Part shown: positions 1 to 64,000 of the stretch, piece by piece
How the letters are laid out: each line of letters opens with the position of its first letter
Position numbering within the stretch: position 1 is the first letter of the stretch
Origin: Deltaproteobacteria bacterium
GTDB taxonomy: Bacteria; Myxococcota; B64-G9
DNA: 64,000 nt
Assembly: GCA_016935365.1 (NCBI GenBank)
Contig: JAFGRB010000211.1
Coordinates: 1-64,000, forward strand
Direction of reading: 5' to 3'
Translations under genes and position numbers: made by a program
The notes under the pieces: model-generated
The model's database searches: none
Told to the model about the DNA's origin: nothing
Seen by the model: the letters and a program-made list of their open reading frames with translations, nothing else

Positions 1-1812
1 CCGGGGCGGGCACAGGGCGTTGATGGCGTTGGTCCGCTCCTGGCCGCTCAGCCCCTCGAGCTGCTCGGCGTCGGTCTTGCCGTCGCATTCGTTGTCCACC
101 CCGTCGCAGCGCTCGATGGCCGGATCGGTCTGGGTGCACCCGTACTCGCAGCCGTCCGAGCCGAACTCCCCCAGGTCGTGGTTCAGGTCCACGTAGCCCG
201 GCTCGCAGTCGAACACGCACACGCCCATGACGCAGGTGCGCCAGGTCGCGTGGTCCTGGGACGCGGGGCAGCCATCGCGCGCGCCCTGGCCGTCGGTCAC
301 CCCGTCGCAGTCGTTGTCCCGGCAATCACAGCGCTCGGCCACGGGCTCGATGCAGGAGCCGTCGATCTCCCAGCTGCCCCCGATGCAGTTGTAGTAGCCC
401 GCATTGCACTCGCCCCGGTTGGGATCGGGCAGCCCCTCGGGGCAGGGCTTCTGCGCGCCGTTCTCGCAGGTGCAGTCCGGCACCCCGTTGTCGTCGGCGT
501 CCACCTCGTCGAAGGCGCAGTCGCAGTCGTTGTCCCAGGAGTCGCACAGCCTGGTGTCGTTCTCATCGGCGACGTAGCAGTCGAGATCTCCCGCCGTGCA
601 GCAGTCGGGCTCGTCCGCGCCCCCGCAGAGCATGGCGACCGCGTTGTCCCGGTAGTCGTTATCTTCGCAGTTGCGCCAGGCCCCGTTCTGGCACTTCTTG
701 AACAGCCCGGAGCACACCCCGCACAGGCGCCCCTCGGGCCGCTCGCAGGCCGGGTATGCCTCCACGTCGTCGGTCACCCCGTCGCAGTCGTTGTCGAAGC
801 CGTCGCACAGGTCGTACTCGCTGTCCTGGCCGCTCTCGGGGTCCGTGGTGGGCACGACCTCGCCGACGCAGTCTCCGGGCGCGCCGTCGACGCACTCGGC
901 CAGGCCCTCCCTGCAGAGGCCGATGCCCGCCGTGCCCGGGGTGCCGTTGTAGCAGGGCGTGAACTCGCCCGGGAAGCAGCCCCCGCAGCCCCGGTCGAAC
1001 TCGTTCTCCGGATCGTCCTTGGACGCGGGGTTGGCGCCCGGATCCCGATCATCGACATAGCCGTCGCAGTCGTTGTCGACCCCGTCCAGGCACCGGTAGC
1101 AATCGGTGGCGTGGTCCGGGCAGCGCTCGGGCACCGGCAGCACGATGCCCTCGCATGCGCTCCACGTGCCGCTCGTGCAGGTCTGCGTGCCCTGATGGCA
1201 GGGGCTGCCCGCTGCCGGCTCGGGAGCCCAGTGAGGCCAGCAATCGCGTGCGCCTCCCTCGGGGCTGCAGCCGCAGCCCTCGTCGATGGCCCCGTCGCAG
1301 TTGTTGTCCATGTCATCGCCGCAGGCCTCCGTGGCCTCGGGGTGGACGTCGGGGTTGTGATCGTCGCAGTCGTAGGGCACGAAGAAGCCGTCGCCGTCCT
1401 CGTCTCGCTCGCCCTCGGGCTTGAGGACCAGGATCTTGTCGCAGTCCTTGATCTGTCCGGCCGTGAACCCGACGTCTTCCACCCGGCCGTTGGCCACGAC
1501 CCGTCCGATTCGCATGCCGGTGCCCTCGATGTCGATTCGCATGTCCGGATCATCGGCGTAGATCAAGACCCAGACCTCGCCGCGCTGGGCGTCTATCTGG
1601 ACTGTCTCCGGCCCGTACAGGAGCTCCGTGGACCCGGTCGGGAAGATGAGGATCTCGACCTCGTCGATCGTGAAATCCCCTTCCGTCATGATCCGCAGCC
1701 AGAGGGCGGTCTCGCTGGCCGGACCGCAGCCGGGCTGGACCAGCCCGAGGGCCAGCACGATCAATGACGCCAGACAGGTCGCACAGAGGATCCAACTCGT
1801 CCTGCGCTTCAT
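1..1812 (-). CDS. MopE-like metal-binding-motif lipoprotein (C-terminus beyond window)
   Basis: The frame is open from ATG 1812 to the window edge (604 codons), so the C-terminus is missing. An AGGAG ribosome site lies about 7 bases upstream of the ATG. A hydrophobic leader ends in PGC at Cys29, suggesting a lipid-anchored exported protein. About 100 residues of unrecognised sequence follow. Then come repeated Cys-containing acidic modules of the DNDCDG/DxDGDG kind (for example DNDCDGYVDD, DNDCDGVTDD, DNECDGKTD), separated by stretches such as CxxGxxxxC. Such modules are typical of the 'putative metal-binding motif' (MopE-like) surface proteins frequent in myxobacteria. Calcium or copper binding is known or proposed for the family, but the ligand here is not shown. 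The gene is divergent from the porin-like gene at 2015. Confidence 0.8.
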   Translation of the reverse strand, partial: MKRRTSWILCATCLASLIVLALGLVQPGCGPASETALWLRIMTEGDFTIDEVEILIFPTGSTELLYGPETVQIDAQRGEVWVLIYADDPDMRIDIEGTGMRIGRVVANGRVEDVGFTAGQIKDCDKILVLKPEGERDEDGDGFFVPYDCDDHNPDVHPEATEACGDDMDNNCDGAIDEGCGCSPEGGARDCWPHWAPEPAAGSPCHQGTQTCTSGTWSACEGIVLPVPERCPDHATDCYRCLDGVDNDCDGYVDDRDPGANPASKDDPENEFDRGCGGCFPGEFTPCYNGTPGTAGIGLCREGLAECVDGAPGDCVGEVVPTTDPESGQDSEYDLCDGFDNDCDGVTDDVEAYPACERPEGRLCGVCSGLFKKCQNGAWRNCEDNDYRDNAVAMLCGGADEPDCCTAGDLDCYVADENDTRLCDSWDNDCDCAFDEVDADDNGVPDCTCENGAQKPCPEGLPDPNRGECNAGYYNCIGGSWEIDGSCIEPVAERCDCRDNDCDGVTDGQGARDGCPASQDHATWRTCVMGVCVFDCEPGYVDLNHDLGEFGSDGCEYGCTQTDPAIERCDGVDNECDGKTDAEQLEGLSGQERTNAINALCPPR

Positions 1813-1858
1813 GGTTCTTCTCCTGCGAGGATGACACAGAACTGCGTGTATCATAGAA

Positions 1859-1888
1859 AAACTAGCACGCGCTTGCGAATCGGGTCAA
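1859..1888 (-). promoter_or_regulatory. Possible sigma-70-type promoter for the MopE-like gene
   Basis: On the minus strand TTGACC (1883-1888) is followed after 18 bases by TAGTTT (1859-1864), about 45 bases before the ATG at 1812. This is a fair match only. It is supported by the divergent gene arrangement. Confidence 0.35.
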
Positions 1889-1927
1889 GGTGGGCTGCGC
1901 TCCATCCAGGCCGAGCCGCGTTTGGAG

Positions 1928-1957
1928 TTGACACCTCATGAACGGCTATGGTAGAAG
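1928..1957 (+). promoter_or_regulatory. Possible sigma-70-type promoter for the porin-like gene
   Basis: TTGACA (1928-1933) and TAGAAG (1952-1957) are spaced by 18 bases in the divergent intergenic region, about 58 bases before the ATG at 2015. The -35 is perfect and the -10 is mediocre. Confidence 0.4.
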
Positions 1958-2014
1958 CCAGCTCTGTTCAATATCAATGGGTTACGGCCCATTGCACCCG
2001 CGCGAGGAGGCGGC

Positions 2015-4042
2015 ATGCGCAGCCTGCAGATGCAAACACTGGCGATCGGAGCGCTTGTCGTGCTCGCCTGCCCGGTCTCCCTCCGGGCCCAGGACGAAGC
2101 TTCGGCGGGCCAGGAGGACAGCGCGGCTGCCGACGAGGATGCGAAGAAGGAAGAGGCGCCGAAGGCGAAGGGCGCGCAGCCCGTGCCCGGCGAGCAGCCC
2201 CCGGCGCCCGGTGAGCAGCCGCCCGAGCCGGACGAGCCGCCGCCGCTGCCGCCCGCCTCCGAGCCCGCCCCCTTGCCAGAGCCGGCTCCCGGGCTCGGGC
2301 AGGCCCCGCTCGAGGGCGCATCTGGCAGCGGACAGATGCCGCTGGCCGGAGGCGGGCTGCCGCCGCCCCCGCCCGGATTCTCCGAGGTGGCCATGGACGA
2401 GGCCAGCCCGGCCAAGCCGCCGCTGAACCTGCTCGACCTGCACGGCTACTTCCGCCTGCGGGGCGATCTCATGGACGGGCTCGACCTGGGGCTCTATCCT
2501 CGGAGCGACCTGGAGCGCGGCGCGTACTACCCCCAGTTCCCGCGATCGGCCACGAACCGGACCGACACCCTGGCCGGGGCCAACATGCGCTTCCGGCTTG
2601 AGCCGACCGTCAACATCTCCGAGGACGTGCGCATCAACGCCCAGATCGACATGCTCGACAACCTGGTGCTGGGCTCGACCCCCGAGGGCTACCCCAAGAG
2701 CGCCTACTACCCGCTGGTGGCCTTCAGCCAGGGCCAGGCCCCGCCCCAGGCCGGGCTGAACTCGATCAGGGACAGCATCCTGGTCAAGCGGGTCTGGGGC
2801 GAGGTCATGACCCCGCTGGGCCTGCTGCGCTTCGGGCGCATGGGCTCGCAGTGGGGGCTGGGCCTGCTGGCCAACGACGGCGGCCCGGCGCACGTGGACG
2901 GCGGCCCGCTGGTGACCCGCAAGGATCCCTTCTCGCCGGTCGGCCACTGCTTCGACTGCGACTACGGCTCGACCGCCGACCGGATCATGTTCATCACCAA
3001 GGTCTTCGGCCACTACATCGTGCCGATGATCGACTTCACGGCCGAGGGCCCGACCTTCACCCGCGTCAACGAGTGGGGCGGCCAGCCGTTCGACTTCGAC
3101 CAGCTCGACGACGTCAACTCCTACATCCTGGCCGTGACCAAGCGGGACAAGCCCGAGGACATCGCCCAGGCGCTGGCCCAGGGCGACTGGAACCTCAACT
3201 ACGGCGTCTACTTCGTCTTTCGCAACCAGGCTCTCGATGCGATCGAGTACCACAACAGCAACGCCGCCGCGACCCCCGGCGCCAACCAGGACATCGAGGA
3301 CTACGCGGTGCGCAACGTCGAGGCCTACATCCCCGACGTCTGGCTGCGCTTCATGATGGGCAAGCTGCGCATCGAGGTCGAGTTCGTCATGGTGATCGGC
3401 AAGATCGGCTACGATGCCCAGGGGCGCTCGCTCAACGCCGACGGCGAGCTCATCAGCACGTTGGCGGGCGAGCGGATCGACCTGCTGCAGTGGGGCGGCG
3501 TCATCCAGGCCGACTACAAGTTCATGAACGACCAGCTCATCGTGGGCGCCGAGTTCGGCATCGCCTCGGGCGACGACTCGCCCGGCTTCGGGGTGCGGCC
3601 CTTCGACGAGAAGCAGTTCGAGCACAACCAGGGCGACCACGACATCAACAACTTCCGCTTCCACCCCGACTACCACGTGGACATGATCCTCTGGCGCCAG
3701 ATCATCGGCACGGTGACCGACGCCTTCTATCTCAAGCCCTCGGTGCAGTACAACATCGCCGAGGGCTTCGGCGGCAAGGTCTCGGCCGTCTACTCCCAGG
3801 CGCTGTTCGAGAGCTCCACCCGCGGCAAGGCCGCGCCGCTCGGGCTGGAGTTCGACGTGGACCTGTTCTACTTCTCGGACGACAACTTCCACGCCGGTCT
3901 GTCCTACGGGATCCTGATCCCCTTCGGCGGCATGAACGACCTGGGCGACGACGAGGCGCCCGGGGGCATCGCAGACCAGGAGCTGGACGACGATGCCGAG
4001 ATCGCCCACCGGGTCATGGGCCGGTTGGTGATCCACTTCTAG
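2015..4042 (+). CDS. Porin-like outer-membrane protein (TIGR04551-type)
   Basis: 675 residues, with AGGAGG 5 bases before the ATG. A signal peptide (about 1-25, ending SLRA) is followed by an acidic, then very Pro/Gly-rich linker (about 26-130). The long C-terminal part is rich in alternating aromatic and polar stretches ending in HF, typical of an outer-membrane beta-barrel. The sequence around LDLHGYFRLRGDL and the TNRTDTLAGANMRFRLEP stretch resemble the myxobacterial TIGR04551 family of uncharacterised outer-membrane proteins. I assign that from memory of the family, not from a search. Substrate is unknown. The small LptM-like gene starts 9 bases after its stop, so it may head the operon that continues into dapA. 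Confidence 0.7.
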   Translation: MRSLQMQTLAIGALVVLACPVSLRAQDEASAGQEDSAAADEDAKKEEAPKAKGAQPVPGEQPPAPGEQPPEPDEPPPLPPASEPAPLPEPAPGLGQAPLEGASGSGQMPLAGGGLPPPPPGFSEVAMDEASPAKPPLNLLDLHGYFRLRGDLMDGLDLGLYPRSDLERGAYYPQFPRSATNRTDTLAGANMRFRLEPTVNISEDVRINAQIDMLDNLVLGSTPEGYPKSAYYPLVAFSQGQAPPQAGLNSIRDSILVKRVWGEVMTPLGLLRFGRMGSQWGLGLLANDGGPAHVDGGPLVTRKDPFSPVGHCFDCDYGSTADRIMFITKVFGHYIVPMIDFTAEGPTFTRVNEWGGQPFDFDQLDDVNSYILAVTKRDKPEDIAQALAQGDWNLNYGVYFVFRNQALDAIEYHNSNAAATPGANQDIEDYAVRNVEAYIPDVWLRFMMGKLRIEVEFVMVIGKIGYDAQGRSLNADGELISTLAGERIDLLQWGGVIQADYKFMNDQLIVGAEFGIASGDDSPGFGVRPFDEKQFEHNQGDHDINNFRFHPDYHVDMILWRQIIGTVTDAFYLKPSVQYNIAEGFGGKVSAVYSQALFESSTRGKAAPLGLEFDVDLFYFSDDNFHAGLSYGILIPFGGMNDLGDDEAPGGIADQELDDDAEIAHRVMGRLVIHF

Positions 4043-4051
4043 CGCCGCGCC

Positions 4052-4189
4052 ATGGGCACCCGCTTCGGTCTCAGCGCTCTCTTTCTGCTGCTGCTCGCGC
4101 TCGCGGCGGGCTGCGGGGTCAAGGGCCCGCCGCGACCGCCCGCACCCGACGTCCAGGCGGACGGCGGCAGCCCTGCGGGGAAGGAGTAG
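4052..4189 (+). CDS. lptM: LptM-like small lipoprotein
   Basis: A 45-residue lipoprotein: a hydrophobic leader ends in AAGC with Cys21, followed at once by GVKGPPRPP. The CG-x-KGP motif straight after the lipid-anchored cysteine is the hallmark of LptM/YifL. In E. coli that small outer-membrane lipoprotein helps LptD mature. Context agrees: in many proteobacteria this gene sits directly before diaminopimelate/lysine genes, and here it ends 4 bases before dapA. The gene lies 9 bases after the porin-like stop codon, so co-transcription is likely. Its short length makes it easy to miss. Function is by family analogy only. Confidence 0.72.
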   Translation: MGTRFGLSALFLLLLALAAGCGVKGPPRPPAPDVQADGGSPAGKE

Positions 4190-4193
4190 TCGG

Positions 4194-5084
4194 ATGGGCC
4201 TCGACCTCAGGGGCGTCCTGACCGCCCTGGCGACCCCCTTCGAGGGCGGGGCGGTGGACGAGGTGCGGCTCCGCGAGCTGGTCGACTGGCAGATCGCGTC
4301 GGGCGTGCACGGCCTGGTGGTCTGCGGGACGACCGGCGAGGCGGCCGCCATGCGCGCGGACGAGCGCGCAGCCGCGATCGCGTGCGTCGTGGCCCAGGCC
4401 GCGGGCCGCGTGCCGGTCGTGGCCGGGACCGGCTCGAACAACACCCGCGCCACGATCGAGGCCACCCGCCAGGCGGCCGAGCTCGGCGCGGACGCGGCCC
4501 TGATCGTCACCCCCTACTACGTCAAGCCGACCCCGGCGGGCCTGCTCGCGCACTACCGGGCCGCGGCCGAGGTGGGGCTCGCGATCGTGGCCTACAACGT
4601 GCCCGGGCGGACCGGCATCTCGCTCTCACCGGCCACGGCCGGCGCGCTGGCCGGGATCGACGAGATCATCGGGCTCAAGGAGGCGTCGGGCGACCTGGCC
4701 CTGGGCGCGCGGATCGCGAGCGCCTGCGCGGGCCGCCTGGCCCTGCTCTCGGGCGATGATGCCACCTGGCTGCCTTTTCTGGCCATCGGCGGCCAGGGGG
4801 TCATCTCGGTGGCGAGCAACGTCGCCCCGAAGGAGATGGTGGCGCTCTACGAGCGCTTCTCCGCCGGGGACATCGATGGGGCTCGCGCGCAGCACCGAGC
4901 GCTGCTTCCGCTCTACGACGCGCTCTTCGTCGAGCCCAACCCCATCCCGGTCAAGGCCGCCCTGGCCATGCTCGGGCGCACGGGCGCCGAGATCCGCACG
5001 CCGCTGAGCCCGCTCGGCGAGCCGGGCCGCGAGGCGCTGCGCCGGGTGCTCCTCGCGGGCGGATGGCTGGAGGGAAGCGCTTGA
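4194..5084 (+). CDS. dapA: 4-hydroxy-tetrahydrodipicolinate synthase
   Basis: Condenses pyruvate with aspartate semialdehyde, the first committed step of the diaminopimelate/lysine pathway in the cytoplasm. At 296 residues it has the family's normal length. Visible active-site elements are CGTTGE (44-49, with the catalytic Thr pair), YNVPGRTG (Tyr134 and Arg139) and the Schiff-base lysine in GLKEASGD (Lys162). GGAAGGAG precedes the ATG. It is followed by dapB with a 4-base (TTGA) or 22-base overlap depending on which dapB start is used. It is the second gene of an lptM-dapA-dapB-dapL-folK run. Confidence 0.95.
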   Translation: MGLDLRGVLTALATPFEGGAVDEVRLRELVDWQIASGVHGLVVCGTTGEAAAMRADERAAAIACVVAQAAGRVPVVAGTGSNNTRATIEATRQAAELGADAALIVTPYYVKPTPAGLLAHYRAAAEVGLAIVAYNVPGRTGISLSPATAGALAGIDEIIGLKEASGDLALGARIASACAGRLALLSGDDATWLPFLAIGGQGVISVASNVAPKEMVALYERFSAGDIDGARAQHRALLPLYDALFVEPNPIPVKAALAMLGRTGAEIRTPLSPLGEPGREALRRVLLAGGWLEGSA

Positions 5085-5881
5085 CCGGCCGCAAGAGAGC
5101 GATCCGGATCTGCCTGTCTGGCGCGCTCGGGCGCATGGGGCGAGAGCTGGCCCGCCTGGTGGGCGAGGCGCAGGACCTCGAGCTCGTCTCGGCGCTCGAG
5201 CGCGGCGATCACGCGGAGCTGGGGCGCGAGATCGCGCCGGGCCTGCGCGTGACCGCCGGGCTGGACGAGGCGCTGGGGCCGGCCGACGTGCTGCTCGACT
5301 TCAGCCTGCCCGAGGCGGTGCTGGCCCACGCCCGGGCAGCGGCAGCCGCATCCATGCCCGTGGTCACGGGCACGACCGGCCTGGACGAGGCGAGCCTGCG
5401 ACGCCTGCGCGAGTGCGCCGAGCGCGTGCCGGTCGTCTGGAGCGCCAACATGAGCCGCAGCGTGCACCTGCTGCGGGCGCTCGTCCGGCACGCAGCGCGA
5501 GAGCTGGGCTCCGAGGACTTCGACGCCGAGATCCTGGAGGCCCACCACCGCCACAAGCTCGACGCCCCTTCGGGCACGGCCCGCGAGCTCGCAGAGGCCA
5601 TCGCCGCCGAGCGCGGCGGCGAAGCGGTCTTTGGCCGAGCGGGGCTGCGCAAGCGCGGCGAGGTGGGGCTCGCCTCTCTGCGCGGCGGCGATCTCGCCGG
5701 CGAGCACCGGGTATGCTTTCTCGGCGCCGGCGAGCAGATCGAGATCGTCCACCGCGCAACCACGCGCGAGCACTTCTGCCGCGGCGCGCTCGATGCGGTG
5801 CGCTTCGTCGCCGCGCCGGGCCGGGCACCCGGCCTGTACTCGTCGGAAGACGTCTTCGGCGCCGTCGGGGGGAGGCGATGA
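5081..5881 (+). CDS. dapB: 4-hydroxy-tetrahydrodipicolinate reductase
   Basis: NAD(P)H-dependent second step of diaminopimelate synthesis. Motifs in order are the nucleotide-binding GALGRMGRE near the N-terminus, DFSLPEA, VVTGTTG, and the catalytic and substrate-binding block EAHHRHKLDAPSGTA. I chose TTG 5081, which overlaps the dapA stop (TTGA) and has GGAGGGAAG about 6 bases upstream. The alternative ATG at 5063 adds six residues but has a poorer ribosome site. About 266 residues, the usual size. dapL begins inside its stop codon (ATGA). Confidence 0.93.
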   Translation: MTGRKRAIRICLSGALGRMGRELARLVGEAQDLELVSALERGDHAELGREIAPGLRVTAGLDEALGPADVLLDFSLPEAVLAHARAAAAASMPVVTGTTGLDEASLRRLRECAERVPVVWSANMSRSVHLLRALVRHAARELGSEDFDAEILEAHHRHKLDAPSGTARELAEAIAAERGGEAVFGRAGLRKRGEVGLASLRGGDLAGEHRVCFLGAGEQIEIVHRATTREHFCRGALDAVRFVAAPGRAPGLYSSEDVFGAVGGRR

Positions 5882-7035
5882 GGCCAGCCAGCAGGATCGA
5901 GCAGCTGCCCGCCTATCTCTTCGCCGATCTGGACCGCAAGCGGCGGGCGGCCGAGCAGCGCGGCCTGGACGTGATCTCGCTCAGCATCGGTGATCCGGAC
6001 CTGCCCACGCCCGAGCCCATCGTGGAGGCCGCCCGCGCGGCGCTCGCCGATCCTTCCCTGCACCGCTACCCCGACTATGCGGGCAGTGCCCGCTTCCGCC
6101 AGGCCTGCGCCGACTGGCTGGAGATGCGCTTTGGCCAGCGCTTCGATCCGCAGCGCGAGATCCTGGGCCTGATCGGCTCCAAGGAAGGCATCGCCCACCT
6201 GCCGCTGGCCGTGTGCAACCCGGGCGACGTGCTGCTGTGCCCGGAGCCCGGCTACCCCGTCTACGCGGCGGCCGCCCAGCTGGCCGGGGCCGAGGTCCAC
6301 GCGCTGGCCCTTCGGGCCGAGCGCGGCTTCTTGCCCGATCTGGACGCGGTGCCCGCCGGGATCTGCGGGCGGGCGCGCGCGTTGTGGATCAACTACCCCC
6401 ACAACCCCACCGGCGCCGTGGCCGGCTTGGACTTCTACGCGCGAGCGGTGGACTTCTGCGCGCGGCACGAGCTGGTCCTGTGCGCGGACGCGGCCTACTC
6501 GGAGATCGGCTTCGAGGGCTACCGGGCCTCGTCGGTCTTCGAGGTGCCGGGCGCGCGCGAGGTGGCGGTCGAGTTCCACTCGATGTCGAAGACCTTCAAC
6601 ATGACGGGCTGGCGGATCGCGTTCGTCGCGGGCCGCCCGGACGTCATCGCGCCGCTCGGGGCGCTCAAGAGCAACCTCGACTCGGGTCCCTTCGGCGTCG
6701 TCCAGGCGGCCGCGGTGGCGGCGCTCGAGCTGGGGCCGGGCCCCCGGGACGCGGTCTGCGAGGTCTATCAGCGCAGGCGCGATCGGCTCGTCGAGGGGCT
6801 GCGCGCGGCCGGGCTCGCACCGAGCTGCCCGCGGGCGACCTTCTACGTCTGGGTGCCGGTGCCCGGCGGGGACGACGTCGGCTTCGCGGCTCGCCTGGTC
6901 GAGCAGCTGGGCGTGCTCGTCGCTCCGGGCTCGGGCTTCGGCCCCTCGGGGGCCGGCTACGTTCGCTTCAGCCTGACCGTGGCCGATTCGCGGCTGGACG
7001 AGGCGGTCGAGCGCCTGGAAAAGCTCGCCCTGTGA
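5878..7035 (+). CDS. dapL: LL-diaminopimelate aminotransferase
   Basis: A 385-residue PLP-dependent class I aminotransferase. It should convert tetrahydrodipicolinate directly to LL-diaminopimelate, bypassing the succinylase/acetylase steps. The N-terminal LPAYLFADLDRK and SIGDPDLPTP, then LIGSKEGIAHLPLAVCNPGD and INYPHNPTGA, match DapL closely. The PLP lysine is Lys238 in SMSKTFNMTGWRIAF. GGAGG precedes the ATG, which overlaps the dapB stop by 4 bases. Its place right after dapA-dapB supports this role over a generic aspartate aminotransferase. The next gene, folK, begins on the last base of its stop codon. Confidence 0.9.
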   Translation: MRPASRIEQLPAYLFADLDRKRRAAEQRGLDVISLSIGDPDLPTPEPIVEAARAALADPSLHRYPDYAGSARFRQACADWLEMRFGQRFDPQREILGLIGSKEGIAHLPLAVCNPGDVLLCPEPGYPVYAAAAQLAGAEVHALALRAERGFLPDLDAVPAGICGRARALWINYPHNPTGAVAGLDFYARAVDFCARHELVLCADAAYSEIGFEGYRASSVFEVPGAREVAVEFHSMSKTFNMTGWRIAFVAGRPDVIAPLGALKSNLDSGPFGVVQAAAVAALELGPGPRDAVCEVYQRRRDRLVEGLRAAGLAPSCPRATFYVWVPVPGGDDVGFAARLVEQLGVLVAPGSGFGPSGAGYVRFSLTVADSRLDEAVERLEKLAL

Positions 7036-7535
7036 TGATCCGCGCCTACCTCTCCATCGGCGCCAACCTGGGCGACGCCCGGGCGAGCTGCCTGCAGGCG
7101 GCGGGCGCGCTGGACCGGCTGGAGCAGAGCCGGCTCGTCGAGCGCTCCGGGCTGTACCGCACCGAGCCCGTGGGCGTGCGCGATCAGCCCGACTTCGTCA
7201 ACCTGGCGGTCTGCATCCAGACCGGGCTGGACCCGAGGCCGCTTCTCGAGCGCCTCCAGGCGCTGGAGCGCGAGCTCGGCCGGGTGCCCTCGCGGCGCTG
7301 GGGGCCGCGGGCGATCGACCTCGACCTGCTGCTCTACGGAGAGCGGGTGATCCAGGAGCCGGATCTCGTCGTCCCCCACCCGCGCATGCACGAGCGCCGC
7401 TTCGTGCTGGCGCCGCTGGCCGAGATCGCCCCGCGAGCGGTCCACCCGCTGCTGGGACGCACGGTCGGCGAGCTGCTGGCCGGGCTGGCCGCCGGCGGCG
7501 GGGCGGTGGAGCGGATCGAGGGAGAGCCGGCATGA
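7035..7535 (+). CDS. folK: 2-amino-4-hydroxy-6-hydroxymethyldihydropteridine pyrophosphokinase
   Basis: Transfers pyrophosphate from ATP to the pterin in folate synthesis. The 166-residue length is normal. Motifs are SIGANLGD near the N-terminus, YRTEPVG, DFVN, and the signature [15 protein letters not shown] followed by [19 protein letters not shown]. The ATG shares one base with the dapL stop codon (TGATG), so it is probably translationally coupled. A TPR lipoprotein gene overlaps its 3' end by 4 bases. Confidence 0.95.
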
Positions 7536-8104
7536 GGTGCGTCCCCCTGGCGCTCGCGCTGCTCGCGCTCGCCTGCGAGCAGCCGCAGCGCATCGAGCCG
7601 ATGGCCGGCCGGGCGCGGGCCGGCGCCGGGCTCTCGGACGCCGAGCTGGCCGCCGAGCTGGCCCGCAGGCACGCGGCCCTGCCCGACGAGGCGCGGCTGC
7701 TCGAACCGGCCGCGAGACTGCTATGCAGCCAGGACCGGCACCCGGAGTGCGTGGACGTGACCCGCCGGCTGCTCGAGCTGGAGCCCGGCCGCTGCGACAT
7801 CTGGCGCATGCGGGCGAGGGCGTGGCTGGCCATCGAGGACGAGCATGCGGCCTTCGAGGACCTGCGGGCCTGCTTGCGACACGACCCGGACGATGTGGAG
7901 AGCCTCTTCTCTCTGGGGGGCTTGCTCGCCGCGCGCCATCCGGACGAGGCGAGCTCGCTGGCAGAGGCCATCTCGCGCTGGACGCGGCTCGTCGAGCTCG
8001 CGCCCAGGCACCCTCGCGCGGGTATGGTCGGGCGCGCATTGCCAGGGCTTCGCATGAAATACCAAGCACTTGTGGGCGAAGATGGCGAGGCCGGTTCTCC
8101 TTGA
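7532..8104 (+). CDS. Small TPR-like lipoprotein
   Basis: A 190-residue protein starting in an ATGA overlap with folK. The leader ends LLALAC, a lipobox, with Cys15. The mature part is helical with tetratricopeptide-like spacing ([46 protein letters not shown]), so a protein-protein contact role at the envelope is likely. No specific function is recognised. Its stop codon lies inside the TTGACA of the promoter for the following aldolase gene, which marks the probable end of the dap operon. Confidence 0.75.
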
Positions 8105-8128
8105 CAGGCCTCGCCAGGTCTATAGAAT
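8101..8128 (+). promoter_or_regulatory. Sigma-70-type promoter of the aldolase gene
   Basis: TTGACA (8101-8106), 16-base spacer, TAGAAT (8123-8128). The start of transcription would fall about 14 bases before the ATG, next to the AGGCGAGG ribosome site. The -35 overlaps the preceding stop codon. Confidence 0.6.
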
Positions 8129-8148
8129 GGCCGCCAGCGGAGGCGAGG

Positions 8149-8796
8149 ATGAAGTTCTTTTTAGATACGGCAGATGTGGACGAGATCCGTGAGGGCGTGG
8201 CCATGGGCATGGTCGACGGCGTGACCACCAACCCGACCTTGGTGGCGCGGACCGGCAGGCCCTTCAAGGAGGCCATCGCCGAAATCTGCAAGATCGTCGC
8301 CGGCCCCGTCTCGGCCGAGGCGGTAAGCGAGGACGCCGAGGGCATGATCGCCGAGGCGCGCGAGCTGGCCGCCATCGCCCCCAACGTCGTGATCAAGATA
8401 CCCATGACGATCGAGGGGCTCAAGGCGGTGACCGCGTGCGCCGAGCTGGGCATCCAGACGAACGTGACGCTCGTCTTTCAGCCGCTGCAGGGTTTGATGG
8501 CCGCCAAGGCGGGCGCGCGCTTCGTCAGCCCCTTCGTCGGGCGCCTCGACGACATCAGCATCGACGGCATGGAGATGGTGGCCGACCTGAAGACGATGCT
8601 GCGCAACTACGGCTTCGAGACCGAGGTCATCGTGGCGTCGATCCGCCACCCCATCCACATCAACCAGGCAGCGCTCATCGGAGCCGACATCGCCACGATT
8701 CCTCTCAAGGTTCTCAAGGCCCTGGCCCGGCATCCGTTGACCGATGCCGGCATCGAGCGTTTTCTTGAAGACTATCAGAAGATACCCAAGTCGTGA
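8149..8796 (+). CDS. fsa: Transaldolase / fructose-6-phosphate aldolase-type enzyme
   Basis: A 215-residue small-type transaldolase (TalC/MipB family). [24 protein letters not shown], the Schiff-base lysine Lys83 in [15 protein letters not shown] and SPFVGRLDD are all present and in order. The family contains both true transaldolases and fructose-6-phosphate aldolases, and sequence by eye does not separate them. Own promoter at 8101-8128. The next gene, etfB, begins about 55 bases later. Confidence 0.88.
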
Positions 8797-8850
8797 GCAC
8801 CCGGGCGCGTCGTTCGTCGTCCGGGTCTATCGCCGAAAAGGAGGGCGAGT

Positions 8851-9597
8851 GTGAAGATTCTGGTAACCGCGAAGCGCGTCACGGATCCCGACGTCAAGAT
8901 CAAGGTCAAGCCGGACGGCAGCGGGATCGTGACCGAGGGCGTCGATTACAAGGTAAACCCCTTCGACGAGATCGCCATCGAGGAGGCCATTCGGATCAAG
9001 GAGAAGAACAAGGCCGAGGTGGTCGTGGTCAGCATCGGCTCGAAGGAGTCCACCAAGGAGATTCGCTCCGGTCTGGCCATGGGCGCGGATCGCGGCATCC
9101 TCATCGTGACCGACAAGCAGATCGACTCGAACACCGTGGCCGCAGCGCTCGTCAAGATCGTCGAGGAAGAGAAGCCGGATCTCGTGCTGATGGGCAAGCA
9201 GGCGGTCGACGGCGACAACAACCAGGCCGGCCAGATCCTGGCCGAGATGCTCGATTGGCCTCAGGCTTGCTTCGCTTCCAAGCTGGAGCTCGAGGAAGGC
9301 AAGGCCAAGGTGACCCGCGAGGTCGACGGCGGCTTCGATCACGTGGAGCTGGATCTGCCCGCGCTCGTCACGGCCGACCTGCGTCTGAACGAGCCCCGCT
9401 ATGCTTCGCTGCCCGGCATCATGAAGGCCAAGCGCAAGCCGATCAAGGAGATGGAGCTCGACGGCATGGGCCTGGATGTCCAGCCCTTCGTGGTCTGGCA
9501 CGGCTTCAGCACGCCTCCCGAGCGCAAGGCCGGCGAGATGGTCCCGGATGTGCCGACCCTGGTCGCCAAGCTGCGCGACGAGGCCAAGGTCATCTGA
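8851..9597 (+). CDS. etfB: Electron transfer flavoprotein beta subunit
   Basis: A 248-residue EtfB beginning at GTG with AGGAGGGCGAG upstream. Start MKILVTAKRVTDPDVKIKV, then NPFDEIAIEEA and the signature DLVLMGKQAVDGDNNQ with LPALVTAD, match EtfB throughout. It forms the FAD/AMP-carrying heterodimer with EtfA, whose gene follows after 31 bases. The adjoining GlcD- and GlcF-type genes suggest the electron source is a 2-hydroxyacid oxidase complex, not (or not only) acyl-CoA dehydrogenases. Confidence 0.94.
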   Translation: MKILVTAKRVTDPDVKIKVKPDGSGIVTEGVDYKVNPFDEIAIEEAIRIKEKNKAEVVVVSIGSKESTKEIRSGLAMGADRGILIVTDKQIDSNTVAAALVKIVEEEKPDLVLMGKQAVDGDNNQAGQILAEMLDWPQACFASKLELEEGKAKVTREVDGGFDHVELDLPALVTADLRLNEPRYASLPGIMKAKRKPIKEMELDGMGLDVQPFVVWHGFSTPPERKAGEMVPDVPTLVAKLRDEAKVI

Positions 9598-9628
9598 GAC
9601 GCGGGATACCGAGGAAAGGAGAGCAGTG

Positions 9629-10600
9629 ATGGGTAACGTGCTCGTCATCGCCGAACACAAGGACGGGACGCTTAAGAAAGTGAGCCTGCCCGCGTTTGCG
9701 TTCGCTCGGGACTATGTGGGCAAGCAGGGCGGTGAGTTCCACATCCTGGTTGCGGGTTGCAACGTGGGCACCGTGGCCGACGAGTGCCTCTGCTACGGGG
9801 CTGCCAGGGTTCACGTGGCGGATCACGAGAGCCTCAAGAACTATCTGTGCGAGAGCTACACGCCGGTCGTCGTCCAGGTCGCCAAGGACATGAACGCCGA
9901 GGTCGTGGCCGCCACGACCACCGCCATCGCCAAGGACCTCCTGCCCCGCGTGGCGGCCCGGATGAAGGCCGGCATGGCTTCCGACGTGACCGCCATCACC
10001 GACAAGGGGCACTTCGAGCGCCCGGTCTGGGCCGGCAACGCCATGGTGGATGTGGAGATCACGACCCCGGTCAAGGTGGCCAGCGTCCGCGGCACCGAGT
10101 TCGAGCCGGCGCCCAGGCAAGACGCCGCCGGCGAGAAGGTCGACGTCTCCGTGGACGTGGATCTGGGCGCGCTGAAGAAGCGCTTTCTCCAGTTCGAGGA
10201 GATCAAGTCCGATCGTCCGGAGCTGACGGAGGCGGCGGTCATCGTCTCGGGTGGCCGGGGGACGAAGGGCGACGAGGGCTTCAAGCTCATCGACAAGCTG
10301 GCCGATCTGCTGGGGGCCGCGGTGGGCGCGACCCGGGCCGTGGTCGATGCGGGCTGGCAGCCAAACGATCTCCAGGTCGGCCAGACCGGCAAGGTGGTCG
10401 CCCCGGATCTCTACTTCGCCATCGGATTGTCGGGCGCCATCCAGCATCTGGCGGGCATGAAGGGCTCCAAGGTCATCGTGGCCATCAACAAGGACGAGGA
10501 GGCGCCCATCTTCACCGTGGCCGACTACGGACTGGTGGCCGACCTCTTCAAGGCCGTGCCCGAGCTCGTCGAGGAGATCCAGAAGGTCAAATCGGCCTGA
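9629..10600 (+). CDS. etfA: Electron transfer flavoprotein alpha subunit
   Basis: 323 residues, with GGAAAGGAGAG upstream of the ATG. The C-terminal FAD-binding half is complete: [52 protein letters not shown] and [10 protein letters not shown]. There is no N-terminal ferredoxin domain, unlike the EtfA of the Acetobacterium lactate dehydrogenase complex. Partner of EtfB; the pair is followed by FAD-oxidase and Fe-S genes. Confidence 0.94.
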
Positions 10601-10667
10601 GTCGGCGCGCCTCTTGGCGGGCGGCCCCGGGCGAGCGCGGCAGGCGTATGACAGTGCGGGAGGAGCG

Positions 10668-12068
10668 ATGCTCGCGCGGCGCGTTCGCAAGGCCTTGCAG
10701 GAAATCGTGGGTGAGGCCCACGCCCGCTTCGATCCAGCCCAGCTCGCTCTCTACGCATACGACGCCACCCCGTTTGCGGCGCCCGCACAGCCCGACGGTG
10801 TGCTGATGCCGGCGAGCGCCGAGGAGGTGGCCGGGATCGTCCGGCTGGCCGGCGCCGAGGGCTTGCCCGTCGTGCCGCGCGGCGCGGGCACCAACCTGAC
10901 CGGCGGTGCTCGGGCGGTGCAGGGCGGTCTGGTGCTCGCGATGACGCGGATGGATCGCATCCTGGCAGTCGATGCGGACAGCTTCCAGGCCGTGGTCCAG
11001 CCGGGTGTGGTGACCGAGGACCTCCAGGAAGCGGCGGGCGAGCAAGGCCTGTTCTATCCGCCGGATCCCCAGAGCGCCGACACCTGCACGCTCGGCGGCA
11101 ACCTGGCCGAGAACGCCGGCGGTCCGCGGGCGGTCAAGTACGGCGTGACCCGCCAGTACGTGCTGGCCCTGCAGGTGGTGCTGGCCAGCGGGCAGATCGT
11201 GCGCCTGGGCGCCAGGACCCTGAAGTCGGTCGCCGGCTATGACCTGTGCTCTCTGATGGTCGGCTCCGAGGGCACCCTGGGCATCATCACCGAGGCCACC
11301 CTGCGCCTTCTGCCGGCGCCCGAGCGCCGGGAGACCTTGCTGGCCGTCTTCGAGCGCCTGCGCGACGCCGCCAAGGCGGTATGCGCCTCCATGCGCTCGG
11401 GCGTGATCCCGTCGGCCGTGGAGCTCGTCGATGAGGCCTCGCTGCGGTGTCTGCCGGATCTCGGGCTCGATCTGCCCGAGGCGGCAGCGGCCGTGCTGGT
11501 CATGGAGGTGGACGGGAGCGCTGCCGAGGCCGTGCGCGCCGCCGGGCGGCTGGCCGAGGTCATGCAGGCCGGGGGGGCTTGCCGGGTGATGAGGGCAGCG
11601 GACGAGGCGGAGGCCGAAAGGCTCTGGAAGGCGCGGCGGGAGGTGGGTCCTTCACTGGCCCGCATCGCGCCGCTTCGGATCAACGAGGACATCGTGGTCC
11701 CGATCGCGCGCCTGCCCGAGGCCATCTCCGGGATCCACGAGCTCGCGCGCGAGCAGGATGTGACCTGCGCTTGCTTCGGGCATGCCGGCGATGGCAACAT
11801 CCACGTCAACTTCCTCCTCCAACCGGATCGCAGCGGCGAGCGCGAGCGCGTCGAGCGAGCCGTGGCCCGGGTCTTCGACCTCGTGGTCGGCCTGGGGGGC
11901 AGCATCACCGGAGAGCACGGGGTGGGGACCACCAAGCAGGCCTTTCTCGGGCTGGAGCTCGGCGCCGAGGTCGTCGAGCTGATGCGACGGGTGAAGGCGG
12001 CCCTGGATCCGGACGGGATACTCAATCCCGGCAAGGTGCTCCCGCTGCCGGGTCTCGGGCGGGCGTGA
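10668..12068 (+). CDS. GlcD-type FAD-linked 2-hydroxyacid dehydrogenase
   Basis: 466 residues; I chose ATG 10668 because GGGAGGAG sits 4-8 bases upstream. It has the FAD-binding PCMH domain (RGAGTNLTGGA at about 75-85; PDPQSADTCTLGGNLAENAGGPRAVKYG; GSEGTLGIITE) and the C-terminal FAD-oxidase domain (CFGHAGDGNIHVNF, GSITGEHGVGTTK, DPDGILNPGK). This is the GlcD/D-lactate dehydrogenase family: oxidation of glycolate, D-lactate or a similar 2-hydroxyacid. Position after etfBA and before a GlcF-type Fe-S gene suggests that electrons pass through the Fe-S subunit and/or ETF. The substrate is not determinable. Confidence 0.88.
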   Translation: MLARRVRKALQEIVGEAHARFDPAQLALYAYDATPFAAPAQPDGVLMPASAEEVAGIVRLAGAEGLPVVPRGAGTNLTGGARAVQGGLVLAMTRMDRILAVDADSFQAVVQPGVVTEDLQEAAGEQGLFYPPDPQSADTCTLGGNLAENAGGPRAVKYGVTRQYVLALQVVLASGQIVRLGARTLKSVAGYDLCSLMVGSEGTLGIITEATLRLLPAPERRETLLAVFERLRDAAKAVCASMRSGVIPSAVELVDEASLRCLPDLGLDLPEAAAAVLVMEVDGSAAEAVRAAGRLAEVMQAGGACRVMRAADEAEAERLWKARREVGPSLARIAPLRINEDIVVPIARLPEAISGIHELAREQDVTCACFGHAGDGNIHVNFLLQPDRSGERERVERAVARVFDLVVGLGGSITGEHGVGTTKQAFLGLELGAEVVELMRRVKAALDPDGILNPGKVLPLPGLGRA

Positions 12069-13375
12069 GACGCTCGGGGAGGTGGCGGACGGAGGCCTGG
12101 ATCCGAGACGAGCTCACGCGCTGTGTACGCTGCGGCAACTGCATGGCGGTCTGTCCGGTCTACGAGTTGCTGCGCGAGGAAGGCGCGGTGGCGCGGGGCA
12201 AGATCGCGCTCGTGGAGGCGCTCGCCGCGGGCGACCTCGAAGACGACCGGCACGCGCGTCATTTCCTGACCGCCTGTCTGCTCTGCGGCCGCTGCAAGAG
12301 CGCCTGCCCCAACGAGGTCGACACACCCGCCCTGGTCCAGTACGCGCGGGCTCGTCTCGCGCGCCGGTCTTGGCTCAAGCGCTGGTCATTGGGCCGCTTG
12401 CTCCCGGCGCAGCGTCTGCTGCCGCGTCTGCTCCGCGCCGCGAGGGCGATCCGGCTTTTGTGGGCGCGGAGGATCCCGGGCTCGAGCGGGCTGCACATCC
12501 GTTTCTCGCGCGGGGCCGACGGCCAGCGCAGGCGGATCCCGCCTCTGGTGCGGCCCTTTTTTCTGGATCGCGATCACCCTCCGCCCAAAGGCGAAGGGCC
12601 CGAGGTGGCCTTCTTCGTCGGCTGTGTGCACAATTACATGCGGCCCGAGTCGGCGCAGGCGGCCATCGATGCGCTCAGCGCGCTGGGTGCGAGGGTGCAC
12701 GTGCCTGCCGGTCAGGCCTGCTGCGGGCTGCCGGCCTGGGGCGCAGGCGAGAGCGAAGGCGCCCGCAAGCTCGCTCGCCGCAACCTGGAGGCGCTCGCAC
12801 CGGCGGGCGAGATGCCCGACTTCGTCACGTCCGTGTGCGCCTCGTGCGCATACATGCTCCGCTTTCACATGCATGAGCTGCTCGAGGCAGAGCCGGGCCT
12901 GGCCGAGCGGGCCCGGATGCTGATGAGCAGGGTGCTCCCCTTCTCAATGCTCTGGTCCCGGCTGGCGGGCTTGGACCGGGAAGGTGCTGGACGGCAGCGC
13001 AATGGCTCGCTGCTGACCTACCACGACCCCTGCCATCTCTCGCGGGCCTTCGGGGAGAAGGCCGCTCCGCGTTTTCTCCTGACGCGGCTTCGCGACAGGC
13101 GCTTCGTGGAGATGTCCCATCCATGTCGCTGCTGCGGGCACGGGGGCGTGTTCAATCTCGCCCATTTCGAGCTCTCGGCCGCCATGGCCCGGGACAAGGC
13201 GCGCAGGGTGAGGGAGAGCGGTGCGAGCGTCGTGGTCACCGAGTGCTCCGGCTGCCTCTTGCAGCTGAGCGAGGCGCTGGCGCAGGCAGTGCCGGCTGTG
13301 GAGGTCTGGACGACCGCCGAGGCGCTGGCCAGGTGCGGTGTCGAAGAAGCCGATCTCGGGCAGGGAGAGGATTGA
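12065..13375 (+). CDS. GlcF-type Fe-S oxidoreductase with two CCG domains
   Basis: 436 residues. GTG at 12065 overlaps the GlcD stop (GTGA). Two 4Fe-4S motifs lie near the N-terminus, CVRCGNCMAVCP and CLLCGRCKSACP. Two cysteine-rich CCG domains follow, the first with CCGLPAWGAGE and the second with CRCCGHGG plus the downstream CSGC. This is the GlcF/LutA/heterodisulfide-reductase-subunit layout. It likely forms the electron-transfer partner of the preceding FAD subunit, at the membrane or with ETF. An intergenic promoter (13398-13426) separates it from the next gene. Confidence 0.88.
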   Translation: MRRSGRWRTEAWIRDELTRCVRCGNCMAVCPVYELLREEGAVARGKIALVEALAAGDLEDDRHARHFLTACLLCGRCKSACPNEVDTPALVQYARARLARRSWLKRWSLGRLLPAQRLLPRLLRAARAIRLLWARRIPGSSGLHIRFSRGADGQRRRIPPLVRPFFLDRDHPPPKGEGPEVAFFVGCVHNYMRPESAQAAIDALSALGARVHVPAGQACCGLPAWGAGESEGARKLARRNLEALAPAGEMPDFVTSVCASCAYMLRFHMHELLEAEPGLAERARMLMSRVLPFSMLWSRLAGLDREGAGRQRNGSLLTYHDPCHLSRAFGEKAAPRFLLTRLRDRRFVEMSHPCRCCGHGGVFNLAHFELSAAMARDKARRVRESGASVVVTECSGCLLQLSEALAQAVPAVEVWTTAEALARCGVEEADLGQGED

Positions 13376-13397
13376 AAGAGCAAGCTGTTGGATGAAC

Positions 13398-13426
13398 TTG
13401 ACAATCCGATTTCGAGGGCCTACTCT
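13398..13426 (+). promoter_or_regulatory. Sigma-70-type promoter at the head of the putative RiPP locus
   Basis: TTGACA (13398-13403), 17-base spacer, TACTCT (13421-13426), in the gap after the GlcF-type gene. Predicted leader is about 48 bases before ATG 13481. This is one of the better promoter matches in the window. Confidence 0.6.
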
Positions 13427-13480
13427 TGTCGCCGGATCGAGCTGAGGTCAACTATTTCTGCAATCGAATCGAGGGCGGTG

Positions 13481-14095
13481 ATGGCAAAAAAGACTTCGAA
13501 AAAAAAGGGGAAAAAGGCCATCAGGCGCGCCGTCAAGAAGGCGGTCAAGGCGGTGAAGAAGGCCAAGAAGAAGACCGGCAAGAAGCCTGCCAAGAAGGCT
13601 GCCAAGAAGCCTGCCAAGAAGGCTGCCAAGAAGGCTGCCAAGAAGGCTGCCAAGAAGCCTGTCAAGAAGGCTGTCAAGAAGGCGGTCAAGAAGGCGGTCA
13701 AGAAGGCTGCCAAGAAGGCCGTCAAGAAGGCCGTCAAGACCGTCAAGTCCAGGCCCAGCCCGAGGAAGGCCGGCAAGGCAGCGCCGACGAGGCCCGCAGC
13801 CAAGAAGCCGCGCGCGGTTCCGTTCTCGCTCGATTCCCGGCTGGCCCGTCAGAAAGATGTGGCCTGGCGCCTGATCGATGGCGAGGCGGTGATCATCACG
13901 CCGGCAGACAGCACCATGCACACCCTCAACGACACGGGCACGCGCATCTGGGAGCTCATCGACGGCAAGCGGACCGTGCGCGACGTGGCCCGGGCCCTGC
14001 AGGCAGAGTTCGAGGTCGAGTCGGAGCGCGCCCAGGATGACGCGCTCTGGTTCGTCGAGTGCCTGGCCAAGAAGGGCCTGATCGAGGGCAGCTGA
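13481..14095 (+). CDS. PqqD-type peptide-recognition protein with H1-like lysine-rich N-terminus
   Basis: 204 residues. Residues 1-112 are almost only Lys, Ala, Val and Pro in KKA-A/V-KK-type repeats, as in histone-H1-like nucleoid proteins. Residues about 123-203 form a complete PqqD domain: WRLIDGEAVIITPADSTMHTLNDTGTRIWELIDGKRTVRDVA followed by FEVESERAQDD and a final helix ending KKGLIE. PqqD domains are RiPP recognition elements that grip a precursor's leader and present it to radical SAM or other modifying enzymes. A precursor-like peptide, a kinase and a radical SAM gene follow at 21.2-24.0 kb. The fusion to a DNA- or polyanion-binding-like tail is unusual. I used ATG 13481, with GAGGG just upstream and the KAAKK region in frame. 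Confidence 0.85.
   Translation: MAKKTSKKKGKKAIRRAVKKAVKAVKKAKKKTGKKPAKKAAKKPAKKAAKKAAKKAAKKPVKKAVKKAVKKAVKKAAKKAVKKAVKTVKSRPSPRKAGKAAPTRPAAKKPRAVPFSLDSRLARQKDVAWRLIDGEAVIITPADSTMHTLNDTGTRIWELIDGKRTVRDVARALQAEFEVESERAQDDALWFVECLAKKGLIEGS
13529..13744 (+). repeat. In-frame KAAKK/KAVKK coding repeat
   Basis: A tract of AAGAAGG-CTGCC and AAGAAGG-C(T/G)GTC units of 12-15 bases encoding the lysine-rich half of the PqqD fusion. Near-identical units make the length prone to change by slippage or assembly error. Confidence 0.8.
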
Positions 14096-14113
14096 ACCCG
14101 GTCTCACGCTCGA

Positions 14114-14143
14114 TTGATTTTCTCGACAGACTGAGAGTAGTAT
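14114..14143 (+). promoter_or_regulatory. Possible internal promoter before the giant lipoprotein gene
   Basis: TTGATT (14114-14119) and TAGTAT (14138-14143) with an 18-base spacer lie in the 99-base gap before ATG 14195. This is a moderate match. It could be read together with, or instead of, the promoter at 13398. Confidence 0.35.
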
Positions 14144-14194
14144 GGGGGGCACTGAGGGGGCTCTACCGTGCTCCTTGGCGGGAGGTTCGAGATC

Positions 14195-17100
14195 ATGAAG
14201 CTATCGAAAGTGTTGTGGATATTCGGCTTGCTTTCCTTGCTGGGTTCGAGCGCCTGCGATTGCGACGGTGACGCGGAGAACCCGTGTGACTGCGAACCCA
14301 CGATCACCTTCCTCAGCCCGACCGGCGGCGCGTTGACGGAGTTCAACGACACCAACGAGACCGAGGAGGGGATCCAGTACCCGGTTCGCATTCAACTTCG
14401 CTGTGTGCCCGACGGCACGTCCCTGACCTTCACGAACAGCCTCTCGCCGGGTGAGACGGTCCGCCGGGATGTATCCGACGGCGACGGCGATGGAGAGAGC
14501 AGCATCGAGTACGGCGAGCTCACCTTTCTCGACGGAGTCAACCGGATCTGCGTGACCGGCAGCGTCGAGGTCGCCTGGATGGAGGACGGGAGCCTGGGCT
14601 GCTCGACCCGGAGCGTACCCGAACTGGAGATCTGCAAGGACGTGACCGTACAGCTCGGCGTACCGGCTTGCCGTTTCGAGAATCCAGAGGATGGATCCAC
14701 GCTCACACAAGCGGATGACGACGATCCGATCGCGGCCGGCTTCCAGCAGGACGTGGCGGTCGTCTGCAAGGGCGTCGACGATGGACAGGATGTCGAGCTG
14801 AGCATCAACGCCAGGCCGCCCATCACGGGCGTGCTGGCCTTTTCCCGCGTCGACTTCGACAGCGTCGATCTGGCCGAGGGGGCCGATCTTTTGCACCTCG
14901 AGACCCAGGGCCAGGGCGGCGAGAGTGTGATCGCCGAGATCGGAGTGACCGTGGACACGGGCGGGTGCGCGGTCCGGCTAACCCCCATGGGCGGCGTCAC
15001 GTTCCGGGCCGCGGATGACGAGGAGCCCGGCGTCGAGGGCTTGCAGATCAGCCTGACCGTCTCGACCGATCCGGTCGGGGCCTTTGCCTGCGCGGATGGG
15101 AGCGCAGTCCGGGTCATCGTCGATGGACAGGAGTTCCAGGGCGTGCTTTCCGACGGGACGGCCATCGTGCTGGCCACTTTGCCGGACGGTGAGATCGAGG
15201 CCTTTGCCGAGGTGGAGGAGGCGGGTGGACGGACAGGGCGCTCGCTCGTCAATCGCTACTTCGTCTGCGCCTCTCCGGTCGAGGTGTCCATCCTGTCGCC
15301 GAGAGACGATCCCGATCACTCCACGCCCATCACCGATGCGGCGGATCGCGACCCCGCTCCGGGTATCCAGATCGCGGTCCGCGGGAATACCTCCGGGGTG
15401 CCGGACGCCGAGCGAATGTGGCTCAAGCTGGACGAGCGGATCGTCATGGACGGGCTCGATCCGCTTCGCCCGGTGGCCTTCCAGCCGGGCGGGGAGTACG
15501 AGTTCCGCTACCTCTCCTTCCTGCAGCCGGGCGAGCACGTCGTGAGCGTGGAGGGTGAGGACGCGTGCGGAGAGCGGGCCGCGATCAGCTCTACGGTCTG
15601 GGTGGTGACCGCCCAGGTCACCTGCCAGGTGGTGGACCCGGCCGACGGATCTACGCTGCTTGCAGCCGACGACAAGGACGGCGATCCGGATAACGACCTG
15701 CAGTATGACGTCGGTGTGCTGACCGCCAACGTCAGCGGCGGTGGCACATTCGAGATCCTCGTCGACGGCACGACCTTCGGTCCCTTCCCGGTGGACACGG
15801 ACACCCAGAGCGGGATGGGGGAGGTGCGCTTTGTCGATGGTCAGGGCATCAGCGTCCAGTGCCTGCTCTCGAGCGGAGAGGCCTCGCCCACCAACCGGAT
15901 CGATGTGGACGGCCATCCGCCGACGATCGAGATCACGGATCCTGCCGGAGGGGCGACTTTCCAGGATCCTGCTCAGGCGGTGTGCGTAGAGACGACCGGC
16001 GTGGAGAATGGGCAGCTCGTCACCGTGCTCGTGGAGCAGGGGGCGAGCTCGGACAGCGTCTCCGCCAGCATCACCGGCAACCAGGTCTGCATCGGCAACG
16101 TGCCCTGGTTCAGCGGTGCCAACACGGTCACGGCCAGCGTGAGCGATGCGGCCGGCAACCCGGCCGAGAGCACTCCGCTGGATGTGACCTACCAGTCCTG
16201 CACGGCCGAGCCGCAGATCACCTTCATCAACCCGGACCCGACCCCGCCGGTCGAGATATCGAATGCAGGTCCGTACACCGTCGAGGTCGACGTGACCGAG
16301 GTGCTCGACGCGCACGATGTCGAGCTGGTGATCGTGACCAACGGCGTGCCGGCCCAGCCCGTCACCCCGAACCGCTTCGGGGGCGGCCGGGCCGAGTTCG
16401 ACGTCGTGCTCGCCAATGGCAGCATCCAGTTCCAGGTGAGCGCGACCAACTTCTGCGGCACGGGCCAGGAGCAGCTGGATGCGCTCGTGGGCGATCCCAA
16501 CCTCCCGAGCATCGCCATTTCCTCGCCGGCGGACGGCGATTGCTCGCAGACCTCGACCGTGAGCGTGAGCGCCCAGACCACCAACGCCGACTCCCGGGTC
16601 TGCCTGTTCTGCTTCCGGCCGCGCTCGGCCGACGCGATACCCGAGTGCAGCCTGGCCACGCCGGGCTTCTGGACCACGGGTGCGGTCGACGGCGCGGGCG
16701 TGTGCAGCTCCCAGATCGACGCCCAGTTTCCGTCCGAGGGTGACTTCCAGATCTGGGCCAGCGTGTCCAATGACCACGGCAGCTCGACCTCGCCCGCGGT
16801 CGGCTACCGGATCGACGCCACGCCCCCGACGGTGAGCATCGACGAGCCTTCTGCCGGTGCCGTGTTCAACGCGTCGAGCCCCGACGCGGTGCCGGGCGGG
16901 GAGCTTCAGATCCGGGTCGTGGTGAGCGCCGACGTGCGCGACGGGCTGACGGCGGAGCTCACCGGCCACGACGGGATCGGAGACAGCCCGATGCCGGTCT
17001 TCTCGGGTGGGCAGATCACGTTCCAGCGGGTGACCGTGACCGACGGAGACCACAGCCTCGAGGCCCAGGTGACGGACTGCGCAGGCAACACCGGCGCATC

Positions 17101-20100
17101 CATTCCGGTCCAGATCACGGTCGACCGGATCGAGCCGGAGGTCATCGCGCTCGTCCCGGCCGACGGCAGCGCTTTCAGCGTGGCCGGCGACCAGGGCCTC
17201 GGCACGCCGGGCTTCCAGCGCAACGTCACCTGCCAGTTCGCTGCCGGCAGCATCCAGCAAGGCGACGCGCTGAGCCTGACGCGCCAGATCCAGGGGGTGG
17301 ACCCGACGCCGGTCGAGGTGGCCAGCGCCAGCCTCAACGCGGGCGAGACCAGCCGGAGCCTCGGGCTCGTGACCCTGCTGCCGCCTCCGCACAGCCACGG
17401 AAACCTGCGCCTCGTCTGCTCGGTGACGGATGCAGCGGGCAACGCAGGCTCGATCTACTCGGACATTCGGATCGACCTGGACGCCCCCGAAGTGGACATC
17501 ACCCGGCCGACCGACGGAGCGCAGCTCAACCGCTCGTGGGACATGTGCGCCCCGGCCGGCTTTCAGACCCAGGTCAACGTGAGCGTGACGAACATCGAGG
17601 CCGGGGACACCCTCTACCTGTGCGTGTGCGATCCGAGCGGCCCGAGCTCGTGCTCCAACGACGACGCGGGAGCATGCGGGGATGCGGGCTACGGGCGGAC
17701 GGTCACGCCCGGCAGCGTGGGCGGGCCCGGCACGGTGACGCTCAACTGCGTGGACATGCCCCAGGGCGACGTCCGATTGCGAGCCTACGCCGAGAACATC
17801 CCCGGCCAGGGCCAGTGGTCGGCGCCGGTGGCGGTCTACGTGGACTCGCTGCCGCCCACGGTGGCGACGCGGACCATCCTGACAGGCAACGGCGACGACT
17901 GCCTCAACCAGTCCGAGGGCGGCTTGCATGTCCGCCTGACCGTGGACGACCAGGGCAACAGCCTCGACGGGCGCACGGTGCGCCTGTACGAGGACTGGCC
18001 TCCGGGCACGGCGCTGCCCGGCGCGAGCGGGACGGTCGCGGGCGCTACGGTCGATCTGAGCGCCAGCCTGGTCTCCGGTGTGCACGTGCTGACGGCGGTC
18101 TTCTCGGACGCGCTCGGCAACCCCAACATGAGCACATCCCCGCCGATCACCGACCCCAACGCCACCTTCACGGTGACCGTGGATACAGCAGCGCCCGTCA
18201 TTTCCATTTCGAGCCCGAACAAGACCTTGCTGAACCTCTCCGACGACCTGATCTCGGGCGGGGATCTGGACTTCAACTTCTGCGTGAGCTGCTCGGGTGT
18301 CGAGGACGGCCAGGTGGTGACCTTCCTGCCGATGAACGCCACGGCCGCGGTGGCGGACGGCGCGGCCTGCGTGCAGACCTCCATCCCCGAGGGGGACACG
18401 CTGCTCGAGGTCCAGGTGCGAGACGCCTGCGGCAACCCGGAGCCCGGCTGGGCCACCGACCAGCTCGCGGTGCGTGCCGACCTGACTCCGCCTACGATCA
18501 GCTGCAATCCGCCCCCGGCGCAAGACGCTTACTACACGGATACCTCGGTCCACTTCATATGCCAGACCACGGGCACGGATTCGACCCAGCGGATCCAGGT
18601 GGTCTCGACCCAGGGCGGCCCGCGCTGCAGCCCCTACGTGGACGGCTCGGGCACGACCGACTTCTACTGCAACCTGCAGCCCGGGGTCCAGGACCTGGAC
18701 GTCACCGTGACCGATCCGGCCGGCAATGTGTCCGCGCCCTGGCAGAGCACCAATCTGGAGGTCGACATCGCGGGCTGCGACCTGGACGTGCTCGGTTACC
18801 TGCCGGTGGAGATTTTCAACGCCGCCGACGACAAGGACGCGGATCCATCGAACGGCCTGCAGATCGACGTGCAGGCCTGTAGCTCGACCTGCACCGGCAG
18901 CGACGTGCCCACGCCCGTGGTGCGGCTGCGGGTGAGCGGCGGGCTGGTCCAGACCAAGGACCTGGGCGCCGACGGCACGCCCGAGTGCGTGACCTTCTTC
19001 GATGTGAGACTGGACGACGGCGCAGCCGGCGTGGACGTGGAGGCCGAGATCGACGACGGTGGGGGGCACCTGTTCCCCGACGGCTTCCAGGTGGAGATGG
19101 TCGATCTGCTGCCACCGACTCTCGAACGCCTGGCCCCGGGCGAGGACGACGTGCTGTGCGTCGCCAGCCAGGGCAACCCCTCGGCCAACGGCGTGGACAT
19201 CCTCGCCGACCTGTCGACCGGTGCGCCCTGCAACATGGCCTTTGGCTTCCGGGTGACCGACGGCGGCGATCCGACCTACCCGGGCAGCCTTTCGCTGCGC
19301 GAGGGCGCGGACACCCGCGCGGGCCCGACCAGCATCACCGGCGTTCCGTCCCAGAACGTGAACTGGCCCAACGTGGCCCTGACCCACAATGCGAGCCATG
19401 CGCTGCAAGCCGTGGCGACCGACTACGCCGGCAACCCGAGCGTGATCGATCTGAGCGTGATTGCGGACGTGGTCGCGCCGGGCACGGTCAACGCCAGCGC
19501 CGCACTGGAGGACGAGCTGGTCGATCCCGCGGCCAGCCGCCACGCGGATGTGCTGGTGAGCTGGAGTGCGGTAGGCGACGACGGCGCGGACGGCACACCT
19601 GCGGGCTACGAGGTCCGCTACGCCACCGCGCCGATCAGCAGCGAGGCCAGGTGGCAGACCGCGGTGCCCGTCTACTCGGGCCCGAGCACCAGCCCGCCGG
19701 TCTTCGAGGGCTGGCCGCCGCTCAACACCTACTCCATCGCGGTCCGGGCCGTGGACGAGGTGGGCAACTACGGCGCCATCCCATCGCTCTCGCTCGCCAA
19801 CTACTGGCGGACTCACACCGTGGTGGCGCCGGGCGAGGGGGGCTACTTCGCCTATGGGCTTTGGAGCATCGGCGACGTGGATCACGACGGCTACGCCGAC
19901 CTGGCGGTCGGCGCGCACACCGAGCTCACGGGCGGCGGTGGCACGGATGGGGGCGCGGTCTACGTGTTCTACGGCCAGGACGACCTGAGCGCCTGGAGCG
20001 CGGGCCAGCGGCTGAGCAACGACACGGCCAGCGAGAAGTTCGGCTCCGACGTGGGCCGCATCGGCGACATCAGCGGGCCCGAGACCTGCGCGGGAGACGA

Positions 20101-21157
20101 CCAGGCCCGGATCGACGACTTGGTCGTCAGCGGGCGAGGGTACGGCAGCGGCCAGGGTCGGGTGTCGATCTACTTCGGCCGATGCCTGGCCAGTCTGCCT
20201 GCGGCGCCCGACATCGAGATCCGCGGCAACGTGGCCGGAGACCTCTTCGGTTACTACTCCGAGATGATCGGCGACGTGGACGGCGACGGCATCGACGACC
20301 TGCTCGTCAGCGCGCCGACCGCGAGCGCCGCGGGCAATGCTTATCTCTTCTTCGGGCGCTCCCAGGCGGACTGGGTGGCGGATAGCGGAGGAGACCGGGT
20401 GCTGTCCGCATCGGATGCCGATGTCGTGATCGTGGGCCGGGACGCGGAGGACTGGTTCGGCTACGCGAGCGGGATCAGCACGCTCGGCGACCTGGACGGT
20501 GATGGAATGTCCGAGTTCATCGTCGGTGCCAGCTCGGTCAACGACGCCTTCCTCTTCGATGGCCAGACCATCTATCTGGAGACCCAGACCGGCGACGGGA
20601 CGGCATACGCGGCTGCCGACAACCTGGCCATCTTCCACGAGGGTCCAAGCGGCATGTACAGCGGCTGCGATCCATACTACTTCTGCGTGGGTTTCGGCAA
20701 CCGCGCGGTGGGCAACGCGGACTTCGATCACGACGGATTGCCCGATCTGGCAGTTGCCGCCGCCTACTTCGAAAAGGTATACTTGTATCCCGGGGTGGCC
20801 GGAGGAGTCGACGATGTCGCTTTCAAGACGATCAACTCGACCGAGGGAAGCGTGTGGTTGGGTTGGGAGCTCGTCGTCGAGGATGTGAACATGGATGGCT
20901 GGCAGGACATCGCGCTGGGCACGAACACCTCGAACGGCCACAAGGCCATCTTCTACCTCAACCGGGGGAGCGCTCCCGAGTACTTCGGCAACTCACCGGA
21001 CATCGTCTTGAGCGAAGACAGCGAGTACTACGGGATTTCGATCGCGGTGGACGACTTCGACAGCGACGGATTGCCCGACGTGATCATCGGGAGCAACATC
21101 GCGGTCGACGCGGGTGGCGGTGACATGCGGGACGGGATGTTCTATCTGCACTACTGA
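14195..21157 (+). CDS. Giant surface lipoprotein: Ig-like repeats plus FG-GAP propeller
   Basis: 2320 residues from ATG 14195, with GGAGG 9 bases upstream (GTG 14168 would add nine residues). The leader ends GSSAC with Cys21, a lipobox. More than ten Ig-like/cadherin-like modules follow, many starting P-x-I-x-I-x-x-P and carrying an ADDxD...GxQxDV signature. A fibronectin-III-like segment comes next. The last ~450 residues contain FG-GAP/integrin-type calcium loops such as DVDHDGYADLAVG, DVDGDGIDDLLVS, DLDGDGMSEFIVG, DFDHDGLPDLAVA and DFDSDGLPDVIIG. An extended adhesin-like or matrix role on the cell surface is inferred. It lies between the PqqD fusion and the precursor-like peptide on the same strand, 46 bases before the latter. 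Confidence 0.85.
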   Translation: MKLSKVLWIFGLLSLLGSSACDCDGDAENPCDCEPTITFLSPTGGALTEFNDTNETEEGIQYPVRIQLRCVPDGTSLTFTNSLSPGETVRRDVSDGDGDGESSIEYGELTFLDGVNRICVTGSVEVAWMEDGSLGCSTRSVPELEICKDVTVQLGVPACRFENPEDGSTLTQADDDDPIAAGFQQDVAVVCKGVDDGQDVELSINARPPITGVLAFSRVDFDSVDLAEGADLLHLETQGQGGESVIAEIGVTVDTGGCAVRLTPMGGVTFRAADDEEPGVEGLQISLTVSTDPVGAFACADGSAVRVIVDGQEFQGVLSDGTAIVLATLPDGEIEAFAEVEEAGGRTGRSLVNRYFVCASPVEVSILSPRDDPDHSTPITDAADRDPAPGIQIAVRGNTSGVPDAERMWLKLDERIVMDGLDPLRPVAFQPGGEYEFRYLSFLQPGEHVVSVEGEDACGERAAISSTVWVVTAQVTCQVVDPADGSTLLAADDKDGDPDNDLQYDVGVLTANVSGGGTFEILVDGTTFGPFPVDTDTQSGMGEVRFVDGQGISVQCLLSSGEASPTNRIDVDGHPPTIEITDPAGGATFQDPAQAVCVETTGVENGQLVTVLVEQGASSDSVSASITGNQVCIGNVPWFSGANTVTASVSDAAGNPAESTPLDVTYQSCTAEPQITFINPDPTPPVEISNAGPYTVEVDVTEVLDAHDVELVIVTNGVPAQPVTPNRFGGGRAEFDVVLANGSIQFQVSATNFCGTGQEQLDALVGDPNLPSIAISSPADGDCSQTSTVSVSAQTTNADSRVCLFCFRPRSADAIPECSLATPGFWTTGAVDGAGVCSSQIDAQFPSEGDFQIWASVSNDHGSSTSPAVGYRIDATPPTVSIDEPSAGAVFNASSPDAVPGGELQIRVVVSADVRDGLTAELTGHDGIGDSPMPVFSGGQITFQRVTVTDGDHSLEAQVTDCAGNTGASIPVQITVDRIEPEVIALVPADGSAFSVAGDQGLGTPGFQRNVTCQFAAGSIQQGDALSLTRQIQGVDPTPVEVASASLNAGETSRSLGLVTLLPPPHSHGNLRLVCSVTDAAGNAGSIYSDIRIDLDAPEVDITRPTDGAQLNRSWDMCAPAGFQTQVNVSVTNIEAGDTLYLCVCDPSGPSSCSNDDAGACGDAGYGRTVTPGSVGGPGTVTLNCVDMPQGDVRLRAYAENIPGQGQWSAPVAVYVDSLPPTVATRTILTGNGDDCLNQSEGGLHVRLTVDDQGNSLDGRTVRLYEDWPPGTALPGASGTVAGATVDLSASLVSGVHVLTAVFSDALGNPNMSTSPPITDPNATFTVTVDTAAPVISISSPNKTLLNLSDDLISGGDLDFNFCVSCSGVEDGQVVTFLPMNATAAVADGAACVQTSIPEGDTLLEVQVRDACGNPEPGWATDQLAVRADLTPPTISCNPPPAQDAYYTDTSVHFICQTTGTDSTQRIQVVSTQGGPRCSPYVDGSGTTDFYCNLQPGVQDLDVTVTDPAGNVSAPWQSTNLEVDIAGCDLDVLGYLPVEIFNAADDKDADPSNGLQIDVQACSSTCTGSDVPTPVVRLRVSGGLVQTKDLGADGTPECVTFFDVRLDDGAAGVDVEAEIDDGGGHLFPDGFQVEMVDLLPPTLERLAPGEDDVLCVASQGNPSANGVDILADLSTGAPCNMAFGFRVTDGGDPTYPGSLSLREGADTRAGPTSITGVPSQNVNWPNVALTHNASHALQAVATDYAGNPSVIDLSVIADVVAPGTVNASAALEDELVDPAASRHADVLVSWSAVGDDGADGTPAGYEVRYATAPISSEARWQTAVPVYSGPSTSPPVFEGWPPLNTYSIAVRAVDEVGNYGAIPSLSLANYWRTHTVVAPGEGGYFAYGLWSIGDVDHDGYADLAVGAHTELTGGGGTDGGAVYVFYGQDDLSAWSAGQRLSNDTASEKFGSDVGRIGDISGPETCAGDDQARIDDLVVSGRGYGSGQGRVSIYFGRCLASLPAAPDIEIRGNVAGDLFGYYSEMIGDVDGDGIDDLLVSAPTASAAGNAYLFFGRSQADWVADSGGDRVLSASDADVVIVGRDAEDWFGYASGISTLGDLDGDGMSEFIVGASSVNDAFLFDGQTIYLETQTGDGTAYAAADNLAIFHEGPSGMYSGCDPYYFCVGFGNRAVGNADFDHDGLPDLAVAAAYFEKVYLYPGVAGGVDDVAFKTINSTEGSVWLGWELVVEDVNMDGWQDIALGTNTSNGHKAIFYLNRGSAPEYFGNSPDIVLSEDSEYYGISIAVDDFDSDGLPDVIIGSNIAVDAGGGDMRDGMFYLHY

Positions 21158-21203
21158 GGTATCGATCCGGTTCTTCGCGAGGACGGATCTGCAGGAGGTG
21201 GCC

Positions 21204-21353
21204 GTGAAGGCGGAAGAAAAACGCAGGATGCCCTACAAGAAACCGAGACTGGAGTCGAAGGTCATCCGGATGATCATGCACACCTACTCAACGACCGTGA
21301 GCTCCATCGGGAGATACGGTCCCTTCCGGGAGTCACCGAGGCGCGAGCCCTAG
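21204..21353 (+). CDS. Candidate RiPP precursor peptide (49 residues)
   Basis: A small gene starting at GTG 21204 behind a strong GCAGGAGGTGGCC ribosome site and ending 4 bases before the kinase gene. The N-terminal part is charged and contains PYKKPRLES (Y11-x-x-P14-x-L16). The YxxPxL pattern is the leader motif bound by PqqD-type recognition domains in lasso-peptide precursors. The C-terminal part, roughly residues 20-49, contains HTYSTTVSSIGRYGPFRESPRREP. This offers Ser/Thr for a kinase and Arg37, Arg42, Arg46 and Arg47 for an arginine methyltransferase. Gly36 and Glu43 are spaced for an eight-residue lasso ring, but no lasso cyclase gene is in the window. Coding status is inferred from ribosome site, motif and context. 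Confidence 0.68.
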   Translation: MKAEEKRRMPYKKPRLESKVIRMIMHTYSTTVSSIGRYGPFRESPRREP

Positions 21354-21357
21354 ACCT

Positions 21358-22080
21358 TTGCACAGACCTTTGCTTTTTTCCTTCCACGCCTGTGGACTAC
21401 CCTGCGAGCTTCATTGCGGGCCGTCGCTCGATGAGGCGGTTGCCTTCATGCTGGCGCCGTTTCGCGTCGCCATCTCCGGCGGCTACCAGCTGGATCTGAT
21501 ACGGGATCCCCAGACCGAAACGGAGCGCGTTCGCACGCTCGGCCGGAGCGCCACGCAGATCCAGCTCGGCCTGGGCAGCGACAGTCCCGCCCTGGTGTCG
21601 GCTGCGCTCGGCATGCTGCTCGTCCACGCCCTGGGACAGAACGGGGGGCTGCTGCTGCACGGCGCTTTCATGCTGCGAGATGACAGGGCTTTTCTCTTCC
21701 TCGGGCGGAGCGGCGCGGGCAAGTCGACCGCAGCGCGAAACGCTCGAAGCCTGATCTGTCTCCACGATGACAAGGTCGCGGTGCGATATGTCCGCGGATG
21801 CTGGCGGGCGTTCGGTGTGCCGATGCTCGACAACCGGGGACGGCCTGGAAAGCCCGGCAGCGCGCCGATCGATGGCCTGTATTTCGTACGCAAGAGCGAT
21901 ACGCTCGATCTGGTCGAGCTTCGGGGGGCCGAGGCGGTTGCCGAGCTCGCCGAGAATGTGATTCTACCGGCCGAGTACCGGCATCGCCGCGTGTTCGAGA
22001 CGGTCATGGCGCTCGCCGGGGAGGTTCGCTCGAGCTTGCTGCGCTTCACGAGAGACTCCCGGATCGATTCGCTTCTATGA
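21358..22080 (+). CDS. HPr-kinase-like (HprK-related) P-loop kinase
   Basis: 240 residues. LLLHGAFM, the Walker A motif GRSGAGKST (116-124) and LHDDKVAV follow the pattern of HprK C-terminal kinase domains. Such kinases occur in RiPP clusters, including those that phosphorylate a serine on lasso-peptide precursors (PadeK/ThcoK type), and in the PqqD-associated HPr-rel-A type systems. No PTS HPr gene is nearby, so a peptide substrate is more likely than HPr. TTG 21358 is the first possible start after in-frame stops and leaves 4 bases to the precursor gene; ATG 21448 would drop a conserved-looking N-terminus. The next gene starts inside its stop (ATGA). Confidence 0.78.
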   Translation: MHRPLLFSFHACGLPCELHCGPSLDEAVAFMLAPFRVAISGGYQLDLIRDPQTETERVRTLGRSATQIQLGLGSDSPALVSAALGMLLVHALGQNGGLLLHGAFMLRDDRAFLFLGRSGAGKSTAARNARSLICLHDDKVAVRYVRGCWRAFGVPMLDNRGRPGKPGSAPIDGLYFVRKSDTLDLVELRGAEAVAELAENVILPAEYRHRRVFETVMALAGEVRSSLLRFTRDSRIDSLL

Positions 22081-23990
22081 CAGACGCGATGCTCACAGAC
22101 GAGCCCCTTTTCCGCTATCGGACAATCACGCTGCTCCCGAGCCTTCTCTGCAAAGCGCGCTGTCCGCACTGCTGTATTCCGCTCGAGATGAGGACGAGAG
22201 ACGACTACGATCCGCGCGTGATCGAAGCTATCTTCTCGTCGATGCCGACGGGCCTGCGCTCGGTGACGCTCTCGGGCGGTGAGCCCTTCGACGCGCCCGA
22301 GCGCCTGCTCGCCCTGGTTCGGCGCGTCTCCGATTCGGGATGCGACTGTCACGCGGTCACGAATGGGCGATGGATTGAAGACCCAGCACGAGGTAGGGAG
22401 TTGCTCGCGGAGGCTGCGCAAAGAGGTCTTGCGGGGCTTGCGCTGAGCGTGGACGCCTACCGCGAAATGCTGTCGCTGGAGTCGGTGAGCAGCCTGGTGC
22501 GCGATTGCCAACGGCACGGAGTGGAGATCGTATTCAAGGGCGTCGGGAGAGCATCTCGGCGGATGATCGAGCGCTACTGTGATGCTGCGGGGCTCGATTT
22601 CGACCTGGCCGTCCAGTCGATCTCCGACCTGGAGCGAGCTGGAACCGCAGCGAGCCTCCGCGCGGATCGGATCGGGGGGCCCCGGGGCGAGGGGTGCTTC
22701 CATGTCGCGGAGCCCGCGATCTACATGGACGGAAGCGTGCTCATCTGCTGCTCGGTTCATCTGTTCCAGGGCTGCGATGCCCTGCTGCTCGGGCGAGTCC
22801 TGGACGAGCCGCTCGACGCGATCCTGGATCGGGCCAGTCGCGACTTCCTGCTGGCCGCCTTGGCCTTTCTCGGCCCTCGGGCGTTGCGGTGGCTCGCGGG
22901 CAGGCGTGCGATGCCCGGGCGTAGCAGCTGCCGGGTTTGCATGGCCACGCTGGGAGATCCGGCGCTCGTGGCCGCCGCGCGCCGGAAGATCGCCGGCGAC
23001 CGGGCGCTTCGCAGGGATCTTGCAGGCCGCAGCATGCTGTTTTCACACTTTCTGGACCGAGAGATCCAGCAGGAGCCCATTGCGAGCCGCTACGCGACCG
23101 CCCAGGAGCACCAGCGCCTGCTGGCAGACGAGCTGCGTACCGGCGCATATCGGAAAGCGATAGAGTCGGTCGTACGGCCCGGAGACACGGTGCTGGATCT
23201 GGGCTGCGGTGTGGGGATCCTGGCGCTGTTTGCAGCCCGGGCGGGGTGCCGGCGGGTGATCGCGGTCGAGAGGGAGAGCATCATCGACCAGGCCCGCGAG
23301 GCCGCACGGCGGGCTGGCCTGGCAGAGAAGATCGACTTCGTGCAGCAGGACGCGATGCGGCTCGAGCTCGATGCGCGCGCGAGCGTACTGGTGCACGAGC
23401 AGATCGGCTGTTATCTGTGGGACGAGGGTCTGGTGCCCAAGCTGGCTCGCGCCCGCAGGGACCTGCTCGAGCCGGGTGGGCGCATCTTGCCCTTCCGGAT
23501 CGATCTCTTCCTGGCGCCCTGCGCCCACCGCTCCGAGCTCGAGGCCGGCTTGGACTTCTGGGCCGAGCCTCGCTATGGCTTCGACTTCCGGCACATGGCG
23601 CAGCGCCACTTCGCCGAGCTCTCCTGGAAGGCCGGCCGGCCGCTGGTGATCGAGCTCGACGACGAGTCCTGCTTTCTGGCCGAGCCTGCGCTCGTCCACA
23701 GCATGGACCTGCGCGCGGAGTACATCACGCCGGACAGGATCGAGGCGCGCTTTTCGCTTCAACCCGGGGCCGAGTGCACCGGCATGTGCGGCTTCTTCCG
23801 CGTCCAGCTCACCGAGACGATCTCGTTCTCCACCGGCCCGAGGCCCGGCCCCAACAACTTCGGCCAGATCTTCATCCCCTGCGCGCGGCGGATCCGAGCG
23901 CCGCAGGGGGGCGAGCTGCGATTCGTGCTCTGCCCCGCACGTCTCCCCGAGCACTGGCGCTGGGAGTTTCAACTGCAGGAGGCCTCGTGA
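22077..23990 (+). CDS. Radical SAM/SPASM-like enzyme fused to a PRMT-like methyltransferase
   Basis: 637 residues. The N-terminal radical SAM domain has CKARCPHC (Cys25, Cys29, Cys32; CX3CX2C) and LSGGEP (66-70). A SPASM-like Cys set follows (Cys207, Cys224/225, Cys233, Cys285, Cys288). Residues about 335-637 match protein arginine methyltransferases. EHQRLLADELRTGAYRKAI is followed by SAM motif I VLDLGCGVG (372-380), a double-E loop with Glu441 and Glu450 (HEQIGCYLWDEG), and a C-terminal barrel. In that barrel the usual THW position reads NNF. The inferred role is radical modification and N-methylation of the nearby peptide. Starts in an ATGA overlap with the kinase gene and ends in a GTGA overlap with the next. 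Confidence 0.85.
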   Translation: MTDAMLTDEPLFRYRTITLLPSLLCKARCPHCCIPLEMRTRDDYDPRVIEAIFSSMPTGLRSVTLSGGEPFDAPERLLALVRRVSDSGCDCHAVTNGRWIEDPARGRELLAEAAQRGLAGLALSVDAYREMLSLESVSSLVRDCQRHGVEIVFKGVGRASRRMIERYCDAAGLDFDLAVQSISDLERAGTAASLRADRIGGPRGEGCFHVAEPAIYMDGSVLICCSVHLFQGCDALLLGRVLDEPLDAILDRASRDFLLAALAFLGPRALRWLAGRRAMPGRSSCRVCMATLGDPALVAAARRKIAGDRALRRDLAGRSMLFSHFLDREIQQEPIASRYATAQEHQRLLADELRTGAYRKAIESVVRPGDTVLDLGCGVGILALFAARAGCRRVIAVERESIIDQAREAARRAGLAEKIDFVQQDAMRLELDARASVLVHEQIGCYLWDEGLVPKLARARRDLLEPGGRILPFRIDLFLAPCAHRSELEAGLDFWAEPRYGFDFRHMAQRHFAELSWKAGRPLVIELDDESCFLAEPALVHSMDLRAEYITPDRIEARFSLQPGAECTGMCGFFRVQLTETISFSTGPRPGPNNFGQIFIPCARRIRAPQGGELRFVLCPARLPEHWRWEFQLQEAS

Positions 23991-24940
23991 GCGCCTCGGT
24001 GGCCAGGGAGAAAGGCATCGAGAAGCGTGCGGGCGGGGATGAACCCCGCCCCTACGATGCCAGGGAGCCCTTTGTGATCCTGCCGGACGAGGCGGGCGTG
24101 CTGCTCTCGGATCCGGGACTGCTGCAGCTCGCGGACGAGCTCATCGCAGTGGGCGCTTGCATGGAGCCCGAGCTCCTGTGCGGGGACAGGCTCGAGCTGG
24201 AGCGCGTCGAGCGGGTGGAGCCGGGCTGGATCGCGGTCTTCGAGTGGCAGGGAAGGTTGTATGCCCATCGCGTCACCCGGGTTCGCGGGCGGCGATTCTG
24301 GGCGAGCGGCGACTCGCACCGGGGCGAGCAGGGGCCGGTGGACATGGCCGCGCTGCGGGGCCGGGTCGTGGCGGTAAGGCGCGATGGCGAGAGGCAGCGG
24401 ATAGCCAGTGGACTCGCGGGCCGGATCCGGGGCGGGCCGATCAAGGAGCTTCGTATGCTGGTCCAGCGCCACGCGAGCCTGCGACGGCTTGCAGAGAAGA
24501 TCCTCGGCAGTCCGGTGATCCAGATCGGCCTACGAGCCTGCCTGGGTGGGGTGCGTATCCAGGCGGAGCGCGATCCGGATCGGCTGCTCGCCATGGCCAC
24601 CTCGGCCGGCTTTCGGCTCTCGGAAGATCGGGTGCGGGAAGGGCAGATCAGAGCTTGCAGTGCGTGCGCTCGCCGGGCGAGCCGGCTAGGCTGGATCGTG
24701 GGCTGCGAGATCGAGCCGGACGCCATCGCGGCGCGGCTCTTCGTCCGCCCGCTCGCCCGGGGGCTGGGCTTGCAGCCGCAGCTTGTCAGCAGGCTCGAGG
24801 AGGTCGCCCAGCACGCCGGGCGCGGGTACTTGCTGCTCGCAAGTCCGACACCGGGCTACAGGCCCTTGCGCGAGGCCGAGCGCCGGAAGTGGCAGGGGCT
24901 TGACGGTGAGGGCTGGACGGTGAGGGAGATGACGAGATGA
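23987..24940 (+). CDS. S24/S26 peptidase-like protein with altered nucleophile and GNAT-like tail
   Basis: 317 residues from GTG 23987, which overlaps the previous stop and has CAGGAGG upstream. Residues about 50-130 resemble the S24/S26 (LexA/signal peptidase) core: GACMEPELLCGDRLELERV, AVFEWQGRLYAHRVTRV, ASGDS and a closing GRVVAV. In the canonical G-x-S-M-x-P box the serine is Cys58, and no obvious catalytic Lys is seen (HRVTRV, His94). Residues about 200-310 faintly resemble a GNAT acetyltransferase (ARLFVRPLARGLGLQPQL...A..AG.GYLLL). Either a modified leader peptidase or a non-catalytic binding domain is possible. Coupling to the radical SAM gene suggests a role in peptide maturation. 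Confidence 0.6.
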   Translation: MSASVAREKGIEKRAGGDEPRPYDAREPFVILPDEAGVLLSDPGLLQLADELIAVGACMEPELLCGDRLELERVERVEPGWIAVFEWQGRLYAHRVTRVRGRRFWASGDSHRGEQGPVDMAALRGRVVAVRRDGERQRIASGLAGRIRGGPIKELRMLVQRHASLRRLAEKILGSPVIQIGLRACLGGVRIQAERDPDRLLAMATSAGFRLSEDRVREGQIRACSACARRASRLGWIVGCEIEPDAIAARLFVRPLARGLGLQPQLVSRLEEVAQHAGRGYLLLASPTPGYRPLREAERRKWQGLDGEGWTVREMTR

Positions 24941-26649
24941 GGTCTGCGGTCTTGTTGCTTTCGATTCTGCTCGCGGCCTGTGATGGCGAATCGATCGAGC
25001 TGGTCCTGGATTCCGACTTCAAGCTGCTGCGCCACGACCTGAAAGACCCGGGGCGCTACGAGCAGGCCCTGAGCCTGCCTCCGACCTGGGGCCGAGCAGG
25101 CCGCTGGTTGCCGGATGCGAGGCCGTGGCAGCTGCTGCCCACCGGGACCACGCGCGCCCCTGGCCAGGCGAGCGAGATCCGCGTCCAGCTCGTCCTCGAT
25201 CCAGCGGCGGGCAGCTTGACGGGCCGTGCGGAGCTTGTGCTGGGCTCGGAGGACGAGGACATCGCCAGGGTCGAGCTGCTGCTCTCGGCCGCGGCCATCG
25301 ACGAGCTCGATGCGCAGGCGCCCGATGCGAGCTTCGAATACCGGCAGGGCCGGCTGATCATCTCGCCCACGAGCCCCGTGCCGGCCGGCCAGAGCTGGCC
25401 CATCGCGGTGGAGTGGCACGACCAGGACATCGAGCTCTACGTGGACGACTTTCCCGAGCAGGGCGGACGGGTGCTCGCCAACCGCCTCTCCGCCGAGGGC
25501 TCCTTCTTCAGCTACGGCTACTGGTACTGGCCCGTCTTGATCGGCCAGGCGCGCTTCGAGGGGATCGAGATCGAGGTCACCTTTCCCGACTCGATGACCC
25601 TGGTGCTGCCAGGAGAGCTCGTCGGATCGCAGGCGAATGCGGACAGCACGCGGAGCGAGCGCTACCGCTTCGACACACCGCATCAGGGCGTGATCCCGCT
25701 CGCCTTGGGCTCATACGAGCAAGTGGCCGGCGCCTGTGGAGACGCCGTGCTCGAGCTTTACGCCCTGCCGGGCTCCAGCTCCGACGGCTACCCGATCGTG
25801 CCGGCCACCTACGTGCCGATCCTGGAGGCCATGTGCGAGGACTACCGGTCGCGATTCGGCGAGCCGGCCTTCGGGGTCTTGCGCTTTGCCGGTGTGGACG
25901 AGGCGTTCGAAAACGGCTTTGCCGGACCGGGCTTGACCCTGGTGCCCAACTACGTCTGGGACGATGACGGCAGCGGCTCGTTCATCAAGCGCGACTTCTA
26001 TCTGGCCCACGAGCTGTCGCACACCTGGTGGGGCAACGAGGTCTTCGTGGGCGCCTCGCGAGACCTGTGGCTGCTCGAGGGCATGGCCGACTACTGCGCG
26101 GCCAGCTGTCTCACGAAGCTCCAAGGCGAGCAGGCCGGCAGCTGGACCTGGCGCTGGGAGGTGCAGCCGTTGCTCGAGCACTACACTGCGGGTGGCGCGG
26201 ATCACCCGCTGGTGCCCGACGAGGCCATCGACATGGAGCCGCGCATCTACTACATCAAGGGCGCCTGGGTCCTCAGGATGCTCGGTACGATCATGGGCGC
26301 GGAGGATCTCGATCGGCTCTTGCTGGAGATCCAGGACGCGCACGCCTTCGATGAGCTCGAGACGGAGCAGCTCACCCAACGCGCTGCCGAGATCGCCGCC
26401 GAGGACCTGGACTGGTTCTTCGAGCAGTGGTTGCGCGGCACGGGCATCATCTCAGTCCGGGAGGAGCACCGCGGTTTGGATGGCGACCGGCTGGAGTGCA
26501 CGGTCACCCAGCGTGCCGTCTGGGCCACCGGGCCAGAGCGCTACTTCCAGATGCCCATGGACGTCAAGGTCGAGCATCAGGGCCGAGAGCACCAGGAGAC
26601 GGTCTGGCTGGAGGGCGTGCGCGCGGTCTTCGAGCTGCCCGTGCCCTGA
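24937..26649 (+). CDS. Lipid-anchored M1-family metallopeptidase
   Basis: 570 residues. The leader ends LLAAC with Cys15 (lipobox), so the enzyme should sit outside the cytoplasmic membrane. Zinc ligands are His358 and His362 in HELSHTWWG with Glu359 as base, and Glu381 in LLEGMADY, the M1 spacing of about 19 residues. FENGFAGPG (324-332) sits where aminopeptidases have GAMEN. An ATGA overlap with the S24/S26-like gene means it is translationally coupled to the putative RiPP cluster. It could trim the exported product or simply be a co-expressed scavenging aminopeptidase. Confidence 0.83.
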   Translation: MRSAVLLLSILLAACDGESIELVLDSDFKLLRHDLKDPGRYEQALSLPPTWGRAGRWLPDARPWQLLPTGTTRAPGQASEIRVQLVLDPAAGSLTGRAELVLGSEDEDIARVELLLSAAAIDELDAQAPDASFEYRQGRLIISPTSPVPAGQSWPIAVEWHDQDIELYVDDFPEQGGRVLANRLSAEGSFFSYGYWYWPVLIGQARFEGIEIEVTFPDSMTLVLPGELVGSQANADSTRSERYRFDTPHQGVIPLALGSYEQVAGACGDAVLELYALPGSSSDGYPIVPATYVPILEAMCEDYRSRFGEPAFGVLRFAGVDEAFENGFAGPGLTLVPNYVWDDDGSGSFIKRDFYLAHELSHTWWGNEVFVGASRDLWLLEGMADYCAASCLTKLQGEQAGSWTWRWEVQPLLEHYTAGGADHPLVPDEAIDMEPRIYYIKGAWVLRMLGTIMGAEDLDRLLLEIQDAHAFDELETEQLTQRAAEIAAEDLDWFFEQWLRGTGIISVREEHRGLDGDRLECTVTQRAVWATGPERYFQMPMDVKVEHQGREHQETVWLEGVRAVFELPVP

Positions 26650-26772
26650 GCGGATCGGCCTGCAAGCACCTGCAAACCCTGACTTTCATGCCTTACCTGC
26701 AGCGCTCGGGCCCTGCGCGACCCGGATGCAAAGCACTTGTTTTTCGAGCGACTGGGGCTGCAGTTGCATTTC

Positions 26773-26788
26773 GGGCACAGAACTTGCT
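26773..26788 (+). promoter_or_regulatory. Sigma-54 promoter
   Basis: GGGCACAGAACTTGCT matches the consensus TGGCAC-N5-TTGCT at all but the first base, with the required ten bases between GG and GC. Predicted transcription start near 26799, 17 bases before ATG 26816. The 166-base gap upstream could hold an enhancer; CTGCAA-GCAC-CTGCAA occurs at its start, but no clear palindrome was seen. Confidence 0.7.
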
Positions 26789-26815
26789 TTTCGATTGAAT
26801 TCGTAGGAGGCGACC

Positions 26816-27091
26816 ATGTGGTACCGGGTCGTGAGAATTCTCTGTCTTGCCTTGCTCGTGTCGTTCGTCCTGGTCGGCTGTGCTGCGATGGAGGATCCCG
26901 GAGACTACGACGGCGTGTGCTATGACTGCCGGACGGTCTGCTTCGGGTGCACGGATCAGGTTCTGGATCTATGTCTGGGTGATTGCCACGCATGCCAGGG
27001 CTACTCGGACTGCTTTGGCTGGCTGGAGAACCGCTACGATGGCATGCAGCTGGTGATGGCAGACTGGCTGGCTGTCGACTGCGACCGCTGA
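26816..27091 (+). CDS. Small Cys-rich lipoprotein
   Basis: 91 residues, with TAGGAGG before the ATG. The signal ends VLVGC (Cys22). The mature chain has regularly placed cysteines: CYDCRTVCFGC, then CLGDCHACQGYSDC and a final C. The pattern suggests a disulfide-rich or metal-binding fold outside the cell. It is unlike any family I can name. A sigma-54 promoter lies directly upstream, so expression is probably tied to an enhancer-binding regulator. Confidence 0.78.
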   Translation: MWYRVVRILCLALLVSFVLVGCAAMEDPGDYDGVCYDCRTVCFGCTDQVLDLCLGDCHACQGYSDCFGWLENRYDGMQLVMADWLAVDCDR

Positions 27092-27136
27092 TCGAGCCTT
27101 GAATCCCGCCCCCGCCCCTGGCATCCTGGCGATGAC

Positions 27137-27676
27137 ATGACGCGGCTCGAGGCATTCCTGCTGCTTCGGCGCTCGGTTCGCGAGCGGGAGGTGATCCGCC
27201 GCGGCCTGGCGTGCGAGGCGCTCATGGAGGGCCTGGCGATGCACTTCGCGGCCGACCGGGCGCTCTGGGCCCTGGCCGGACTGGTGGTCGAGCTGGACCA
27301 CGATCTCACCTGTTCCAACCCCAGGCGCTGCGGTGCTGTGGCGGCCGAGATGCTCCAGGCAGAGGGGCTGGAGACGGAGCTCGTCGAGGCCGTGCGCACG
27401 AGGCGCCTGCCGGGTCCTCACGATGCCTTGCTGACCCGCGCGCTGGCCGCAGCCGAGTGCGCGTCTGCGGTGGCGCTCGACATGGCAGACAGCAAGGCCG
27501 AGCTGGGGGCTTGCACCGCAGCGGATCTGGTGCGGGCCCTGGACGACGGGTCGGTGGCGCCGGAGGCCAGCCGGACACGGATCCGCACGCTCGAGGGAGA
27601 TGGGCTCGCGATCGAGCAGCTCTTCGGCTTCGCACTGGATGCGCTCCGAGCGGCAGCTGACGACCTGTACGACTGA
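27137..27676 (+). CDS. HD-domain-like protein
   Basis: 179 residues, mostly helical. LAGLVVELDHDLTCSNPRRCGAVAAEMLQAEGLETELVEAVRTR resembles small HD/HDIG-type hydrolases (LHDLDYDLT...H...GAEIL). The first metal-ligand His-Asp pair is shifted or degenerate (ELDHD) and the later His is Arg/Cys. Phosphohydrolase activity is therefore doubtful. It follows the Cys-rich lipoprotein by 45 bases and converges with the methyltransferase gene. Confidence 0.5.
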   Translation: MTRLEAFLLLRRSVREREVIRRGLACEALMEGLAMHFAADRALWALAGLVVELDHDLTCSNPRRCGAVAAEMLQAEGLETELVEAVRTRRLPGPHDALLTRALAAAECASAVALDMADSKAELGACTAADLVRALDDGSVAPEASRTRIRTLEGDGLAIEQLFGFALDALRAAADDLYD

Positions 27677-27697
27677 CATGGGACCAGAGGGCGACCG

Positions 27698-28573
27698 CTA
27701 CTCGGGACGCGCCTCGGCCGGCATGAGTGTGAAGTGGGGGAACACGCCGCTGTAAGGCCCGGGCGGCTCGCGGGTCAGGCGATGTCCCGTGGCCTCGGCC
27801 AGGGCGTGGATCTCGGCCCGGGTGAAGTAGTGGCCGAAGCCGGCGCGCGAGATCACGTGGTCGCCCGGGTGGGGCCGGGTGCGCGCGGGCGCGCCTGGGT
27901 GCAGGCGGCGGCCGATCTCCCAGCCGAGCCGGAAGGCTCGCGAGCGGTGGATCTCGGTGTCATCGCCTCGCATCCAGACGCTCGCCAGGATCGGCCCCCG
28001 GGGGCAGAGAGCTCGAAGCGCGATCAGCAGTCGCCTCCGCTGCTCCTCGCCGGCCACGTGGGTGAGGCTCCCCCAGCCGAGCAGCACGCCGTCGTAGGGC
28101 GCATGCGCTCTGATCGACTGCGCGAAGCGGAGCTGGCCTCGCGTGTCGGGCTGGGCGAGCGCTTCGTAGCCGCCCTCGAGAAAGGTGAGGCACGCCGGGG
28201 TCTGCAGGCGCTGCGCTGCTTTCCGGACGAAGGCCGGGGCCGGATCGAAGGCCACCAGCTCGTATCCGGCCCGGGCCAAATGGACGAGCTCTCGACCCGT
28301 GCCCGCCCCGCCGATCAGCACGCGGGCGGGCGGGGGGCAGAGATCCGACTCGAGCCAGCTGCGCTCCCAGTCGAACAGGCCCTCTGCGCTGTAGTCGCCC
28401 CGGGACGAGTAGATCTCACCCGTGAGCCTGGAGCAGCTCATCGGATCGAGGCCCGCCAGCGCCATGCCTGCCAGTAGCTCCTCTGTGCGATCGAGCTGCC
28501 TGGAGAGAAAAGACTGCCAGCGCATCAGTCTCTGGAGCGTCGCAACGAGCAGGATCTGGTGTGCGAATGGCAT
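27698..28573 (-). CDS. Class I SAM-dependent methyltransferase
   Basis: 291 residues. SAM motif I is VLIGGAGTGRELVHLARAG, followed by the acidic ribose-binding loop VAFDPAPAFV and a post-motif region with YDGVLLGWGSLTHV. Substrate is unknown. The gene starts 9 bases downstream of the glycosyltransferase stop on the same strand, so the two are probably one operon and may act on a surface glycan. It converges with the HD-like gene. Confidence 0.8.
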   Translation of the reverse strand: MPFAHQILLVATLQRLMRWQSFLSRQLDRTEELLAGMALAGLDPMSCSRLTGEIYSSRGDYSAEGLFDWERSWLESDLCPPPARVLIGGAGTGRELVHLARAGYELVAFDPAPAFVRKAAQRLQTPACLTFLEGGYEALAQPDTRGQLRFAQSIRAHAPYDGVLLGWGSLTHVAGEEQRRRLLIALRALCPRGPILASVWMRGDDTEIHRSRAFRLGWEIGRRLHPGAPARTRPHPGDHVISRAGFGHYFTRAEIHALAEATGHRLTREPPGPYSGVFPHFTLMPAEARPE

Positions 28574-28582
28574 CCGGATGGA

Positions 28583-30280
28583 TCAGCCGGGTGAGCTGCC
28601 GGAGGAGCCTGTCTTGGGTCCCGAGCCCTCGTCGATGATCTGCACATCGGCGTCGTCCACCATCTCCGCCTCTTCATCGAGCGGTCGGGTGGGCGGCAGG
28701 ACCCTCGGCTCATCTGTCTCATCGGAGCTCACGCGGAAGGGGGGGCCACCGAGCAAGAAGCGCGGGGTGGTGTCGGCCGAATCCGAGGGGGAGGGCTCGC
28801 CCAGAGAGATGTTCGACACTTCCATGACCTGCCAGGAGTCCGCTCCGCCCGGCTCACCCGCATCCTCGGCATCCACGGGGCGGAAGACGAATTCCTCTCT
28901 GCCTGCCGAGTCCTGGGCTGGCTGCTGGCCGGATTCGTCGAGCTCTCTGGCCGCCTCGGCGGCGATCTCTTTCATCGGGATCGGCTTGGTCTCGCTCAAT
29001 GGCTGCCCCAGTGGAATCGGATCGGGCTGGGTCCTGGGATCGTCTCTCTGGGGAATGCCCGGCATGGTGTCCAGCGTCGCGGTCTGCGGTGCCGGGGAGA
29101 CACCGGTCTCCAGGCCGAGCAGCTCGGCATAGGTCTGTCGCAGCGGTGCCAGGGCCTTGTGCAGCGGAAGGACTTCCTCCAGCCGCAAGGCGGCCTGGTT
29201 GCCCAGTCGGGTGGCCAGCTCGCGGTCGAGCAAGAGCTTGCGGAGCGCCGTGGAGAAGCCGGCGATGTCTCCCGGCGGGAAGAGCAGGCCGTGCTCTCCA
29301 TCCGTGACCAGGTCCTTGATCGTCGGCTGCCGGGCGGCGACCACGGGTCGGCGGGCGGCCATGTAGACGAGCACCTTGTGAGGAGTGTCCGGGGCGGTGC
29401 GGTTGTGCTCGTGGTTGGCCAGCGGCGCCAGGCAAATGCTGGCCTGGGAGAGCAAGCTCGGCAGCTCCTCGAACGGCACCGGAGCGATGAAGTCGGTGCG
29501 TTTGAGCAGGCCATACTGCTTGGCGAGCTCGCGAAGCTGGCCGAACCAGGGCTCGGTCTGGGGGACCACCATCTTGAGCCGAACCCGGATCTGCCTCGGC
29601 AAGGAGGCGGCGGCCTCGAGGATGGATGGCACGCCCTGCCAGGGCATCAGGCTGCCGAGGTAGAGCAGCACGCCGGGTTGCCCGGACTGGGTGCTCTCGA
29701 AGGGGGCCAGCTCGAGTGACGGCCTGAGCAGCATCGTGCGCCCGAGCTCCACGCCACGCCCCTGGAGGTGCTTTCGAATGGCCTCGGAGCCGACCAGGAC
29801 GCGATCCGCCATGGCCAGGCAGTGCTCCTCCTGCTGCTTGAGCGAGAAGGAGGTCTGAACGCTCCTGGCGTCCTCGGGGTGGGTGATCTGGAAGTCCACC
29901 GAGGGCAGGGAGCGAAGCTCGTAGACCAGCCTCAAGCCATCCGCCTTCTTGCGGGCTGCCAGGACCATGCCCTCCCAGACGGAGGTGAAGTGGCACAACC
30001 TGTACTGCTCGCTTTCGAGCTGCCTGCGCAGCGCGCGCTGGAATGTCTTGACCCGTTCAAGAAAGCGGGGCGAGCCGACCGGAACCCGCAGCAGGCGGGC
30101 GCCGTAGTATCGCTCGATGTGGGACAGATCCTCGGACTTCAGGGACATGACGTCCACGTCGAAGTGGCGCGCCAGCTCCTGGATCTCCTCGGTGGCCCAG
30201 CATGCGCTGCCTGTGGGGGCCGGGATCTCCTCGAAGCTCGCGAAGAGGATCTTGGGCCGGGTTTTCTTTGGCGGCTTCAT
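28583..30280 (-). CDS. Glycosyltransferase family 4-type protein with disordered C-terminal tail
   Basis: 565 residues. Residues 1-~395 form a GT-B glycosyltransferase: the N-terminal domain has PAPTGSACWATEEIQELARHFDV and the C-terminal domain GVLLYLGSLMPWQGV, APVPFEELPSLL and PHKVLVYMAARRPVVA. The last ~170 residues are acidic, Pro/Ser/Gly-rich and look disordered. This tail is absent from ordinary GT4 enzymes and may bind partners. The promoter lies at 30299-30326. It probably makes a cell-surface polysaccharide or glycolipid. Confidence 0.83.
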   Translation of the reverse strand: MKPPKKTRPKILFASFEEIPAPTGSACWATEEIQELARHFDVDVMSLKSEDLSHIERYYGARLLRVPVGSPRFLERVKTFQRALRRQLESEQYRLCHFTSVWEGMVLAARKKADGLRLVYELRSLPSVDFQITHPEDARSVQTSFSLKQQEEHCLAMADRVLVGSEAIRKHLQGRGVELGRTMLLRPSLELAPFESTQSGQPGVLLYLGSLMPWQGVPSILEAAASLPRQIRVRLKMVVPQTEPWFGQLRELAKQYGLLKRTDFIAPVPFEELPSLLSQASICLAPLANHEHNRTAPDTPHKVLVYMAARRPVVAARQPTIKDLVTDGEHGLLFPPGDIAGFSTALRKLLLDRELATRLGNQAALRLEEVLPLHKALAPLRQTYAELLGLETGVSPAPQTATLDTMPGIPQRDDPRTQPDPIPLGQPLSETKPIPMKEIAAEAARELDESGQQPAQDSAGREEFVFRPVDAEDAGEPGGADSWQVMEVSNISLGEPSPSDSADTTPRFLLGGPPFRVSSDETDEPRVLPPTRPLDEEAEMVDDADVQIIDEGSGPKTGSSGSSPG

Positions 30281-30298
30281 CGTAGCGGGCTCAAGATC

Positions 30299-30326
30299 AT
30301 TGTATCGACTTCCGCTGCATGCGCAA
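30299..30326 (-). promoter_or_regulatory. Sigma-70-type promoter of the glycosyltransferase-methyltransferase operon
   Basis: Minus strand TTGCGC (30321-30326), 16-base spacer, TACAAT (30299-30304), ending about 19 bases before ATG 30280. The -10 is good and the -35 fair. No strong ribosome site is seen before the ATG. Confidence 0.5.
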
Positions 30327-30330
30327 TCGG

Positions 30331-31302
30331 TCAGCTGGCCAGCAAGGGCAGATCGATCTGCTGCGGTGGAAGCAGGGCCCAGGCTCGGTGGCCTTGCCGG
30401 CGAAGCGCCTCTGCTGCCCGGGATGCGGCTGGCCCTACCAGGTAGATCCGTCCAGCCCCGGACTCCTCGGCATATTGCTGCAGCCCCCGCCGATCTGCGT
30501 CACAGGACAGAGCAAAGCGCTCGAGTCCAGCGAGCTTTGCCGTTGCGGGACGGCTGTCGACAAGGGCCGGCCGGGGGCGCTCGAGACGGCGGAGCGTTTG
30601 CGAGTCTGCGAGATGCGCCGGCATGATGCAGACCTCCCCGGGGCTCGGGCCGGAAGAAAACAGCCGGGCTGCGCCCAGGTCGAATCCCAGCTCCTTGTAT
30701 TTTTTGCAGAATGAGTAGATGCTCCGGTGGACCCGGCAGCGCAGCTGCAGCTGGCCGCACAGCTGGATGAGCTCCTGGGCCATCCCTAACGGATCGCAGA
30801 AGAGGATGGGCTGAGCTCGCGACGAGAGCGCTTCTGCAAGCCAGGCGGCCAGCCGGGCCTCCTCCTCCGCCTGTCCCGGAAGGTCGAGGTCCAGCTCTGC
30901 GTGAGCGATGAGCACATCGCATGCGAGGACGCGACCGGCCTCTCTGGCCCGTCCCTGGCGCAGGTCGAAGCGCCCGGTGTAGGCCAGCGAGCTCTGGCCC
31001 CTGCGGACGAGCAGCTGGCCTGCGCCGAGCAGGTGCCCCGACGGAAAGGGGGTCAGATCGAGCCCCCCCAGAGAAAAGCGTTGTCCGAATGGGCATATGA
31101 GCGTCTGGCCATCGGAGAGGAAGCGAGCGGCGAGCCGGGCGGTGGGCTCGCTGACCAGCACCTTGCCGTGAGGGACGGGCCGAGACAGGCGGGCGCTGGA
31201 GAGGTAGCACAGGTCCGCGCGCCGTGGTGCATCGAGCCATAGGATCGTGTCCACGACATGAATGCCTTGCAGGTACTCCACTTGGAGAGATGTCTCCTCC
31301 AT
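30331..31302 (-). CDS. Metallo-beta-lactamase-fold exonuclease homologue without metal ligands
   Basis: About 323 residues from ATG 31302 (GTG 31359 would add 19 but lies upstream of the likely -10). The sequence follows the MBL/beta-CASP-type nuclease family associated with DNA ligase: YLSSARLSRPVPHGKVLVSEPTARL corresponds to the ITHAHADHARPGHGRYL block, FPSGHLLGAGQ to FPAGHVLGSAQ, and YTGRFDLR to SGDYKTR. The diagnostic HxHxDH has become SARLSR and the GD aspartate is Arg. Zinc-dependent nuclease activity is therefore not expected. A regulatory or structural role is possible. It is divergent from the Omp85-type gene. Confidence 0.7.
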   Translation of the reverse strand: MEETSLQVEYLQGIHVVDTILWLDAPRRADLCYLSSARLSRPVPHGKVLVSEPTARLAARFLSDGQTLICPFGQRFSLGGLDLTPFPSGHLLGAGQLLVRRGQSSLAYTGRFDLRQGRAREAGRVLACDVLIAHAELDLDLPGQAEEEARLAAWLAEALSSRAQPILFCDPLGMAQELIQLCGQLQLRCRVHRSIYSFCKKYKELGFDLGAARLFSSGPSPGEVCIMPAHLADSQTLRRLERPRPALVDSRPATAKLAGLERFALSCDADRRGLQQYAEESGAGRIYLVGPAASRAAEALRRQGHRAWALLPPQQIDLPLLAS

Positions 31303-31312
31303 GGCCGCCAAG

Positions 31313-31341
31313 AGATATCCGTCGGACGGGCAGCATGTCAA
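31313..31341 (-). promoter_or_regulatory. Promoter of the MBL-fold gene, nearly leaderless
   Basis: Minus strand TTGACA (31336-31341), 17-base spacer, ATATCT (31313-31318). Transcription would start within about 5 bases of ATG 31302. This supports that start and suggests a very short leader. Confidence 0.5.
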
Positions 31342-31420
31342 TGGATGGACGATTTGCACACCGCTGGCGATTGGTGTAAGGATCGCGATAACCTTTCATT
31401 CTCCAGGGGCATTGACGGCC

Positions 31421-33127
31421 GTGAGCCCGATGATGAAGAAGTGGATAATCCCGCAGCTTGTCCTGGCTTTCACCCTCTGCTCGGGTGGGCTCGCCCGCGC
31501 TGGCGACGAGCAGCGCGACCCGGCCGGAGAGCAAGAGGAGACCGAGGATGGAGCGCAGCCCGCAACGGAGCCTTGCGGGACAGAGCAGGGCGCGAGCCCG
31601 AAGGCCGTTGAGCCGGGCACGGGCCCGGAGGACGGCGGGCAGAACGCGTACCCGAAGGCCGGTGAACAGGGCGCGAGACCAGAGGAGGGCGCAGGCCCGA
31701 AGGCCGACGAGCCGAGCCCGGAGGACGGCGAGCAAGGCGCGAGCACGAAGGGTGGCGAGCTGGAGCCACCGGGCATCGCAGACGAGGATCTGAACCGGGT
31801 GGGGCTGGAAGATCCCTTCCGGCCGCGCTATATCATCGAATCGATCGAGGTCCAGGGCAACACGAAGACACGGGGGGACCTGATCATCTCCTATCTCTCT
31901 CTCCAGCCCGGCGAGGTCTTGGACGAGGAGGAAGTGGAGCTCAGCCGGATCCGGCTTCTCGCGCTGGGCTACTTCCGCGACGTGCGGATGCGCCTGAAGC
32001 GCGGCTCGGAGCGGGGCCGGGTCACCTTGATCGTGGAGGTGGAGGAGCGCAACACCATCATCATCGACAACCTCTTTGTCGGCTACTCGGACACGAACCC
32101 GTTTTGGGGTGGGCTGGGGATCTCCGACATCAACTTCTTCGGCCTCGGCATGGCACTGTCCGGCGCCTTCGTGGTCAGCGAGAACCAGTGGACGCTGCGG
32201 CTGGGTGTGTTCTGGCCCTCCATCTTCGGCACGCGCTTCAGCGCCGGCATCCAGGGCCTGTATGCCGAGGGCCAGGAGCGAAAGCTCCTTTCCAAGATCG
32301 ATCTTCCGGACGATCCCGAGGATCCCTGTCACTTCGATGCAGACCAGGTGCTGGACTACCGGCGCGGCGGGGCCATACTGAGCACCGGGCTGAACCTGGA
32401 TCCCCGCCATCGCATCTCGCTCCAGCTGCAGGCCGAGCACATCGAGGCGAGCTTCGATGAGCCCAAGAGCGGCACGTCGGTTTGCGAGAACTACCCCTTC
32501 TCGGGCTACCTGCGAAAGGACCAGAGCACCTTGATATCGTTGTCTTTCCAGTTCGAGCGCGACACCCGAGACGACTTCTTTCTGCCGACTCAGGGCATGC
32601 ACCTGGTCGTCAGCGTGGAGCTGGCCTCCAAGATACCCCCGCTGTTCAGCGACTACGAGTACTCCAAGTACATGATCAGCTACGAGCACTCGATCCGGCT
32701 GTGGCTCGATCATGTCCTGCGGGTGAGCCTGGTGGGCGGGCTGCTGCAGGATGCGGGCAAGTCCGGCAGCCCGTTCTTCAAGCGCTTCTTCGTCGGTGAT
32801 TACGCGATGTACTTGATCAAGAAGGACTCCCTGCCCCGGAACCTGGAGCTCAACTTCTCCGAGGTGGTCGACTACGGAGATGTGCTGTTCTCGGCCTCGG
32901 TCGAGTACGACGTGCCGCTCTGGTCGACGGGCGACTTCTTCTACAGGGGCTACCTCTACGCGGCGGTCAACTTCTCCTATCTGACCAAGGCGGCCTTCCT
33001 GGCCACCGAGGACGAGTGGAGCGGACGGGAAAAGCGCCCGGTCTCGCTCGACCTGGGCATGAAGCTCGACACGCCGGTGGGCCTGTTCACCTTTTCGGCG
33101 GCGTACTGGATGGACGTGGTCTTCTAG
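31421..33127 (+). CDS. Omp85/BamA-superfamily outer-membrane protein with a single POTRA domain
   Basis: About 568 residues. Starts GTG 31421, ATG 31430 and ATG 31433 are in frame and all precede the signal MMKKWIIPQLVLAFTLCSGGLARA. Residues ~30-130 are a Glu/Gly/Pro/Lys-rich low-complexity linker with repeats like GEQGARP and GEQGAST. One POTRA domain follows (RYIIESIEVQGNTKTRGDLI...LSRIRLLALGYFRDVRM...VEVEERNTIII). Then comes a beta-barrel with DTRDDFFLPTQGMHL and a terminal aromatic strand ending VVF. BamA proper has five POTRAs, so this is a shorter relative, perhaps for secretion or for assembly of particular outer-membrane proteins. A DUF4390-like gene starts 5 bases later. Confidence 0.82.
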   Translation: MSPMMKKWIIPQLVLAFTLCSGGLARAGDEQRDPAGEQEETEDGAQPATEPCGTEQGASPKAVEPGTGPEDGGQNAYPKAGEQGARPEEGAGPKADEPSPEDGEQGASTKGGELEPPGIADEDLNRVGLEDPFRPRYIIESIEVQGNTKTRGDLIISYLSLQPGEVLDEEEVELSRIRLLALGYFRDVRMRLKRGSERGRVTLIVEVEERNTIIIDNLFVGYSDTNPFWGGLGISDINFFGLGMALSGAFVVSENQWTLRLGVFWPSIFGTRFSAGIQGLYAEGQERKLLSKIDLPDDPEDPCHFDADQVLDYRRGGAILSTGLNLDPRHRISLQLQAEHIEASFDEPKSGTSVCENYPFSGYLRKDQSTLISLSFQFERDTRDDFFLPTQGMHLVVSVELASKIPPLFSDYEYSKYMISYEHSIRLWLDHVLRVSLVGGLLQDAGKSGSPFFKRFFVGDYAMYLIKKDSLPRNLELNFSEVVDYGDVLFSASVEYDVPLWSTGDFFYRGYLYAAVNFSYLTKAAFLATEDEWSGREKRPVSLDLGMKLDTPVGLFTFSAAYWMDVVF

Positions 33128-33132
33128 AACCC

Positions 33133-33789
33133 ATGGTGCGCAATCGTCCAGCAAGAGCGTTTTGCTTCTTCCTGTGCCTCCTGGCGATCGGGACACTGCG
33201 GGCCCAGGTGCGCGAGGTGCGCACCCTGAAGCGCGACGTGAAGGTCGAGCGGCTCTCCGGCCGGCTGGTCCTTTCACTGGACTTCCCGGAGGTCTTCTCC
33301 GATCGATTTCGGCGAAGGCTCTCATCCGGCTTCACCAGCCGCCTGCTCGTCAAGGTGGAGATGCAGGGCCGCAAGAAAGGCGCTCGGGTGCTGGGGCTTC
33401 TCCAGTACACGATCCTCTACGACATCTGGGACGAGCGCTTCAATGTCCGGATCTCGTCGGCGGGCAGCCAGCGAGACCTGCAGGTGCGCACCATGGAAGA
33501 GCTGATCGCGAGGTGCGGGTCGGTGCGCAGGATGCCGCTGGAGCTGGAGCCGGATCTGGACGTTGCGGACCACTATCGCACCCAGGTGCGCATCGAGGTC
33601 AACCCCGCCTCTCCGGAGGAGAGGCGCAAGGTGCGCGAGTACCTCGCCAACCCGGATGGCCGCAGCACGGTCGGCTCCCAGCGTTCCTTTTTCGGATCGT
33701 TCTCCCGCATCTTCGTTCGGGAGCGGGACATCCAGGCGGATGCCGTCTACACCTATCGTTCGTCCGACGTCAGCCTGCCGTCGGGCTAG
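33133..33789 (+). CDS. DUF4390-like exported protein
   Basis: 218 residues with a signal peptide ending IGTLRAQ. The pattern VERLSGRLVLSLDFPEVFSDRFRRRLSSGF...YTILYDIWDERFNVRI resembles the DUF4390 family, usually encoded beside NtrY-type sensor kinases; here the kinase follows 20 bases later. Function is not known. Presumably it works at the envelope with the sensor. Confidence 0.65.
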   Translation: MVRNRPARAFCFFLCLLAIGTLRAQVREVRTLKRDVKVERLSGRLVLSLDFPEVFSDRFRRRLSSGFTSRLLVKVEMQGRKKGARVLGLLQYTILYDIWDERFNVRISSAGSQRDLQVRTMEELIARCGSVRRMPLELEPDLDVADHYRTQVRIEVNPASPEERRKVREYLANPDGRSTVGSQRSFFGSFSRIFVRERDIQADAVYTYRSSDVSLPSG

Positions 33790-33809
33790 GCGAGGGGTTC
33801 CCCGAGGCC

Positions 33810-35315
33810 ATGTCGAGGATCGGCAAGTTCGAGTGGAAGATCATCTCAGCGCTGCTCGTGACCGCTGCGGCGCCGCTGCTCTTCACGCTGCTGATGGTGG
33901 AGCGACTCGTCGAGGAGAGCATGGCGGTCGGTCTGAACGAGCAAGTGCTGTCCAGCTTGCGGGCGGGGGTAGACCTCTACAAGGAGGCCATCGAGTCCCG
34001 GATGCGCATCGTGCGTCTCCAGGGCAAGGCCGCGGCGGGCGATCCCCGGCTCGTCGAGGCCCTGGCATCCGACGATCTGGAGCGGGCTCGAGCCCTGCTC
34101 GAGGATCTCCAGGCTTCCAACGCCTCCATTAGCCGGATCCGTCTTCTGGTGGAGGACTCCGAGAAGCTGCTGCTCACGAGCCCCTTGCTCTTGCCGCAAG
34201 AGGAGTGGAAATCGAAGACCGATTTTTGGGAGATGTCAGACGGGAGCAAGCTGGAGGTCACCTTCGTGATCAGCCGAGACTTTCTCGAAGCATCGGACGC
34301 GCTGCGCGAGCTGGTGGTCACGCTGGAGGATGTGAAGGAGAACTTCCAACCCTGGAAGATGGGATACTATCGGCTGTTCCTGTTCATCTACATCTGGATA
34401 CTCGTGGCGGCGGTCGTTCTGGGTGTGCTGCTGTCCAGATCGGTCACCCGCCGGGTCTCCCAGCTCGTCATGGCGACCAGGCGGGCCGCGCGTGGAGACA
34501 TGAGCGTGCGGGTCACGGTGCGCGGCGGTGACGAGATAGGCTCCCTGGCCGAGGCGTTCAACACCATGATGAACGAGCTGCACCGCAATCGCGATCGGAT
34601 CGTGTACCTCGAGAAGATCTCTTCCTGGCAGGAGATCGCCCGGCGGCTGGCTCACGAGATCAAGAACCCGCTCACGCCCATCCAGCTCGCGGTACAGGAG
34701 CTTCACCGCTCCTACCAGGGAGATGACCCGGCCTTCACGCGCAAGCTGGACGACTCGCTTGAGATCGTCGAGGAAGAGGTGGGCAGCCTGAGGCGGATGG
34801 TAGAGACGTTCTCCGAGTTTGCCAAGATGCCTTCGGTGAGACCCAGCGAGACCGACTTGAACGCGTTCGTGTCGGACTTCCTCAAGCTCAACCCGCAGTA
34901 TTCCGAGCGGGTCTGCTTCCGGCCGTTCGGCAAGCCGGTTCCAGTCGAGCTGGATCGGACCTTGATGGGGCGGGTGCTGAGCAACTTGATCGACAACGGG
35001 CTGGAGGCCAGCGAGGATGGGCAGGGCGTGGAGCTGGAAGTGGACATCGGCCCTGGCTGGGGTAACTTGAGGGTCATCGACCACGGAGCCGGCTTGAGCG
35101 ACGAGGTCAGGCAGAGCATGTTCCAGCCGTACTTCACGACGAAGGCGCAGGGCACGGGCCTGGGGCTGGCCATCGTGAAGAAGATCGTCTTGCAGCACGG
35201 CGGCGAGTTGCTGGTGAGCGATGGGAAAGAGGACGGGACCGTATTTATCTTGCGCCTCAGGTCGGTCCTGGCGTCTGACGCGAACGGCTCGAACGCGAGA
35301 CCGGAGGGAGCGTAA
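33810..35315 (+). CDS. NtrY-type membrane sensor histidine kinase
   Basis: 501 residues. A membrane segment at about 11-30, a periplasmic sensor region of about 155 residues and a second membrane segment at about 190-208 come first. A HAMP domain (VTRRVSQLVMATRRAARGDM...DEIGSLAEAFNTM) follows, then the phospho-acceptor His282 in ARRLAHEIKNPLTPIQLA. The ATPase has N (NLIDNGLEA), G1 (DHGAGLS), F (YFTTK) and G2 (GTGLGLAIVKKI) boxes. The layout and H-box text match NtrY/AtoS-like kinases that pair with sigma-54 activators, and such a regulator starts 2 bases after this gene. Confidence 0.92.
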   Translation: MSRIGKFEWKIISALLVTAAAPLLFTLLMVERLVEESMAVGLNEQVLSSLRAGVDLYKEAIESRMRIVRLQGKAAAGDPRLVEALASDDLERARALLEDLQASNASISRIRLLVEDSEKLLLTSPLLLPQEEWKSKTDFWEMSDGSKLEVTFVISRDFLEASDALRELVVTLEDVKENFQPWKMGYYRLFLFIYIWILVAAVVLGVLLSRSVTRRVSQLVMATRRAARGDMSVRVTVRGGDEIGSLAEAFNTMMNELHRNRDRIVYLEKISSWQEIARRLAHEIKNPLTPIQLAVQELHRSYQGDDPAFTRKLDDSLEIVEEEVGSLRRMVETFSEFAKMPSVRPSETDLNAFVSDFLKLNPQYSERVCFRPFGKPVPVELDRTLMGRVLSNLIDNGLEASEDGQGVELEVDIGPGWGNLRVIDHGAGLSDEVRQSMFQPYFTTKAQGTGLGLAIVKKIVLQHGGELLVSDGKEDGTVFILRLRSVLASDANGSNARPEGA

Positions 35316-35317
35316 GC

Positions 35318-36694
35318 ATGGCGCACGAAGAGAGATCACCCAGGGCGCGTGTGCTGATCGTCGACGACGAGAAGAACATTCGACGGACCTTGCGTATGGT
35401 CCTTGCAGACTCTGTCGAGGATCTCGTGGATTGCGGCTCGGCGGAGGAGGCCTTGGGGATCATGAAGGAGGAGCCGGCCGACGTGCTGTTGCTGGACATC
35501 AAGTTGCCCGGAATGGACGGGATCGAGCTGCTGGGCAAGCTCCGCAAGGACTGGCCCCTGTGCGAGGTGATCATGATTTCCGGGCATGCCACCATCCAGG
35601 ATGCCATCGAATCGACTCGGCTGGGCGCCTACGATGTGCTGGAAAAGCCGCTGGACCGCGATCGGGTGATCCTGTCCGTCAAGCACTGCATGGAGAAGGT
35701 CGGTCTGAACAGGCAAGTGGAAAACCTCCAGTCACGGCTGTCCGGCCAGTACGAAATGCTCGGCAACAGCACGGCCATGCGACAGCTGAATGAGGAGATC
35801 CGCAAGGTGGCCCCCACGAACGGCCGGGTCCTGATCACCGGAGAGAGCGGAGCGGGCAAGGAGCTCGTCGCCCGGGCCATACACCGGCTGTCCAAGCGGA
35901 TGGAAGGCCCGTTCGTCAAGGTCAACTGTGCGGCGATTCCGGCCGAGCTCATCGAGAGCGAGCTCTTCGGATATGAGCGCGGCGCCTTCACGGGCGCCAC
36001 GAGCAAGAAGAAGGGACAGTTCGAGCTGGCCAACGGGGGAACGCTGTTCCTCGACGAGATCGGCGACATGAGCTTGGCCGCCCAGGCCAAGGTCCTGCGC
36101 GTGCTCCAGACGGGCGAGCTGAGCCACGTAGGTGGTGAGCGGTGCATCCAGGTGGACGTGCGTGTGCTGGCGGCCACCAACAAGGACCTGAAGAAGTCGG
36201 TCGCAGAGGGAGAGTTCCGCGAAGACCTCTACTTCCGGCTCAATGTGATCCCCATACACTGCCCGCCGCTGCGCGAACGGCTCGACGACATCCCCGTCCT
36301 CGCGGCCCGCTTCGTCGAGGAGTTCTGCAAGGAGAACGGATTCAAGCGCAAGGACGTGGAGCCCGAGGTGATCCAGAAGCTCAAGCACTACCGTTGGCCG
36401 GGCAACGTGCGCGAGCTCAAGAACGTCACCGAGCGTATGGTCATCATGAGCGCCGAGCGCCTGCGGGCCGATGATGTGCCGGAGTACATCACCGGCGGGG
36501 CCGCTGGTCTCGACGTGGCCCGCTTCGACGGCATGAGCCTGCGAGCGGTTCGAGACGAGGTCGAACGCGAGTACATCCGGACCTCGCTCGACGAGTGCGG
36601 CTGGAACATCACCCGGACCGCCGAGCGCCTGGGCATCGAGAGGACGAATTTACACAAGAAAATCAAACAACTGGAAATCAGGCGCAAGGAATGA
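35318..36694 (+). CDS. NtrX/NtrC-type sigma-54 response regulator
   Basis: 458 residues. The receiver domain carries phospho-acceptor Asp60 (LLLDIKLPGMDG) and Lys110 (LEKPLDRDR). The AAA+ sigma-54-interacting domain has Walker A GESGAGKE (175-182), the sigma-54 contact GAFTGA (222-227) and Walker B FLDEIGD. A C-terminal Fis-type helix-turn-helix reads NITRTAERLGIERTNLHKKIKQL. It is a partner of the kinase 2 bases upstream. At least two sigma-54 promoters occur in this window (26773 and 47092), but whether this regulator serves them is unknown. Confidence 0.95.
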   Translation: MAHEERSPRARVLIVDDEKNIRRTLRMVLADSVEDLVDCGSAEEALGIMKEEPADVLLLDIKLPGMDGIELLGKLRKDWPLCEVIMISGHATIQDAIESTRLGAYDVLEKPLDRDRVILSVKHCMEKVGLNRQVENLQSRLSGQYEMLGNSTAMRQLNEEIRKVAPTNGRVLITGESGAGKELVARAIHRLSKRMEGPFVKVNCAAIPAELIESELFGYERGAFTGATSKKKGQFELANGGTLFLDEIGDMSLAAQAKVLRVLQTGELSHVGGERCIQVDVRVLAATNKDLKKSVAEGEFREDLYFRLNVIPIHCPPLRERLDDIPVLAARFVEEFCKENGFKRKDVEPEVIQKLKHYRWPGNVRELKNVTERMVIMSAERLRADDVPEYITGGAAGLDVARFDGMSLRAVRDEVEREYIRTSLDECGWNITRTAERLGIERTNLHKKIKQLEIRRKE

Positions 36695-36705
36695 GCCGCC
36701 CGGGC

Positions 36706-36732
36706 TTGACAGGCTTCTAACCATATGGTTAG
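36706..36732 (+). promoter_or_regulatory. TetR-gene promoter with palindromic operator
   Basis: TTGACA at 36706-36711 is followed by the perfect 16-base palindrome CTAACCATATGGTTAG (36717-36732), 9 bases before ATG 36742. The palindrome lies where the spacer and -10 would be, as expected for autorepression by the TetR-type protein encoded next. Confidence 0.65.
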
Positions 36733-36741
36733 TCTCTCGCG

Positions 36742-37509
36742 ATGACGGATCGACACGAGCAGGCCGGCGGCGCAGGTGAAGGGGAGTGGCGCGGCGACGA
36801 GGCGGCCTCCCGCAAGAGCCGCAAGGAGGCCCGCAAGCGAAGGGAGGTCCTGGACGGGGCTTCCCGTGCCTTCGGGACCGACTTCGTCCGCCAGCTCGAG
36901 TCGATCCGAGATCCCAGAGACCGGATCATCTTCGTGGCCGAGTCGGTCTTCGCGCGCAAGGGCTTTGGCGGTGCCCGTACACAGGAGATCGCCGATCTGG
37001 CCGCCGTCAACAAGGCCATGATCCATTACTACTTCGACAACAAGGAGAAGCTCTACCACGCCGTGCTGGACAAGATCCTCTTCGATCTGATCAAGCTGAC
37101 CCAGGAGAGGACCAGCCAGGAGCTCACCTACCCCGAGCAGCTGGAGCTCTTCTACGACGGCTTCTTCGACTACGTGGCCTCTCACAAGAACTTCTCGCGC
37201 ATCACGGCCATGGAGATGGGCAGCAACGACCGCTATCTGGCCCGGCTGGTCGAGACCTTCTTCAAACCCCTGTTCGATCGAGGAGTGGCCTTCATCAAGG
37301 AGGGCATCAAACGCGGGGAGTTCAGCAAGAAGGTCGACGCTTCCCAGTTCCTCGTCAGCGTCTACGCGATGACGCTGGCATACTTCTCGGACGCCGAGTT
37401 CGTGGGCATGCTGCTCGGGGGCGATCCGTTGAGCGAGAAGAGGCTTCGGGATCGCCGGGAGCAGATCCTGCACATGATCTTCTCTGCCCTGGGATGCAAG
37501 CCGGGGTGA
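36742..37509 (+). CDS. TetR-family transcriptional regulator
   Basis: 255 residues. An extra charged N-terminus (about 1-58) precedes a TetR DNA-binding domain: RIIFVAESVFARKGFGGARTQEIADLAAVNKAMIHYYFDNKEKLYHAVL. The C-terminal ligand domain is of the common AcrR/YcdC-like type. It is flanked by two related palindromes, one in its own promoter and one 19 bases before the radical SAM gene, so it probably represses both. The ligand is unknown. Confidence 0.9.
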   Translation: MTDRHEQAGGAGEGEWRGDEAASRKSRKEARKRREVLDGASRAFGTDFVRQLESIRDPRDRIIFVAESVFARKGFGGARTQEIADLAAVNKAMIHYYFDNKEKLYHAVLDKILFDLIKLTQERTSQELTYPEQLELFYDGFFDYVASHKNFSRITAMEMGSNDRYLARLVETFFKPLFDRGVAFIKEGIKRGEFSKKVDASQFLVSVYAMTLAYFSDAEFVGMLLGGDPLSEKRLRDRREQILHMIFSALGCKPG

Positions 37510-37531
37510 ATAATTTTTTGGGACGGCATTA

Positions 37532-37545
37532 ACCAACTAGTTGGT
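37532..37545 (+). promoter_or_regulatory. Second palindromic operator, before the B12-type radical SAM gene
   Basis: ACCAACTAGTTGGT is a perfect 14-base palindrome sharing the AACCA...TGGT ends with the 36717-36732 site. It is probably bound by the same TetR-type regulator. Confidence 0.6.
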
Positions 37546-37564
37546 CAAAAGACTGGAGGCTGAG

Positions 37565-38992
37565 ATGAAGCTGCAGAGACTGCTGATGGTGGAACCCCGC
37601 AGCCCGGGAAAGCACATCTACTCCCGCTTCCATCTGCCCCGCCTGGGCCTGCCGATCCTCGCGGCGCTGGCGCGGCAGCGCGGTCTCGAGGTGCGGATCT
37701 GTATCGAGGAGATCTCGCCCCTGCGCCAGGCCGATCTCCTGGGCGCAGACATGGTTTGCATCTCGAGCATCACACCCACGGCGCGGTCGGCCTATTTGTT
37801 GGCCGATCGCGCGCGGCGCGCAGGCCTGCCCGTGCTCATGGGCGGAGCGCATCCGAGCTTCATGCCCGAGGAGGCCCTCGGGCATGCGGACTGGGTGCTG
37901 CGCGGCGAGGCTGAGCGGAGCTTTCCCGCGCTGCTGGATTGTCTGCGAGCAGATGCCGACCTCCGCGCGGTGCCCGGCCTGAGCTGGCGTGGAGCGGCGG
38001 ACGAGCCCATCCACAACCCGGCCGATCCGCGCCCGATAGACATGGACGCGGAGGTACCCGCCCCCGACTTCGACTCGATCATCGGCCGGCGTCCATTCCA
38101 CCGCGGGATCATTCCGATCCAGATCTCCCGCGGCTGCCCCCACTGCTGCCGCTTCTGCTCGGTCGTACCGATCTTCGGGCAGAAGATGCGCTACGCCTCG
38201 CGGGAGAAGGTGGCGGATGAGCTCGAGCGAAGCCGGGGCAAGGGCGACATGGTGTTCTTCTACGATGACAACCTGTGCGGCTCTCCGGGACGCGCCAAGG
38301 ACCTGCTCGACTACTTGATGCGCCGGGAGATTTTCTTGCCGCCCTGGCTGGCGCAGGTGTCGGTGCGGACCGCGCGCGATCGGGAATTGCTCGCGCTGAT
38401 GCAGCGCTCGGGCTGCTATGCCGTCTTCGTGGGCTTCGAGTCCATCAGCGAGGGCGCGCTCGATCTCTACCGCAAGCGACAGGCGGTCGACGACATCCGC
38501 ATGGCCACACACCGATTTCACGAGCACGGAATCCGGGTCCATGGCATGTTCATGACCGGTTCGGATGCCGAGGATGTCGAGACCATTCGGCGAACGGCGG
38601 ACTTCGCCCTCGACAACCAGATCGACACGGTCCAGTTCCTGGTGCTCACCCCGCTTCCCGGAACAGCCCTTTTCGAGGAGATGGAGTCGGCCGGCCGGCT
38701 GCTCACGCGGGACTGGTCGCTCTACGACACGCACCATGCGGTCTTTCGTCCGGCGCGCATGTCTGCCTACGCCCTGATGGACGAGACCTTCAAGGCCATG
38801 GCGCGGGTCTACTCGGCCCGTCGCATGCTGGGCCTGCTCTCGAGAGCGGACCTGAGACAGCTCGCCATCTATCTGTATGCCCGCATCCAGATCCAGCGCT
38901 GGCGCTGGGAGAATCGGCACCTGATGACCTTCGAGCGTCGGGTCGAGCGCCGATTCCTGAGCGGGCTCGCCGACAGCGTGTCCTCTCGATAG
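37565..38992 (+). CDS. B12-binding-domain radical SAM enzyme (BchE/Elp3-like)
   Basis: 475 residues from ATG 37565, with GGAGG upstream. The N-terminal Rossmann-like B12-binding-type domain contains LLGADMVCISSITPTARSAYLLADRARRAGLPVLMGGAHPSFMPEEAL. The radical SAM cluster motif is CPHCCRFC (CX3CX2C), with FFYDDNLCG and GFESISEGALDLYRK following. The cobalamin DxHxxG signature is not obvious, so cofactor use is uncertain. The family includes methyltransferases and ring-forming enzymes in lipid, pigment and antibiotic pathways. No pathway genes adjoin, only the TetR regulator. Confidence 0.85.
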   Translation: MKLQRLLMVEPRSPGKHIYSRFHLPRLGLPILAALARQRGLEVRICIEEISPLRQADLLGADMVCISSITPTARSAYLLADRARRAGLPVLMGGAHPSFMPEEALGHADWVLRGEAERSFPALLDCLRADADLRAVPGLSWRGAADEPIHNPADPRPIDMDAEVPAPDFDSIIGRRPFHRGIIPIQISRGCPHCCRFCSVVPIFGQKMRYASREKVADELERSRGKGDMVFFYDDNLCGSPGRAKDLLDYLMRREIFLPPWLAQVSVRTARDRELLALMQRSGCYAVFVGFESISEGALDLYRKRQAVDDIRMATHRFHEHGIRVHGMFMTGSDAEDVETIRRTADFALDNQIDTVQFLVLTPLPGTALFEEMESAGRLLTRDWSLYDTHHAVFRPARMSAYALMDETFKAMARVYSARRMLGLLSRADLRQLAIYLYARIQIQRWRWENRHLMTFERRVERRFLSGLADSVSSR

Positions 38993-39067
38993 CGGTTTTC
39001 TTTTCTGCTCAAACGCGTACAATCGAGGTGCGCATGCTCTCGGTCAGGCAGCGCACGGAGGCGAGGC

Positions 39068-39496
39068 ATGGCTGGATCGCAACCGATGCCCGATTTCAAG
39101 CAGAAGCAGAAGATGCTCTTCGGCCAGACGCCGCCCGAGCAGCTCGTCGCCCAGGCGGAACGCTACCTGGAGGTGAGCTGGTACAGCGACGCGCTCGACT
39201 TCTACGAGCAGGCCAGGCATGCCGAGGGCATCGAGCGAATTCGGACCAAGGTGCGGGAAGAGGGGGACGCCTTCCTCTTCCACCGGTGTCTGCGCCTGCT
39301 GGAGCAGGAGGCCGGGCCTGGCGAGTGGAAGGAGCTGGCCGACAACGCCCTGCGCCTGGGCAAGCTTCAGTTCGCTCGAGAGGGTTACCGCATGGCTGGT
39401 GAGAACAAGTCACTGGAGCGTGTCGATGCCATGATCTCGCCAGCCGAGAGAGAAGAGCGGAAAGACGAGACCGGCGGGGAGCCCGAGGAAGCTTGA
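39068..39496 (+). CDS. Helical TPR-like cytoplasmic protein, unrecognised
   Basis: 142 residues with ACGGAGGCGAGG before the ATG. No signal or membrane segment. Sequence is helical with TPR-like spacing (LVAQAERYLEVSWYSDALDFYEQA; LQFAREGYRMAGE) and an acidic tail. No family recognised. The next gene's ATG shares the final base of its stop codon, so the two are probably coupled. Confidence 0.7.
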   Translation: MAGSQPMPDFKQKQKMLFGQTPPEQLVAQAERYLEVSWYSDALDFYEQARHAEGIERIRTKVREEGDAFLFHRCLRLLEQEAGPGEWKELADNALRLGKLQFAREGYRMAGENKSLERVDAMISPAEREERKDETGGEPEEA

Positions 39497-39942
39497 TGGG
39501 GCGGCTTGTCATGCTGGCCGCTCTGATCTCGATCTCCTCGGCCGGATGTGGGCTCTGTCCGTGGGCCGTGGCGCGCGGTGAGGCCATGGACTGCGAACCG
39601 GACGTCCTCGGAGACCTGACGGGAAGATACTGCCGCTTGCACCTTCTCACGCCCCAGCGGCACAGCCTGGGCCTGGCACTGCGTGTGGAGCGAGACTGCC
39701 GCATCGCGCTTCCGGCCGAGGCCTCGGGTCTGGGCGTGCGGCGGCTCATGATCGAGCAGTCACAGTCCTTCCAGCAGGCCGAGCTCGTGATCGAGCTCGA
39801 GAGAGCGGACCTACCCGACGAGCCGCTGCGCTGCTGTGTAAAGCTGCGCCAGCTCATGCTTTCCGAAGGAACGCGCTCGTTTCTTTTCGATTGCGATTCG
39901 AACGCGGGGCAGACCTCGGTCGAGATGGAGCTCGTGGAGTAG
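39496..39942 (+). CDS. Small Cys-containing lipoprotein, unrecognised
   Basis: 148 residues starting at ATG 39496 in a TGATG junction. The signal is MGRLVMLAALISISSAGC, with lipobox SAGC at Cys18. The mature part has several cysteines (CGLC, CEP, CRL, CCV, CDS) and beta-like alternation. No known domain seen. Convergent with the PilZ gene, 11 bases apart. Confidence 0.7.
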   Translation: MGRLVMLAALISISSAGCGLCPWAVARGEAMDCEPDVLGDLTGRYCRLHLLTPQRHSLGLALRVERDCRIALPAEASGLGVRRLMIEQSQSFQQAELVIELERADLPDEPLRCCVKLRQLMLSEGTRSFLFDCDSNAGQTSVEMELVE

Positions 39943-39953
39943 CCTTCGGCTCG

Positions 39954-40655
39954 TCACGGCTCTTCAGAACGGCTGCGCTCCGTGAAGGACTGGATCCGAA
40001 GGGTGGCCTGTCGGGCGCGCTCGGATGCCAGCCGTTGTACGATTTCTCGGATCTTCTTGCGCTGTCGCTCGCTTTCGAAGAGGAACTCGACGCCCATTCC
40101 CCGCTGCTCTCCGGTCGTCTTGACCCAGGCCACGCGAGCCTGCAGCTTGATGCCAAGCAGGTGGCCTGGCGGCTTGAGCTTGCACTCGACCAGGGTGCCG
40201 ATCGGAAAGAGGCGTTCCGATCGGATGAACGAGCCCCCTTCGCCGATGTCGTCGGCGAACTCCTTGATGAACCCGTCGTTCGACCGGTAGTGGATCTCGA
40301 AGCTGCAAGGCAGGCGGCGGCCGCGGCGCTCCACGAAGGAGATCTGCTTGCCCTCCGCGAAATCGAGCACGAGCTGCATGGTCTGGAGCTGGTCGTAGGA
40401 GAACTCCACCTCCCCGCCGGGCGCCAGCGGCGGCTCGATCGAGCCCCGCCGGCTGGAGATGACCCTCCCGCGCAAGCGAAAGCTGCGCTTCTCATGCGGG
40501 AACTCGACGATCACGACCACCGTCTCTCCGAGCGTCAGCTTGCGGCCGCACTCCACGAACAGCACGCCCAGAGGGCCTTTCTTGCGGAAGTCCAGCAGCA
40601 AATCTTCGCGGCGCGTGTAGCGGGCGACGATCTCTCTGGGGGCGGCCATGCGCAT
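39954..40655 (-). CDS. Tandem PilZ-domain protein
   Basis: 233 residues. The first PilZ-like domain is at about 8-90 (YTRREDLLLDFR...VIVEFPHEKRSFRLRGRVISSR). The second, at about 107-205, has RRGRRLPCSFEIHYRS, DIGEGGSFIRSE and VAWVKTTGEQRGMGVEF. The layout recalls the TIGR02266-type PilZ proteins expanded in myxobacteria. The second domain keeps the RxxxR...DxSxxG-like pattern as RRGRR...DIGEGG, so c-di-GMP binding is possible but imperfect. Starts at 40655 or 40649 are both possible. Divergent from the transglutaminase-like gene. Confidence 0.8.
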   Translation of the reverse strand: MRMAAPREIVARYTRREDLLLDFRKKGPLGVLFVECGRKLTLGETVVVIVEFPHEKRSFRLRGRVISSRRGSIEPPLAPGGEVEFSYDQLQTMQLVLDFAEGKQISFVERRGRRLPCSFEIHYRSNDGFIKEFADDIGEGGSFIRSERLFPIGTLVECKLKPPGHLLGIKLQARVAWVKTTGEQRGMGVEFLFESERQRKKIREIVQRLASERARQATLRIQSFTERSRSEEP

Positions 40656-40721
40656 ATCCTATCGGAGGAGATGCTGCCGAGGCAAGCGATGCTGGCTCTT
40701 CTTTGCTATGATGGAGACGCC

Positions 40722-42209
40722 ATGCGGCTCGGGAGCACAGCATCCGTCTTCGCCCTGCTCGTGTCGTTCGGTCCTCTGTCCTGCGAGGAGCAGTCCGGCC
40801 AGCCGGAGCGCGCCCAGAGCGAGCTGGCGGCTTTTCCGGCCTGTCCGGGACCGGCGGAGGCTGCACACATCTACCGCCTGGATCTGATGGGGAGAGCTGC
40901 AGGCTGGCAGCGGCTGGAGCTGCGCTCGTGCGGAGGCGACCGTCGCGAGGCTCGCGCCGAGCGTCACCTGGCCTTCAAGCGCGCAGGCGCTCGGGTCGAG
41001 CTCTTCGAGCGCCACCAGGCCATGCTCGACGCGCATGGGGCATTACTGCGATTGCGCTACGAGCGCGGACAGTCGGGCGCTGGCCAGACCCAGCTCGAGG
41101 CCGGACGGGTCGGAGATCAGATGCTGGTGCTCTCGGGTCCGGAGACGCTCCGCATGCCCTTCGAGCCGCGCGCGGCAGACGCGGAGTTCTTCTTCCTGGC
41201 CCTGGACGATGTGCATCCAGGTCAGCGGCATTCCTTTCGAGCCTTCTGCCCGGCCACCGGCCGCTACGCCGACGATCGGGCCGTCGTGCGTGCGGGCGAG
41301 GCTGGCCGGGTGGAGATCGAGCACCGCAGTGCAGCGCGCCCTGGCACGGTCGAGGTCGTCTCGTGGACGGCGGGAGCGTACTTGCCCGCAGCAGCGCGAT
41401 ACCGCCAGGGTCGTCTATCGATCGAGGCGGTCGAAGTGGCCGCCTTGCCCCCCCCGCCGGCGGACGAGGACCTGCCCGACCTGAGCGAGCTGATGCGCGT
41501 GCCCACGCGCGGCCGCGTCCCCGACAAGCTGGTGCGAGCCCGGTACCGGATGAGACACGCGCCGGACTATCTGGACGCGGCCCAGCTCTCAGGCCCCTTC
41601 CAGCGCGCACGCGCCCAGGCCGCGGCCGGCGAGTGGGAGATCGAGGTCGGGCCCAGATGCGAGCCGGCAGCGAGCAAGCCAGAGCCTCGCTTCCTGGAAC
41701 CGACTGCCATGGCGCAGTCTGGAAGCCGGGAGATCGCGATGCTCGCAGCCGAGCTGGCCCCGCAGAGTACACCCCCGGCGCTTGCCGCCGGGCGCCTCCG
41801 CGACTGGGTGGCTGCAGAGATCGAGCCCGACATGGGCCTGTCATTCGCCACCGCTCTGGAGGTCCTGGAGCGTCGCAAGGGAGACTGCTCCGAGAAGGCC
41901 ACCCTGCTCGTGGCCCTGGCGCGCGCGGCCGGGATCCCGGCGCGGGCGGTGGGCGGGCTGGTCTACCATCGCAGGGCTTTCGCCGGCCACATGTGGGCCG
42001 AGCTGTGGATCCCCGGCGAGGGCTGGGCGCTCTTCGACCCGTCCCTCGGCCAGACGCCCATCGCGGCGCGCATCCGCCTCGGCGAGGTGCCGCTCGAGCT
42101 CGGCCGCCCGGCGAGTGCCCTGGCGGCCATGACCTCCGGCATCGAGGTCGAGGTGCTTCAAGCCGAGGCTGGAAATGGTATGGTGCTCGAGAAGGGAGAG
42201 AGCCGATGA
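40722..42209 (+). CDS. Exported transglutaminase-like protein
   Basis: 495 residues; ATG 40722 has GGAG 5 bases upstream. The signal ends FGPLSC, an imperfect lipobox. The C-terminal transglutaminase-like core has Cys389 in RRKGDCSEKATLL, His423 in FAGHMWAELWI and Asp439 in LFDPSLG, a complete triad. The first 330 residues are beta-rich and unrecognised. Such proteins act as peptidases or amide-forming enzymes. It is far from the putative RiPP locus, so a link is only speculative. It overlaps the next small lipoprotein gene by 4 bases. Confidence 0.82.
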   Translation: MRLGSTASVFALLVSFGPLSCEEQSGQPERAQSELAAFPACPGPAEAAHIYRLDLMGRAAGWQRLELRSCGGDRREARAERHLAFKRAGARVELFERHQAMLDAHGALLRLRYERGQSGAGQTQLEAGRVGDQMLVLSGPETLRMPFEPRAADAEFFFLALDDVHPGQRHSFRAFCPATGRYADDRAVVRAGEAGRVEIEHRSAARPGTVEVVSWTAGAYLPAAARYRQGRLSIEAVEVAALPPPPADEDLPDLSELMRVPTRGRVPDKLVRARYRMRHAPDYLDAAQLSGPFQRARAQAAAGEWEIEVGPRCEPAASKPEPRFLEPTAMAQSGSREIAMLAAELAPQSTPPALAAGRLRDWVAAEIEPDMGLSFATALEVLERRKGDCSEKATLLVALARAAGIPARAVGGLVYHRRAFAGHMWAELWIPGEGWALFDPSLGQTPIAARIRLGEVPLELGRPASALAAMTSGIEVEVLQAEAGNGMVLEKGESR

Positions 42210-42478
42210 TGAGAGTGCTGTGTATTTCACTGGCGCTATTCACGCTTGTCCTGCTTACCGCATGTGGGAGCGGCGATGGCGGGAGCGGAGCTTGCGAGCA
42301 GTCCAACAGCCCCTACTACTGGTGCCACAACTTCCATGACGACAGCGAGGAGACGGGCGAGGAGATCTGCGATCGGCTGGGCGGTAGCTGGACGGCCGGC
42401 AGCAGCTGCCAGGATCTGGGCTACACGGTCAGCTGCTCGGACGGATCGTACGTCAAGCCATCCGGCTCTTGTTTGTAG
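42206..42478 (+). CDS. Small Cys-rich lipoprotein
   Basis: 90 residues beginning in an ATGA overlap with the transglutaminase-like gene. The signal ends VLLTAC (Cys20). The mature chain has six cysteines in SGACEQSN, YYWCHNF, EEICDRLGGSW, SSCQDLG, VSCSDG and SGSCL. No family recognised. Coupling suggests it works with, or is a substrate of, the transglutaminase-like protein. Confidence 0.75.
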   Translation: MMRVLCISLALFTLVLLTACGSGDGGSGACEQSNSPYYWCHNFHDDSEETGEEICDRLGGSWTAGSSCQDLGYTVSCSDGSYVKPSGSCL

Positions 42479-42493
42479 ACCGCAGGGAGCCCC

Positions 42494-44413
42494 TCACTTC
42501 GACTCGACGAGCTTCTCGATCTCTGTCAGCGCCTGCTCCATCGCCTCGAAGGCGATCTTGTAAGGCTCGGCGCTGCGCATGTCCACCCCCGCCATCTCGA
42601 GCAGCTCGACGGGGTAGCGCGACCCGCCTGCGCGCAGCATGGAGAGATAGGCATCTCGCGCCCCGGTATCGCCCCCGTGGATCCGGCGGGCGATGGCCGT
42701 GGAGGCGATGAAGCTGGTGGTGTACTGGAACATGTAGAAGTTGTAGAAGAAGTGCGGGATGTAGGCCCACTCCACTGCGTAGTGGGGATCGATCTTACAG
42801 ACGCCATCGGCCTCGCCATAGTACTCGCGCAGCAGCGCCAGGTAGGTCTCGTCGAGCAGATCCGCGGTCAGCGGCTTGCCCGCCTGGGCCATCTCGTGGA
42901 TGCGCAGCTCGAACTCCGCGAACAGCGCCTGCCGAAAGACGGTCGTGCGCCAGCTCTCCAGGTACTCGCCGAGCAAGAATAGCTTCTTTTTCGCATCTCG
43001 CTCTGCGCCGGTCACGTGGAGCCGGAGCAGGTCCTCGTTGGTGATCGAGGCCACCTCCGCGACGAAGATGGGGTAGCGCGAGTTGTGGAATCTCTGGTGC
43101 TTGTTGCTCAGGAAGGAGTGTCCCGCGTGGCCGAACTCGTGGGCCAGCGTGCTCATGCTGTCATAGTCGTCGTTGTAGTTGAGCAGCACGAAGGGATGCA
43201 CGTCGTAGGCCGATCCGGACATGTAGGCGCCGCTGCGTTTGCCCTTGGTCGGGTAGACGTCTGTCCAGCGCTCCTCGAAGGCCTTTTTCATGATGGCGAT
43301 GTAGTCCGGGCCCAGGGGTGCCAGGGCGGCCAGGACGATCTCGCGGGCGGGAACGAACTCGTACTTCATCTCCACGCTGGGGATGATGGAGGCGTAGAGG
43401 TCATGGTAGCCCAGCTCCGCCAGGCCCAGGAGCTTCTTCTTGAGCTTGAGATATCGCCAAAGCAGCGGCCGGCCTGCGCGTACCTGTTCGATCATCGTCG
43501 TGTAGATGGATGTCGGCACGCAGGTGGCATCCAGCGCGGCCTCCAGGTCGCTCTTGTAGCTTCGCACCTCGGCGTGGTAGCGGTCGCGGCTGACCACGCC
43601 GGCGAGCAGCCCGGCGTAGCTCTCCCGGAAATCCCGGTAGGCCTGCCAGAAGGCCTGGAAGACAGCGATGCGATCGGCCCGGTCGGCCGCCGATCGGTAG
43701 CGGGTGTAGAGGGCCTGGCTCAGCTTGACCGTGCTGCCGTCGCTGAACTTCACCTCGGGGAATGGCAGGTTGAGCGTGGACAGGGTCTGGTAGACGTTGT
43801 AGGGCACGTCGGCCAGGTCGCCAGCCCGGGCGATGATCTCCTCCTCGCTCGGGCTCCGCACGTGGGCCCGGCGTCGGGTGATGTTGTCGATGTAGTGTCG
43901 GTAGTCGGCGATTGCGTTGGACTGCAGGAAGGTGTCGAGCTTCTTGGGCGGGATGGCCAGGATCTCGGGCTCGACGAAAGCCAGCGCCGCGCTCATCCGG
44001 GTGCCCACCTTGCCGATGCGTTCATAAAGCTGCTGCCCGAGCGTGACGGATGCGTCCTGATCATGCAAGCGACTGGCGTAGTTGCTGAGTCTGTACTGGC
44101 GCTTGACGATGGAGAGCTGCTGGTCCAGGCACTTGGCGAGCTGCTTGGCGCTCTTTCCCAGCTTGCCTTTGCAGCGCGCGAAGGCCCGCATCTCGGACTC
44201 GAGCTCGGCGAGATCCTTTTCCCATGCGCCCTCCGACGCATAGAGATCCTCGATCTTCCACTTGTGCTTCAGCTCGATCTGGTCGCGGGTGCGGGTTGCG
44301 CCGGCTGTTCTTTCGGAATCGAGAACCACTCTTGGCATCTCCCAAACCTCCCCTGAAGCCGGACACGCGATTGCCAAAACCATCGCCACGATAGTCGCCT
44401 TCGCTGTGCGCAT
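42494..44413 (-). CDS. pepF: Exported M3 oligoendopeptidase F-type metallopeptidase
   Basis: 639 residues from ATG 44413, preceded by AAAGGAGAGG. An earlier in-frame start (44506) would give an N-terminus that reads through the terminator hairpin region. Zinc motif HEFGH in STLAHEFGHAGHSFLSN, with the downstream Glu in FVAEVASITNEDLL, and the M3B text ERWTDVYPTKGKRSGAYM identify PepF. Unlike typical cytoplasmic PepF it begins with a signal-like segment (MRTAKATIVAMVLAIACPASG), implying action on peptides outside the cytoplasm. It follows the Kazal-type gene on the same strand but is separated by a terminator. Confidence 0.88.
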   Translation of the reverse strand: MRTAKATIVAMVLAIACPASGEVWEMPRVVLDSERTAGATRTRDQIELKHKWKIEDLYASEGAWEKDLAELESEMRAFARCKGKLGKSAKQLAKCLDQQLSIVKRQYRLSNYASRLHDQDASVTLGQQLYERIGKVGTRMSAALAFVEPEILAIPPKKLDTFLQSNAIADYRHYIDNITRRRAHVRSPSEEEIIARAGDLADVPYNVYQTLSTLNLPFPEVKFSDGSTVKLSQALYTRYRSAADRADRIAVFQAFWQAYRDFRESYAGLLAGVVSRDRYHAEVRSYKSDLEAALDATCVPTSIYTTMIEQVRAGRPLLWRYLKLKKKLLGLAELGYHDLYASIIPSVEMKYEFVPAREIVLAALAPLGPDYIAIMKKAFEERWTDVYPTKGKRSGAYMSGSAYDVHPFVLLNYNDDYDSMSTLAHEFGHAGHSFLSNKHQRFHNSRYPIFVAEVASITNEDLLRLHVTGAERDAKKKLFLLGEYLESWRTTVFRQALFAEFELRIHEMAQAGKPLTADLLDETYLALLREYYGEADGVCKIDPHYAVEWAYIPHFFYNFYMFQYTTSFIASTAIARRIHGGDTGARDAYLSMLRAGGSRYPVELLEMAGVDMRSAEPYKIAFEAMEQALTEIEKLVESK

Positions 44414-44458
44414 GGGTGCTTGGCCTCTCCTTTCCGCCTGGGTCCCAAGAGTAAGCAC

Positions 44459-44491
44459 AAAAGCGCCGGCGGGTCCAGGCCCGCCGGCGCT
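44459..44491 (-). terminator. Rho-independent terminator of the Kazal-type gene
   Basis: A perfect 12-base-pair stem, AGCGCCGGCGGG (44462-44473) with its complement at 44480-44491 and a 6-base loop. On the minus strand it is followed by TTTTGTG. A second hairpin, GCACGCCC/GGGCGTGC (44503-44523), stands just before it. Confidence 0.75.
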
Positions 44492-44542
44492 CATCTCATC
44501 CAGCACGCCCGCTTGGGGCGTGCATCAGGTCCCGCACGTCCT

Positions 44543-47047
44543 CTATGGGCGGGTTCCATCCTCGTCGCAGGGTCCGTCGTGCAGCGGCTCGGCGCCGGCG
44601 CAGGCGAGCTCGCAGAAGTTGCCGTAAGTCACGCCGTCCGCGCCGCAGATCGGATCGTAGACATCCGGGCAGATGCAGTCAGCCTGCTCGCAGACACCGC
44701 GGCAGTCGCCGTCAGAGCTGCATTCGCGCTGGCAAACCATGCCCGGCGGACATTCGTCATCGGAGCTGCACTCGTCGGCGTTCTGCAGCCGCGCGAGGCA
44801 CGCGAGGTACTCGGGCGTCTGGGTCCAGCCGCAGGTCATCTGGCCTTCGGAGGTGTAGAGGGCCTCGCAGCTCGAGAAGCGCAGGCACTCGTACTCGGGC
44901 AGCCAGATGCAGGTCGAGGAGACCGGGTAGGGGGCGCAGATCTCGCCGCTGCAACCGGTCACGATGCACTGGCTCTGAACCGGCACGCACTGTCCCCAGC
45001 AGCTCGGACACTCGTCGCCGGCCTCACAGCCCGGGCACTGGCCCAGCTCGCAGCGAAAGCCCTCCGGGCAGTCGCTGTCGGCCCGGCACTCCATGGGGGG
45101 CAGGGGCACGCAGACGCCGATATCTCCGTTCTCGTCGCGCTCGCAGTACTGGCCTGGCGGGCACTGGGAGTCATCCGTGCACTCGGGCGGCGGCATGTCG
45201 CAATCGCCCCAGTGCACGATCCTGGCACCCGCGCAGTCCGCCTCGCAGGCGTTGGCGAAGGTGACCAGCTCGCAAGTGCCGCCACAGGGCTCGTCTGGAT
45301 CGCAGGGCAGCTCGTAGCAGAGCTCGCCGCAGACCGGATCCCAGATCTCCGGGCAGACGCACTCTTCGAAGACGCAGTGTCCGTTGAGACAGCGTCCGAT
45401 CATGCCGTCGGGGGTGATGCAGTCCTCGTCGAAGCGGCACTCGGGCTCGCTCGACGGCACGCAGACGCCCACGCAGCAGGTCGGATCCGTGTCCGGGCAG
45501 TACTCCCAGCACTCGACCAGCGCGCAATCGAAGCCAGGCGGGCAATCGGCATCGCTGTGGCAGTAGATCTGATCGAAGATGCAACGGCCCTCGACGCAGT
45601 GCCCGACAACGCCGTTCGCGTCGATGCAGTCGTAGTCGGAGTAGCACTCGGGCACGTAGCCGGGCACGCAGAAGCCGCTACACCCGGGGACGCAGTCCGG
45701 AGCTTCGGGATCGCAATCCCAGCACGCCAGCGCGCATTCCATGCCCTCCGGGCAATCGCTGTCCTGCTCGCATTCGATCTCCTCGAAGACGCAGCGCCCA
45801 TTGATGCACGACCCCATGCCACCCGGGAAGAAGCAGTCGTCGTCGGAGTAGCACTCGGGCACGTAGCCGGGTACGCAGTAGCCGCGGCACTCCTCCCAAC
45901 ACTCGGGATCGCCGTCCTCGCACGACCCGCCGCACTCGATCACGCACATGAAGCCCTCGGGGCAGTCCGCATCGCTCTCGCAGCTCGTCTGCACGGGCTG
46001 GCAGACGGACTCGCAGAAGATCTCCCCGCTGCAATCGGGATCGACTGTCGGATCGCAGGGCGGGCAGTCTTCATCGCCGGGCTCGCAGCCGGGGCGCGGC
46101 AGGCCAGCGCAGACCTCGACGCACTCGAAGCCCGGCGGGCAGGGATGATCGGCATCGCACTCCACGGCGCCCGCCACGCAGCGGCCGTTCACACAGCGGC
46201 CCAGGGTGCCGTCCTCGAAGCGGCAGTCGTCATCGGTGTAGCACTCGGGCTCCTCGATCCAGACGCACTCGCCGAAGCAGGTGCACTCCTCCTCGCCGTC
46301 GGGCGTGACCGTGCAACCGCAGCCCATCACGCAGTCGTAGCCCTCGGGACAGGGATTGCTCTCGTCGCAGCTCATGGTCTGCTGGTCGTAGACGCAGCGG
46401 CCGTCGATGCAGCGCGGCGGCACGTCGGTCCAGTCGAGCATCGGGCAGTCCGCATCGCTTGCGCACTCGCTCCGGGCGCAGCGGCAGATCGGGCAGCCGT
46501 CCGGATCGGTCATGAAGCCGTTGGGGCAGTATAGGTCGCACAGCACATCAGGGCAGTGAGGCTCGACACACTCGCCCCGGCAGCCCAGCGAGAGCTCGAA
46601 GCCTCCGTCGGCCACGCCGTCGTAGGTGGCCACCGCGAGCAGGTACTGGCCCGGCCTCACGAGCTCGAAGTCGCGCAGCAGGCTATTGAGGCCGTCCCGT
46701 CCGTCGTCGTCGACGGCCAGCGGCTGGCCCCAGATGCCCTGGACGTTGACCGGACCGTAGAGGATCAGGACCGGATCCTCGCCGTTGTCCACGGTCAGGG
46801 TGACGGTCACCCGGGCGCCCTGAACCGTGTCGAAGAGGTAGCCGGTCAGGGGCTTGGTGGTGGAGAACACATCCTGGATGCTCTGGCCGAAGTCGATGTG
46901 GCCTCGGAGATCGACCAGATCGTGGGCGTCGCTCTGGCCGGTGAGCAGCGGGGCTTGGTAGGTCTCCTTCTCCTGCGGGCCGTAGTCGACACAGCTCACC
47001 GCCAGGAACGCGGCACACAGCATGGCGAGGCAGGCTTTCCATCTCAT
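44543..47047 (-). CDS. Large Cys-rich lipoprotein with two Kazal-like domains
   Basis: 834 residues from ATG 47047, with GGAGG 8 bases upstream. The signal ends AAFLAVSC (Cys19). Residues ~40-165 form a pre-peptidase-type beta domain (FDTVQGARVTVTLTVDNGEDPVLILYG). Many repeats of the form C-x-D-x-DCPEGFxC / C-x-NGRCV follow (about nine). There are two Kazal-like segments: CVCPEIWDPVCGELC...TFANACEADCAG in the middle and CICPDVYDPICGADGVTYGNFCELACAG at the C-terminus. Kazal domains usually inhibit serine proteases. Preceded by a near-consensus sigma-54 promoter with three upstream palindromes. Confidence 0.83.
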   Translation of the reverse strand: MRWKACLAMLCAAFLAVSCVDYGPQEKETYQAPLLTGQSDAHDLVDLRGHIDFGQSIQDVFSTTKPLTGYLFDTVQGARVTVTLTVDNGEDPVLILYGPVNVQGIWGQPLAVDDDGRDGLNSLLRDFELVRPGQYLLAVATYDGVADGGFELSLGCRGECVEPHCPDVLCDLYCPNGFMTDPDGCPICRCARSECASDADCPMLDWTDVPPRCIDGRCVYDQQTMSCDESNPCPEGYDCVMGCGCTVTPDGEEECTCFGECVWIEEPECYTDDDCRFEDGTLGRCVNGRCVAGAVECDADHPCPPGFECVEVCAGLPRPGCEPGDEDCPPCDPTVDPDCSGEIFCESVCQPVQTSCESDADCPEGFMCVIECGGSCEDGDPECWEECRGYCVPGYVPECYSDDDCFFPGGMGSCINGRCVFEEIECEQDSDCPEGMECALACWDCDPEAPDCVPGCSGFCVPGYVPECYSDYDCIDANGVVGHCVEGRCIFDQIYCHSDADCPPGFDCALVECWEYCPDTDPTCCVGVCVPSSEPECRFDEDCITPDGMIGRCLNGHCVFEECVCPEIWDPVCGELCYELPCDPDEPCGGTCELVTFANACEADCAGARIVHWGDCDMPPPECTDDSQCPPGQYCERDENGDIGVCVPLPPMECRADSDCPEGFRCELGQCPGCEAGDECPSCWGQCVPVQSQCIVTGCSGEICAPYPVSSTCIWLPEYECLRFSSCEALYTSEGQMTCGWTQTPEYLACLARLQNADECSSDDECPPGMVCQRECSSDGDCRGVCEQADCICPDVYDPICGADGVTYGNFCELACAGAEPLHDGPCDEDGTRP

Positions 47048-47091
47048 CTCATCTTCCTCCTTGTCGGAATCCACGGGATGCAGGTTCTTAC

Positions 47092-47107
47092 AGCAATCTT
47101 TGTGCCA
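47092..47107 (-). promoter_or_regulatory. Near-consensus sigma-54 promoter of the Kazal-type gene
   Basis: On the minus strand TGGCACAAAGATTGCT matches TGGCAC-N5-TTGCT exactly, with GG and GC ten bases apart. Predicted transcription start near 47081, giving a leader of about 34 bases to ATG 47047. Confidence 0.85.
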
Positions 47108-47124
47108 GCTCCGCTGGGTGTTAA

Positions 47125-47290
47125 GTCAAGGACTTGATTTGCAAGTTGTTTTTTTTCGGAAGGCCAGGCCCTGAGCCGGCGGGCGTCAAGCCAGCTTGAC
47201 GGGCCATGCCGGGGTGTGCCCATTTGTCCTTTTTATTTGATGACTTGAAAAAAATTCAGGCCGCGTGTCAAAGCGTCAAGCGAGCATGAC
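47125..47290 (-). promoter_or_regulatory. Three upstream palindromes, probable enhancer sites
   Basis: Sites share GTCAAG(C)-N2-(G)CTTGAC: GTCAAGGACTTGAT (47125-47138), CGTCAAGCCAGCTTGACG (47184-47201, perfect 8-base arms) and GTCAAGCGAGCATGAC (47275-47290, one mismatch). Relative to the sigma-54 start they lie near -50, -111 and -201, the usual range for enhancer-binding-protein sites. Confidence 0.65.
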
Positions 47291-47297
47291 AGTTTCG

Positions 47298-49469
47298 CTA
47301 GTCGATGAAGCCGTGGTAGCGCCCCATCCAGTAGGGCAGGAGCCAGAAGGTACCTGATGACTCGGCATGGCCATCGCCGCGCATCTCGAAGGCGTAGGGG
47401 TTCTCGGCCCAGCGCATGGCCTGCCGCTCGTCGTAGGGAAAGACGGACTTGTTCTGCAGCCGGCCTTGGCGATCCCGCAGCGGGCTCGGATCCGCATCGT
47501 CGCGGTGCTGAAGGTCGAGGCCCCAGAGCACCAGGTCGCAGGGCAGCTTCTGGAGGGTCTCGATCGTCGTGTCCAGGTCGTAGAGGTCGGAGCGGGCCAG
47601 GGCTGCGAAGATGATGTTGAACTCGGGGTCGCGCTCCGGTCGCTGGACCTCCCAGAGGTAGTCGAGCCCCTGGCGCCAGAGCTGCCAGCGTGCGGGGTCG
47701 GTCTCGTAGCGCATCAGCGTGTACATGGCCAGGAAGGACATCTCCTCGCTGTCGTGGTTGATGTGCCAGGCGGTGTTGATCTCCTCGATCCGCGAGACGT
47801 AGTCCGCGTAGCCCCGCTCGTGGGCCAGGTAGTCGAAGGCGTCGGCGAAGCGCTGCTCGCCGGTCATGTGGAAGACCGCCCGCAGTCCGCCCAGGATCAT
47901 GGCCGAGTTCAGACCCGCGTCGCCGAACATGGCTCCCAGGTCCGTCTCCATCCACTCGGGATCGAAGTGGCCGTCGTCGGTCGGCTCGCCGTCGAGATCG
48001 ACGATCTTGTATCCGTCGGCGATCAGGCGGTCGTGGATGCGGGTGAAGGTGGCCGCCACGCGCGCCTGTCCGTCCTCGTCGGCCACCAGATCGTGGTACA
48101 GCGACAGGCCGAAGACGTGGCCCACGTACTCGTCCGAGGAGGTGTTCGTCTTGAAGCAGCTCACACCGTCGCCCGAGAGGTGCCATTCGCCGGGGCCGGC
48201 CTGCTTGGCCTCGCACTCGTCGCCGGGCACGATCGAGCGGGCGAAGAAGCCGGGCACGCCGGTGACCGCCTCGAGCGCCAGCATGGCGTCTGCAGCCCGA
48301 TCGGCGTTGGCGCGCGCCTCGGGCTCCTGCGTCACCGCGTAGCGGAAGCACTGCGACGCCAGGTACATGCCGGTCCACTGGCCGTCGTTGTCGTCGTCGG
48401 TGCTGTAGAAACTCGTCAAGTCGCCGGCCTCGCGCAGGTGGCATTCGGTGCTGGTGTAGCCCATGCGCACGTGCCGGGAGGCGGTGATGGAGTCGAAGAG
48501 CGCGGCTTTTTCTGCGAGCGTCATCTCGACTCGCTCCACCCGGGATACCCCCCCGGCCGTGGCGAAGACGAGCCCGCCGTCGGGCGAGCGCGCAAGCGCG
48601 CGCACCTCGTCGTGAGGAAGCCAGATGCGGCCGAAGTAGTAGCGCCGCTGCCCGTCGGTCGCATAGGTCGACGCCCCCTTGCGCGTGGCGACGAGAAGGA
48701 CCCCTTCGGCGTCGATCTCGATGTCCAGCACATCGTGGTAGTGCAGCCCGTCGACGCCCAGCATGGCCACCCATGTGCTGCTTGCCGGATCGCGATGTGC
48801 GAGCCCGGCGTCGGTCCCGGCCCAGATCGTCCCGTCCGGCCCGAAGGCCAGCGCTCGCACCTCGTCCGAGGGCAGGCCGTCGTCCGTGCCGTACGCGACG
48901 CCGCCCGAGCACAGCACACCCTGATCGGTGGCCGCGCACCATGCTCCGTCATCCGCGTCGGCGATCGCGCGCGCGCCGCTCAGCCCGTCGAGCGCGACAT
49001 ACGAGTCGGCCTCGACGTAGCCCGCCATGTCCTGCCCGGCCACGAAGCTGCCCCCGGCGCGGCGCGGTCCGACGAAGCTCGGTTGCGCGCCGGCCGGAAG
49101 CGCCGTCACCTGCCCGTCCGTGGAGAGGCCATCCGGGCCGACCGCGATGAGCGCCCCGTCCTCCCTCGCAAAGAGGTCGCGCACCTCGGCCAGGCCGAGA
49201 TCGAGCGCCTGCCAGTCCTGCCCGTCGAAGCGCAAGGCCTGGCCTGCCGCGACGGCCACCGGCGCACCTTCGTCGTCGATCGCGATCGCCTGCACGTCGG
49301 CGAGCTGGCCGAGCACGGTCGCTCTCTCCTGGATGAAGGGCAGGTCCTCGTACACCACGGGCGGCTCCCAGCCCGCGTCGCCGTCGCCGCCCCCATCGAC
49401 GGGGCCAGGGGCGCCCTGGCTGCACCCCGCCAGCAGGGCGAGCAGGGCGAGTGGAGTCCAGATCGACAT
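47298..49469 (-). CDS. Lipoprotein with N-terminal propeller and six-hairpin-like C-terminal domain
   Basis: 723 residues if started at ATG 49469, which gives MSIWTPLALLALLAGC (lipobox, Cys16). ATG 49502 and GTG 49532 are alternatives, and no start has a strong ribosome site. Residues ~30-320 carry propeller repeats of the two-component-regulator type (LPSDEVRALAFGPDGTIWAGTDAGLAH; LPHDEVRALARSPDGGLVFATAGGVSRV). The remainder looks like an alpha/alpha toroid, as in six-hairpin glycosidases (DNDGQWTGMYLASQCFRYA; DEYVGHVFGLSLYHDLVA; SAMILGGLRAVFHMTG). Enzymatic activity is uncertain. Divergent from the ECF sigma gene. Confidence 0.72.
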   Translation of the reverse strand: MSIWTPLALLALLAGCSQGAPGPVDGGGDGDAGWEPPVVYEDLPFIQERATVLGQLADVQAIAIDDEGAPVAVAAGQALRFDGQDWQALDLGLAEVRDLFAREDGALIAVGPDGLSTDGQVTALPAGAQPSFVGPRRAGGSFVAGQDMAGYVEADSYVALDGLSGARAIADADDGAWCAATDQGVLCSGGVAYGTDDGLPSDEVRALAFGPDGTIWAGTDAGLAHRDPASSTWVAMLGVDGLHYHDVLDIEIDAEGVLLVATRKGASTYATDGQRRYYFGRIWLPHDEVRALARSPDGGLVFATAGGVSRVERVEMTLAEKAALFDSITASRHVRMGYTSTECHLREAGDLTSFYSTDDDNDGQWTGMYLASQCFRYAVTQEPEARANADRAADAMLALEAVTGVPGFFARSIVPGDECEAKQAGPGEWHLSGDGVSCFKTNTSSDEYVGHVFGLSLYHDLVADEDGQARVAATFTRIHDRLIADGYKIVDLDGEPTDDGHFDPEWMETDLGAMFGDAGLNSAMILGGLRAVFHMTGEQRFADAFDYLAHERGYADYVSRIEEINTAWHINHDSEEMSFLAMYTLMRYETDPARWQLWRQGLDYLWEVQRPERDPEFNIIFAALARSDLYDLDTTIETLQKLPCDLVLWGLDLQHRDDADPSPLRDRQGRLQNKSVFPYDERQAMRWAENPYAFEMRGDGHAESSGTFWLLPYWMGRYHGFID

Positions 49470-49541
49470 GTGCCGATATCGCTTGCTCGTGATCCTGTCC
49501 ATCGAGGTGATTCTAGCAGTCCGCGTATCCACCAGCTCACA

Positions 49542-49576
49542 TTTTTCTTACCCATTCTGCGCTGAAGCCCCATATT
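49542..49576 (+). promoter_or_regulatory. Probable ECF-sigma-dependent promoter of the sigma gene
   Basis: TTTTTCTTACCCATT (from 49542) and CATATT (49571-49576) closely resemble TTTTTCTCACCCGTT and CATACA before the lipoprotein gene at 52954. Transcription would start at about the GTG start codon (49583), implying a leaderless or near-leaderless message. Confidence 0.55.
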
Positions 49577-49582
49577 GTCACC

Positions 49583-50245
49583 GTGGAGATGGATCGCTTG
49601 CCACAGGACAGGGCTCTGCTCGATGCCTATCGCCGGGCAGAAAAGGATGCGCTCGAGCGCGTGTATCGCTCATATGTATCTGAATTGGCATCCTTTTTGC
49701 GCCGGGGCTTCGAGTTCTCGAGCCAGGGCCAGCCGATGCGTTTCGCCGGTTACTCGCAGCCGGAGGACCTGCAGGACGCACTCCAGGAGACTTTCTTGCT
49801 CGCCTTTGGCCAGGGAGCCAGGCAGGGCTACAACGGGCTTACGCCTTTCGGCAGCTACCTGCGAGGTATCGCCAAGAACGTCGTCCTGGGGCGTTTTCGA
49901 AAGAACCTCTCCATGCTGAGCCGATTTCGCTCTCTCGATCCCGACGGGCTCGCCCCGGCAGAAGCGATCGGCCAGAGCCTCCCACCGGAAGCCGCGATCC
50001 AGAAGAGCAGGATGCAGCGGATCGTGCAGGAGTTCGTCGACACGCTCGATGAGGAGCAGAAGCGCATCATCCAGTATCACTTCCTCGAGAACCTCTCTCA
50101 GAGGGCCACAGCAGAGCAGCTGTCCCTCAACCGCAACCGGGTTCGCAAGCAGATCAAGACGATCCGCAAGCGCCTCTGGCGGCGTCTCCGACGTGAGGGT
50201 GTCGAGAGATTGCCTTCCATCGCGGCGCTGGAGGTGGAGCAATGA
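49583..50245 (+). CDS. ECF-type RNA polymerase sigma factor
   Basis: 220 residues from GTG 49583 (ATG 49589 is an alternative). Region 2 reads ALERVYRSYVSELASFLRRGF...DLQDALQETFLLAFGQG and PFGSYLRGIAKNVVLGRFRK. Region 4 reads FVDTLDEEQKRIIQYHFLENLSQRATAEQLSLNRNRVRKQIKTIRKRLWRRL. Anti-sigma and caspase-like genes follow with 4-base overlaps. The promoter motif shared with the gene at 52954 suggests autoregulation and control of the neighbouring surface genes. Confidence 0.88.
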   Translation: MEMDRLPQDRALLDAYRRAEKDALERVYRSYVSELASFLRRGFEFSSQGQPMRFAGYSQPEDLQDALQETFLLAFGQGARQGYNGLTPFGSYLRGIAKNVVLGRFRKNLSMLSRFRSLDPDGLAPAEAIGQSLPPEAAIQKSRMQRIVQEFVDTLDEEQKRIIQYHFLENLSQRATAEQLSLNRNRVRKQIKTIRKRLWRRLRREGVERLPSIAALEVEQ

Positions 50246-51060
50246 CCCGGACATCGGATCATCGCCGCTACCAGCGTGCGCTTCGAGCACTCTTCCTGGG
50301 GCGCCCTCTGCCCTCTCTTTCCGGCTCCTTGCAGGAGCACCTGGCGAGCTGCGCCAGCTGCAGAGCGCTCTATGCCCAGCTCGTGGAGGCGGAACGCGAT
50401 CTCGGACAGGCATGTGGTGTCGAGACCGACTTCACGCCGCTGGAGAGCCGGGTCGCATGGGACCGAATCTCCCGCGATCTCGGCCTGCCGGCGCCCAAGA
50501 GCAGCGGATCGCAGCGCTTCATTCGATTCGCTCTGGCCGCAGCGGTGGGCGGCTTGCTCTTGCTGGGCGCGGCCCTTATCATCCCGGGCGATCCCCTGGT
50601 CGACGAGGGCTGGCAGGCCCGGGGAGTCGAAGCGGCCGCCTCGGTGGATCTCGTCTGTATCGGAAGCCCGGAAGGGCGGCCGATTCGGCCTGCAGGGACA
50701 ATCCCCGGACGCTTCGTGTGCAGGATCGATGAGACGCTCGGATTCACGTACTTGAATCCCGGCGGGCGATTCTCTGCGCTGGCGGTCTGGGCTTGCGATT
50801 CGAGCGGCGAGTGCCTGTGGTATCTCCCGGATCCGGCCGAGCCCGGCTCGGTGTCCATCGAGCCGGCGGAGCGGCCGCGAGCCCTGGAGCGCACCGTAAG
50901 ACTGCATGTCAACCACCGACCGGGTCGATACCAGCTCAAGGTCCTGTTCAGCCGGACTCCGCTGGACTTCGAGCAGATCCAGCGCATCGCTGCCGGTCGC
51001 GGGTCTCCTCCTCGAGAGGCGGCTCTGTTCTCGGCGCAACTGGAGGTTATCGGGCCGTGA
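50242..51060 (+). CDS. Membrane anti-sigma factor with zinc-finger-like HxxCxxC
   Basis: 272 residues starting in an ATGA overlap with the sigma gene. EHLASCASCRALY (33-45) is the HxxxCxxC zinc-binding anti-sigma motif. One membrane segment is seen at about 93-114 (FALAAAVGGLLLLGAALII). The periplasmic region of about 155 residues is beta-rich. By position and motif it should hold the ECF sigma factor at the membrane until a signal arrives. Confidence 0.82.
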   Translation: MTRTSDHRRYQRALRALFLGRPLPSLSGSLQEHLASCASCRALYAQLVEAERDLGQACGVETDFTPLESRVAWDRISRDLGLPAPKSSGSQRFIRFALAAAVGGLLLLGAALIIPGDPLVDEGWQARGVEAAASVDLVCIGSPEGRPIRPAGTIPGRFVCRIDETLGFTYLNPGGRFSALAVWACDSSGECLWYLPDPAEPGSVSIEPAERPRALERTVRLHVNHRPGRYQLKVLFSRTPLDFEQIQRIAAGRGSPPREAALFSAQLEVIGP

Positions 51061-52823
51061 ATGTCATGCTAATGCAGCTGCTGCTCCTGCTGAACCAGGG
51101 CGCGACCGCCCCCGTTGCCCGTCACGTGCTCATCGTGGCCAACAACATCGATCCGGCCGGCGAGCTGCCGGCGCTGCGCTTTGCGGATGACGACGGGGCA
51201 CGCTTCGCGGAAATCTTCCTGGCAGCGGGTTCCAGGGTAGAGCTTCTGACCACCTTGGATATGGAGAGCCAACCTCTGTTCCCCGGGCTTGTCGGCCGCT
51301 CGCGCCCGCCCAACGCAGAGCGCCTGGACTGGGCTCTGAAGAGCATCTTCGGAGATATCCGCCGCGATCGCCAGGAAGGCATGGAGACCGAGTTCGTCTT
51401 CGTGTTCACCGGTCATGGACGGGTGCGGGATGGGATGGGCGAGATCGCGCTGGCAGACGGGCGCCTGACTCGAAAGGACCTCTACGCGATCATCGACGCC
51501 TCGCCTGCAGATTTCAACCACGTGATCATCGATGCCTGCCATGCGTACTTCCTGGTCAGTAGCCGCGGCGGCTGGAAGGACGATCGAGGCGAGCAGGCGG
51601 ATCTGGATGCCATCCAGGCCTACCTGGAATCGCCGGACGAGCTGCTAAGACGTCCCACGACCGGTGTCATCGTATCCACCGCGGGCACGGCCGAGGTGCA
51701 TGAGTGGGAGCGATATCGTGCCGGCGTCTTCAGCCACGAGCTGCGTTCCGGGATGCTGGGGCTGGCCGATGTCGACGGAAACCGGCGTCTCGAGTATCGC
51801 GAGATCGAGGCCTTTCTCTCGGCTGCGAATGCCGGTGTCACCAATCCGAGGGCCAGGCTGAGGATCTTCGCGCAACCGCCCCGCCAGGACATCGCCCGTC
51901 CGCTGATAGAGATCACCTCGGAGCATTTCAGCCATATTCTCGAGCTCCCCGCGTCTATGGCCGGCCGTTTCACGGTCGAGGACGCCCGCGGCCTGACCTA
52001 CGCCGAGTGGAACAAGGCGCCGGATCACCCGGCCTACCTCGCACTGCTCTACTCGCCGGTCCAGCAGCAACCGGATTATTTCGTCAGGCGTGGCGAGATG
52101 GAGGCGAGGATCCACCTGAGCGCTCCCGCGGGCCGTCCTGACCGGATCCCGTTCGAGGAATCCTCTTTGGTCCCGTCGGAGATGAGGGCCCGCGGGAGTG
52201 TGTCCGAGTCCTTCCGCCGAGAGCTCTTCTCGGTCCCCTTCGGCCATGCATACGCCCAGGGCTTCGCCGCGCGGCGAGACCAGGTGGCCCGAATGGCAAC
52301 ACCGCGTCTGAAAACCGAACCCGATCGCATCCAGCACACCATCTCCGCGGCGTACCTGCTGAGCGATGCCCTGCTCGAGGTGGATGATCTGTCTCACGGG
52401 AGCCGGATCGACTACCGCTGGTTCGCCTGGGAGTACGTGTTTCTGGGCACGCGCTTCAGCTACGCGCGAACCCTGGGAGGCAAGGTAGCGGCCGAGCACA
52501 CCCTAGACGACTTCGAGCTGGGCGTGACCGCAGGCGTCCACTTCAGGCTCTGGGATCGACTGGTGCTCATGCTCGGCGCCCAGGCGGGTAACCGCTTCTT
52601 GCTCTATCGCATCGGGCGCGAGACCGCCGGTGAGCATGATCGGGACAACGACGACCTGCTGGCGCCCTGGGTGGGCGCGGAGGCGAGCGTCCAGGTTCGG
52701 CTCTTCGGCCCTGTCGTGGCCACAGCCTCGTGTGGCGTCGCGTTCGTATTCGGAGCGCCCGACAGGCAAGAGGAGACCTTCATCATCCCCGAGGGCAGCC
52801 TCGGACTCGGCGTCCAGTTCTGA
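51057..52823 (+). CDS. Exported caspase-like protease (C14 type) with C-terminal barrel-like domain
   Basis: 588 residues from GTG 51057 in a GTGA overlap; ATG 51066 and 51072 are alternatives. A short signal-like stretch (MLMQLLLLLNQGATA) is followed by a caspase/metacaspase fold. It contains HVLIVANNIDP, LRFADDDGARFAEIF, catalytic His120 in FVFTGHGR and Cys161 in IIDACHAYF. Residues from ~420 on have alternating aromatic strands and end GLGVQF, like an outer-membrane beta-barrel. A caspase-type protease facing the periplasm or surface, co-expressed with a sigma/anti-sigma pair, could take part in signal-dependent proteolysis. The substrate is unknown. Confidence 0.8.
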   Translation: MNVMLMQLLLLLNQGATAPVARHVLIVANNIDPAGELPALRFADDDGARFAEIFLAAGSRVELLTTLDMESQPLFPGLVGRSRPPNAERLDWALKSIFGDIRRDRQEGMETEFVFVFTGHGRVRDGMGEIALADGRLTRKDLYAIIDASPADFNHVIIDACHAYFLVSSRGGWKDDRGEQADLDAIQAYLESPDELLRRPTTGVIVSTAGTAEVHEWERYRAGVFSHELRSGMLGLADVDGNRRLEYREIEAFLSAANAGVTNPRARLRIFAQPPRQDIARPLIEITSEHFSHILELPASMAGRFTVEDARGLTYAEWNKAPDHPAYLALLYSPVQQQPDYFVRRGEMEARIHLSAPAGRPDRIPFEESSLVPSEMRARGSVSESFRRELFSVPFGHAYAQGFAARRDQVARMATPRLKTEPDRIQHTISAAYLLSDALLEVDDLSHGSRIDYRWFAWEYVFLGTRFSYARTLGGKVAAEHTLDDFELGVTAGVHFRLWDRLVLMLGAQAGNRFLLYRIGRETAGEHDRDNDDLLAPWVGAEASVQVRLFGPVVATASCGVAFVFGAPDRQEETFIIPEGSLGLGVQF

Positions 52824-52835
52824 ACGTATCCGGAG

Positions 52836-52869
52836 TTTTTCTCACCCGTTTCGTTCTCGCTCGCATACA
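52836..52869 (+). promoter_or_regulatory. Second copy of the probable ECF-sigma promoter motif
   Basis: TTTTTCTCACCCGTT (from 52836) followed by CATACA (52864-52869), 16 bases after ACCC compared with 17 in the sigma gene promoter. It lies in the 130-base gap before ATG 52954. Confidence 0.55.
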
Positions 52870-52953
52870 TCCGGTTGTGGACATCGAAGCACACCTGCCT
52901 GCGCCGATCTCGAACTCGGCGTATTCGGAACGGATTCCCTGCCAGGAGGAGCC

Positions 52954-55900
52954 ATGTCAAGACCAAGACTCTTGATTCTCGGGGCGCTCGTACTGGGCGC
53001 ACTGGCCTGTAGTCGGAACACCGATCTCATCGATGGGCCCGCTCCCTCTCTGAGCGCGATCCAGCCGGATCTCGTATGCACCCATCAGGAAAGCCGGGCC
53101 ATCGTCCTTTCAGGAGCCGGACTGGCTCCGGTAATCAAGGACGCAGCCGCAGGAGACGGCAATCTCGTTCTGCCTCGGATCTACTTGACGCGAACCAAGG
53201 ATCTGAGCGGTGCCAGTGTAGAAGGTGTCGAGCTCGCTCTGCCAGAAGATGCGGTCACGTGGACCAGCCAGCAGGAGATAGGGGCCTCTCTGACTCCGGA
53301 GCTCGAACTGGAGCCCGGAATCTACCGTGCGCGTGTCGAGAACGGCTCGGGTCGCGAGACCGTGTTGGAGGATGCGCTCGTGATCGTGCCGCCACCCGTG
53401 CTCGATCTGTTGAGTCCAGACCTCATCTGCATAGAGCAGGCGGACCGTCTGATCGTGCTCACCGGTCGGGACTTCTTGGAGATCGACGGCGCGCTGCCCG
53501 AGATCGACATCGGCGGGCTCGTCCTGCAGGCTGTCTCCGCGAGCGGCTGCGAGGAGATTCCCGGCTCGGCGCTCTCGGTACGGCGATGCAACAGTCTGGA
53601 GGTGTCGATCCCAGCGGGCTCGCTTGACGCCGGGCTGCATGCCGTGGCGTTGAGCAATCCAGAGCCGGCCGGCTGCACGAGCGTTGAGAGTGCCGAGCTG
53701 CTGGTCCTGCCGCCGCCGGTGCTCGATTCGGTCGCTCCAGACCTGATCTGTGCGGCCCAGTCGGCGCGCCAGCTCGTGCTTGCAGGCCGGGGATTCCTGG
53801 AGATCGACGGGAACCTGCCGGGAGTGGAGATCGGCGGTCTGGCGCTCAACCCGGGCTCCGCAGACGGCTGCGAGGAGGTGACCGGTTCGTCGCACTCGGT
53901 TCGCAGCTGCACGCGCTTGCAGGTCGAGCTGCCCGAGGCGTCCCTCGACGATGGGCTGCAAGCCGTGGTGGTAACCAACCCGGACCCGGCCGGATGCACG
54001 AGCGTCGAGGCTATCGATCTGTTGCTGGTGCCGCCGCCGATGCTCGATTCGATCGATCCGGATCTGATCTGCGCGGCCCAGTCGACTCGGCAGCTCCAGC
54101 TCACCGGCCAGGGATTCTTGGAGGTTGACGGCGACTTGCCAGGGATCGACATCGGGGGTGTCGTGATGGAGCCGATCTCGGTCGATGGCTGCACCGACGT
54201 CCCGGGCTCCTCTCACTCGGTCCGCAGCTGCTCGATCATGCAGGTCGAGCTGCCGGCCGAAGCGCTCGATGCCGGCCTGCACGCGGTGTCGGTGACCAAC
54301 CCAGCTCCGGCCGGCTGCTCGAGCGTCGAGGAGGTCGAATTGCTCGTCGTGCCGCCGCCGGTGCTGGAATCGATCAACCCGGACCTGGTCTGTACGGTCC
54401 AGTCGGCGCGGCAAGTGGAGCTCAACGGCCAGGGTCTGCTGGAGATCGATGGCGTGCTGCCGGAGGTCGCCATCGGCGGGCTCGTGCTGACACCCAGCTC
54501 GATCTCCGAATGCACCGATGTTCCTGGCTCTTCCCACTTGGTTCGCAGCTGCCTGCAACTGGGAGTGGAGATCCCCGCGGGATCGCTGCTCGATGGCCCG
54601 AACGCGGTCGCGGTGAGCAACCCGGACCCGGCTGGGTGCACCAGCACCGAGTCGGTGGATCTCCTCGTGGTGCCGCCGCCGACCGTCGACGGTGTGAATC
54701 CGGATCTAGTCTGCGTCGCCGATGGCCACGTCGATTTGGTCATCTCCGGCGAAGGCTTCGTGGACGTCGACGGGACGCTACCTGCGGTCGAAGTGGGCGG
54801 TCTCGTGCTTGCGGCGAGCGATATGGCCGGATGCCAGGACCTGCCGGGAGTCCTGGCCCGCACCTGTTCCGCAATGACGGTGACCCTGCCTCAGGACTCG
54901 CTGCCTGACGGGACCCACGTCCTGCGCGTGGTCAATCCGGGCGCCACCGATTGCTCCAGCGAGGAGTCGATCAGCATTGCCGTGGTGGATGCACCGCTCG
55001 TAAGCTCGATAGAGCCACAACTGTTCTGCAGCGAGCAGCAGGACGTGGACATCGCCGTGCAGGGTGCTGCCTTTCTGCGCGTCGGCCAGAGCATGCCGAG
55101 TGTGAGCATCGGCGGCCAGGTCTTCGAGGCCACAAGCCTGGCCGACTGCGCTGCCGTGGCTGGCACGACCCTGGATGCGGAGCAGTGCTCAGGGCTCGTG
55201 ATCACGCTGCCCGCGGGCGCCTATGGCAGCGGCTGGCAGGTGCTGGGCGTGACGAATCCCGCTCCTGCAGATTGCGGGGGTACCGGCGGCAGCTTCTATC
55301 TCATGGGCCCGCCTCAGATCGCGTCCGCGTCTCCGGCCACGCCTTGCGACCAGAATCCCGAAGACGTGGTCATCTCCGGAGACGACTTTTTCGTCCTGGC
55401 GGGCGTCGTGCCCGAGGTGAGCATCGAAGAGGCACTGGCGCAGGTGGACTCGGTGGACGGATGTACGCCGATCGCCGGCCTGCCGGACGCGAGCGTCTGT
55501 ACCCGGATGTCGGTCAGTGTTCCAGCCGGGACAGTAGGGCCGGGGGACTACGAGATCGCGATCCGCAACCCCGGCGACAACGCCTGCTCCAGCAGCTATA
55601 CGGGCCACATCGGGCAGCCGCCCAGAATCGACAGCGCCTCACCGCCCGAGATGTGCTCCATCGGCGGAACGCTGACCGTCGAGGGAGCCGGCTTCCTCGA
55701 CAGCGCTGTCGTCTCGATCGTCTCGGTCGACACCGGTGATTCCACCGCTCTCGAGACCCTCTTCCTGGACGACCAGACACTCCAGGCCGCGGTGCCCGAT
55801 CCGACCGCCGTGGGCGTCTACGATGTGATCGTGACCCACGTGGATGGATGTAGCGATGCGCTGTCCGGCGGGCTCGACATCACGCCTCAGCCGGTAGTCT

Positions 55901-58230
55901 TCTTCGTGGATCCCAACGCGGCATACAACGGAATCAACCTCCAGATGACGATTCATGTCAGCGGCGTCCTCGGCTCCGTGGCGGAGGTCAGCATCTACCC
56001 AACAGGCCAGCCCGCAAGTGCGACCTCGCTGGAGTACAGCTTCGACATGTCGTCACGGATCCAGGCCACGGTGCCGGCTGGTCTCGCGCCGGGCAGCTAC
56101 AGTGTGGAGGTCATCGACGAGCTGGGCTGCACGGGGACGCTGGCCAATGCCTTCGATGTGATCGAGGAGCTGATCGTGGCCATCGATCGAGTCGAGCTGC
56201 CCTTCGGCTGGACCGATGACCGGACCGGGGTCAACATCTATGCGCCGGATCCGCCGCCTGAGGGGATGACGAACTTCCAGCCGACGCCGCGTTATTATCT
56301 GAACCCGGCTGCTGCGGGTCCGGGTGCGCTTGCTTCCGAGCTCAGGCACACGGCCTTCGTGTCGCCAGCCCGCGCCACGGCCGTCGTGCCAGCGGGCCTG
56401 CCGGTCGGGCTCTACGACCTGATCGCCATGAACCCGGACGGCGGAGTAGGCGTGCTGCCCGGCGCATTCGAGGTGACCGAGCTCGCGCCTCCGGTGATAT
56501 TCTCGCTGGCGCCAGCGAGCGTGGTGAACCAGGAGACCCAGCAGACGACCATCCTGGGCGCTGATTTCCGCAACCCGACCTTCTCTGCCGTCTGCCTGCA
56601 GCCAGATGCGACGACTGTGCCGCTCGTGGGATCCATCGTGACAGGTGACGAGAGTTCACTCGATGTCGAGTTCGACTTCGTCGTCCAGACCGTCTTGCAC
56701 GGCTCCATCTGCATCGTGCAGGTGACCAACGATGACGGGACCTACGCGCGATACTCCGCGCTGGGGATCACGAATCCGTCGTTGAACCTGTCCGACTTCG
56801 AGGCGACGAGCGCCATGACCATCGGTCGAAGAGCCCCCTGTGCCGTGGCCGGCGAGGCGACGCCCGGCGCCCGTTTCGTCTATGCTATCGGCGGTGACAA
56901 TGGCGTTGGCAAGGACACTGTCGCGACGAGCTACTACGACTCGGTCGAGATGGCGGCCATCAGCCCATATGGCGATCTGGGCCAGTGGTCACTCCTTCCC
57001 CACGGCATGCCGGAGGCGCGCAGCTTTCATGCGTGCACGACCATCGGCCGTTATGTTTTCGTGGTCGGTGGCGCCGGCGGCGCAGGTGCCGCGAGAACGG
57101 TCTGGCGCGCGGAGATCCTCGATCCCGCCGAGTCGCCCGAGATCGAGGACGTGGATCTCTTCGTCGACGATGAGCATGCTGCGCTGCTCGTCCCCGGAAG
57201 ATACTCCTACCGCGTTTCGGCCGTCTGGCCTGCCAGCTACTCGGATAATCCGGGAGGCGAGACGCTCGCCAGCGATCCGCTCCAGGTACAGACACCGGAC
57301 ATCGACGAGCGGATCACCATCCGCATCGCCTGGACCGAGGTGACGGGCGCTCTGCGTTATCGAATCTATCGAACGCCTGGCCCAGACATGCCGAGCGGCA
57401 ACGAAGTGCTGCTGGGACAAGTGGACTCCCCGGTCCTGGAATTCTTCGACGACGGCTCGGCTGCACCCGGCGTGGATAGCCCATTGCCGCTCGGCGCGCT
57501 GGGGCGCTTCAGCGTGCTGCCCGAGCTGACCGTCGATCGAGAAGGCGCCGGGATCGGTGTGGCCTCCGACCCGGTCACACCTGGCCAGAAGTACATTTAC
57601 GTCATGGGTGGCCGCGACGCAGCCGGCGTCGCGCTCGACAGCTACGAGCGGCTCGACGTCCAGCTCGACGGTGAAGTCTACGGTCCTGCATGGATCCCGG
57701 GGGCCACGACAATCGGACCGCCCCGCTGGCAGATCCAGGCCTACGTGGCCGACGAGCTGAGCGCGCCCGACATCATGGCACCGGGGGAGACATGGGTATA
57801 CGCCGGCGGCGGCCTGAGCGACAACCTGATCGAAGAGGTGCCGGAGACCGTGGCTCTGCGCGTCGAGGCGGGTGGGATCCTGGGCGAGTCCGCAGGTGCG
57901 GTCTACCAGGTTGACAACATGCAGCCATTCCGGGCTGGCTATGCCGCGGCCGCCTTCAACAACCAGCTGTTCGCTTTCGGCGGGAACCAGGCCCAGGCGA
58001 GCCAGGAGTCGTACTCCATCGAGCTGTGCGGAATCGTGAGCGGCTCGTGCTCCATGGGCATCCCCGATCCGCCAGACCTGGCCAACTGGAACAATCTCGG
58101 GATCGACCTGACCGTGCCGCGATACCTCTGCGCGGGCGTCACGGTGAGCGCGTTCGTGTTCCTGGTGGGCGGAATCGACGGCAGCCTGCCGCCGGTTCCC
58201 CTCGTCGCCACCGAGAAGACGCTCTGGTAG
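52954..58230 (+). CDS. 1758-residue lipoprotein with 107-residue IPT-like repeats and Kelch-like tail
   Basis: Starts at ATG 52954 behind CCAGGAGGAGCC. The signal ends VLGALAC (Cys19). Residues ~145-680 hold tandem IPT/TIG-like modules with the frame PPPVLDSIxPDLIC...LTGxGFLEIDG...IGG...GSSHSVRSC...VTNPDPAGC. More diverged modules follow. About residues 1290-1758 contain Kelch-type blades (VFVVGGAGG, YIYVMGGRD, VYAGGGL, LFAFGGNQ, FVFLVGGID) interrupted by a fibronectin-III-like insert (SYRVSAVWPASYSDNPGG). Conserved Cys pairs suggest one or two disulfides per module. Surface-exposed role inferred. Probably in one operon with the next two genes and driven by the ECF-type promoter at 52836. Confidence 0.83.
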   Translation: MSRPRLLILGALVLGALACSRNTDLIDGPAPSLSAIQPDLVCTHQESRAIVLSGAGLAPVIKDAAAGDGNLVLPRIYLTRTKDLSGASVEGVELALPEDAVTWTSQQEIGASLTPELELEPGIYRARVENGSGRETVLEDALVIVPPPVLDLLSPDLICIEQADRLIVLTGRDFLEIDGALPEIDIGGLVLQAVSASGCEEIPGSALSVRRCNSLEVSIPAGSLDAGLHAVALSNPEPAGCTSVESAELLVLPPPVLDSVAPDLICAAQSARQLVLAGRGFLEIDGNLPGVEIGGLALNPGSADGCEEVTGSSHSVRSCTRLQVELPEASLDDGLQAVVVTNPDPAGCTSVEAIDLLLVPPPMLDSIDPDLICAAQSTRQLQLTGQGFLEVDGDLPGIDIGGVVMEPISVDGCTDVPGSSHSVRSCSIMQVELPAEALDAGLHAVSVTNPAPAGCSSVEEVELLVVPPPVLESINPDLVCTVQSARQVELNGQGLLEIDGVLPEVAIGGLVLTPSSISECTDVPGSSHLVRSCLQLGVEIPAGSLLDGPNAVAVSNPDPAGCTSTESVDLLVVPPPTVDGVNPDLVCVADGHVDLVISGEGFVDVDGTLPAVEVGGLVLAASDMAGCQDLPGVLARTCSAMTVTLPQDSLPDGTHVLRVVNPGATDCSSEESISIAVVDAPLVSSIEPQLFCSEQQDVDIAVQGAAFLRVGQSMPSVSIGGQVFEATSLADCAAVAGTTLDAEQCSGLVITLPAGAYGSGWQVLGVTNPAPADCGGTGGSFYLMGPPQIASASPATPCDQNPEDVVISGDDFFVLAGVVPEVSIEEALAQVDSVDGCTPIAGLPDASVCTRMSVSVPAGTVGPGDYEIAIRNPGDNACSSSYTGHIGQPPRIDSASPPEMCSIGGTLTVEGAGFLDSAVVSIVSVDTGDSTALETLFLDDQTLQAAVPDPTAVGVYDVIVTHVDGCSDALSGGLDITPQPVVFFVDPNAAYNGINLQMTIHVSGVLGSVAEVSIYPTGQPASATSLEYSFDMSSRIQATVPAGLAPGSYSVEVIDELGCTGTLANAFDVIEELIVAIDRVELPFGWTDDRTGVNIYAPDPPPEGMTNFQPTPRYYLNPAAAGPGALASELRHTAFVSPARATAVVPAGLPVGLYDLIAMNPDGGVGVLPGAFEVTELAPPVIFSLAPASVVNQETQQTTILGADFRNPTFSAVCLQPDATTVPLVGSIVTGDESSLDVEFDFVVQTVLHGSICIVQVTNDDGTYARYSALGITNPSLNLSDFEATSAMTIGRRAPCAVAGEATPGARFVYAIGGDNGVGKDTVATSYYDSVEMAAISPYGDLGQWSLLPHGMPEARSFHACTTIGRYVFVVGGAGGAGAARTVWRAEILDPAESPEIEDVDLFVDDEHAALLVPGRYSYRVSAVWPASYSDNPGGETLASDPLQVQTPDIDERITIRIAWTEVTGALRYRIYRTPGPDMPSGNEVLLGQVDSPVLEFFDDGSAAPGVDSPLPLGALGRFSVLPELTVDREGAGIGVASDPVTPGQKYIYVMGGRDAAGVALDSYERLDVQLDGEVYGPAWIPGATTIGPPRWQIQAYVADELSAPDIMAPGETWVYAGGGLSDNLIEEVPETVALRVEAGGILGESAGAVYQVDNMQPFRAGYAAAAFNNQLFAFGGNQAQASQESYSIELCGIVSGSCSMGIPDPPDLANWNNLGIDLTVPRYLCAGVTVSAFVFLVGGIDGSLPPVPLVATEKTLW
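53386..54990 (+). repeat. Tandem 321-base in-frame coding repeats
   Basis: Units begin at 53386, 53707, 54028, 54349 and 54670 with a constant 321-base (107-codon) period; the sixth starts at 54985 (315 bases). Similarity is visible at DNA level (for example GTGCCGCCGCCGGTGCT at unit starts), pointing to recent duplication within the gene. Confidence 0.85.
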
Positions 58231-58250
58231 CAGGGCATGGAGGTGAGATC

Positions 58251-58910
58251 ATGAGATCCCCGTGTTTCTTTTATGGCGTCCTGTTCGGTCTGGCGTCCTG
58301 GGTTCCAGCGGTCGCCGGGGAGGTGCCCGCTGGACATGGCAATACAGCCGGGGCCCCGCATGTTCTGGCCGTCGGCCTCAAGGCGGGCGTGGGCCTGCCG
58401 CAGCTCAACTCCGCTCTCCAGACGTCCTTCCACGTCCAGATCGAGGGGCTCTATCTGGCGCCATTCTGGGGCTCCCGGCTGGGGGTGGTCACGACTCTGG
58501 GCTACAGCCAGCCCGGCGCCTCGGGCAGCGAGCAGGATGCCAGACTGCCCGCTGGCGAGTATAGCTGGGAGATGACCCAGCGCCAGACGACCTGGGACCT
58601 GGGCGTTCTCTTCAGGCTCATGGAATGGCGCTCGGACTGGAACGTGGGCTTCTCGGCTGGGCACAGGCTGCTCTTCCTCTCCACCTTGACGGACGGCCAG
58701 GCGGATGGCGAGCCCTTCGGACAGCATGACGAGAAGGCCACCCTGCCTGGATTCTTCTTGGCGGTCCAGGGTGAGTACGCACTGGGCCCGGGCCGCATGA
58801 CGGCCGAGATCTCGCTGGCGGGCACGATGCAGGACCTGTATACAACCGGCGACGTGGCCGTGCTGGATCTGGGCATCCTGCTCGGTTACCGCTTCGACTT
58901 CGAGATCTAG
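58251..58910 (+). CDS. Small outer-membrane beta-barrel-like protein
   Basis: 219 residues, with GGAGGTGAG before the ATG. A signal peptide ends PAVAG. The mature chain alternates aromatic and polar residues in strand-like blocks (IEGLYLAPFWGSRLGVVTTLGYSQ; WNVGFSAGHRLLFLSTLTD; LGILLGYRFDFEI), as in small porin-like or OmpW-like barrels. It lies 20 bases after the IPT/Kelch gene and 31 bases before the calcium-repeat lipoprotein gene, so one operon is likely. Confidence 0.72.
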   Translation: MRSPCFFYGVLFGLASWVPAVAGEVPAGHGNTAGAPHVLAVGLKAGVGLPQLNSALQTSFHVQIEGLYLAPFWGSRLGVVTTLGYSQPGASGSEQDARLPAGEYSWEMTQRQTTWDLGVLFRLMEWRSDWNVGFSAGHRLLFLSTLTDGQADGEPFGQHDEKATLPGFFLAVQGEYALGPGRMTAEISLAGTMQDLYTTGDVAVLDLGILLGYRFDFEI

Positions 58911-58941
58911 CAGGGGCTGCTGAGGAGCGAGGAGGTTGGCC

Positions 58942-60195
58942 ATGGGGCGATTGATTCCAGCGGTGATGTGGCTCGTTCTGATCGGCGCCCTCGTTATCGG
59001 CTGCGGAGGCGATACCGTGGCACCGGCCTGCCTGGACGAAGACGGTGATGGATACGGCGCAGGCACGGGCTGTCTCGGACCGGATTGCAACGACGAGGAC
59101 AATGCGTGCTTCTCGGGCGAATGCTGTGGGGGCTGTATCGATCTGGATGGAGATGGCTACGGCATTGGGCCCGAGTGTCCGGGAGTAGACTGCAACGACG
59201 CGGATCCCGACTGTGATGAGGGCGATTGCTGTCTCGCTTGCGTCGACATGGACGGAGACGGGTACGGCAAGGGGGCGGAGTGCCTGGGTGCAGACTGCAA
59301 TGATACCGATCTCGCATGCCACGAGGGAGACTGCTGTCAGGACTGTGCAGACATCGACGGCGATGGATTCGGCGTGGGAGGTGATTGCGAGGGCCTCGAC
59401 TGTGACGATGCCGATCCCGACTGCCACGAAGGCGTCTGCTGCTCCGGCTGCATCGATCTAGACGGCGACGGATACGGCTCGGGGGACGAGTGCTTGGACG
59501 CGGATTGCATCGACGTGGATGCAGCCTGCCACGAGGGTCTGTGTTGCGTCGACTGCATGGATCTGGACGGAGACGGGTACGGCACGGGGCTGGACTGTCT
59601 GGGAGTGGATTGCAACGACAGCAACCCGGACTGCCAGGCGGGCGAGTGCTGCAGCGGCTGCGTCGATCTCGACGGAGACGGCTACGGCTCGGGCACCACG
59701 TGCCTGGGAGAGGACTGCAACGACCTCGATCCGTCGTGCCACCAGGGGGACTGTTGCTCGAGCGAGTGTCTCGACGAGGACGGGGATGGATACGGGATCG
59801 GGGGTGGGTGCCTGGGTTCGGACTGTGATGACAGCGATCCGGCCTGTCACGCTGGCCCGTGCTGTCCGACATGGTGCGACGATCAGGACGGCGACGACTA
59901 TGGAACCGGCCCGGGCTGTCTCGGCGCCGATTGCAACGACGGGGACGAGACCTGCTGGGAAGGTGCGTGCTGCCAGACCTCGCCGCTCGACTGCGATGGC
60001 ATTATTGCTTGCGTCGAGACATGCGCGAGCTCGACGGAGTGCGAGGATTCCTGTCTGGAGCGGGCGAGAGATCAGAGCGCCATAGATCTCTATGAAGCAC
60101 TGGAGGACTGCATCGCCGAGCACCACTGCCATAACCAGGGCTGCATCGTCCAGTTCTGCCGCGCGGATCTGGAAGCCTGCCAGACCGACGGCTAG
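58942..60195 (+). CDS. Lipoprotein with nine Cys-flanked calcium-loop repeats
   Basis: 417 residues from ATG 58942, with GAGGAGG upstream (TTG 58936 possible). The signal ends ALVIGC (Cys21). Residues 30-~347 are nine units of 35-36 residues, each C-x-D-x-DGDGYG...C...DC-x-D-x-D..C..G.CC. Each unit carries a DxDxDG calcium-type loop and six regularly placed cysteines. The C-terminal ~60 residues (CVETCASSTECEDSCLERA...CIAEHHCHNQGC) are helical and Cys-rich. This resembles thrombospondin-type-3 or dockerin-like calcium loops, but the Cys pattern is distinct. It converges with the TPR gene, the stop codons overlapping by three bases. Confidence 0.8.
   Translation: MGRLIPAVMWLVLIGALVIGCGGDTVAPACLDEDGDGYGAGTGCLGPDCNDEDNACFSGECCGGCIDLDGDGYGIGPECPGVDCNDADPDCDEGDCCLACVDMDGDGYGKGAECLGADCNDTDLACHEGDCCQDCADIDGDGFGVGGDCEGLDCDDADPDCHEGVCCSGCIDLDGDGYGSGDECLDADCIDVDAACHEGLCCVDCMDLDGDGYGTGLDCLGVDCNDSNPDCQAGECCSGCVDLDGDGYGSGTTCLGEDCNDLDPSCHQGDCCSSECLDEDGDGYGIGGGCLGSDCDDSDPACHAGPCCPTWCDDQDGDDYGTGPGCLGADCNDGDETCWEGACCQTSPLDCDGIIACVETCASSTECEDSCLERARDQSAIDLYEALEDCIAEHHCHNQGCIVQFCRADLEACQTDG
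59029..59982 (+). repeat. Nine tandem 105-108-base coding repeats
   Basis: Seven-plus units with exact 35-codon period starting at the TGC of 59029, the last ones 36 codons long. They encode the Cys/DxDGDG modules described in the gene entry. Confidence 0.8.
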
Positions 60196-61196
60196 GGGGC
60201 GCTCCCATCCCGGATGCGGGTTTCCAGCTCGCGGATCCGCTCCTGCCACTCGCGCTTCTGCTCGGCGTCGCCGGGCAGCTCGAGCAGGCGGCGGTAGATC
60301 GGCAACGCGGCCTGCGGCCTGTCGAGGATGAAGTAGCGGTTTGCGAGTCGGGTATAGACCCTCGCGGCCTCGGCCGGCTCGAGCGCGAAGCGGTCGAAGA
60401 AGGCGAAGGCATCCTCGGGCTTGCGGACCTCGGTGTAGCAGTACGTCAGATCGTTGATCGCCTCTTGGCGCAGGTCGACGCGCGGGCCGACGCCCATGAA
60501 GGTGTCGACCGGCGGTGTGGGCGTGCGCTGCAGGGCCACTTTCTCGAAGAGAGAGAGCGCCTTCTCGAAGTCCCTTCGGTTGACGGCGATCCAGGCCAGC
60601 TTGTAGCGGGCCGGGGCGTCGAATGCCTCGCCCGGTCTGTCGACGACCTCGCGATAGAAACGGCCTGCGCGCTCGAGCTCGCTGCGGTCGAAGTAGTAGT
60701 CGCCGCAGACGAGCAGCGCTCTGTCCACCGAGTCGCTCCTCGGGTATCGACGTTTGAGAGTGGAGAACGTCGAGAGCATCTCGTCGTACCGGCCCGCCTC
60801 GCGCATGACGAGGCCGGCCGTGAGCAGCGCCTCTGGCGCCTTGTCCCACTTCGGGTGCTCGGCGGCGAGCCCGGTGAGCAGCTCGATCGAGCGATCCAGA
60901 TCGGCCTTGACCGCCGGGCTCGCAAGCGCGCCGGCGGGATCGCCATCGGCGCCTTCGGCCGCCAGGACATAGTGCAACCGGGCTCGCGCGCGGAGAGCCC
61001 GTGCCGTCTTCCAGCCCAGCTCGGCCTTCTCCCGGCCGCGCGCGCCGCGCAAGGCCTTCTCCAGACGAGCGATCTCTGCGTTCGCCTCGGCGAGATCCGA
61101 GCGGGTCTCGGCGACGAGGTCCGCACGCTCGTCTGCGCTGGCCGTCGAGGCGATCAGAATCCATGCGACGAGACAGAGCCGTAAAACGTGCCGCAT
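60192..61196 (-). CDS. Exported TPR-repeat protein
   Basis: 334 residues, with AAAGGAGCG before ATG 61196. The signal peptide ends STASA. A coiled-coil-like stretch (ERADLVAETRSDLAEANAEIARLEKALRGA) precedes several TPR units (APEALLTAGLVMREAGRYDEMLSTFSTLKRRYP; RALLVCGDYYFDRSELERAGRFYREVVDRP; YKLAWIAVNRRDFEKALSLFEKVAL). Likely a periplasmic scaffold of the YbgF/gliding-motility-TPR style, though no exact family is recognised. It starts 13 bases after the activase stop and may be the last gene of that operon. Confidence 0.78.
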   Translation of the reverse strand: MRHVLRLCLVAWILIASTASADERADLVAETRSDLAEANAEIARLEKALRGARGREKAELGWKTARALRARARLHYVLAAEGADGDPAGALASPAVKADLDRSIELLTGLAAEHPKWDKAPEALLTAGLVMREAGRYDEMLSTFSTLKRRYPRSDSVDRALLVCGDYYFDRSELERAGRFYREVVDRPGEAFDAPARYKLAWIAVNRRDFEKALSLFEKVALQRTPTPPVDTFMGVGPRVDLRQEAINDLTYCYTEVRKPEDAFAFFDRFALEPAEAARVYTRLANRYFILDRPQAALPIYRRLLELPGDAEQKREWQERIRELETRIRDGSAP

Positions 61197-61208
61197 GCGA
61201 CGCTCCTT

Positions 61209-61967
61209 TCAGTCCAGCGCGAGCAGGGCCGCGCCGTAGGCGCCCATGAGCTGCGGCGCCTCCGGCAGCTTCACCTCGCAGCCGAGCGCCTCGGCCAGGA
61301 AGGCGGCGATGGCCGGGTTGCGGGCCACGCCGCCCGAGAGCGCGACGGGCTCGACGATGCCCAGGCTGCGGACCAGCGAGGCCAGGCGGGCGACCAGCGA
61401 GCGGTGCAGGCCCCGGACGATCGCCTCGAGCGCGGCCCCCCGGGCGATCAGCGAGACGATCTCGCTCTCGGCGAAGACCGCGCAGGTCGACGAGATGGGC
61501 ACCTCTTCTGCCGCGGCGAGCGCCATGGCGCCGATCTCCTCCACGGCCAGGCGCAGCCGGGCCGCGGTCACCTCCAGGAAGCGACCGGTGCCGGCGGCGC
61601 ACTTGTCGTTCATGGCGAAGTTGCGCACGCTGCCGTCCGCCCCGACCGAGATGACCTTGGAGTCCTGGCCGCCGATGTCCACGACGGTGCCGCCCGAGCC
61701 GAGCTCGGCGAACACGCCCCGGGCGTGGCAGGTGATCTCGGTGATCGCCCGCTCGGCGCCGGCGACCAGCTTGCGGCCATAGCCAGTGGCCACCAGCGGC
61801 GCCGCACCCGCCTGCTCGCGGGCCAGCGCTGCGATGCGCCGCGCCTGCTCCTCGAGCCGGGGCTCGGTCAGCTCCACGTGCTGCCAGATGCGCGAGCCGG
61901 CCGCGGTAACGGCGCAGGCCTTGACGACCGTGGAGCCGGCGTCCACGCCGATGCCGGCAGCGTTCAT
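61209..61967 (-). CDS. 2-hydroxyacyl-CoA dehydratase activase (HgdC/BadF-type ATPase)
   Basis: 252 residues in the ASKHA fold: GIGVDAGSTVVKACAV, VVDIGGQDSKVISV, and the 4Fe-4S-binding cysteines in DKCAAGTGRFLE and SSTCAVFAESE, then ALSGGVARN and PQLMGAYGAALLA. Such proteins use ATP to inject one electron into 2-hydroxyacyl-CoA dehydratases or benzoyl-CoA reductases. The ATG overlaps the preceding dehydratase subunit gene by 4 bases, giving a clear functional link. Confidence 0.9.
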   Translation of the reverse strand: MNAAGIGVDAGSTVVKACAVTAAGSRIWQHVELTEPRLEEQARRIAALAREQAGAAPLVATGYGRKLVAGAERAITEITCHARGVFAELGSGGTVVDIGGQDSKVISVGADGSVRNFAMNDKCAAGTGRFLEVTAARLRLAVEEIGAMALAAAEEVPISSTCAVFAESEIVSLIARGAALEAIVRGLHRSLVARLASLVRSLGIVEPVALSGGVARNPAIAAFLAEALGCEVKLPEAPQLMGAYGAALLALD

Positions 61968-63283
61968 GAGGGGATCATCTCCAGGAAGGCCTGGATGCGG
62001 TTCTCGGCCTGCTCGTCGGCAAAGGCGCGCGGGTCGTTGTGGTCGGCTTCCAGCAGCAGGGCCGGAATACCGCGTGCGCTCAGGCGCTCGCGCTGGTCCA
62101 TCTGGCCCACCGAGTAGGGCTTGCAGGAGCGATCCGAGTGCAGGATGACGCCGTGGGCCGCGTAGTCGGTCGCCAGGCGCTGGATGGTATCGAGCTTGTG
62201 TCCGGTGCCCCGGTTGAGGATCGGGTGCAGGTAGACCCGGGCCGCGGATCGCATGGGGTCGGAAGGGTCGATGAGCGCGGCCAGCTCGCCCCAGGCGTTG
62301 GTGTAGGTCGAGGCGACCAGGGTGGCGCCGTGCCGGGCCAGCAGCTCGCTCAGCCCTCGCATGCGGTACCAGATCGGCAGGTTGTCCCAGATGAGCCGGA
62401 TCCGTTCCTGCTTCAGTGCGCCGGTGCCGCGGGCGATGCGCAGATCGAGCGTGGCCAGAAGCGCGCGGTAGTAATCGACGGTGGCCCGATCGCCGCGCAT
62501 CTCGACGATGGGTCCCATGTGGATGAACTCGTCGAAAGCCGTGATCGGCGCGGGCACGTGCCGGGCCCGCTCGAGCACGCGCATCCAGAGCTCGACCGCC
62601 TCGCGCGATCGCCGGGTGACTCTCTCGAGCTCGGCCGGGTCGATGCTCCGGCCGGCGACCCGCTCGGCCGTCTCCACGCCCAGCTCGAGCTGGCGCTGGA
62701 CGAAGTCGACCGCGTGCGCGGGGGCGGTCGAGTAGATGAAAGGCGTGTCGATGATCACCAGGGGCACGCGGAAATGCGCGGCCAGGACGCGATACCAGAA
62801 GAGCACGGTCTGGCAGATGTTGGTGCAGCACAGCAGCAGGTCGGGCTTCGGCAGGCGGCCGACCGGCGTGCGGCCGGAGAGCAAGCTGCCGAGATCCGTC
62901 CGGGCGTACGAGCAGATGTCCCGCGAGTAGCCGGCCTCCTCGGCCGCCTGGCACAGCTCCTCACCGCGCCTGCGGATGCCGCACACGGCTCCGTGGTTCT
63001 CGGGGTAGAGCAAGTAGTAGCCGAGGGCCTTGAGGAACTCCACCGGGGCCCCCGAGGTGACCCAGGCCACCTTGCGGTGGGCGTCTGCATACCGGCCGGT
63101 CAGGTAGTGCCGGCTGATGAGCTCCTTGAGCCAGGGCGAGGTGGAAAGCGGCGGGCTGAACGGCGAGCTCGTCTTGGGCGCGCGATGGCGCAGCCGCCAC
63201 TCGTTTCGCAGGCGCTCGAAGCGCAGCACGCCCTTGCCGATCCCCGTGCCCAGGTAGTAGCGCAGCGCGCCCTCGATGCTCAT
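61964..63283 (-). CDS. 2-hydroxyacyl-CoA dehydratase / benzoyl-CoA reductase-type subunit
   Basis: 439 residues. VAWVTSGAPVEFLKALGYYLLYPENHGAVCGIRR, then DICSYARTDLGSLL and KPDLLLCCTNICQTVLFWYRVLAAHFRVPLVIIDTPF, are characteristic of the HgdB/BcrB/FldB superfamily. The cysteines at SYARTD- and CCTNIC-type positions hold the Fe-S cluster. The C-terminus has ILHSDRSCKPYSVGQMD. Reaction type (dehydration versus ring reduction) cannot be told from sequence by eye. It is flanked by overlaps with the second subunit and the activase. Confidence 0.87.
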   Translation of the reverse strand: MSIEGALRYYLGTGIGKGVLRFERLRNEWRLRHRAPKTSSPFSPPLSTSPWLKELISRHYLTGRYADAHRKVAWVTSGAPVEFLKALGYYLLYPENHGAVCGIRRRGEELCQAAEEAGYSRDICSYARTDLGSLLSGRTPVGRLPKPDLLLCCTNICQTVLFWYRVLAAHFRVPLVIIDTPFIYSTAPAHAVDFVQRQLELGVETAERVAGRSIDPAELERVTRRSREAVELWMRVLERARHVPAPITAFDEFIHMGPIVEMRGDRATVDYYRALLATLDLRIARGTGALKQERIRLIWDNLPIWYRMRGLSELLARHGATLVASTYTNAWGELAALIDPSDPMRSAARVYLHPILNRGTGHKLDTIQRLATDYAAHGVILHSDRSCKPYSVGQMDQRERLSARGIPALLLEADHNDPRAFADEQAENRIQAFLEMIPS

Positions 63284-64000
63284 GACAGCATCTCCACAAA
63301 GGCCTCCAGCCGGGTGAGGATCTGGTCGGGTAGGGCATCGGCCAGGTCCACTTCACACGCCAGGCAGGCCAGCCCGGCCTCGCGCAATCCGGCCTGGAGC
63401 CTCGGCAGGTAGAACAGCTCGGGCTCGCAGAACTTCACGTCGAAGAAGATGACCCCCCGGGCGCCGCTGCGCTCGGCCAGCTCGCACAGGTGTGCGACGC
63501 GAGCACCCATCGAGCAGTCGCGGGTGCTGTCCGGCGGGCCCGAGAGCAGGCGCGCGGCCTGGCGCTCGAGCGGGTCGTCGAACGCGCAGGCGCGGTAGAT
63601 GCGCCTGCCGGCGCAGGCCATGTCGTCGGCCACCACGCACGCCCCGGCCGCGTCCAGCGCGTCGAGCACGGACGCGGGCTCCGGCACCAGGCCGCTGAGC
63701 AGCACCGGCACACCGGCCGCTTCCATCTCGCCGCGAGCCTCCAGCGCGGAGTCGGCCAGCGCGCAGAATCGCTCGGCGGGCAGGTACTCCCGCGAGCGGA
63801 GCAGCTCGTAGAGGCGGCGGTTGGAAAGCCCCAGGCGACGCCTGTCGTCGATGAGTGCCGCGGCGGCCCGATCGGCCTGCTCCTCGCGATCGAGGCGGGC
63901 GTGGAGCTCGGCCCGGTCGAGCTCGCGGCCTGCGATGCGCGCCAGCCTCTCGGCCAGCGACTCGATCTCGGCGGTCAGGTAGGCGCGGTCCACGTCGCGC
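63280..64000 (-). CDS. Second 2-hydroxyacyl-CoA dehydratase-type subunit (N-terminus beyond window)
   Basis: The C-terminal ~240 residues of a related subunit; the frame remains open to the window edge, so the start is missing. GVPVLLSGLVPEPASVLDALDAAGACVVADDMACAGRRIY and STRDCSMGARVAHLCELAERSGARGVIFFDVKFCEPELFYLP match the HgdB/BadD type, including the cluster-region Cys of VKFCEPE. Stop overlaps the next subunit's ATG by 4 bases. Confidence 0.85.
   Translation of the reverse strand, partial: RDVDRAYLTAEIESLAERLARIAGRELDRAELHARLDREEQADRAAAALIDDRRRLGLSNRRLYELLRSREYLPAERFCALADSALEARGEMEAAGVPVLLSGLVPEPASVLDALDAAGACVVADDMACAGRRIYRACAFDDPLERQAARLLSGPPDSTRDCSMGARVAHLCELAERSGARGVIFFDVKFCEPELFYLPRLQAGLREAGLACLACEVDLADALPDQILTRLEAFVEMLS

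Follow-up and report, generated by a model that had tools for sequence, protein, structure and literature searches.

Does the locus at 13481-26649 of the window (the whole stretch of DNA analysed, 64,000 nucleotides) encode the making of a modified peptide, and what would that peptide be for? An initial annotation read it as a RiPP-type locus with a radical SAM-PRMT enzyme. The RiPP-type reading is supported by the sequence, from which a modified peptide is the expected product, but the radical SAM-PRMT fusion proves peculiar to this genome and is not a defining feature. All the genes lie on one strand (+), in the order PqqD/RRE, giant lipoprotein, 49-aa peptide, kinase, radical SAM-PRMT, S26/Sec11-like-GNAT and M1 lipoprotein:

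13481-14095, + strand: PqqD-type RiPP recognition element (RRE) with a Lys/Ala-rich N-terminal tail (PF05402, E 4e-19)
14195-21157, + strand: giant lipoprotein, 2320 aa, with lipobox LGSSAC, bacterial Ig-like domains and C-terminal FG-GAP repeats (Pfam Big_13, FG-GAP)
21193-21198, + strand: ribosome-binding site AGGAGG of the peptide gene, read from the sequence
21204-21353, + strand: putative precursor peptide, 49 aa, GTG start, conserved in eight other loci behind the giant gene
21358-22080, + strand: HprK/PEPCK-fold kinase, Walker A GRSGAGKST (Foldseek, PEPCK, 6e-9; orthologs in relatives)
22077-23990, + strand: EpeE/YydG-type radical SAM domain (residues 1-335) fused to a PRMT-type methyltransferase domain (about 336-637), from profile and structure matches
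23987-24940, + strand: S26/Sec11-like peptidase domain (C58-H94-D109) with a C-terminal GNAT domain (profile matches, Sec11 2e-6, GNAT 4.5e-5)
24937-26649, + strand: M1-family metallopeptidase, lipoprotein (HELSH...E; PF01433, 1e-18)
26816-27091, + strand: small Cys-rich lipoprotein, possible operon tail (homologs directly 3' of M1 in G001 (L027) and G007 (L172))

Every gene that the initial annotation named is present, and its assignments hold: the PqqD domain, the 49-residue YxxPxL peptide with its strong ribosome site, the exported M1 peptidase, and the CX3CX2C radical SAM enzyme (C25-x3-C29-x2-C32), with a class I PRMT as its C-terminal half. It had, however, left out the giant lipoprotein gene and the GNAT domain, the latter also matched by Foldseek. 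The 4-base overlaps from kinase to M1 are exact (ATGA at 22077-22080, GTGA at 23987-23990, ATGA at 24937-24940), and the peptide gene ends 4 nt ahead of the kinase, whose exact start, read as TTG at 21358, is uncertain. HprK falls within the PEPCK fold, which is the fold matched by the AF2 model of the kinase (pLDDT 90); no Pfam match to this protein exceeds the cut-off. The S24/S26-like protein by itself reaches E 0.047 in Pfam, while a five-sequence profile finds the Sec11 signal peptidases, and the His and Asp of the domain are invariant in the alignment. The PqqD protein, predicted to bind a leader, matches RRE structures (TbiB1 5v1u, 1e-6; 9x8z_B, 8e-6).

The initial annotation had made its reading depend on whether kinase, radical SAM and PqqD genes occur together elsewhere, and on whether homologous loci hold a small ORF whose YxxPxL-type leader is conserved; both are found, the ORF lying upstream of the kinase across genomes. 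Five further genera of the window's family show this gene order (divided between contigs in one of them). It is also seen outside that family: two more families share the radical SAM type, and a fourth has a different one. Giant and then peptide gene are seen at nine loci (the window and, by genome, G001, G005, G006, G007, G008, G093, G094 and G189), with the kinase, radical SAM and S24/S26-like genes downstream wherever the contig continues; that of G007 stops after the peptide, and the S24 and M1 genes of this genome are on a different contig. G008 (JAAZNF010000103.1, Myxococcales bacterium AS27yjCOA_137) is the sole named locus copy added by alignment scan. The PqqD gene is found in every locus whose contig extends that far. 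The M1 gene is not universal: G189 has it, as do the same-family loci with contigs long enough to include it, but a profile search did not find it in the loci of families f27 or f8. A core of PqqD, giant, YxPPx peptide, kinase and S24/S26 genes without radical SAM occurs in further Myxococcota, often downstream of etfBA; G012, in which no kinase was detected, is left out of the full loci. G092 has a similar core with no radical SAM gene in the stretch read, so the enzyme may not be needed for the core; a rule tying its presence to core type was rejected, as G092 breaks it. A literature search for this gene set in Myxococcota found nothing relevant in the collection searched. Trees of the core genes group largely by family. 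Upstream of the locus lie:

8851-10600, + strand: etfB (8851-9597) and etfA (9644-10600), electron-transfer flavoprotein (PF01012, PF00766)
10668-13375, + strand: FAD-linked oxidase (10668-12068) and CCG/4Fe-4S protein (12089-13375) (PF02913, PF02754)

The window shares with G001 the arrangement of the latter pair between etfA and PqqD. Same-strand etfBA precedes PqqD in G001, G093, G094, G189 and G051, and etfA lies upstream of it in G092, G130, G027, G015, G129, G097, G132, G128, G007, G004 and G012. EtfA is a general gene (178/195 genomes), and etfBA is a conserved neighbour that we do not claim as part of the pathway.

The 49-mer consists of a leader, YKKPRLESKVI, a Thr/Ser run and the C-terminal RYGPFRESPRREP. 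A YxxP small ORF stands ahead of the kinase in 9/9 gaps tested (G051 included, G007 not), where a dinucleotide shuffle gives one by chance in 0.2-1.5% per gap, and a peptide profile recovered the G007 and G189 copies left out of its building. The ORF is conserved at both ends, in the leader and in a C-terminus carrying the tail motif YGPxRxxPRR, its core holds conserved aromatic and Arg residues, and its own ribosome site is usually present. With dN 0.19 and dS 0.80 for the G093/G094 pair, it looks to be under purifying selection. A Ser lies at Tyr+18 in 5/6 peptides of the window's family, f1 (Ser29 in the 49-mer, Tyr11+18), with Thr in the sixth, G006; outside the family the Ser position shifts. 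A short precursor ORF with a conserved leader thus stands beside the enzymes, as in RiPP loci.

The closest described system is LPP (LppA/B/K/S, Paenibacillus alginolyticus, 2026), which combines an RRE, an HprK kinase, LppK, that phosphorylates core S3, and a SipW-like leader peptidase, with RRE-dependent cleavage by the SpI enzyme through S/H/D residues (PMC13381572). Both systems have a YxxP leader, a discrete RRE, an HprK-like kinase and a Sec11/SipW-type (SpI-like) peptidase with S(or C)/H/D residues, and the Tyr+18 Ser of family f1 has the spacing of LppK phosphorylation. This locus adds the radical SAM, GNAT, giant lipoprotein and M1 proteins, lies in Myxococcota rather than Bacillota, and has a conserved core end, whereas LPP cores vary (PMC13381572). 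By the tests run, membership of LPP is rejected: of the precursor motif YxxPxVLxHQxIxFETxxS, YxxP matches and, in 5/6 f1 peptides, so does the spacing of the Ser, but HQ and FET are absent. The operon proteins scanned include neither an NTP transferase nor an MsbA-like exporter, and no ABC_membrane protein was found near the locus in G000, G001, G008, G093, G189 or G051. Phosphorylated (paeninodin-like) lasso peptides share the YxxPxL-type leader, PqqD RRE and HprK-like kinase, but no lasso Asn-synthetase-like macrolactam cyclase or B2 leader peptidase is found among the proteins of 13481-27676. SynChlorMet (ScmC/D/E/F) and HPr-rel-A likewise pair an HprK-like protein with PqqD, the former also with a radical SAM enzyme, but the radical SAM type and precursor differ and all scores fall far below the family cut-offs (ScmC 31.6 bits against 125, HprK_rel_A 15.6 against 200, PqqD_rel_X 19 against 35). 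Lasso, SynChlorMet, HPr-rel-A and epipeptide membership were rejected on scores and missing genes.

We consider it probable that these proteins form one RiPP pathway. In it the RRE would bind the YxxPxxxSK/SE leader, and the kinase would phosphorylate a Ser/Thr just after it (here Ser29). The EpeE-like radical SAM enzyme would take a hydrogen from C-alpha and give back another from a cysteine, so that at least one core residue is inverted, and the PRMT domain fused to it in this genome could methylate an arginine of the tail motif. The S26/Sec11-like peptidase, its substrate presented by the RRE, would then remove the leader, the GNAT domain may acetylate the product, and the exported product would act together with the giant lipoprotein on the cell surface, the M1 lipoprotein trimming or recycling the peptide. 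Counted for this pathway are the nine-locus gene order, the YxxP ORF statistics, the LPP precedent, the kinase fold, the S26 C/S-H-D residues, the YydG match with its CC motif, the PRMT6 match, the lipoboxes, the place of the giant in f8/f27, and the trees and distances. Counted against it are the missing ABC_membrane exporter, conservation of both peptide ends, unlike LPP cores, the shifting Ser outside the family, radical SAM scores far below the YydG cut-off (at best 86 of 300 bits), the similar core of G092 with no radical SAM gene in the stretch read, confinement of the PRMT to one genome, and the Thr of G006, given that LppK gave no phosphorylation of a Thr mutant (PMC13381572).

What the product does bears on the giant lipoprotein. 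Its gene lies between PqqD and peptide and is conserved with the locus (protein identity 39-48% to same-family loci, some partial, and 24-32% to other families), homologs hold the same place in f8 and f27, and all giants and M1 proteins listed carry a lipobox. In every locus the peptide gene follows the giant gene, in many cases after fewer than 50 nt. This order, together with the vertical pattern, the repeated etfBA neighbourhood and the lack of a nearby exporter, would also fit a small ORF that encodes a protein partner or tag rather than a natural-product precursor; once modified, it would be held by or linked to the giant, with a structural or sensory role in the envelope. This is a possibility we take seriously while leaning against it, as no shared motif or attachment site was found; it is compatible with the maturation steps of the RiPP pathway. 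Many RiPP clusters are patchy in distribution and are read as weapons or signals. Here the same chromosomal place in many relatives suggests that the function is old and built in and not that of an antibiotic gained recently, and the largely family-wise trees, repeated neighbourhood and constant giant point to such a function in the envelope. A bolder reading, which we hold less likely than not, is a mainly vertical Myxococcota system in which the kinase/radical-SAM-modified ribosomal peptide would belong to the giant Ig/FG-GAP surface lipoprotein as one of its working parts and would not be a diffusible product, its genes tending to a fixed place beside etfBA and its core chemistry exchanged by lineage. 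The locus would give a genetic handle on envelope function in culturable relatives.

Within the RiPP pathway the radical SAM enzyme might make a different C-alpha or side-chain bond, such as a cross-link at a conserved Tyr/Arg, its likeness to YydG being one of fold only; we think this rather unlikely. The radical SAM scores of 36-86 bits lie below the curated NCBIfam YydG cut-off of 300, the core offers conserved aromatic and Arg residues, and we know of no methyltransferase fusion in epimerases. Yet YydG is the best full-length structure match by about 20 orders of magnitude (profile against 8ai6, E 7e-25 over 287 positions), and the CC motif is kept in 8/8 sequences, aligned with the YydG CC. 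This pair, which probably corresponds to C222/C223, includes the proposed H-donor, a role attributed to YydG Cys223. Epipeptides (EpeX/EpeE, formerly YydF/YydG) differ in their precursor, and the RRE and kinase are present here. The locus would extend LPP logic (RRE, HprK and Sec11-type leader peptidase) outside Bacillota and bring in an epimerase-like radical SAM enzyme.

PQQ and mycofactocin arise from PqqA and MftA via PqqD/radical SAM/peptidase sets, and the PqqD, radical SAM and peptidase genes here, with EtfAB, FAD oxidase and FeS protein adjoining, recall a peptide that matures into a small cofactor for redox chemistry or signalling. We regard this as improbable: the core differs in type from that of PqqA/MftA, radical SAM is absent from several loci, cofactor pathways would not usually include a kinase and GNAT, and EtfA is general. 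The giant, their largest and constant neighbour, could itself be the target of the PqqD, kinase and S26-like proteins, with the small ORF a leftover leader that has no product of its own. This is very improbable given that ORF's two conserved ends, usual ribosome site and apparent purifying selection.

The PRMT half, a putative arginine methyltransferase, matches PRMT6 (E 7e-29), and its class I core carries the two acidic loop residues at a spacing of nine (aligned as HEQIGCYLWDE). A contig scan with the radical SAM-PRMT protein alone found no relative, and a literature search for PRMT in RiPPs found nothing relevant in the collection searched. The domain is a candidate for a bacterial PRMT with a peptide substrate. 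In relatives the radical SAM and PRMT proteins are unfused. The PRMT was rejected as a defining gene: where the neighbourhoods of standalone PRMT relatives were retrieved, PqqD, kinase and S24 genes lie nearby in G051 (L040) only.

Within a 7.7 Mb genome, contig C343 carries the locus, which reads PqqD, giant lipoprotein, 49-codon ORF, kinase, radical SAM-methyltransferase fusion, S24/S26-like protein and M1 peptidase:

8851-10600, plus strand: etfB-etfA
13481-26649, plus strand: the locus, from PqqD to M1 peptidase
21204-21353, plus strand: precursor peptide, 49 residues, leader tyrosine Y11

The PqqD, peptide, kinase, radical SAM-PRMT, S24/S26-like and M1 genes listed by the initial annotation are all present on this strand, and the 4-base gene overlaps, strong ribosome site before the peptide (AGGAGG) and radical SAM CX3CX2C motif are as it described, but its list was incomplete, lacking the giant lipoprotein gene. 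The kinase starts with TTG, its start position being uncertain. A small Cys-rich lipoprotein (26816-27091) follows M1, and G001 and G007 have homologues in the same position; a downstream minus-strand methyltransferase gene (27698-28573) has a 48% homologue in G005 (stretch L025, 10122-11099) between S24 and M1.

Searches with the radical SAM, kinase and S24/S26 proteins each matched the same four contigs, from four other genera of the window's family f1 (G001, G005, G006 and G008), in which the order giant, small ORF, kinase, radical SAM, S24/S26 is kept, with PqqD upstream and M1 downstream wherever the contig extends that far; domain calls in relatives derive from mechanical ORFs and profile searches, not full annotation, and several loci are interrupted at contig ends. 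The radical SAM profile found complete loci, including the small ORF, in the family f27 genomes G093 and G094, and the G051 locus (family f23) runs PqqD, giant, YxxP peptide, kinase, radical SAM of a different, SPASM-like kind, and S24/S26. The association of kinase, radical SAM and PqqD genes first read from the window recurs in other genera of the family, in f27, in the family of G189 and in f23. Gene order is retained in G051 (L184 12355-12516; L040), but the radical SAM is of another type and the peptide core is rich in Cys and Thr; some 1 kb beyond, on the opposite strand, is a PRMT relative. The copy of the locus in G008 belongs to Myxococcales bacterium AS27yjCOA_137, on which basis the phylum is taken to be Myxococcota.

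The gap between giant and kinase contains a small ORF in all four f1 relatives, and the five aligned peptides share Y11, P14, S18, K19 and a tail G39-P40-x-R42-x-x-P45-R46-R47. Searched against 195 genomes of the phylum, their profile recovered two peptides outside the building set: one in G007 (E 6.7e-15) and one in G189, a genome of another family, where it sits precisely between giant and kinase (E 8e-4). YxxP ORFs of this kind arise in 0.2-1.5% of dinucleotide-shuffled gaps versus 9/9 real gaps tested. The YxxP-type leader claimed for the window peptide is conserved in homologous loci. The G093 and G094 peptides give dN 0.19 and dS 0.80, a rough estimate from few sites. Residue 19 from the leader tyrosine is Ser in five of the six f1 peptides and Thr in the sixth (n=6); f27 and G189 peptides have Ser/Thr at 20-22.

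The PqqD protein scores above the Pfam cut-off and also matches solved RRE structures, including 9x8z_B ('PqqD family protein'), which is presumed to be the LPP RRE. Its Lys/Ala-rich, histone H1-like N-terminal tail of ~110 residues (13481-13800) is shorter in G001 and absent in f27 and G189. The kinase has a GxSGAGKST P-loop, and its AF2 model (pLDDT 90) matches PEPCK, the fold of HprK. The profile built from the S24/S26-like proteins hits the catalytic subunits of Sec11; His and Asp are invariant, and the nucleophile is either Cys or Ser. The C-terminal half of these proteins is a GNAT domain (PF00583 in G189), absent from the f27 proteins. Giants carry Ig-like and FG-GAP repeats, and a lipobox is present in all giants and M1 proteins checked for one. 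Over the whole domain, the radical SAM half aligns with YydG/EpeE structures from B. subtilis (7e-25), and 8/8 sequences of this type keep a CC pair that aligns with the one in YydG; it would be C222/C223, assuming a 25-residue tag in the YydG crystal construct. EpeE inverts Val and Ile, with Cys223 the proposed H donor (PMC8326336). In the window protein, the half after the radical SAM domain belongs to the class I PRMTs (7e-29) and has the two acidic loop residues (HEQIGCYLWDE); the fusion is absent from all relatives of the locus.

The closest tested system is that of the linear polyphosphorylated peptides (LPP), in which the RRE LppB binds a YxxP leader, LppK phosphorylates core Ser3 and SipW-like LppS (S29/H68/D93) cleaves only with the RRE (PMC13381572). 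Counted from the leader tyrosine, LPP Ser3 is residue 19. Because this spacing matches the f1 Ser/Thr position, the kinase is predicted to phosphorylate Ser29 of the window peptide, and the leader to be cut near residue 16 (His26). Fold and conserved core suggest that the radical SAM enzyme may epimerise the peptide, and that arginine methylation and acetylation could occur. The locus probably works like the LPP pathway plus an epimerase-like step. Membership of LPP itself was rejected, as its motif, transferase and exporter are missing at the locus (no ABC_membrane gene lies nearby); lasso, epipeptide, SynChlorMet and HPr-rel-A membership were each rejected by the tests run.

Matches to etfBA, usually single-copy per genome, occur in 178/195 genomes of the phylum, and PqqD follows etfBA, in the same orientation, in the window's genome (G000), G001, G093, G094, G189 and G051. 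Among 41 genomes read downstream of etfA (40 fetched, plus L173), 11 have PqqD there. In eight of the 11, namely G092 and seven f8 genomes, PqqD is followed by giant, YxPP/YxxP peptide, kinase and S24/S26 (the G129 peptide from a separate read), with no radical SAM detected in these eight. Their giants are homologues of the window giant (25-29% identity over 1,100-2,100 residues), and their peptides have the leader type in common, e.g. KKKVYSPPQVRSERILVPDLFTPSNC.... The G008 locus is not adjacent to etfA, and most other surveyed genomes have none there. EtfA, giant and kinase trees each recover f1 and f27, and f8 is recovered in the giant tree and largely so in the others; distances correlate (Mantel, p 0.0005 kinase, p 0.02 giant). 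These family-wise trees and correlated distances support mainly vertical descent with losses, radical SAM, M1, GNAT and PRMT being lineage-specific gains or losses on this reading.

At another chromosomal place, f8 genomes (L181, L182, L185) have a second large-protein-plus-peptide arrangement: S24, PqqD, large protein (~1,000-1,200 aa, with beta-propeller repeats in both scanned), peptide (YxPPAILWEQPFVALAQxSxCxIPGESEC) and kinase, without radical SAM. The window's genome has three more PqqD genes (L033 on C3, L034 on C234, L035 on C112), two of them together with genes for an HprK-like kinase and a radical SAM enzyme. The L034 peptide (11282-11479) is of YEPPRI type, its tail is rich in Gly and Cys, and it is closely matched in G003 (L180 700-888). 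In WOR-3, Omnitrophota and Syntrophaceae (L093, L122, L129, L135) YxxP/KP leaders precede long Cys-rich repeats near PqqD/radical SAM genes, with HprK-like genes nearby in most; the L135 radical SAM resembles ScmF (343 bits, cut-off 400).

Follow-up and report, generated by a model that had tools for sequence, protein, structure and literature searches.

A histone-H1-like lysine-rich tail on a PqqD-type protein of an uncultured Myxococcota family, and the linkage of its clade to genes for giant lipoproteins

Small proteins of the PqqD type normally guide enzymes to their peptide targets, and RREs are known from the biosynthesis of small peptides (RiPPs). In the stretch of DNA analyzed here, referred to as the window (64,000 nucleotides of contig JAFGRB010000211.1 from a Deltaproteobacteria bacterium, the genome of which comprises 7.7 Mb in 481 contigs), a PqqD domain is joined to a long N-terminal tail resembling histone H1. 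This raises the question of whether such a fusion is genuine and what a polycationic extension may bring to a domain of this type.

The open reading frame concerned occupies positions 13481–14095 of the forward strand and encodes, according to the program translation, 204 residues in a single frame without stop; its ATG at 13481 is preceded by a ribosome-binding-like sequence, GAGGG (13471–13475, same strand). The lysine-rich tail takes up the first 114 codons (13481–13822), a length that refines the figure of about 110 residues given in the preliminary description, and the remainder (13823–14095) corresponds to the PqqD (RRE) domain and the stop codon. Residues 1–114 include 47 lysines (41%), 29 alanines and 11 valines for a net charge of about +53, and the domain is slightly acidic (net charge −5). 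The number of lysines in any 100 residues reaches 45 in this protein versus at most 12 in every other gene called in the window. Most of the tail is encoded by a 12-bp tandem array, GTCAAGAAGGCT, present in 17.6 copies (13532–13739, forward strand), and because of this repetitive DNA the exact tail length could be misassembled. No in-frame start lies between tail and domain: the next ones after the ATG are GTG at codon 25, within the tail, and GTG at codon 127, inside the domain, and the alternative start envisaged earlier near codon 113 is absent from this frame. The AlphaFold model gives mostly low pLDDT values for the tail, yet contains two predicted helices in it. Around the gene, no sigma-70-like promoter was detected and the terminator count is at chance level.

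Concerning the domain, the PF05402 signature matches residues 135–201 over its whole length (model positions 1–67 of 67) with 69.2 bits against a curated cut-off of 23.4 (E = 3.8e-19), which bears out the earlier view that the PqqD domain is complete. It is predicted confidently by AlphaFold, with block pLDDT values of about 84–96 and the order β-β-β followed by α-α-α. The best structures retrieved with Foldseek are TbiB1-leader complexes (target TM 0.85–0.88) and PqqD (5sxy), and a profile comparison matches TbiB1 with E = 1.2e-11. Assignment to a more specialized PqqD group was rejected in each case, the scores being below the equivalog cut-offs for PQQ biosynthesis (TIGR03859, 36.4 for a cut-off of 46), HPr-rel-A (TIGR04353, 19 for 35) and SynChlorMet ScmD (TIGR04248, 38.2 for 100), and below the cut-off for lasso peptides (NF033536, 43.3 for 80). 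Based on the predicted fold and the profile match, the protein is most likely a discrete RRE of the PqqD-fold, peptide-binding type. Such elements hold on to a segment of a peptide and bring in the enzymes that modify it (PMC7470986). With PqqD and the lasso B1 proteins TbiB1 and TfuB1 it has in common the fold, the Pfam family and the stand-alone domain, whereas it differs from them by its N-terminal lysine-rich tail, by scores below the lasso and PQQ cut-offs and by its position next to the gene of a giant lipoprotein.

The comparison with relatives, all uncultured Deltaproteobacteria/Myxococcota represented by MAGs, shows that the fusion is not peculiar to one assembly. Orthologs of the tailed PqqD come from eight further genera of the family; seven are complete and one (G005) is truncated at a contig end. 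All eight complete family proteins, including that of the window and representing eight genera, carry an N-terminal lysine-rich tail of 44–150 residues with 23–50% lysine and a net charge of +11 to +75; most begin with MAT or MAK and continue with basic residues, and no alignable motif could be recognized among them. Lysine codons are a mixture of AAA and AAG in all family orthologs but one. In each complete ortholog, a start preceded by a ribosome-binding-like sequence marks the beginning of the tail, and no start so preceded is present at the junction between tail and domain. The preliminary description had named, as the observation that would count against it, relatives encoding the domain without extension and from an alternative start; in the family, the tail and the start at its head are instead found in 8 of the 8 complete orthologs. 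Likewise, its statement that one frame covers both parts without any frameshift agrees with the seven further complete orthologs, which, stemming from other genomes, exclude a frameshift, a wrong start or a misassembly as the origin of the fusion. The joining of tail and domain is thus real and conserved within one uncultured Myxococcota family.

Outside this family, none of about 70 further Myxococcota PqqDs carries a comparable tail; four (L045, L153, L155, L159) possess short basic leaders of 15–21 residues. The search for other lysine-rich PqqD fusions, as had been suggested, was therefore successful in the family and without result among these other PqqDs. The gain of the tail appears as a single change on the PqqD tree, and since close PqqDs outside the family lack it, it represents a lineage-specific extra. 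The genome of the window encodes three further PqqDs on other contigs (C3, C234 and C112; L002–L004), none with a lysine-rich tail, and an HprK-like gene is found near those of C3 and C234.

Lysine-rich tails in this family are not restricted to PqqD. PanC (pantoate-beta-alanine ligase, or pantothenate synthetase) has a lysine-rich N-terminal extension in 8 of the 8 family genomes having the gene (L239–L246), and about 20 other Myxococcota PanCs show no clear extension of this type, with one modest case (L263). The ribosomal protein L17, at its C-terminus, and proteins of other kinds are also tailed. A protein which we take, from reading its sequence, to be Topoisomerase-VI-B-like (L250) has a lysine-rich N-terminus, and small stand-alone lysine-rich H1-like proteins occur in the same family (L066, L074, L079, L251, L254, L255). 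Because PanC bears a similar lineage-specific tail, the tail of PqqD is probably not a device for leader recognition. The idea of an H1-like tail attached to a leader-binding domain is thus supported for the single frame, for the fusion itself and for the leader-binding type of the fold, whereas the PanC tail argues against a role specific to leader recognition.

These observations bear directly on the alternative that survives best, and which we consider quite possible. According to it, the tail arose by an expansion of repeats that is close to neutral or of general use: slippage of AAG-rich 12-bp repeats would have given many unrelated cytoplasmic proteins of this lineage lysine-rich N-termini, adding solubility or charge without any defined localization, and the PqqD would act like its tail-less relatives. 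The 12-bp array encoding the tail, the variable tail length without alignable motif, the comparable PanC tail in all eight family genomes having the gene and the further tails on L17, the Topoisomerase-VI-B-like protein and others are what this explanation would lead one to expect. On the other hand, a strongly basic tail has been kept in the eight complete orthologs of eight genera despite their divergence, and with mostly mixed lysine codons, which suggests selection on charge.

Precedents for H1-like tails as tethers come from Pseudomonas, in which such tails link AlgP to polyphosphate granules and PhaF to PHA granules (PMC9239181). Like these proteins with their KPAA tails, the window protein joins a lysine/alanine-rich low-complexity repeat tail to a folded domain (PMC9239181), and its 114 residues with 41% lysine and a charge of +53 correspond to the long, low-complexity, lysine/alanine-rich and predicted disordered type of tail that characterizes them; unlike in AlgP and PhaF, the tail is N-terminal, contains KKAx instead of KPAA and has an RRE as its folded partner. 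By this likeness, a tethering to the nucleoid, to RNA or to lipid is possible. A more specific version, in which the tail would target PqqD to polyphosphate, to PHA-type granules or to the nucleoid in the manner of AlgP and PhaF and so organize peptide modification in space, has in its favor the shared composition class (PMC9239181) and the strong positive charge, but no granule-associated gene was recognized among the neighbors and the similarly tailed PanC has no obvious granule role, and we regard this version as improbable.

More information on the function of the domain is obtained from its genomic context. We selected 78 Myxococcota PqqD loci by their score to the family profile and listed their neighbors. 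In a tree built from the PqqD sequences alone, 45 of the 78 fall, together with the window protein, which is one of them, into one group with moderate support (SH-aLRT 85 on 92 columns), leaving 33 others, three of which are cut. A gene for a giant lipoprotein adjoins 39 of the 45 clade members, being located directly downstream on the same strand in 37 cases and divergently in 2, and none of the other 33 PqqDs lies beside such a gene; among background genes of the same loci, a giant gene is found downstream in 11 of 568 (about 2%). Several PqqD-giant gene pairs overlap by 4 bp. Closer inspection led us to drop the flagged giants of five loci (L157, L164, L177, L180, L181), which turned out to be a truncated radical SAM gene, off-frame open reading frames or an unrelated gene lying far away; another locus (L037), the giant homolog of which is truncated at a contig end, was counted by hand. 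The comparison is based on the plain counts, and these are approximate, since the loci are not phylogenetically independent, genes were called with a simple program and a small number of giant assignments were corrected manually. The contrast in giant-gene linkage between the PqqD clades is nonetheless large, and the window PqqD combines its place in the clade with an adjacent giant gene on the same strand (14195–21157). As clade relatives adjoin its gene across the phylum, the giant lipoprotein is a likely partner of PqqD.

The giants of the clade measure roughly 1200–3100 residues, some being cut at the ends of the retrieved sequence, and begin with a signal of the lipoprotein type. Outside the family, FG-GAP is present in all five that were scanned, and four of the five also have an Ig-like Big_13 match. 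Inspection of the N-termini by eye did not reveal a conserved leader motif. An HprK-like gene follows most giants for which sequence is available beyond, being absent from the stretches examined in three genomes (G012, G040, G178), and radical SAM genes are present beyond the giant in many clade loci.

In the window, all of the following genes being on the forward strand, PqqD is preceded by a conserved neighbor, an Fe-S subunit of the glycolate-oxidase GlcF type (12143–13375, start uncertain). The next gene after PqqD encodes the giant Ig-like/FG-GAP lipoprotein proposed as its client (w15, 14195–21157, the start being the ATG before the signal peptide), followed by an HPr-kinase-like protein with the P-loop GRSGAGKST and a weak ScmC match (w16, 21358–22080), a fusion of a radical SAM domain with a PRMT-type methyltransferase (w17, 22077–23990), and a peptidase S24-like protein for which there is a weak match only (w18, 23987–24940). 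The order in the family is talB-like, etfB, etfA, glycolate-oxidase-type subunits, PqqD, giant lipoprotein, HprK-like, radical SAM and S24-like; the talB-like, etfB, etfA and glycolate-oxidase-type names are presumed from reading the sequences, with Pfam backing the ETF, FAD-oxidase and Fe-S subunits. In 7 of the 9 family genomes the giant gene lies next to PqqD; it is located elsewhere in another (G002), and in G004 the tailed PqqD is kept and no clear giant ortholog was found. Clear orthologs of the radical SAM and of the HprK-like protein are each present in only 5 of the 9, so neither is obligatory. These gaps, like the moderate clade support and the absence of a visible leader motif in the giants, count against the cassette reading proposed below.

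Further observations concern the surroundings of the cassette. The best PDB match of w17 is PRMT6 (E = 6.6e-29), with PRMT-like motifs including the double-E HEQIGCYLWDE, and PRMT-like genes also occur near PqqD loci of two other genomes (G051, L205; G044, L195). A small Cys-rich lipoprotein is conserved near the cassette (26816–27091 in the window; 9779–10039 in L035), and in G004, where the giant gene is missing, the gene of such a protein directly follows the tailed PqqD. An anti-phage system was considered and rejected: PADLOC yields no match for PqqD or the kinase-like protein, and for w17 only domain-level matches to the Mad2 and prokaryotic viperin models.

Related systems are known. 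Phosphorylation of precursor peptides by HPr-kinase homologs is known from lasso clusters (PMC8498205), and in DUF2063/DUF2282 systems RREs are paired with precursors bearing Sec signal peptides (PMC12710340), a combination also proposed here, with the difference that those precursors are annotated as peptides whereas the candidate client has about 1200–3100 residues. SynChlorMet clusters, with the kinase-like ScmC and the PqqD-like ScmD, and HPr-rel-A systems share the pairing of PqqD and HprK-like proteins with the window cassette, and the matches obtained include the models for ScmC, ScmD and HPr-rel-A; the window scores are, however, far below the curated cut-offs, and a giant lipoprotein lies inside the window cassette. 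Among the papers searched, none combines PqqD with FG-GAP and radical SAM, or PqqD with lipoprotein and Myxococcus. In the best reading, the modification cassette is undescribed. That the PqqD-like domain has ceased to be an RRE and instead regulates the downstream lipoprotein gene as a winged-helix protein binding DNA or RNA, its tail strengthening nucleic-acid binding, is very unlikely: RREs may descend from helix-turn-helix regulators, with which they share the fold (PMC7470986), the PqqD gene immediately precedes the giant one and a lysine-rich tail would suit such binding, but the top fold and sequence matches are leader-binding RREs and not regulators, the domain itself is slightly acidic, and the HprK-like and radical SAM neighbors fit a modification cassette.

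Our preferred reading, to which we assign a probability of about 0.45, is that the window protein is the RRE of a Myxococcota-wide cassette, with the giant lipoprotein as its likely client and the conserved tail as an added polyanion tether. The cassette would consist of PqqD, then the giant exported lipoprotein, built of Ig-like domains with an FG-GAP region at its C-terminus, then the HPr-kinase-like protein and, often, a radical SAM enzyme. Most probably the RRE would hold either an unannotated peptide or a cytoplasmic part of the lipoprotein precursor, and would recruit to it, before export, the kinase plus the radical SAM enzyme where present. This ancestral function would be independent of the tail, a low-complexity polycationic segment gained once, at the N-terminus and in this family only, which most likely attaches the protein, by charge and without specificity, to the nucleic acid of polysomes or the nucleoid or to another polyanion. 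The fold, the tail, its conservation and the gene linkage are observed here, whereas the client, the recruitment and the target of the tether are inferred. A bolder form of the proposal, that Myxococcota use RRE-guided modification on a giant surface lipoprotein rather than on a small peptide and that one family has fixed its RRE to nucleic acid or polysomes by the H1-like tail, thereby catching the precursor near its synthesis and before export, appears to us rather doubtful.

The linkage between PqqD and the giant lipoprotein is the larger result, the tail being a novel variation of a domain already known and not a new kind of system. Together with the similar tail of PanC, it nevertheless provides a natural experiment in which an H1-like polycation has been added to an ordinary cytoplasmic protein. 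If the linkage holds across Myxococcota, it would carry the RRE principle over to surface proteins of very large size and offer a directly testable substrate.

Follow-up and report, generated by a model that had tools for sequence, protein, structure and literature searches.

A conserved YxxP-leader precursor peptide gene behind a giant lipoprotein gene in Myxococcota and its candidate non-lasso maturation genes

The window, by which we mean the whole analysed stretch of 64,000 nucleotides of contig JAFGRB010000211.1 (Deltaproteobacteria bacterium, Myxococcota; genome G000), contains a 49-codon open reading frame (ORF) within a row of plus-strand genes (Table 1). An earlier note on this DNA had proposed the ORF as a precursor of 49 residues, and its position and length were confirmed, with a GTG start preceded by AGGAGG. 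The translation reads VKAEEKRRMPYKKPRLESKVIRMIMHTYSTTVSSIGRYGPFRESPRREP. A 2329-codon frame (14168-21157) stops 46 bases before the GTG, and the peptide frame ends 4 bases ahead of the next frame, which encodes a kinase-like protein. The ATG at 21228 is a possible alternative start, yet the Shine-Dalgarno sequence belongs to the GTG. The genes for the kinase-like, radical SAM-PRMT, S26-GNAT and M1 proteins follow each other with successive 4-base overlaps, so that one operon comprising them and the peptide gene is very probable.

Table 1. Features of the peptide locus in the window
Feature	Position	Strand	Basis or remark
PqqD-type RRE gene	13481-14095	+	PF05402 3.8e-19; domain residues 135-201; proposed leader-binding adapter
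Giant lipoprotein gene	14195-21157 (start 14168 or 14195)	+	~2320 aa, Ig-like and FG-GAP repeats
Shine-Dalgarno AGGAGG of peptide gene	21193-21198	+	5 bases ahead of GTG
Precursor peptide gene	21204-21353	+	GTG start, 49 codons
Leader motif YKKPRL (residues 11-16)	21234-21251	+	Tyr and Pro invariant in 14/14 rows
Ser29 (Tyr+18), putative phosphate acceptor	21288-21290	+	column Ser/Thr in 6/6 family peptides
Core YGPFRESPRR (residues 38-47)	21315-21344	+	candidate substrate of radical SAM/PRMT enzyme (putative role)
HPrK/PEPCK-fold P-loop protein, candidate peptide Ser kinase	21358-22080	+	AlphaFold2 model, pLDDT 88.5
Radical SAM domain, EpeE/YydG-like	22077-23090	+	profile A2 vs 8AI1-8AI6, 7.4e-25 to 5.6e-23
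Protein arginine methyltransferase (PRMT) domain fused to radical SAM	23091-23990	+	residues 339-637; PRMT6 7p2r 1.5e-28
Sec11-like S26 peptidase with C-terminal GNAT half, candidate leader peptidase	23987-24940	+	profile A4
M1-family aminopeptidase-like lipoprotein, last gene of overlapping run	24937-26649	+	PF01433 1.3e-18

Judged by sequence comparison, the 49-codon ORF is a real and conserved precursor gene. A protein search of 58 genomes revealed relatives of the peptide in genomes of the same family, and five further peptides were collected there (G007, G005, G001, G008 and G006), each starting with ATG behind a Shine-Dalgarno-like sequence. Y11, P14, S18, P40, R42, P45, R46 and R47 are invariant in all six aligned family peptides, and the core follows the signature [YF][GA]PxR..PRR. 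Over the 15 pairs of these six peptides (712 codon pairs), the first, second and third codon positions differ 352, 320 and 474 times, respectively. The invariant Pro and Arg residues of the core are encoded by differing synonymous codons, as expected for selection on the protein. The earlier note had named missing conservation in related genomes as an argument against its proposal; the ORF turned out to be conserved there.

With a model of the six family peptides, matches reaching at least 7e-19 were obtained in 6 of 195 phylum genomes. These six are all members of the family, in which six of nine genomes were matched and G002 (70% complete), G003 and G004 were not. With a wider model of 14 rows (A8), 30 of the 195 genomes were matched at E<=1e-4, 14 of which had themselves supplied rows to the model. 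In 28 of the 30 cases the peptide sits 26-299 nt upstream of an HPrK match. The two exceptions are G094, where the kinase-like gene is recognised by its own profile, and G007, where the contig ends. Among six weak matches between 1e-4 and 0.01, five without a neighbouring HPrK match were treated as chance and the sixth, in G140, is syntenic.

The gene order is conserved as well and is shared across several families: PqqD-type RRE, giant Ig/FG-GAP lipoprotein, YxxPx[LVI] peptide, kinase-like protein, in some loci a radical SAM enzyme, and a Sec11-like peptidase. In five other genera, the same ORF comes after the giant FG-GAP gene, and in the four with a longer contig it precedes the kinase-like gene. 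G005, G001 and G008 keep the order PqqD, giant gene, peptide, kinase-like, radical SAM and S26-like, each with an M1-like peptidase gene nearby. On the short contig of G006 everything from the giant gene to the S26 gene is kept, and in G007 the contig covers no more than the peptide and the last part of the giant gene. The order also holds in loci outside the family (among them G189, G093, G094 and G128), the reading of G189 extending no further than the giant gene.

A small ORF with the pattern Y..P.[LVIAM] is present in 16 of 16 gaps between the giant and the kinase-like gene versus 97 of 14,837 control windows (random, of equal size and from the same loci), where nine of the 16 gaps were known beforehand to hold one and the count was made after seeing the scan. 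This set consists of the window and 15 of 36 loci, namely those in which HPrK is immediately preceded by a large ORF. The G045, G148 and G049 loci were left out of it although a peptide precedes the kinase-like gene there; in G045, an ORF of 1039 residues lies upstream. In all of six further loci, five of them picked by an A8 match, a YxxP peptide precedes the kinase-like gene and a large ORF lies upstream. Beside the HPrK genes of L215, L216, L232 and L032 no convincing YxxP peptide was detected, and in L227 and L233 the nearest one is 2.8-3.9 kb from HPrK. A chance ORF was considered and is ruled out by the homologue search, the control count of the gaps, the codon pattern and the wider peptide model.

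Among the 195 phylum genomes, the kinase-like profile matches 120 (at 1e-6) and the radical SAM profile 16 (at 1e-10). A scan of genome contigs based on the kinase found no relative. The scan based on the radical SAM enzyme delivered one close relative, JAAZNF010000103.1 (Myxococcales bacterium AS27yjCOA_137), and its remaining matches are distant radical SAM proteins, the best next at 2e-13 or weaker.

The leader residues YKKPRL match YxxPx[LVI], as the earlier note had recognised, and the PqqD domain that it placed at residues 123-203 agrees with the Pfam match. N-terminal to this domain (13481-13810), the PqqD-type protein has a stretch of Lys/Ala repeats, about 110 residues long and less extended in G001 and G008, that resembles histone H1-like tails. 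Its profile A5 matches the lasso RRE TbiB1 (3.8e-9), PbaB1 (2.9e-7) and LppB (1.7e-6), and the lasso_PqqD_Bac score of 43 of 80 bits is below the cut-off. D75 and F79 are invariant in 7/7 rows and have the spacing of D70 and F74 in LppB, which, according to the available text of PMC13381572, contact the Tyr and Pro of the leader. The giant lipoprotein contains PF01839 (4.4e-28) and PF19077 (5.2e-18) repeats. Its gene lies directly upstream of the peptide in other loci too, and a lipobox was found by script in 17 of 18 homologous giant ORFs, the miss being G132.

For the kinase-like protein, no Pfam family was obtained above the cut-off, and the best NCBIfam name is ScmC (1e-7, 31.6 of 125 bits, below cut-off). 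HPr kinase and PEPCK have a common fold. The structure model matches PEPCK with Z 14.1 and rmsd 3.6 over 229 of 240 residues; HPr kinase is absent among the fold matches listed by Foldseek and VIA-align, in which PEPCK is present, and this is uninformative either way. GxSGxGKST and His101 are conserved in 5/5 kinase-like proteins. On the predicted structure, we regard the protein as having an HPrK/PEPCK fold and as a candidate Ser kinase. The S26-like profile A4 matches SEC11C (2.2e-6) and GNAT (5.1e-5), and by fold the GNAT half is recognised weakly (about 1e-4, low TM-scores). G56, M59, P61, H94 and D109 are invariant in 9/9 rows, and the Sec11-like active site has Cys for Ser here and in four other rows of A7.

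The radical SAM domain is most similar to the epimerase EpeE/YydG. The next best solved structure reaches 8e-5, TIGR04078 is matched at 3.3e-11, below its cut-off, and rSAM_yydG scores of 43 and 86 of 300 bits are below the curated cut-off. CxxxCxxC, a CC pair and a late CxxC are present in 8/8 of these enzymes. The second Cys of the pair aligns with Cys223 of EpeE, given an inferred offset of 25 residues for the tag, and Cys223 is the proposed H-atom donor in the available text of PMC8326336. EpeE Asp210, which from differing PDB sequences we take to be the residue mutated in the EpeE structures, has no conserved counterpart (E/E/L/S/S in A2). Such a replacement, like the scores under the epimerase cut-off, could mean that the YGPxR core receives a cross-link or some other modification in place of a D-residue, and the core has Tyr/Phe and Arg, which are cross-link partners in other radical SAM RiPPs. 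We consider this chemistry unlikely, since the epimerase is the best solved structure by far (~1e-24 versus 8e-5) and the Cys222/Cys223 pair aligns.

A core of the form G[PAG][FYE][RKQ]..P[RP] occurs in 8/8 loci with this radical SAM enzyme versus 0/8 tested loci without it, a count that leaves out G007 (contig ends) and a split that also follows families. A strict link between enzyme and core, an idea raised after this count, was dropped: in G092, the core QGFQRPPPSK occurs in a locus with no EpeE-like radical SAM gene, so that the two are not strictly linked. PRMT-like sequences are found in 75 of the 195 phylum genomes, mostly not near the peptide, and no other genome among the 195 searched has PRMT and this radical SAM enzyme at one place. 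In G051, a PRMT gene lies about 3 kb from the kinase-like gene.

The closest described system, as far as the available text allows the comparison, is the linear polyphosphorylated peptide (LPP) family of Bacillota (lppAKBSDN; Nat Commun 2026, PMC13381572). There, an RRE, an HprK-like kinase and an SpI-like peptidase act on a YxxP precursor; the kinase phosphorylates core Ser3, which corresponds to Tyr+18, and the peptidase cuts after Thr-1, assisted by the RRE. From what this text describes, both systems have in common the YxxP leader with a discrete PqqD-type RRE, an HprK-like kinase and an archaeal/Sec11-type signal-peptidase-like protein (both candidate enzymes here) and no cyclase. In the peptide of the window, Ser29 corresponds to Tyr+18 and Thr27 to Tyr+16. 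Compared with the LPP leader consensus YxxPxVLxHQxIxFETxxS given there, Y, P and the Ser at Tyr+18 are shared whereas LxHQ and FET are absent, and the leader is one residue shorter between Pro and Phe. In the wider set, Ser/Thr is found at index 18-20 in 17/17 peptides, which is a weak sign because three positions are allowed.

The differences to the LPP genes, again by the available text of PMC13381572, concern the NTP transferase and the MsbA-like exporter, which are not linked here (the PF14907 and PF00664 matches of G000 are on other contigs), and the giant lipoprotein, which is present here and is not part of the described LPP core set. No ABC exporter gene was found on the contig of the peptide. 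LPPs are stated in that text to be restricted to Bacillota, and the terms "radical SAM" and "Myxococc" do not occur in it. New with respect to LPP are the phylum, the EpeE/YydG-like radical SAM enzyme (~1e-24), the PRMT fusion and the linked giant lipoprotein. A search of the open-licence PMC literature, with subscription journals outside its scope, found no description of the myxobacterial system.

A plain LPP-type product would be linear, Ser-phosphorylated and leader-cleaved, and the radical SAM and PRMT domains would then act on something else. This agrees with the same leader logic and the same types of RRE, kinase and peptidase, with Ser/Thr at Tyr+18 in all six family peptides and with many relatives that lack the EpeE-like enzyme. 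However, the radical SAM gene adjoins the kinase-like gene in eight loci with all Cys conserved, conservation of the peptide within the radical SAM-bearing family is highest in the C-terminal core, and the NTP transferase and exporter are not linked, so we judge such a plain product to be distinctly improbable.

The earlier note had left it open whether the leader motif is reused by another chemistry or belongs to a lasso peptide with a cyclase elsewhere. The system does not look like a lasso system. In agreement with that note, no Asn-synthase-like cyclase was found in the window and no B2 protease adjacent to the peptide. The search for a cyclase in the whole G000 genome, as suggested there, gave one partial Asn-synthase match of 26 bits on another contig, and no full-length PF00733 was found in G001, G005 and G008 (92-98% complete and peptide-bearing; best 27-35 bits). 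A cyclase located elsewhere is thus not supported. Full-length Asn-synthase matches exist in G002, G006 and G003, split in G007, and G004 has a partial one only; those of G006 and G007 are on contigs other than that of the peptide. A linked B2 protease was not detected, PF13471 stretches being weak and 7/8 of them lying in frames of about 500-875 codons. One such transglutaminase-like stretch in the window (41739-42002; 23.5 bits, below cut-off) is 20 kb off in an 875-codon frame.

The eight-residue spacing from Gly36 to Glu43, which the earlier note had put forward as a ring, is correct for this peptide; conservation of the ring was not observed. A Gly-started 8-ring arises in 12% of shuffles of the same core, so the spacing alone means little. 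Counting rings with Gly as the first residue only, an 8-residue Gly-Asp/Glu ring is possible in 3/9 cores and a ring of 7-9 residues in 5/9, with none in G005, G008, G093 and G094; the cores of G093 and G094 lack any acidic residue. Thus, apart from its leader, the system is not lasso-like. In favour of a lasso precursor, with the genes for cyclase and B2 protease at another site or absent from the draft assembly, one could refer to the YxxPxL leader, a PqqD protein closest to lasso RRE models, the Gly36-Glu43 spacing, the 91% completeness of the G000 draft and HPrK-like kinases in paeninodin-type lasso clusters (available text of PMC13381572), yet no full-length Asn-synthase in G000, G001, G005 and G008, the rare 8-ring, the cores without acidic residues and no linked B2 match make it extremely improbable. 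A lasso peptide was therefore rejected. In contrast, reuse of the leader motif by a different chemistry is supported by the synteny with RRE, HPrK/PEPCK-fold, radical SAM and signal-peptidase-like genes and by the published non-lasso LPP family.

Further systems resemble the locus in parts. The paeninodin-type phosphorylated lasso peptides share the type of leader motif, the RRE and the HprK-like kinase, but cyclase, B2 protease and a conserved ring geometry were not found here. The SynChlorMet cassette, to which we take the NCBIfam names ScmC, ScmD and ScmF to refer, is similar in that the kinase-like protein is best named ScmC and that PqqD and radical SAM proteins belong to the set; however, the cut-offs are missed (ScmC 31.6 of 125, ScmD 38.2 of 100 bits). 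With epipeptide EPE (epeXEPAB; YydG/EpeE), which is characterised by D-Val/D-allo-Ile in the product, the locus shares a radical SAM enzyme with CxxxCxxC, the CC pair holding Cys223 and the late CxxC. Unlike in EPE, the enzyme is found here together with an RRE, a kinase-like protein and a Sec11-like peptidase, and in one genome it is fused to a PRMT; the precursor is probably not alike; EpeE is reported to be leader-peptide-independent in the available text of PMC8326336. The authors of RRE-Finder remarked, in the available text of PMC7470986, that discrete lasso-type RREs are often not accompanied by lasso genes, about 300 of them occurring with radical SAM enzymes, and such clusters were thus foreseen as a group.

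A leader motif together with an RRE, modifying enzymes and a leader peptidase is a typical RiPP maturation set, and the peptide is probably chemically modified. Starting from what the sequences deliver (ORF, conservation, synteny, enzyme families and no cyclase found), we consider it likely that the ORF is the precursor of a non-lasso RiPP-type peptide matured by the linked enzymes. We infer the following steps, their order and the lipoprotein link from the enzyme families and the gene order. The PqqD-type protein would bind the YKKPRL leader and present the precursor, and the HPrK-fold protein would phosphorylate a conserved hydroxyl residue, here Ser29. The EpeE-like domain may then act on the core YGPxRExPRR, most likely by Calpha-H abstraction leaving a D-residue, and in G000 alone the fused PRMT domain could methylate at least one core Arg. 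Removal of the leader by the Sec11-like peptidase would take place near Thr27, and the product would probably be handed to, or work with, the giant Ig/FG-GAP surface lipoprotein encoded upstream.

An unmodified peptide acting as a small partner of the giant lipoprotein, in a structural or regulatory role, would agree with its constant place behind the giant gene in the loci that were read; it is nevertheless very unlikely, as leader motif, RRE, kinase fold, radical SAM and leader-peptidase-like gene together are typical of peptide maturation (available text of PMC7470986). Within the preferred reading of an enzymatically matured peptide, one may speculate on a variable peptide, recognised by a lasso-type RRE, that becomes a phosphorylated product with D-residues, Arg-methylated in one lineage and displayed by or bound to the giant lipoprotein, as a peptide-receptor pair with perhaps a function in kin or partner recognition. 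To this full picture we attach little probability.

With these findings, an orphan-looking 49-mer becomes a testable phylum-wide peptide pathway, and the LPP-like logic might be extended beyond Bacillota. The locus offers a candidate for an EpeE-like enzyme that cooperates with an RRE, as well as a naturally occurring fusion of radical SAM and PRMT domains. Each peptide is linked to one giant lipoprotein, and this recurrent pairing opens the role of giant FG-GAP/Ig lipoproteins to experiment.

Other cassettes were observed in the same genomes. On contig C234 of G000 (locus L033, about 9924-12306), a second set comprises PqqD, a SPASM-like radical SAM protein, a peptide and a kinase-like protein. 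This peptide has a YEPPRI leader and a Gly/Cys-rich core GICKGG...GGGS, ending in EALMGICKGGLGAGPLGPGCSGGPSGCMGGGS; the type recurs in G003, G007, G004, G001, G006 and G002 and, less alike, in G181 and G024. On contig C3 of G000 (locus L032, 9546-14781), subtilase-PqqD-S26 genes are divergent from radical SAM and kinase-like genes, and a small-ORF scan of L032 found no YxxP peptide. In the S26-PqqD loci L224, L225 and L239 (G045, G148 and G049), a peptide with Y..PAILWEQPFVALA precedes the kinase-like gene. The pairing of YxxP leaders with kinase-like proteins is thus a general theme of the phylum. Downstream of the M1 gene in the window, a small Cys-rich lipoprotein-like ORF (26816-27091) has a 54% identical counterpart near the G001 cluster, and a methyltransferase-like gene on the minus strand (27698-28573) has a homologue of 48% identity in the G005 cluster, located there between the genes for S26 and M1.

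Follow-up and report, generated by a model that had tools for sequence, protein, structure and literature searches.

A radical SAM-PRMT fusion protein in a conserved RiPP cassette of Myxococcota as a candidate bifunctional maturase

The window analyzed in this study comprises 64,000 nucleotides of a Deltaproteobacteria bacterium (Myxococcota; draft genome of 481 contigs) and carries a RiPP gene cassette in the order PqqD-type protein, FG-GAP giant, precursor peptide, HprK-like protein, radical SAM protein and peptidase (Table 1). The last cassette genes overlap by 4 bases, like those of a translationally coupled operon. In this genome, the only one in which such a fusion was found, the radical SAM protein and a PRMT-like domain form a single polypeptide, as the original prediction from the bare sequence had proposed, and the uninterrupted reading frame confirms that one gene joins the two domains. 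The arginine-rich peptide that had been reported nearby is real as well and is a precursor rich in arginine and lysine. When the two halves were searched separately, as had been suggested, the N-terminal half matched the radical SAM family (PF04055 at residues 24-166, E = 2.4e-11 for this half alone) and, faintly, SPASM, and the C-terminal half matched PRMTs (E = 2e-28). A separate gene close to the cassette but oppositely oriented (27698-28573, -) encodes a small methyltransferase-domain protein that weakly matches the daptide methyltransferase model.

Table 1. Coordinates of the cassette genes and of the two halves of the fusion in the window
Feature	Position	Strand	Details
PqqD-type discrete RiPP recognition element	13388..14095	+	PF05402, E 5e-19; true start probably inside the frame
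Giant secreted lipoprotein with Ig-like domains and FG-GAP repeats, ~2320 aa	14168..21157	+	PF01839, E 4e-28; PF19077
RiPP precursor, 49 aa, (V/M)KAEEKRRMPYKKPRLESKVIRMIMHTYSTTVSSIGRYGPFRESPRREP	21204..21353	+	GTG start, GGAGG upstream; 8-precursor alignment
HprK-like (ScmC-like) peptide kinase candidate	21358..22080	+	TIGR04249, E 1e-7, below cut-off
Radical SAM-PRMT fusion gene	22077-23990	+	637 aa, single open frame, uninterrupted
Radical SAM half (residues 1-333)	22077..23075	+	EpeE/YydG-like; CxxxCxxC 25/29/32, CC 224-225, C207, C285, C288
PRMT-like half (residues 334-637)	23076..23990	+	Glu441/Glu450, SAM motif DLGCGVG, Glu398, NNF 593-595
Signal-peptidase-like domain (archaeal/SipW-type) with GNAT-type tail	23987..24940	+	SEC11, E 2e-6, and GNAT structures (profile)
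M1-type peptidase lipoprotein	24937..26649	+	PF01433, E 1e-18

The cassette recurs in seven further Myxococcota genomes (L021-L024 and L133-L135); it is apparently an undescribed, conserved RiPP cassette and may in its own right represent a new RiPP family of this phylum. The copies in L021 and L022 end at contig ends, and those in L133, L134 and L135 show shorter giants, no recognizable M1 peptidase or reordered last genes. Like the precursor, the giant FG-GAP/Ig lipoprotein is a constant part of the cassette, occurring in every copy and at the equal position in L021, L022, L023, L024, L133, L134 and L135. The M1 peptidase gene is found at the equal position in L021, L023 and L024 and, as a fragment truncated by the end of the contig, in L022. 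For the PqqD-type protein, the best NCBIfam match is the lasso PqqD chaperone model, below its cut-off, and the nearest solved structures are the lasso RRE TbiB1 and a member of the PqqD family, followed at lower rank by lasso chaperones. Same-family PqqD-type proteins seen complete (this one, L023 18755-19270 and L024 18713-19117) carry a long Lys/Ala-rich, histone-H1-like N-terminal tail; those of L133-L135 are short and tail-less. In the HprK-like protein, His101, GxSGxGKST and Asp138 are invariant among five homologues. In three of five homologues, the signal-peptidase-like domain carries Cys where a Ser nucleophile is usual, whereas the His is invariant. Together with its GNAT-type tail, the domain is possibly a leader peptidase combined with an N-acetyltransferase.

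All eight cassettes contain a small frame between the giant gene and the HprK-like gene. The encoded precursors of ~49 amino acids have a YxxPx[LIV] leader motif and, within the same family, end in [Y/F]GPxRxxPRR, so that in every case a short peptide with a conserved leader is encoded beside modifying enzymes at the same position, as befits a RiPP. Alignment of the eight precursors revealed invariant Tyr and Pro in YxxP, together with an invariant Gly and Pro; the five same-family members share Y, P, S and K in the leader and GPxRxxPRR near the end. The arginine pair is specific to this family within the set, since the three distant precursors end in GAFKRPPPKH, GGFQRPPPPKK and GPFRDAPPDE... 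instead. No second copy of the precursor was found in the source genome, and no NCBIfam model matches it.

Turning to the radical SAM half, we found the cysteines 25/29/32 of CxxxCxxC and the LSGGEP motif (here LSGGEPF) that had been noted before, as well as SPASM-like cysteines. Among the NCBIfam models, TIGR04078 (YydG epimerase) fits it best, with 46 bits against a cut-off of 300, and the radical SAM protein of L023 reaches 78 bits, also below this equivalog cut-off. A profile built from five cassette members retrieved the EpeE structures 8AI1-8AI6 from the PDB (E = 6e-25; runner-up, 8e-5), a likeness absent from the original prediction, and the match spans profile positions 15-301 of 340, nearly the entire enzyme. 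For numbering, the 25 extra residues of the 344-residue chain, relative to the native length of 319 residues, were subtracted, so that chain position 248 becomes residue 223. The invariant CC pair (C224-C225 in the fusion) aligns with EpeE C222/C223, the second of which is changed to Ala in 8AI3. Cys223 is the proposed hydrogen donor of EpeE (PMC8326336); it is kept as Cys225 in the fusion and is invariant among the cassette radical SAM proteins. Furthermore, the two C-terminal cysteines align with EpeE, and C207 has about the spacing of the EpeE cysteine preceding the CC pair. EpeE Asp210, the residue altered in 8AI6, corresponds to Pro213 in the fusion, with slight doubt due to a local alignment gap. 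On this alignment, C-alpha chemistry yielding a D-residue is the likeliest reaction of the radical half and probably the correct one. In Fenollaria timonensis, two radical SAM frames related to the EpeE-like family lie next to each other with a slight overlap (L054 9052-10005 and 9998-10909).

The PRMT hallmarks claimed for the C-terminal half, namely, DELRTGAYRKAI, VLDLGCGVG, Glu441 and Glu450, were all found. With the fusion sequence alone, PRMT6 was the PDB match behind the E value given above; of the best 60 PDB sequences, 59 bear the name arginine methyltransferase and the remaining one is unnamed, and a profile with 19 homologues matched PRMTs across the entire domain (E = 2e-76). The half is thus far closer to PRMTs than to other methyltransferases, contrary to the better fit to a non-PRMT family that would have spoken against the original prediction. 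Models for PrmA, CpaM and daptide methyltransferases cover the generic SAM-binding core only, with NCBIfam scores far below cut-off, and were rejected. Glu398, the SAM-binding motifs and the Glu441/Glu450 pair are all intact, and the first Tyr of the PRMT YFxxY motif is absent. PRMTs use the two glutamates to hold the guanidine group, with the THW motif lining the arginine pocket. The fusion has NNF, as described before, at residues 593-595, in the column where two-glutamate relatives carry THW. In a comparison of 39 sequences, THW was present in each of the 13 standalone relatives that keep both glutamates and absent from each of the 25 Myxococcaceae relatives whose second glutamate is replaced by Ala or Thr; the fusion is the only sequence with two glutamates but without THW. 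In a tree of PRMT relatives it lies near the two-glutamate group on an end branch so long (1.21) that the exact origin of its PRMT half is unsure.

The Myxococcaceae PRMT-like family (L010, L011, L013, L146, L150, L151 and L158-L173), in which the second catalytic glutamate and THW are both missing, likely uses another acceptor or is non-catalytic; many of its members end in WRW or WRWQF. Selenocysteine at an in-frame TGA of many Myxococcaceae PRMT relatives was considered and rejected, as several translations show an ordinary terminal stop with alignment overrun. In the surroundings of the standalone PRMT relatives L025-L033, no RiPP genes were recognized, and these loci do not illuminate the substrate.

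We analyzed whether the fusion exists elsewhere. In the same-family genomes G005, G006, G001 and G008, the radical SAM protein is standalone, shares 33-39% identity along its length and stops close to the start of the fusion's PRMT half; it is likewise standalone in two remoter families (G093 and G094; G189) and hence unfused in all seven other cassette genomes. Searches of 195 Myxococcota genomes with the radical SAM profile and the PRMT half yielded no further fusion or neighboring radical SAM/PRMT pair, no fusion was found in a plasmid collection, and no other cassette has a PRMT gene beside its radical SAM gene. Standalone PRMT-like genes are common in Myxococcota (72 of the 195 genomes, including the source genome) and lie in unrelated surroundings where examined. 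A PRMT match is lacking altogether from three of the four siblings; the fourth, G001, has one on a different contig. Since the relatives' radical SAM proteins are standalone and most siblings lack a PRMT match, the PRMT was most likely added in the source lineage. The missing PRMT matches in siblings, together with the retention of the precursor arginines in PRMT-free cassettes, show that these arginines are not conserved through methylation. Arginine methylation would therefore be a lineage-specific addition and not core chemistry of the cassette, whose other members lack a PRMT; the conservation of the cassette and its PRMT-free members had not been part of the original prediction.

Several other explanations have to be weighed against these data. 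An assembly or base-calling artefact, in which the loss of a stop codon merged neighboring radical SAM and PRMT genes, is highly improbable: although the fusion is present in only one draft genome and all homologues found are separate, the halves share a common frame across the junction without internal stop, and the other cassettes have no PRMT gene adjoining the radical SAM gene. PRMT homology begins at about residue 336, a few residues past the end of the standalone radical SAM homologues. Because the linker consists of only these few residues, a lost stop would need to sit exactly at the domain border, between two nearly overlapping genes. The shared frame and the close fit of both homologies argue that the junction is not an indel scar, which speaks against the merger of two genes by sequencing error that had been named as a refuting case. 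The radical half may make a crosslink or another radical modification instead of a D-residue, which would be compatible with the PRMT reading; in favor of this are the unconserved Asp210 and the presence of the CC pair in remoter relatives of unknown reaction, but no other solved enzyme comes nearly as close as EpeE, whose hydrogen-donor cysteine is invariant. We consider this possible, yet less likely than a D-residue.

With regard to the PRMT half, arginine is the best single guess for the acceptor, at about even odds, because both guanidine-holding glutamates are kept; altered specificity and lost activity are real alternatives, as THW is lost. An active enzyme with another target, such as a precursor carboxylate or amine, or a partner protein like the PqqD-type protein with its basic tail, appears unlikely. 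The replacement of the pocket-lining THW by NNF, unique among the 39 sequences, would fit such a target, and the 25 Myxococcaceae relatives without THW and second glutamate indicate that the active site was altered earlier in this PRMT neighborhood. Against it stand the retained glutamates and the arginine-rich C terminus of a precursor encoded two genes upstream of the fusion. Still less probable is a catalytically weak or dead PRMT half that would serve the radical SAM half as a dimerization or substrate-holding module. PRMTs are known to form dimers, and the long end branch and loss of THW are in line with such a role, but the SAM motifs, Glu398, Glu441 and Glu450 have stayed intact despite long divergence, and the GC3 of the PRMT half (0.88; radical half, 0.78) resembles that of the neighboring genes.

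Our preferred reading is that the fusion is a bifunctional RiPP maturase that would epimerize, or otherwise radically modify, the adjacent precursor and methylate its arginines (probability about 0.5). The data show the single frame, both homologies, the conserved cassette and precursor, and the lack of the fusion in the other genomes searched; the two reactions, the substrate and sites on which they would act, and all of the processing are inferred. Against this reading count Pro213 at the position of EpeE Asp210, the low TIGR04078 score, NNF for THW, the arginines kept in PRMT-free cassettes and the occurrence of the fusion in a single draft genome. Leader recognition would fall to the PqqD-type protein, which would bind YxxPx[LIV] and deliver the 49-aa precursor to the enzymes. 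The radical SAM half would take the C-alpha hydrogen from a precursor residue, with Cys225 giving a hydrogen back to leave a D-residue, and the fused PRMT half would move methyl groups from SAM onto the guanidino groups of arginines in the RYGPFRESPRREP end. Ser/Thr phosphorylation may be the task of the HprK-like protein, and leader removal that of the signal-peptidase-like protein. Of the original prediction, the radical SAM/PRMT-like fusion beside an arginine-rich RiPP precursor stood; arginine is a candidate acceptor, given the change of THW to NNF.

PRMTs are the arginine-methylating enzymes of animals and plants, and with a PRMT inside a radical SAM maturase, RiPP chemistry would gain arginine methylation of the protein type. 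In a 2024 review of RiPP methyltransferases, arginine figures solely as the N-terminal alpha-N-dimethylated residue of plantazolicin, and PRMTs do not appear (PMC11285071). A full-text search, which had most subscription journals and all of bioRxiv outside its scope, returned no paper combining arginine methyltransferase, RiPP and radical SAM. The fusion in a gene set with an arginine-rich peptide suggests a modification not yet described among RiPPs. Tentatively, if one enzyme performs radical epimerization and PRMT arginine methylation on the same precursor, its product could be the first PRMT-modified RiPP, and an undescribed Myxococcota cassette would pair LPP- or lasso-like leader handling with epipeptide-like chemistry. 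The two-domain enzyme allows the coupling of radical and polar SAM chemistry to be tested on a single substrate, and the eight precursors offer a ready comparison of cassette members with and without PRMT.

Compared with known systems, the radical half resembles EpeE/YydG of the epipeptide pathway of Bacillus subtilis in its near-full-length profile match, CxxxCxxC motif, auxiliary-cluster cysteine spacing and CC pair with the hydrogen donor, and both pathways have a small precursor peptide. In contrast to EpeE/YydG, the fusion has Pro for Asp210, scores below the TIGR04078 cut-off and carries a PRMT, and the source cassette includes PqqD, HprK-like and signal-peptidase-like proteins. The other half shares with PRMT6, PRMT1 and PRMT3 the SAM motifs, the RT helix, the double-E loop and a barrel region aligned to the end (homologue profile), whereas NNF for THW, the missing first Tyr of YFxxY and a radical SAM protein as N terminus set it apart.

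The set of leader, RRE, kinase and peptidase resembles lasso and LPP pathways. With the linear polyphosphorylated peptide (LPP) pathway of Bacillota, whose precursors share a YxxP-type leader motif (PMC13381572), the cassette has in common a discrete RRE, an HprK-like kinase, an archaeal-type signal peptidase and the YxxP leader; all four elements of the LPP set (RRE, kinase, SpI, leader) are present, the SpI match being weak (SEC11, E = 2e-6). No NTP transferase or MsbA-like transporter of that pathway was seen among the cassette genes, and unlike LPP clusters the source cassette adds a radical SAM enzyme, a GNAT tail, an FG-GAP giant and an M1 peptidase; the text of the LPP paper does not mention radical SAM enzymes or methyltransferases (PMC13381572). 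A YxxPx[LIV]-like motif is bound by discrete lasso-peptide RREs, and the kinase-bearing lasso cluster bsf of Bradymonas sediminis likewise has a YxxPxL leader, a PqqD-type B1 protein and the HprK-like kinase motif residues (PMC10368454). Of the key residues reported for BsfK (PMC10368454), the HprK-like protein retains the His, the Lys-Ser-containing Gly-rich loop and the second residue of the Asp pair, the first of which is Glu in the L021 protein; a lasso cyclase C and a peptidase B2 are absent among the genes of 13388-26649. The SynChlorMet (Scm) cassette offers an ScmC-like HprK protein and a PqqD relative among the weak matches, but every match lies far below cut-off. The known parts are therefore epipeptide-like radical SAM maturation, a PRMT and lasso/LPP-like leader handling, which define no new category; the novel part is apparently the lineage-specific fusion within an undescribed conserved RiPP cassette.
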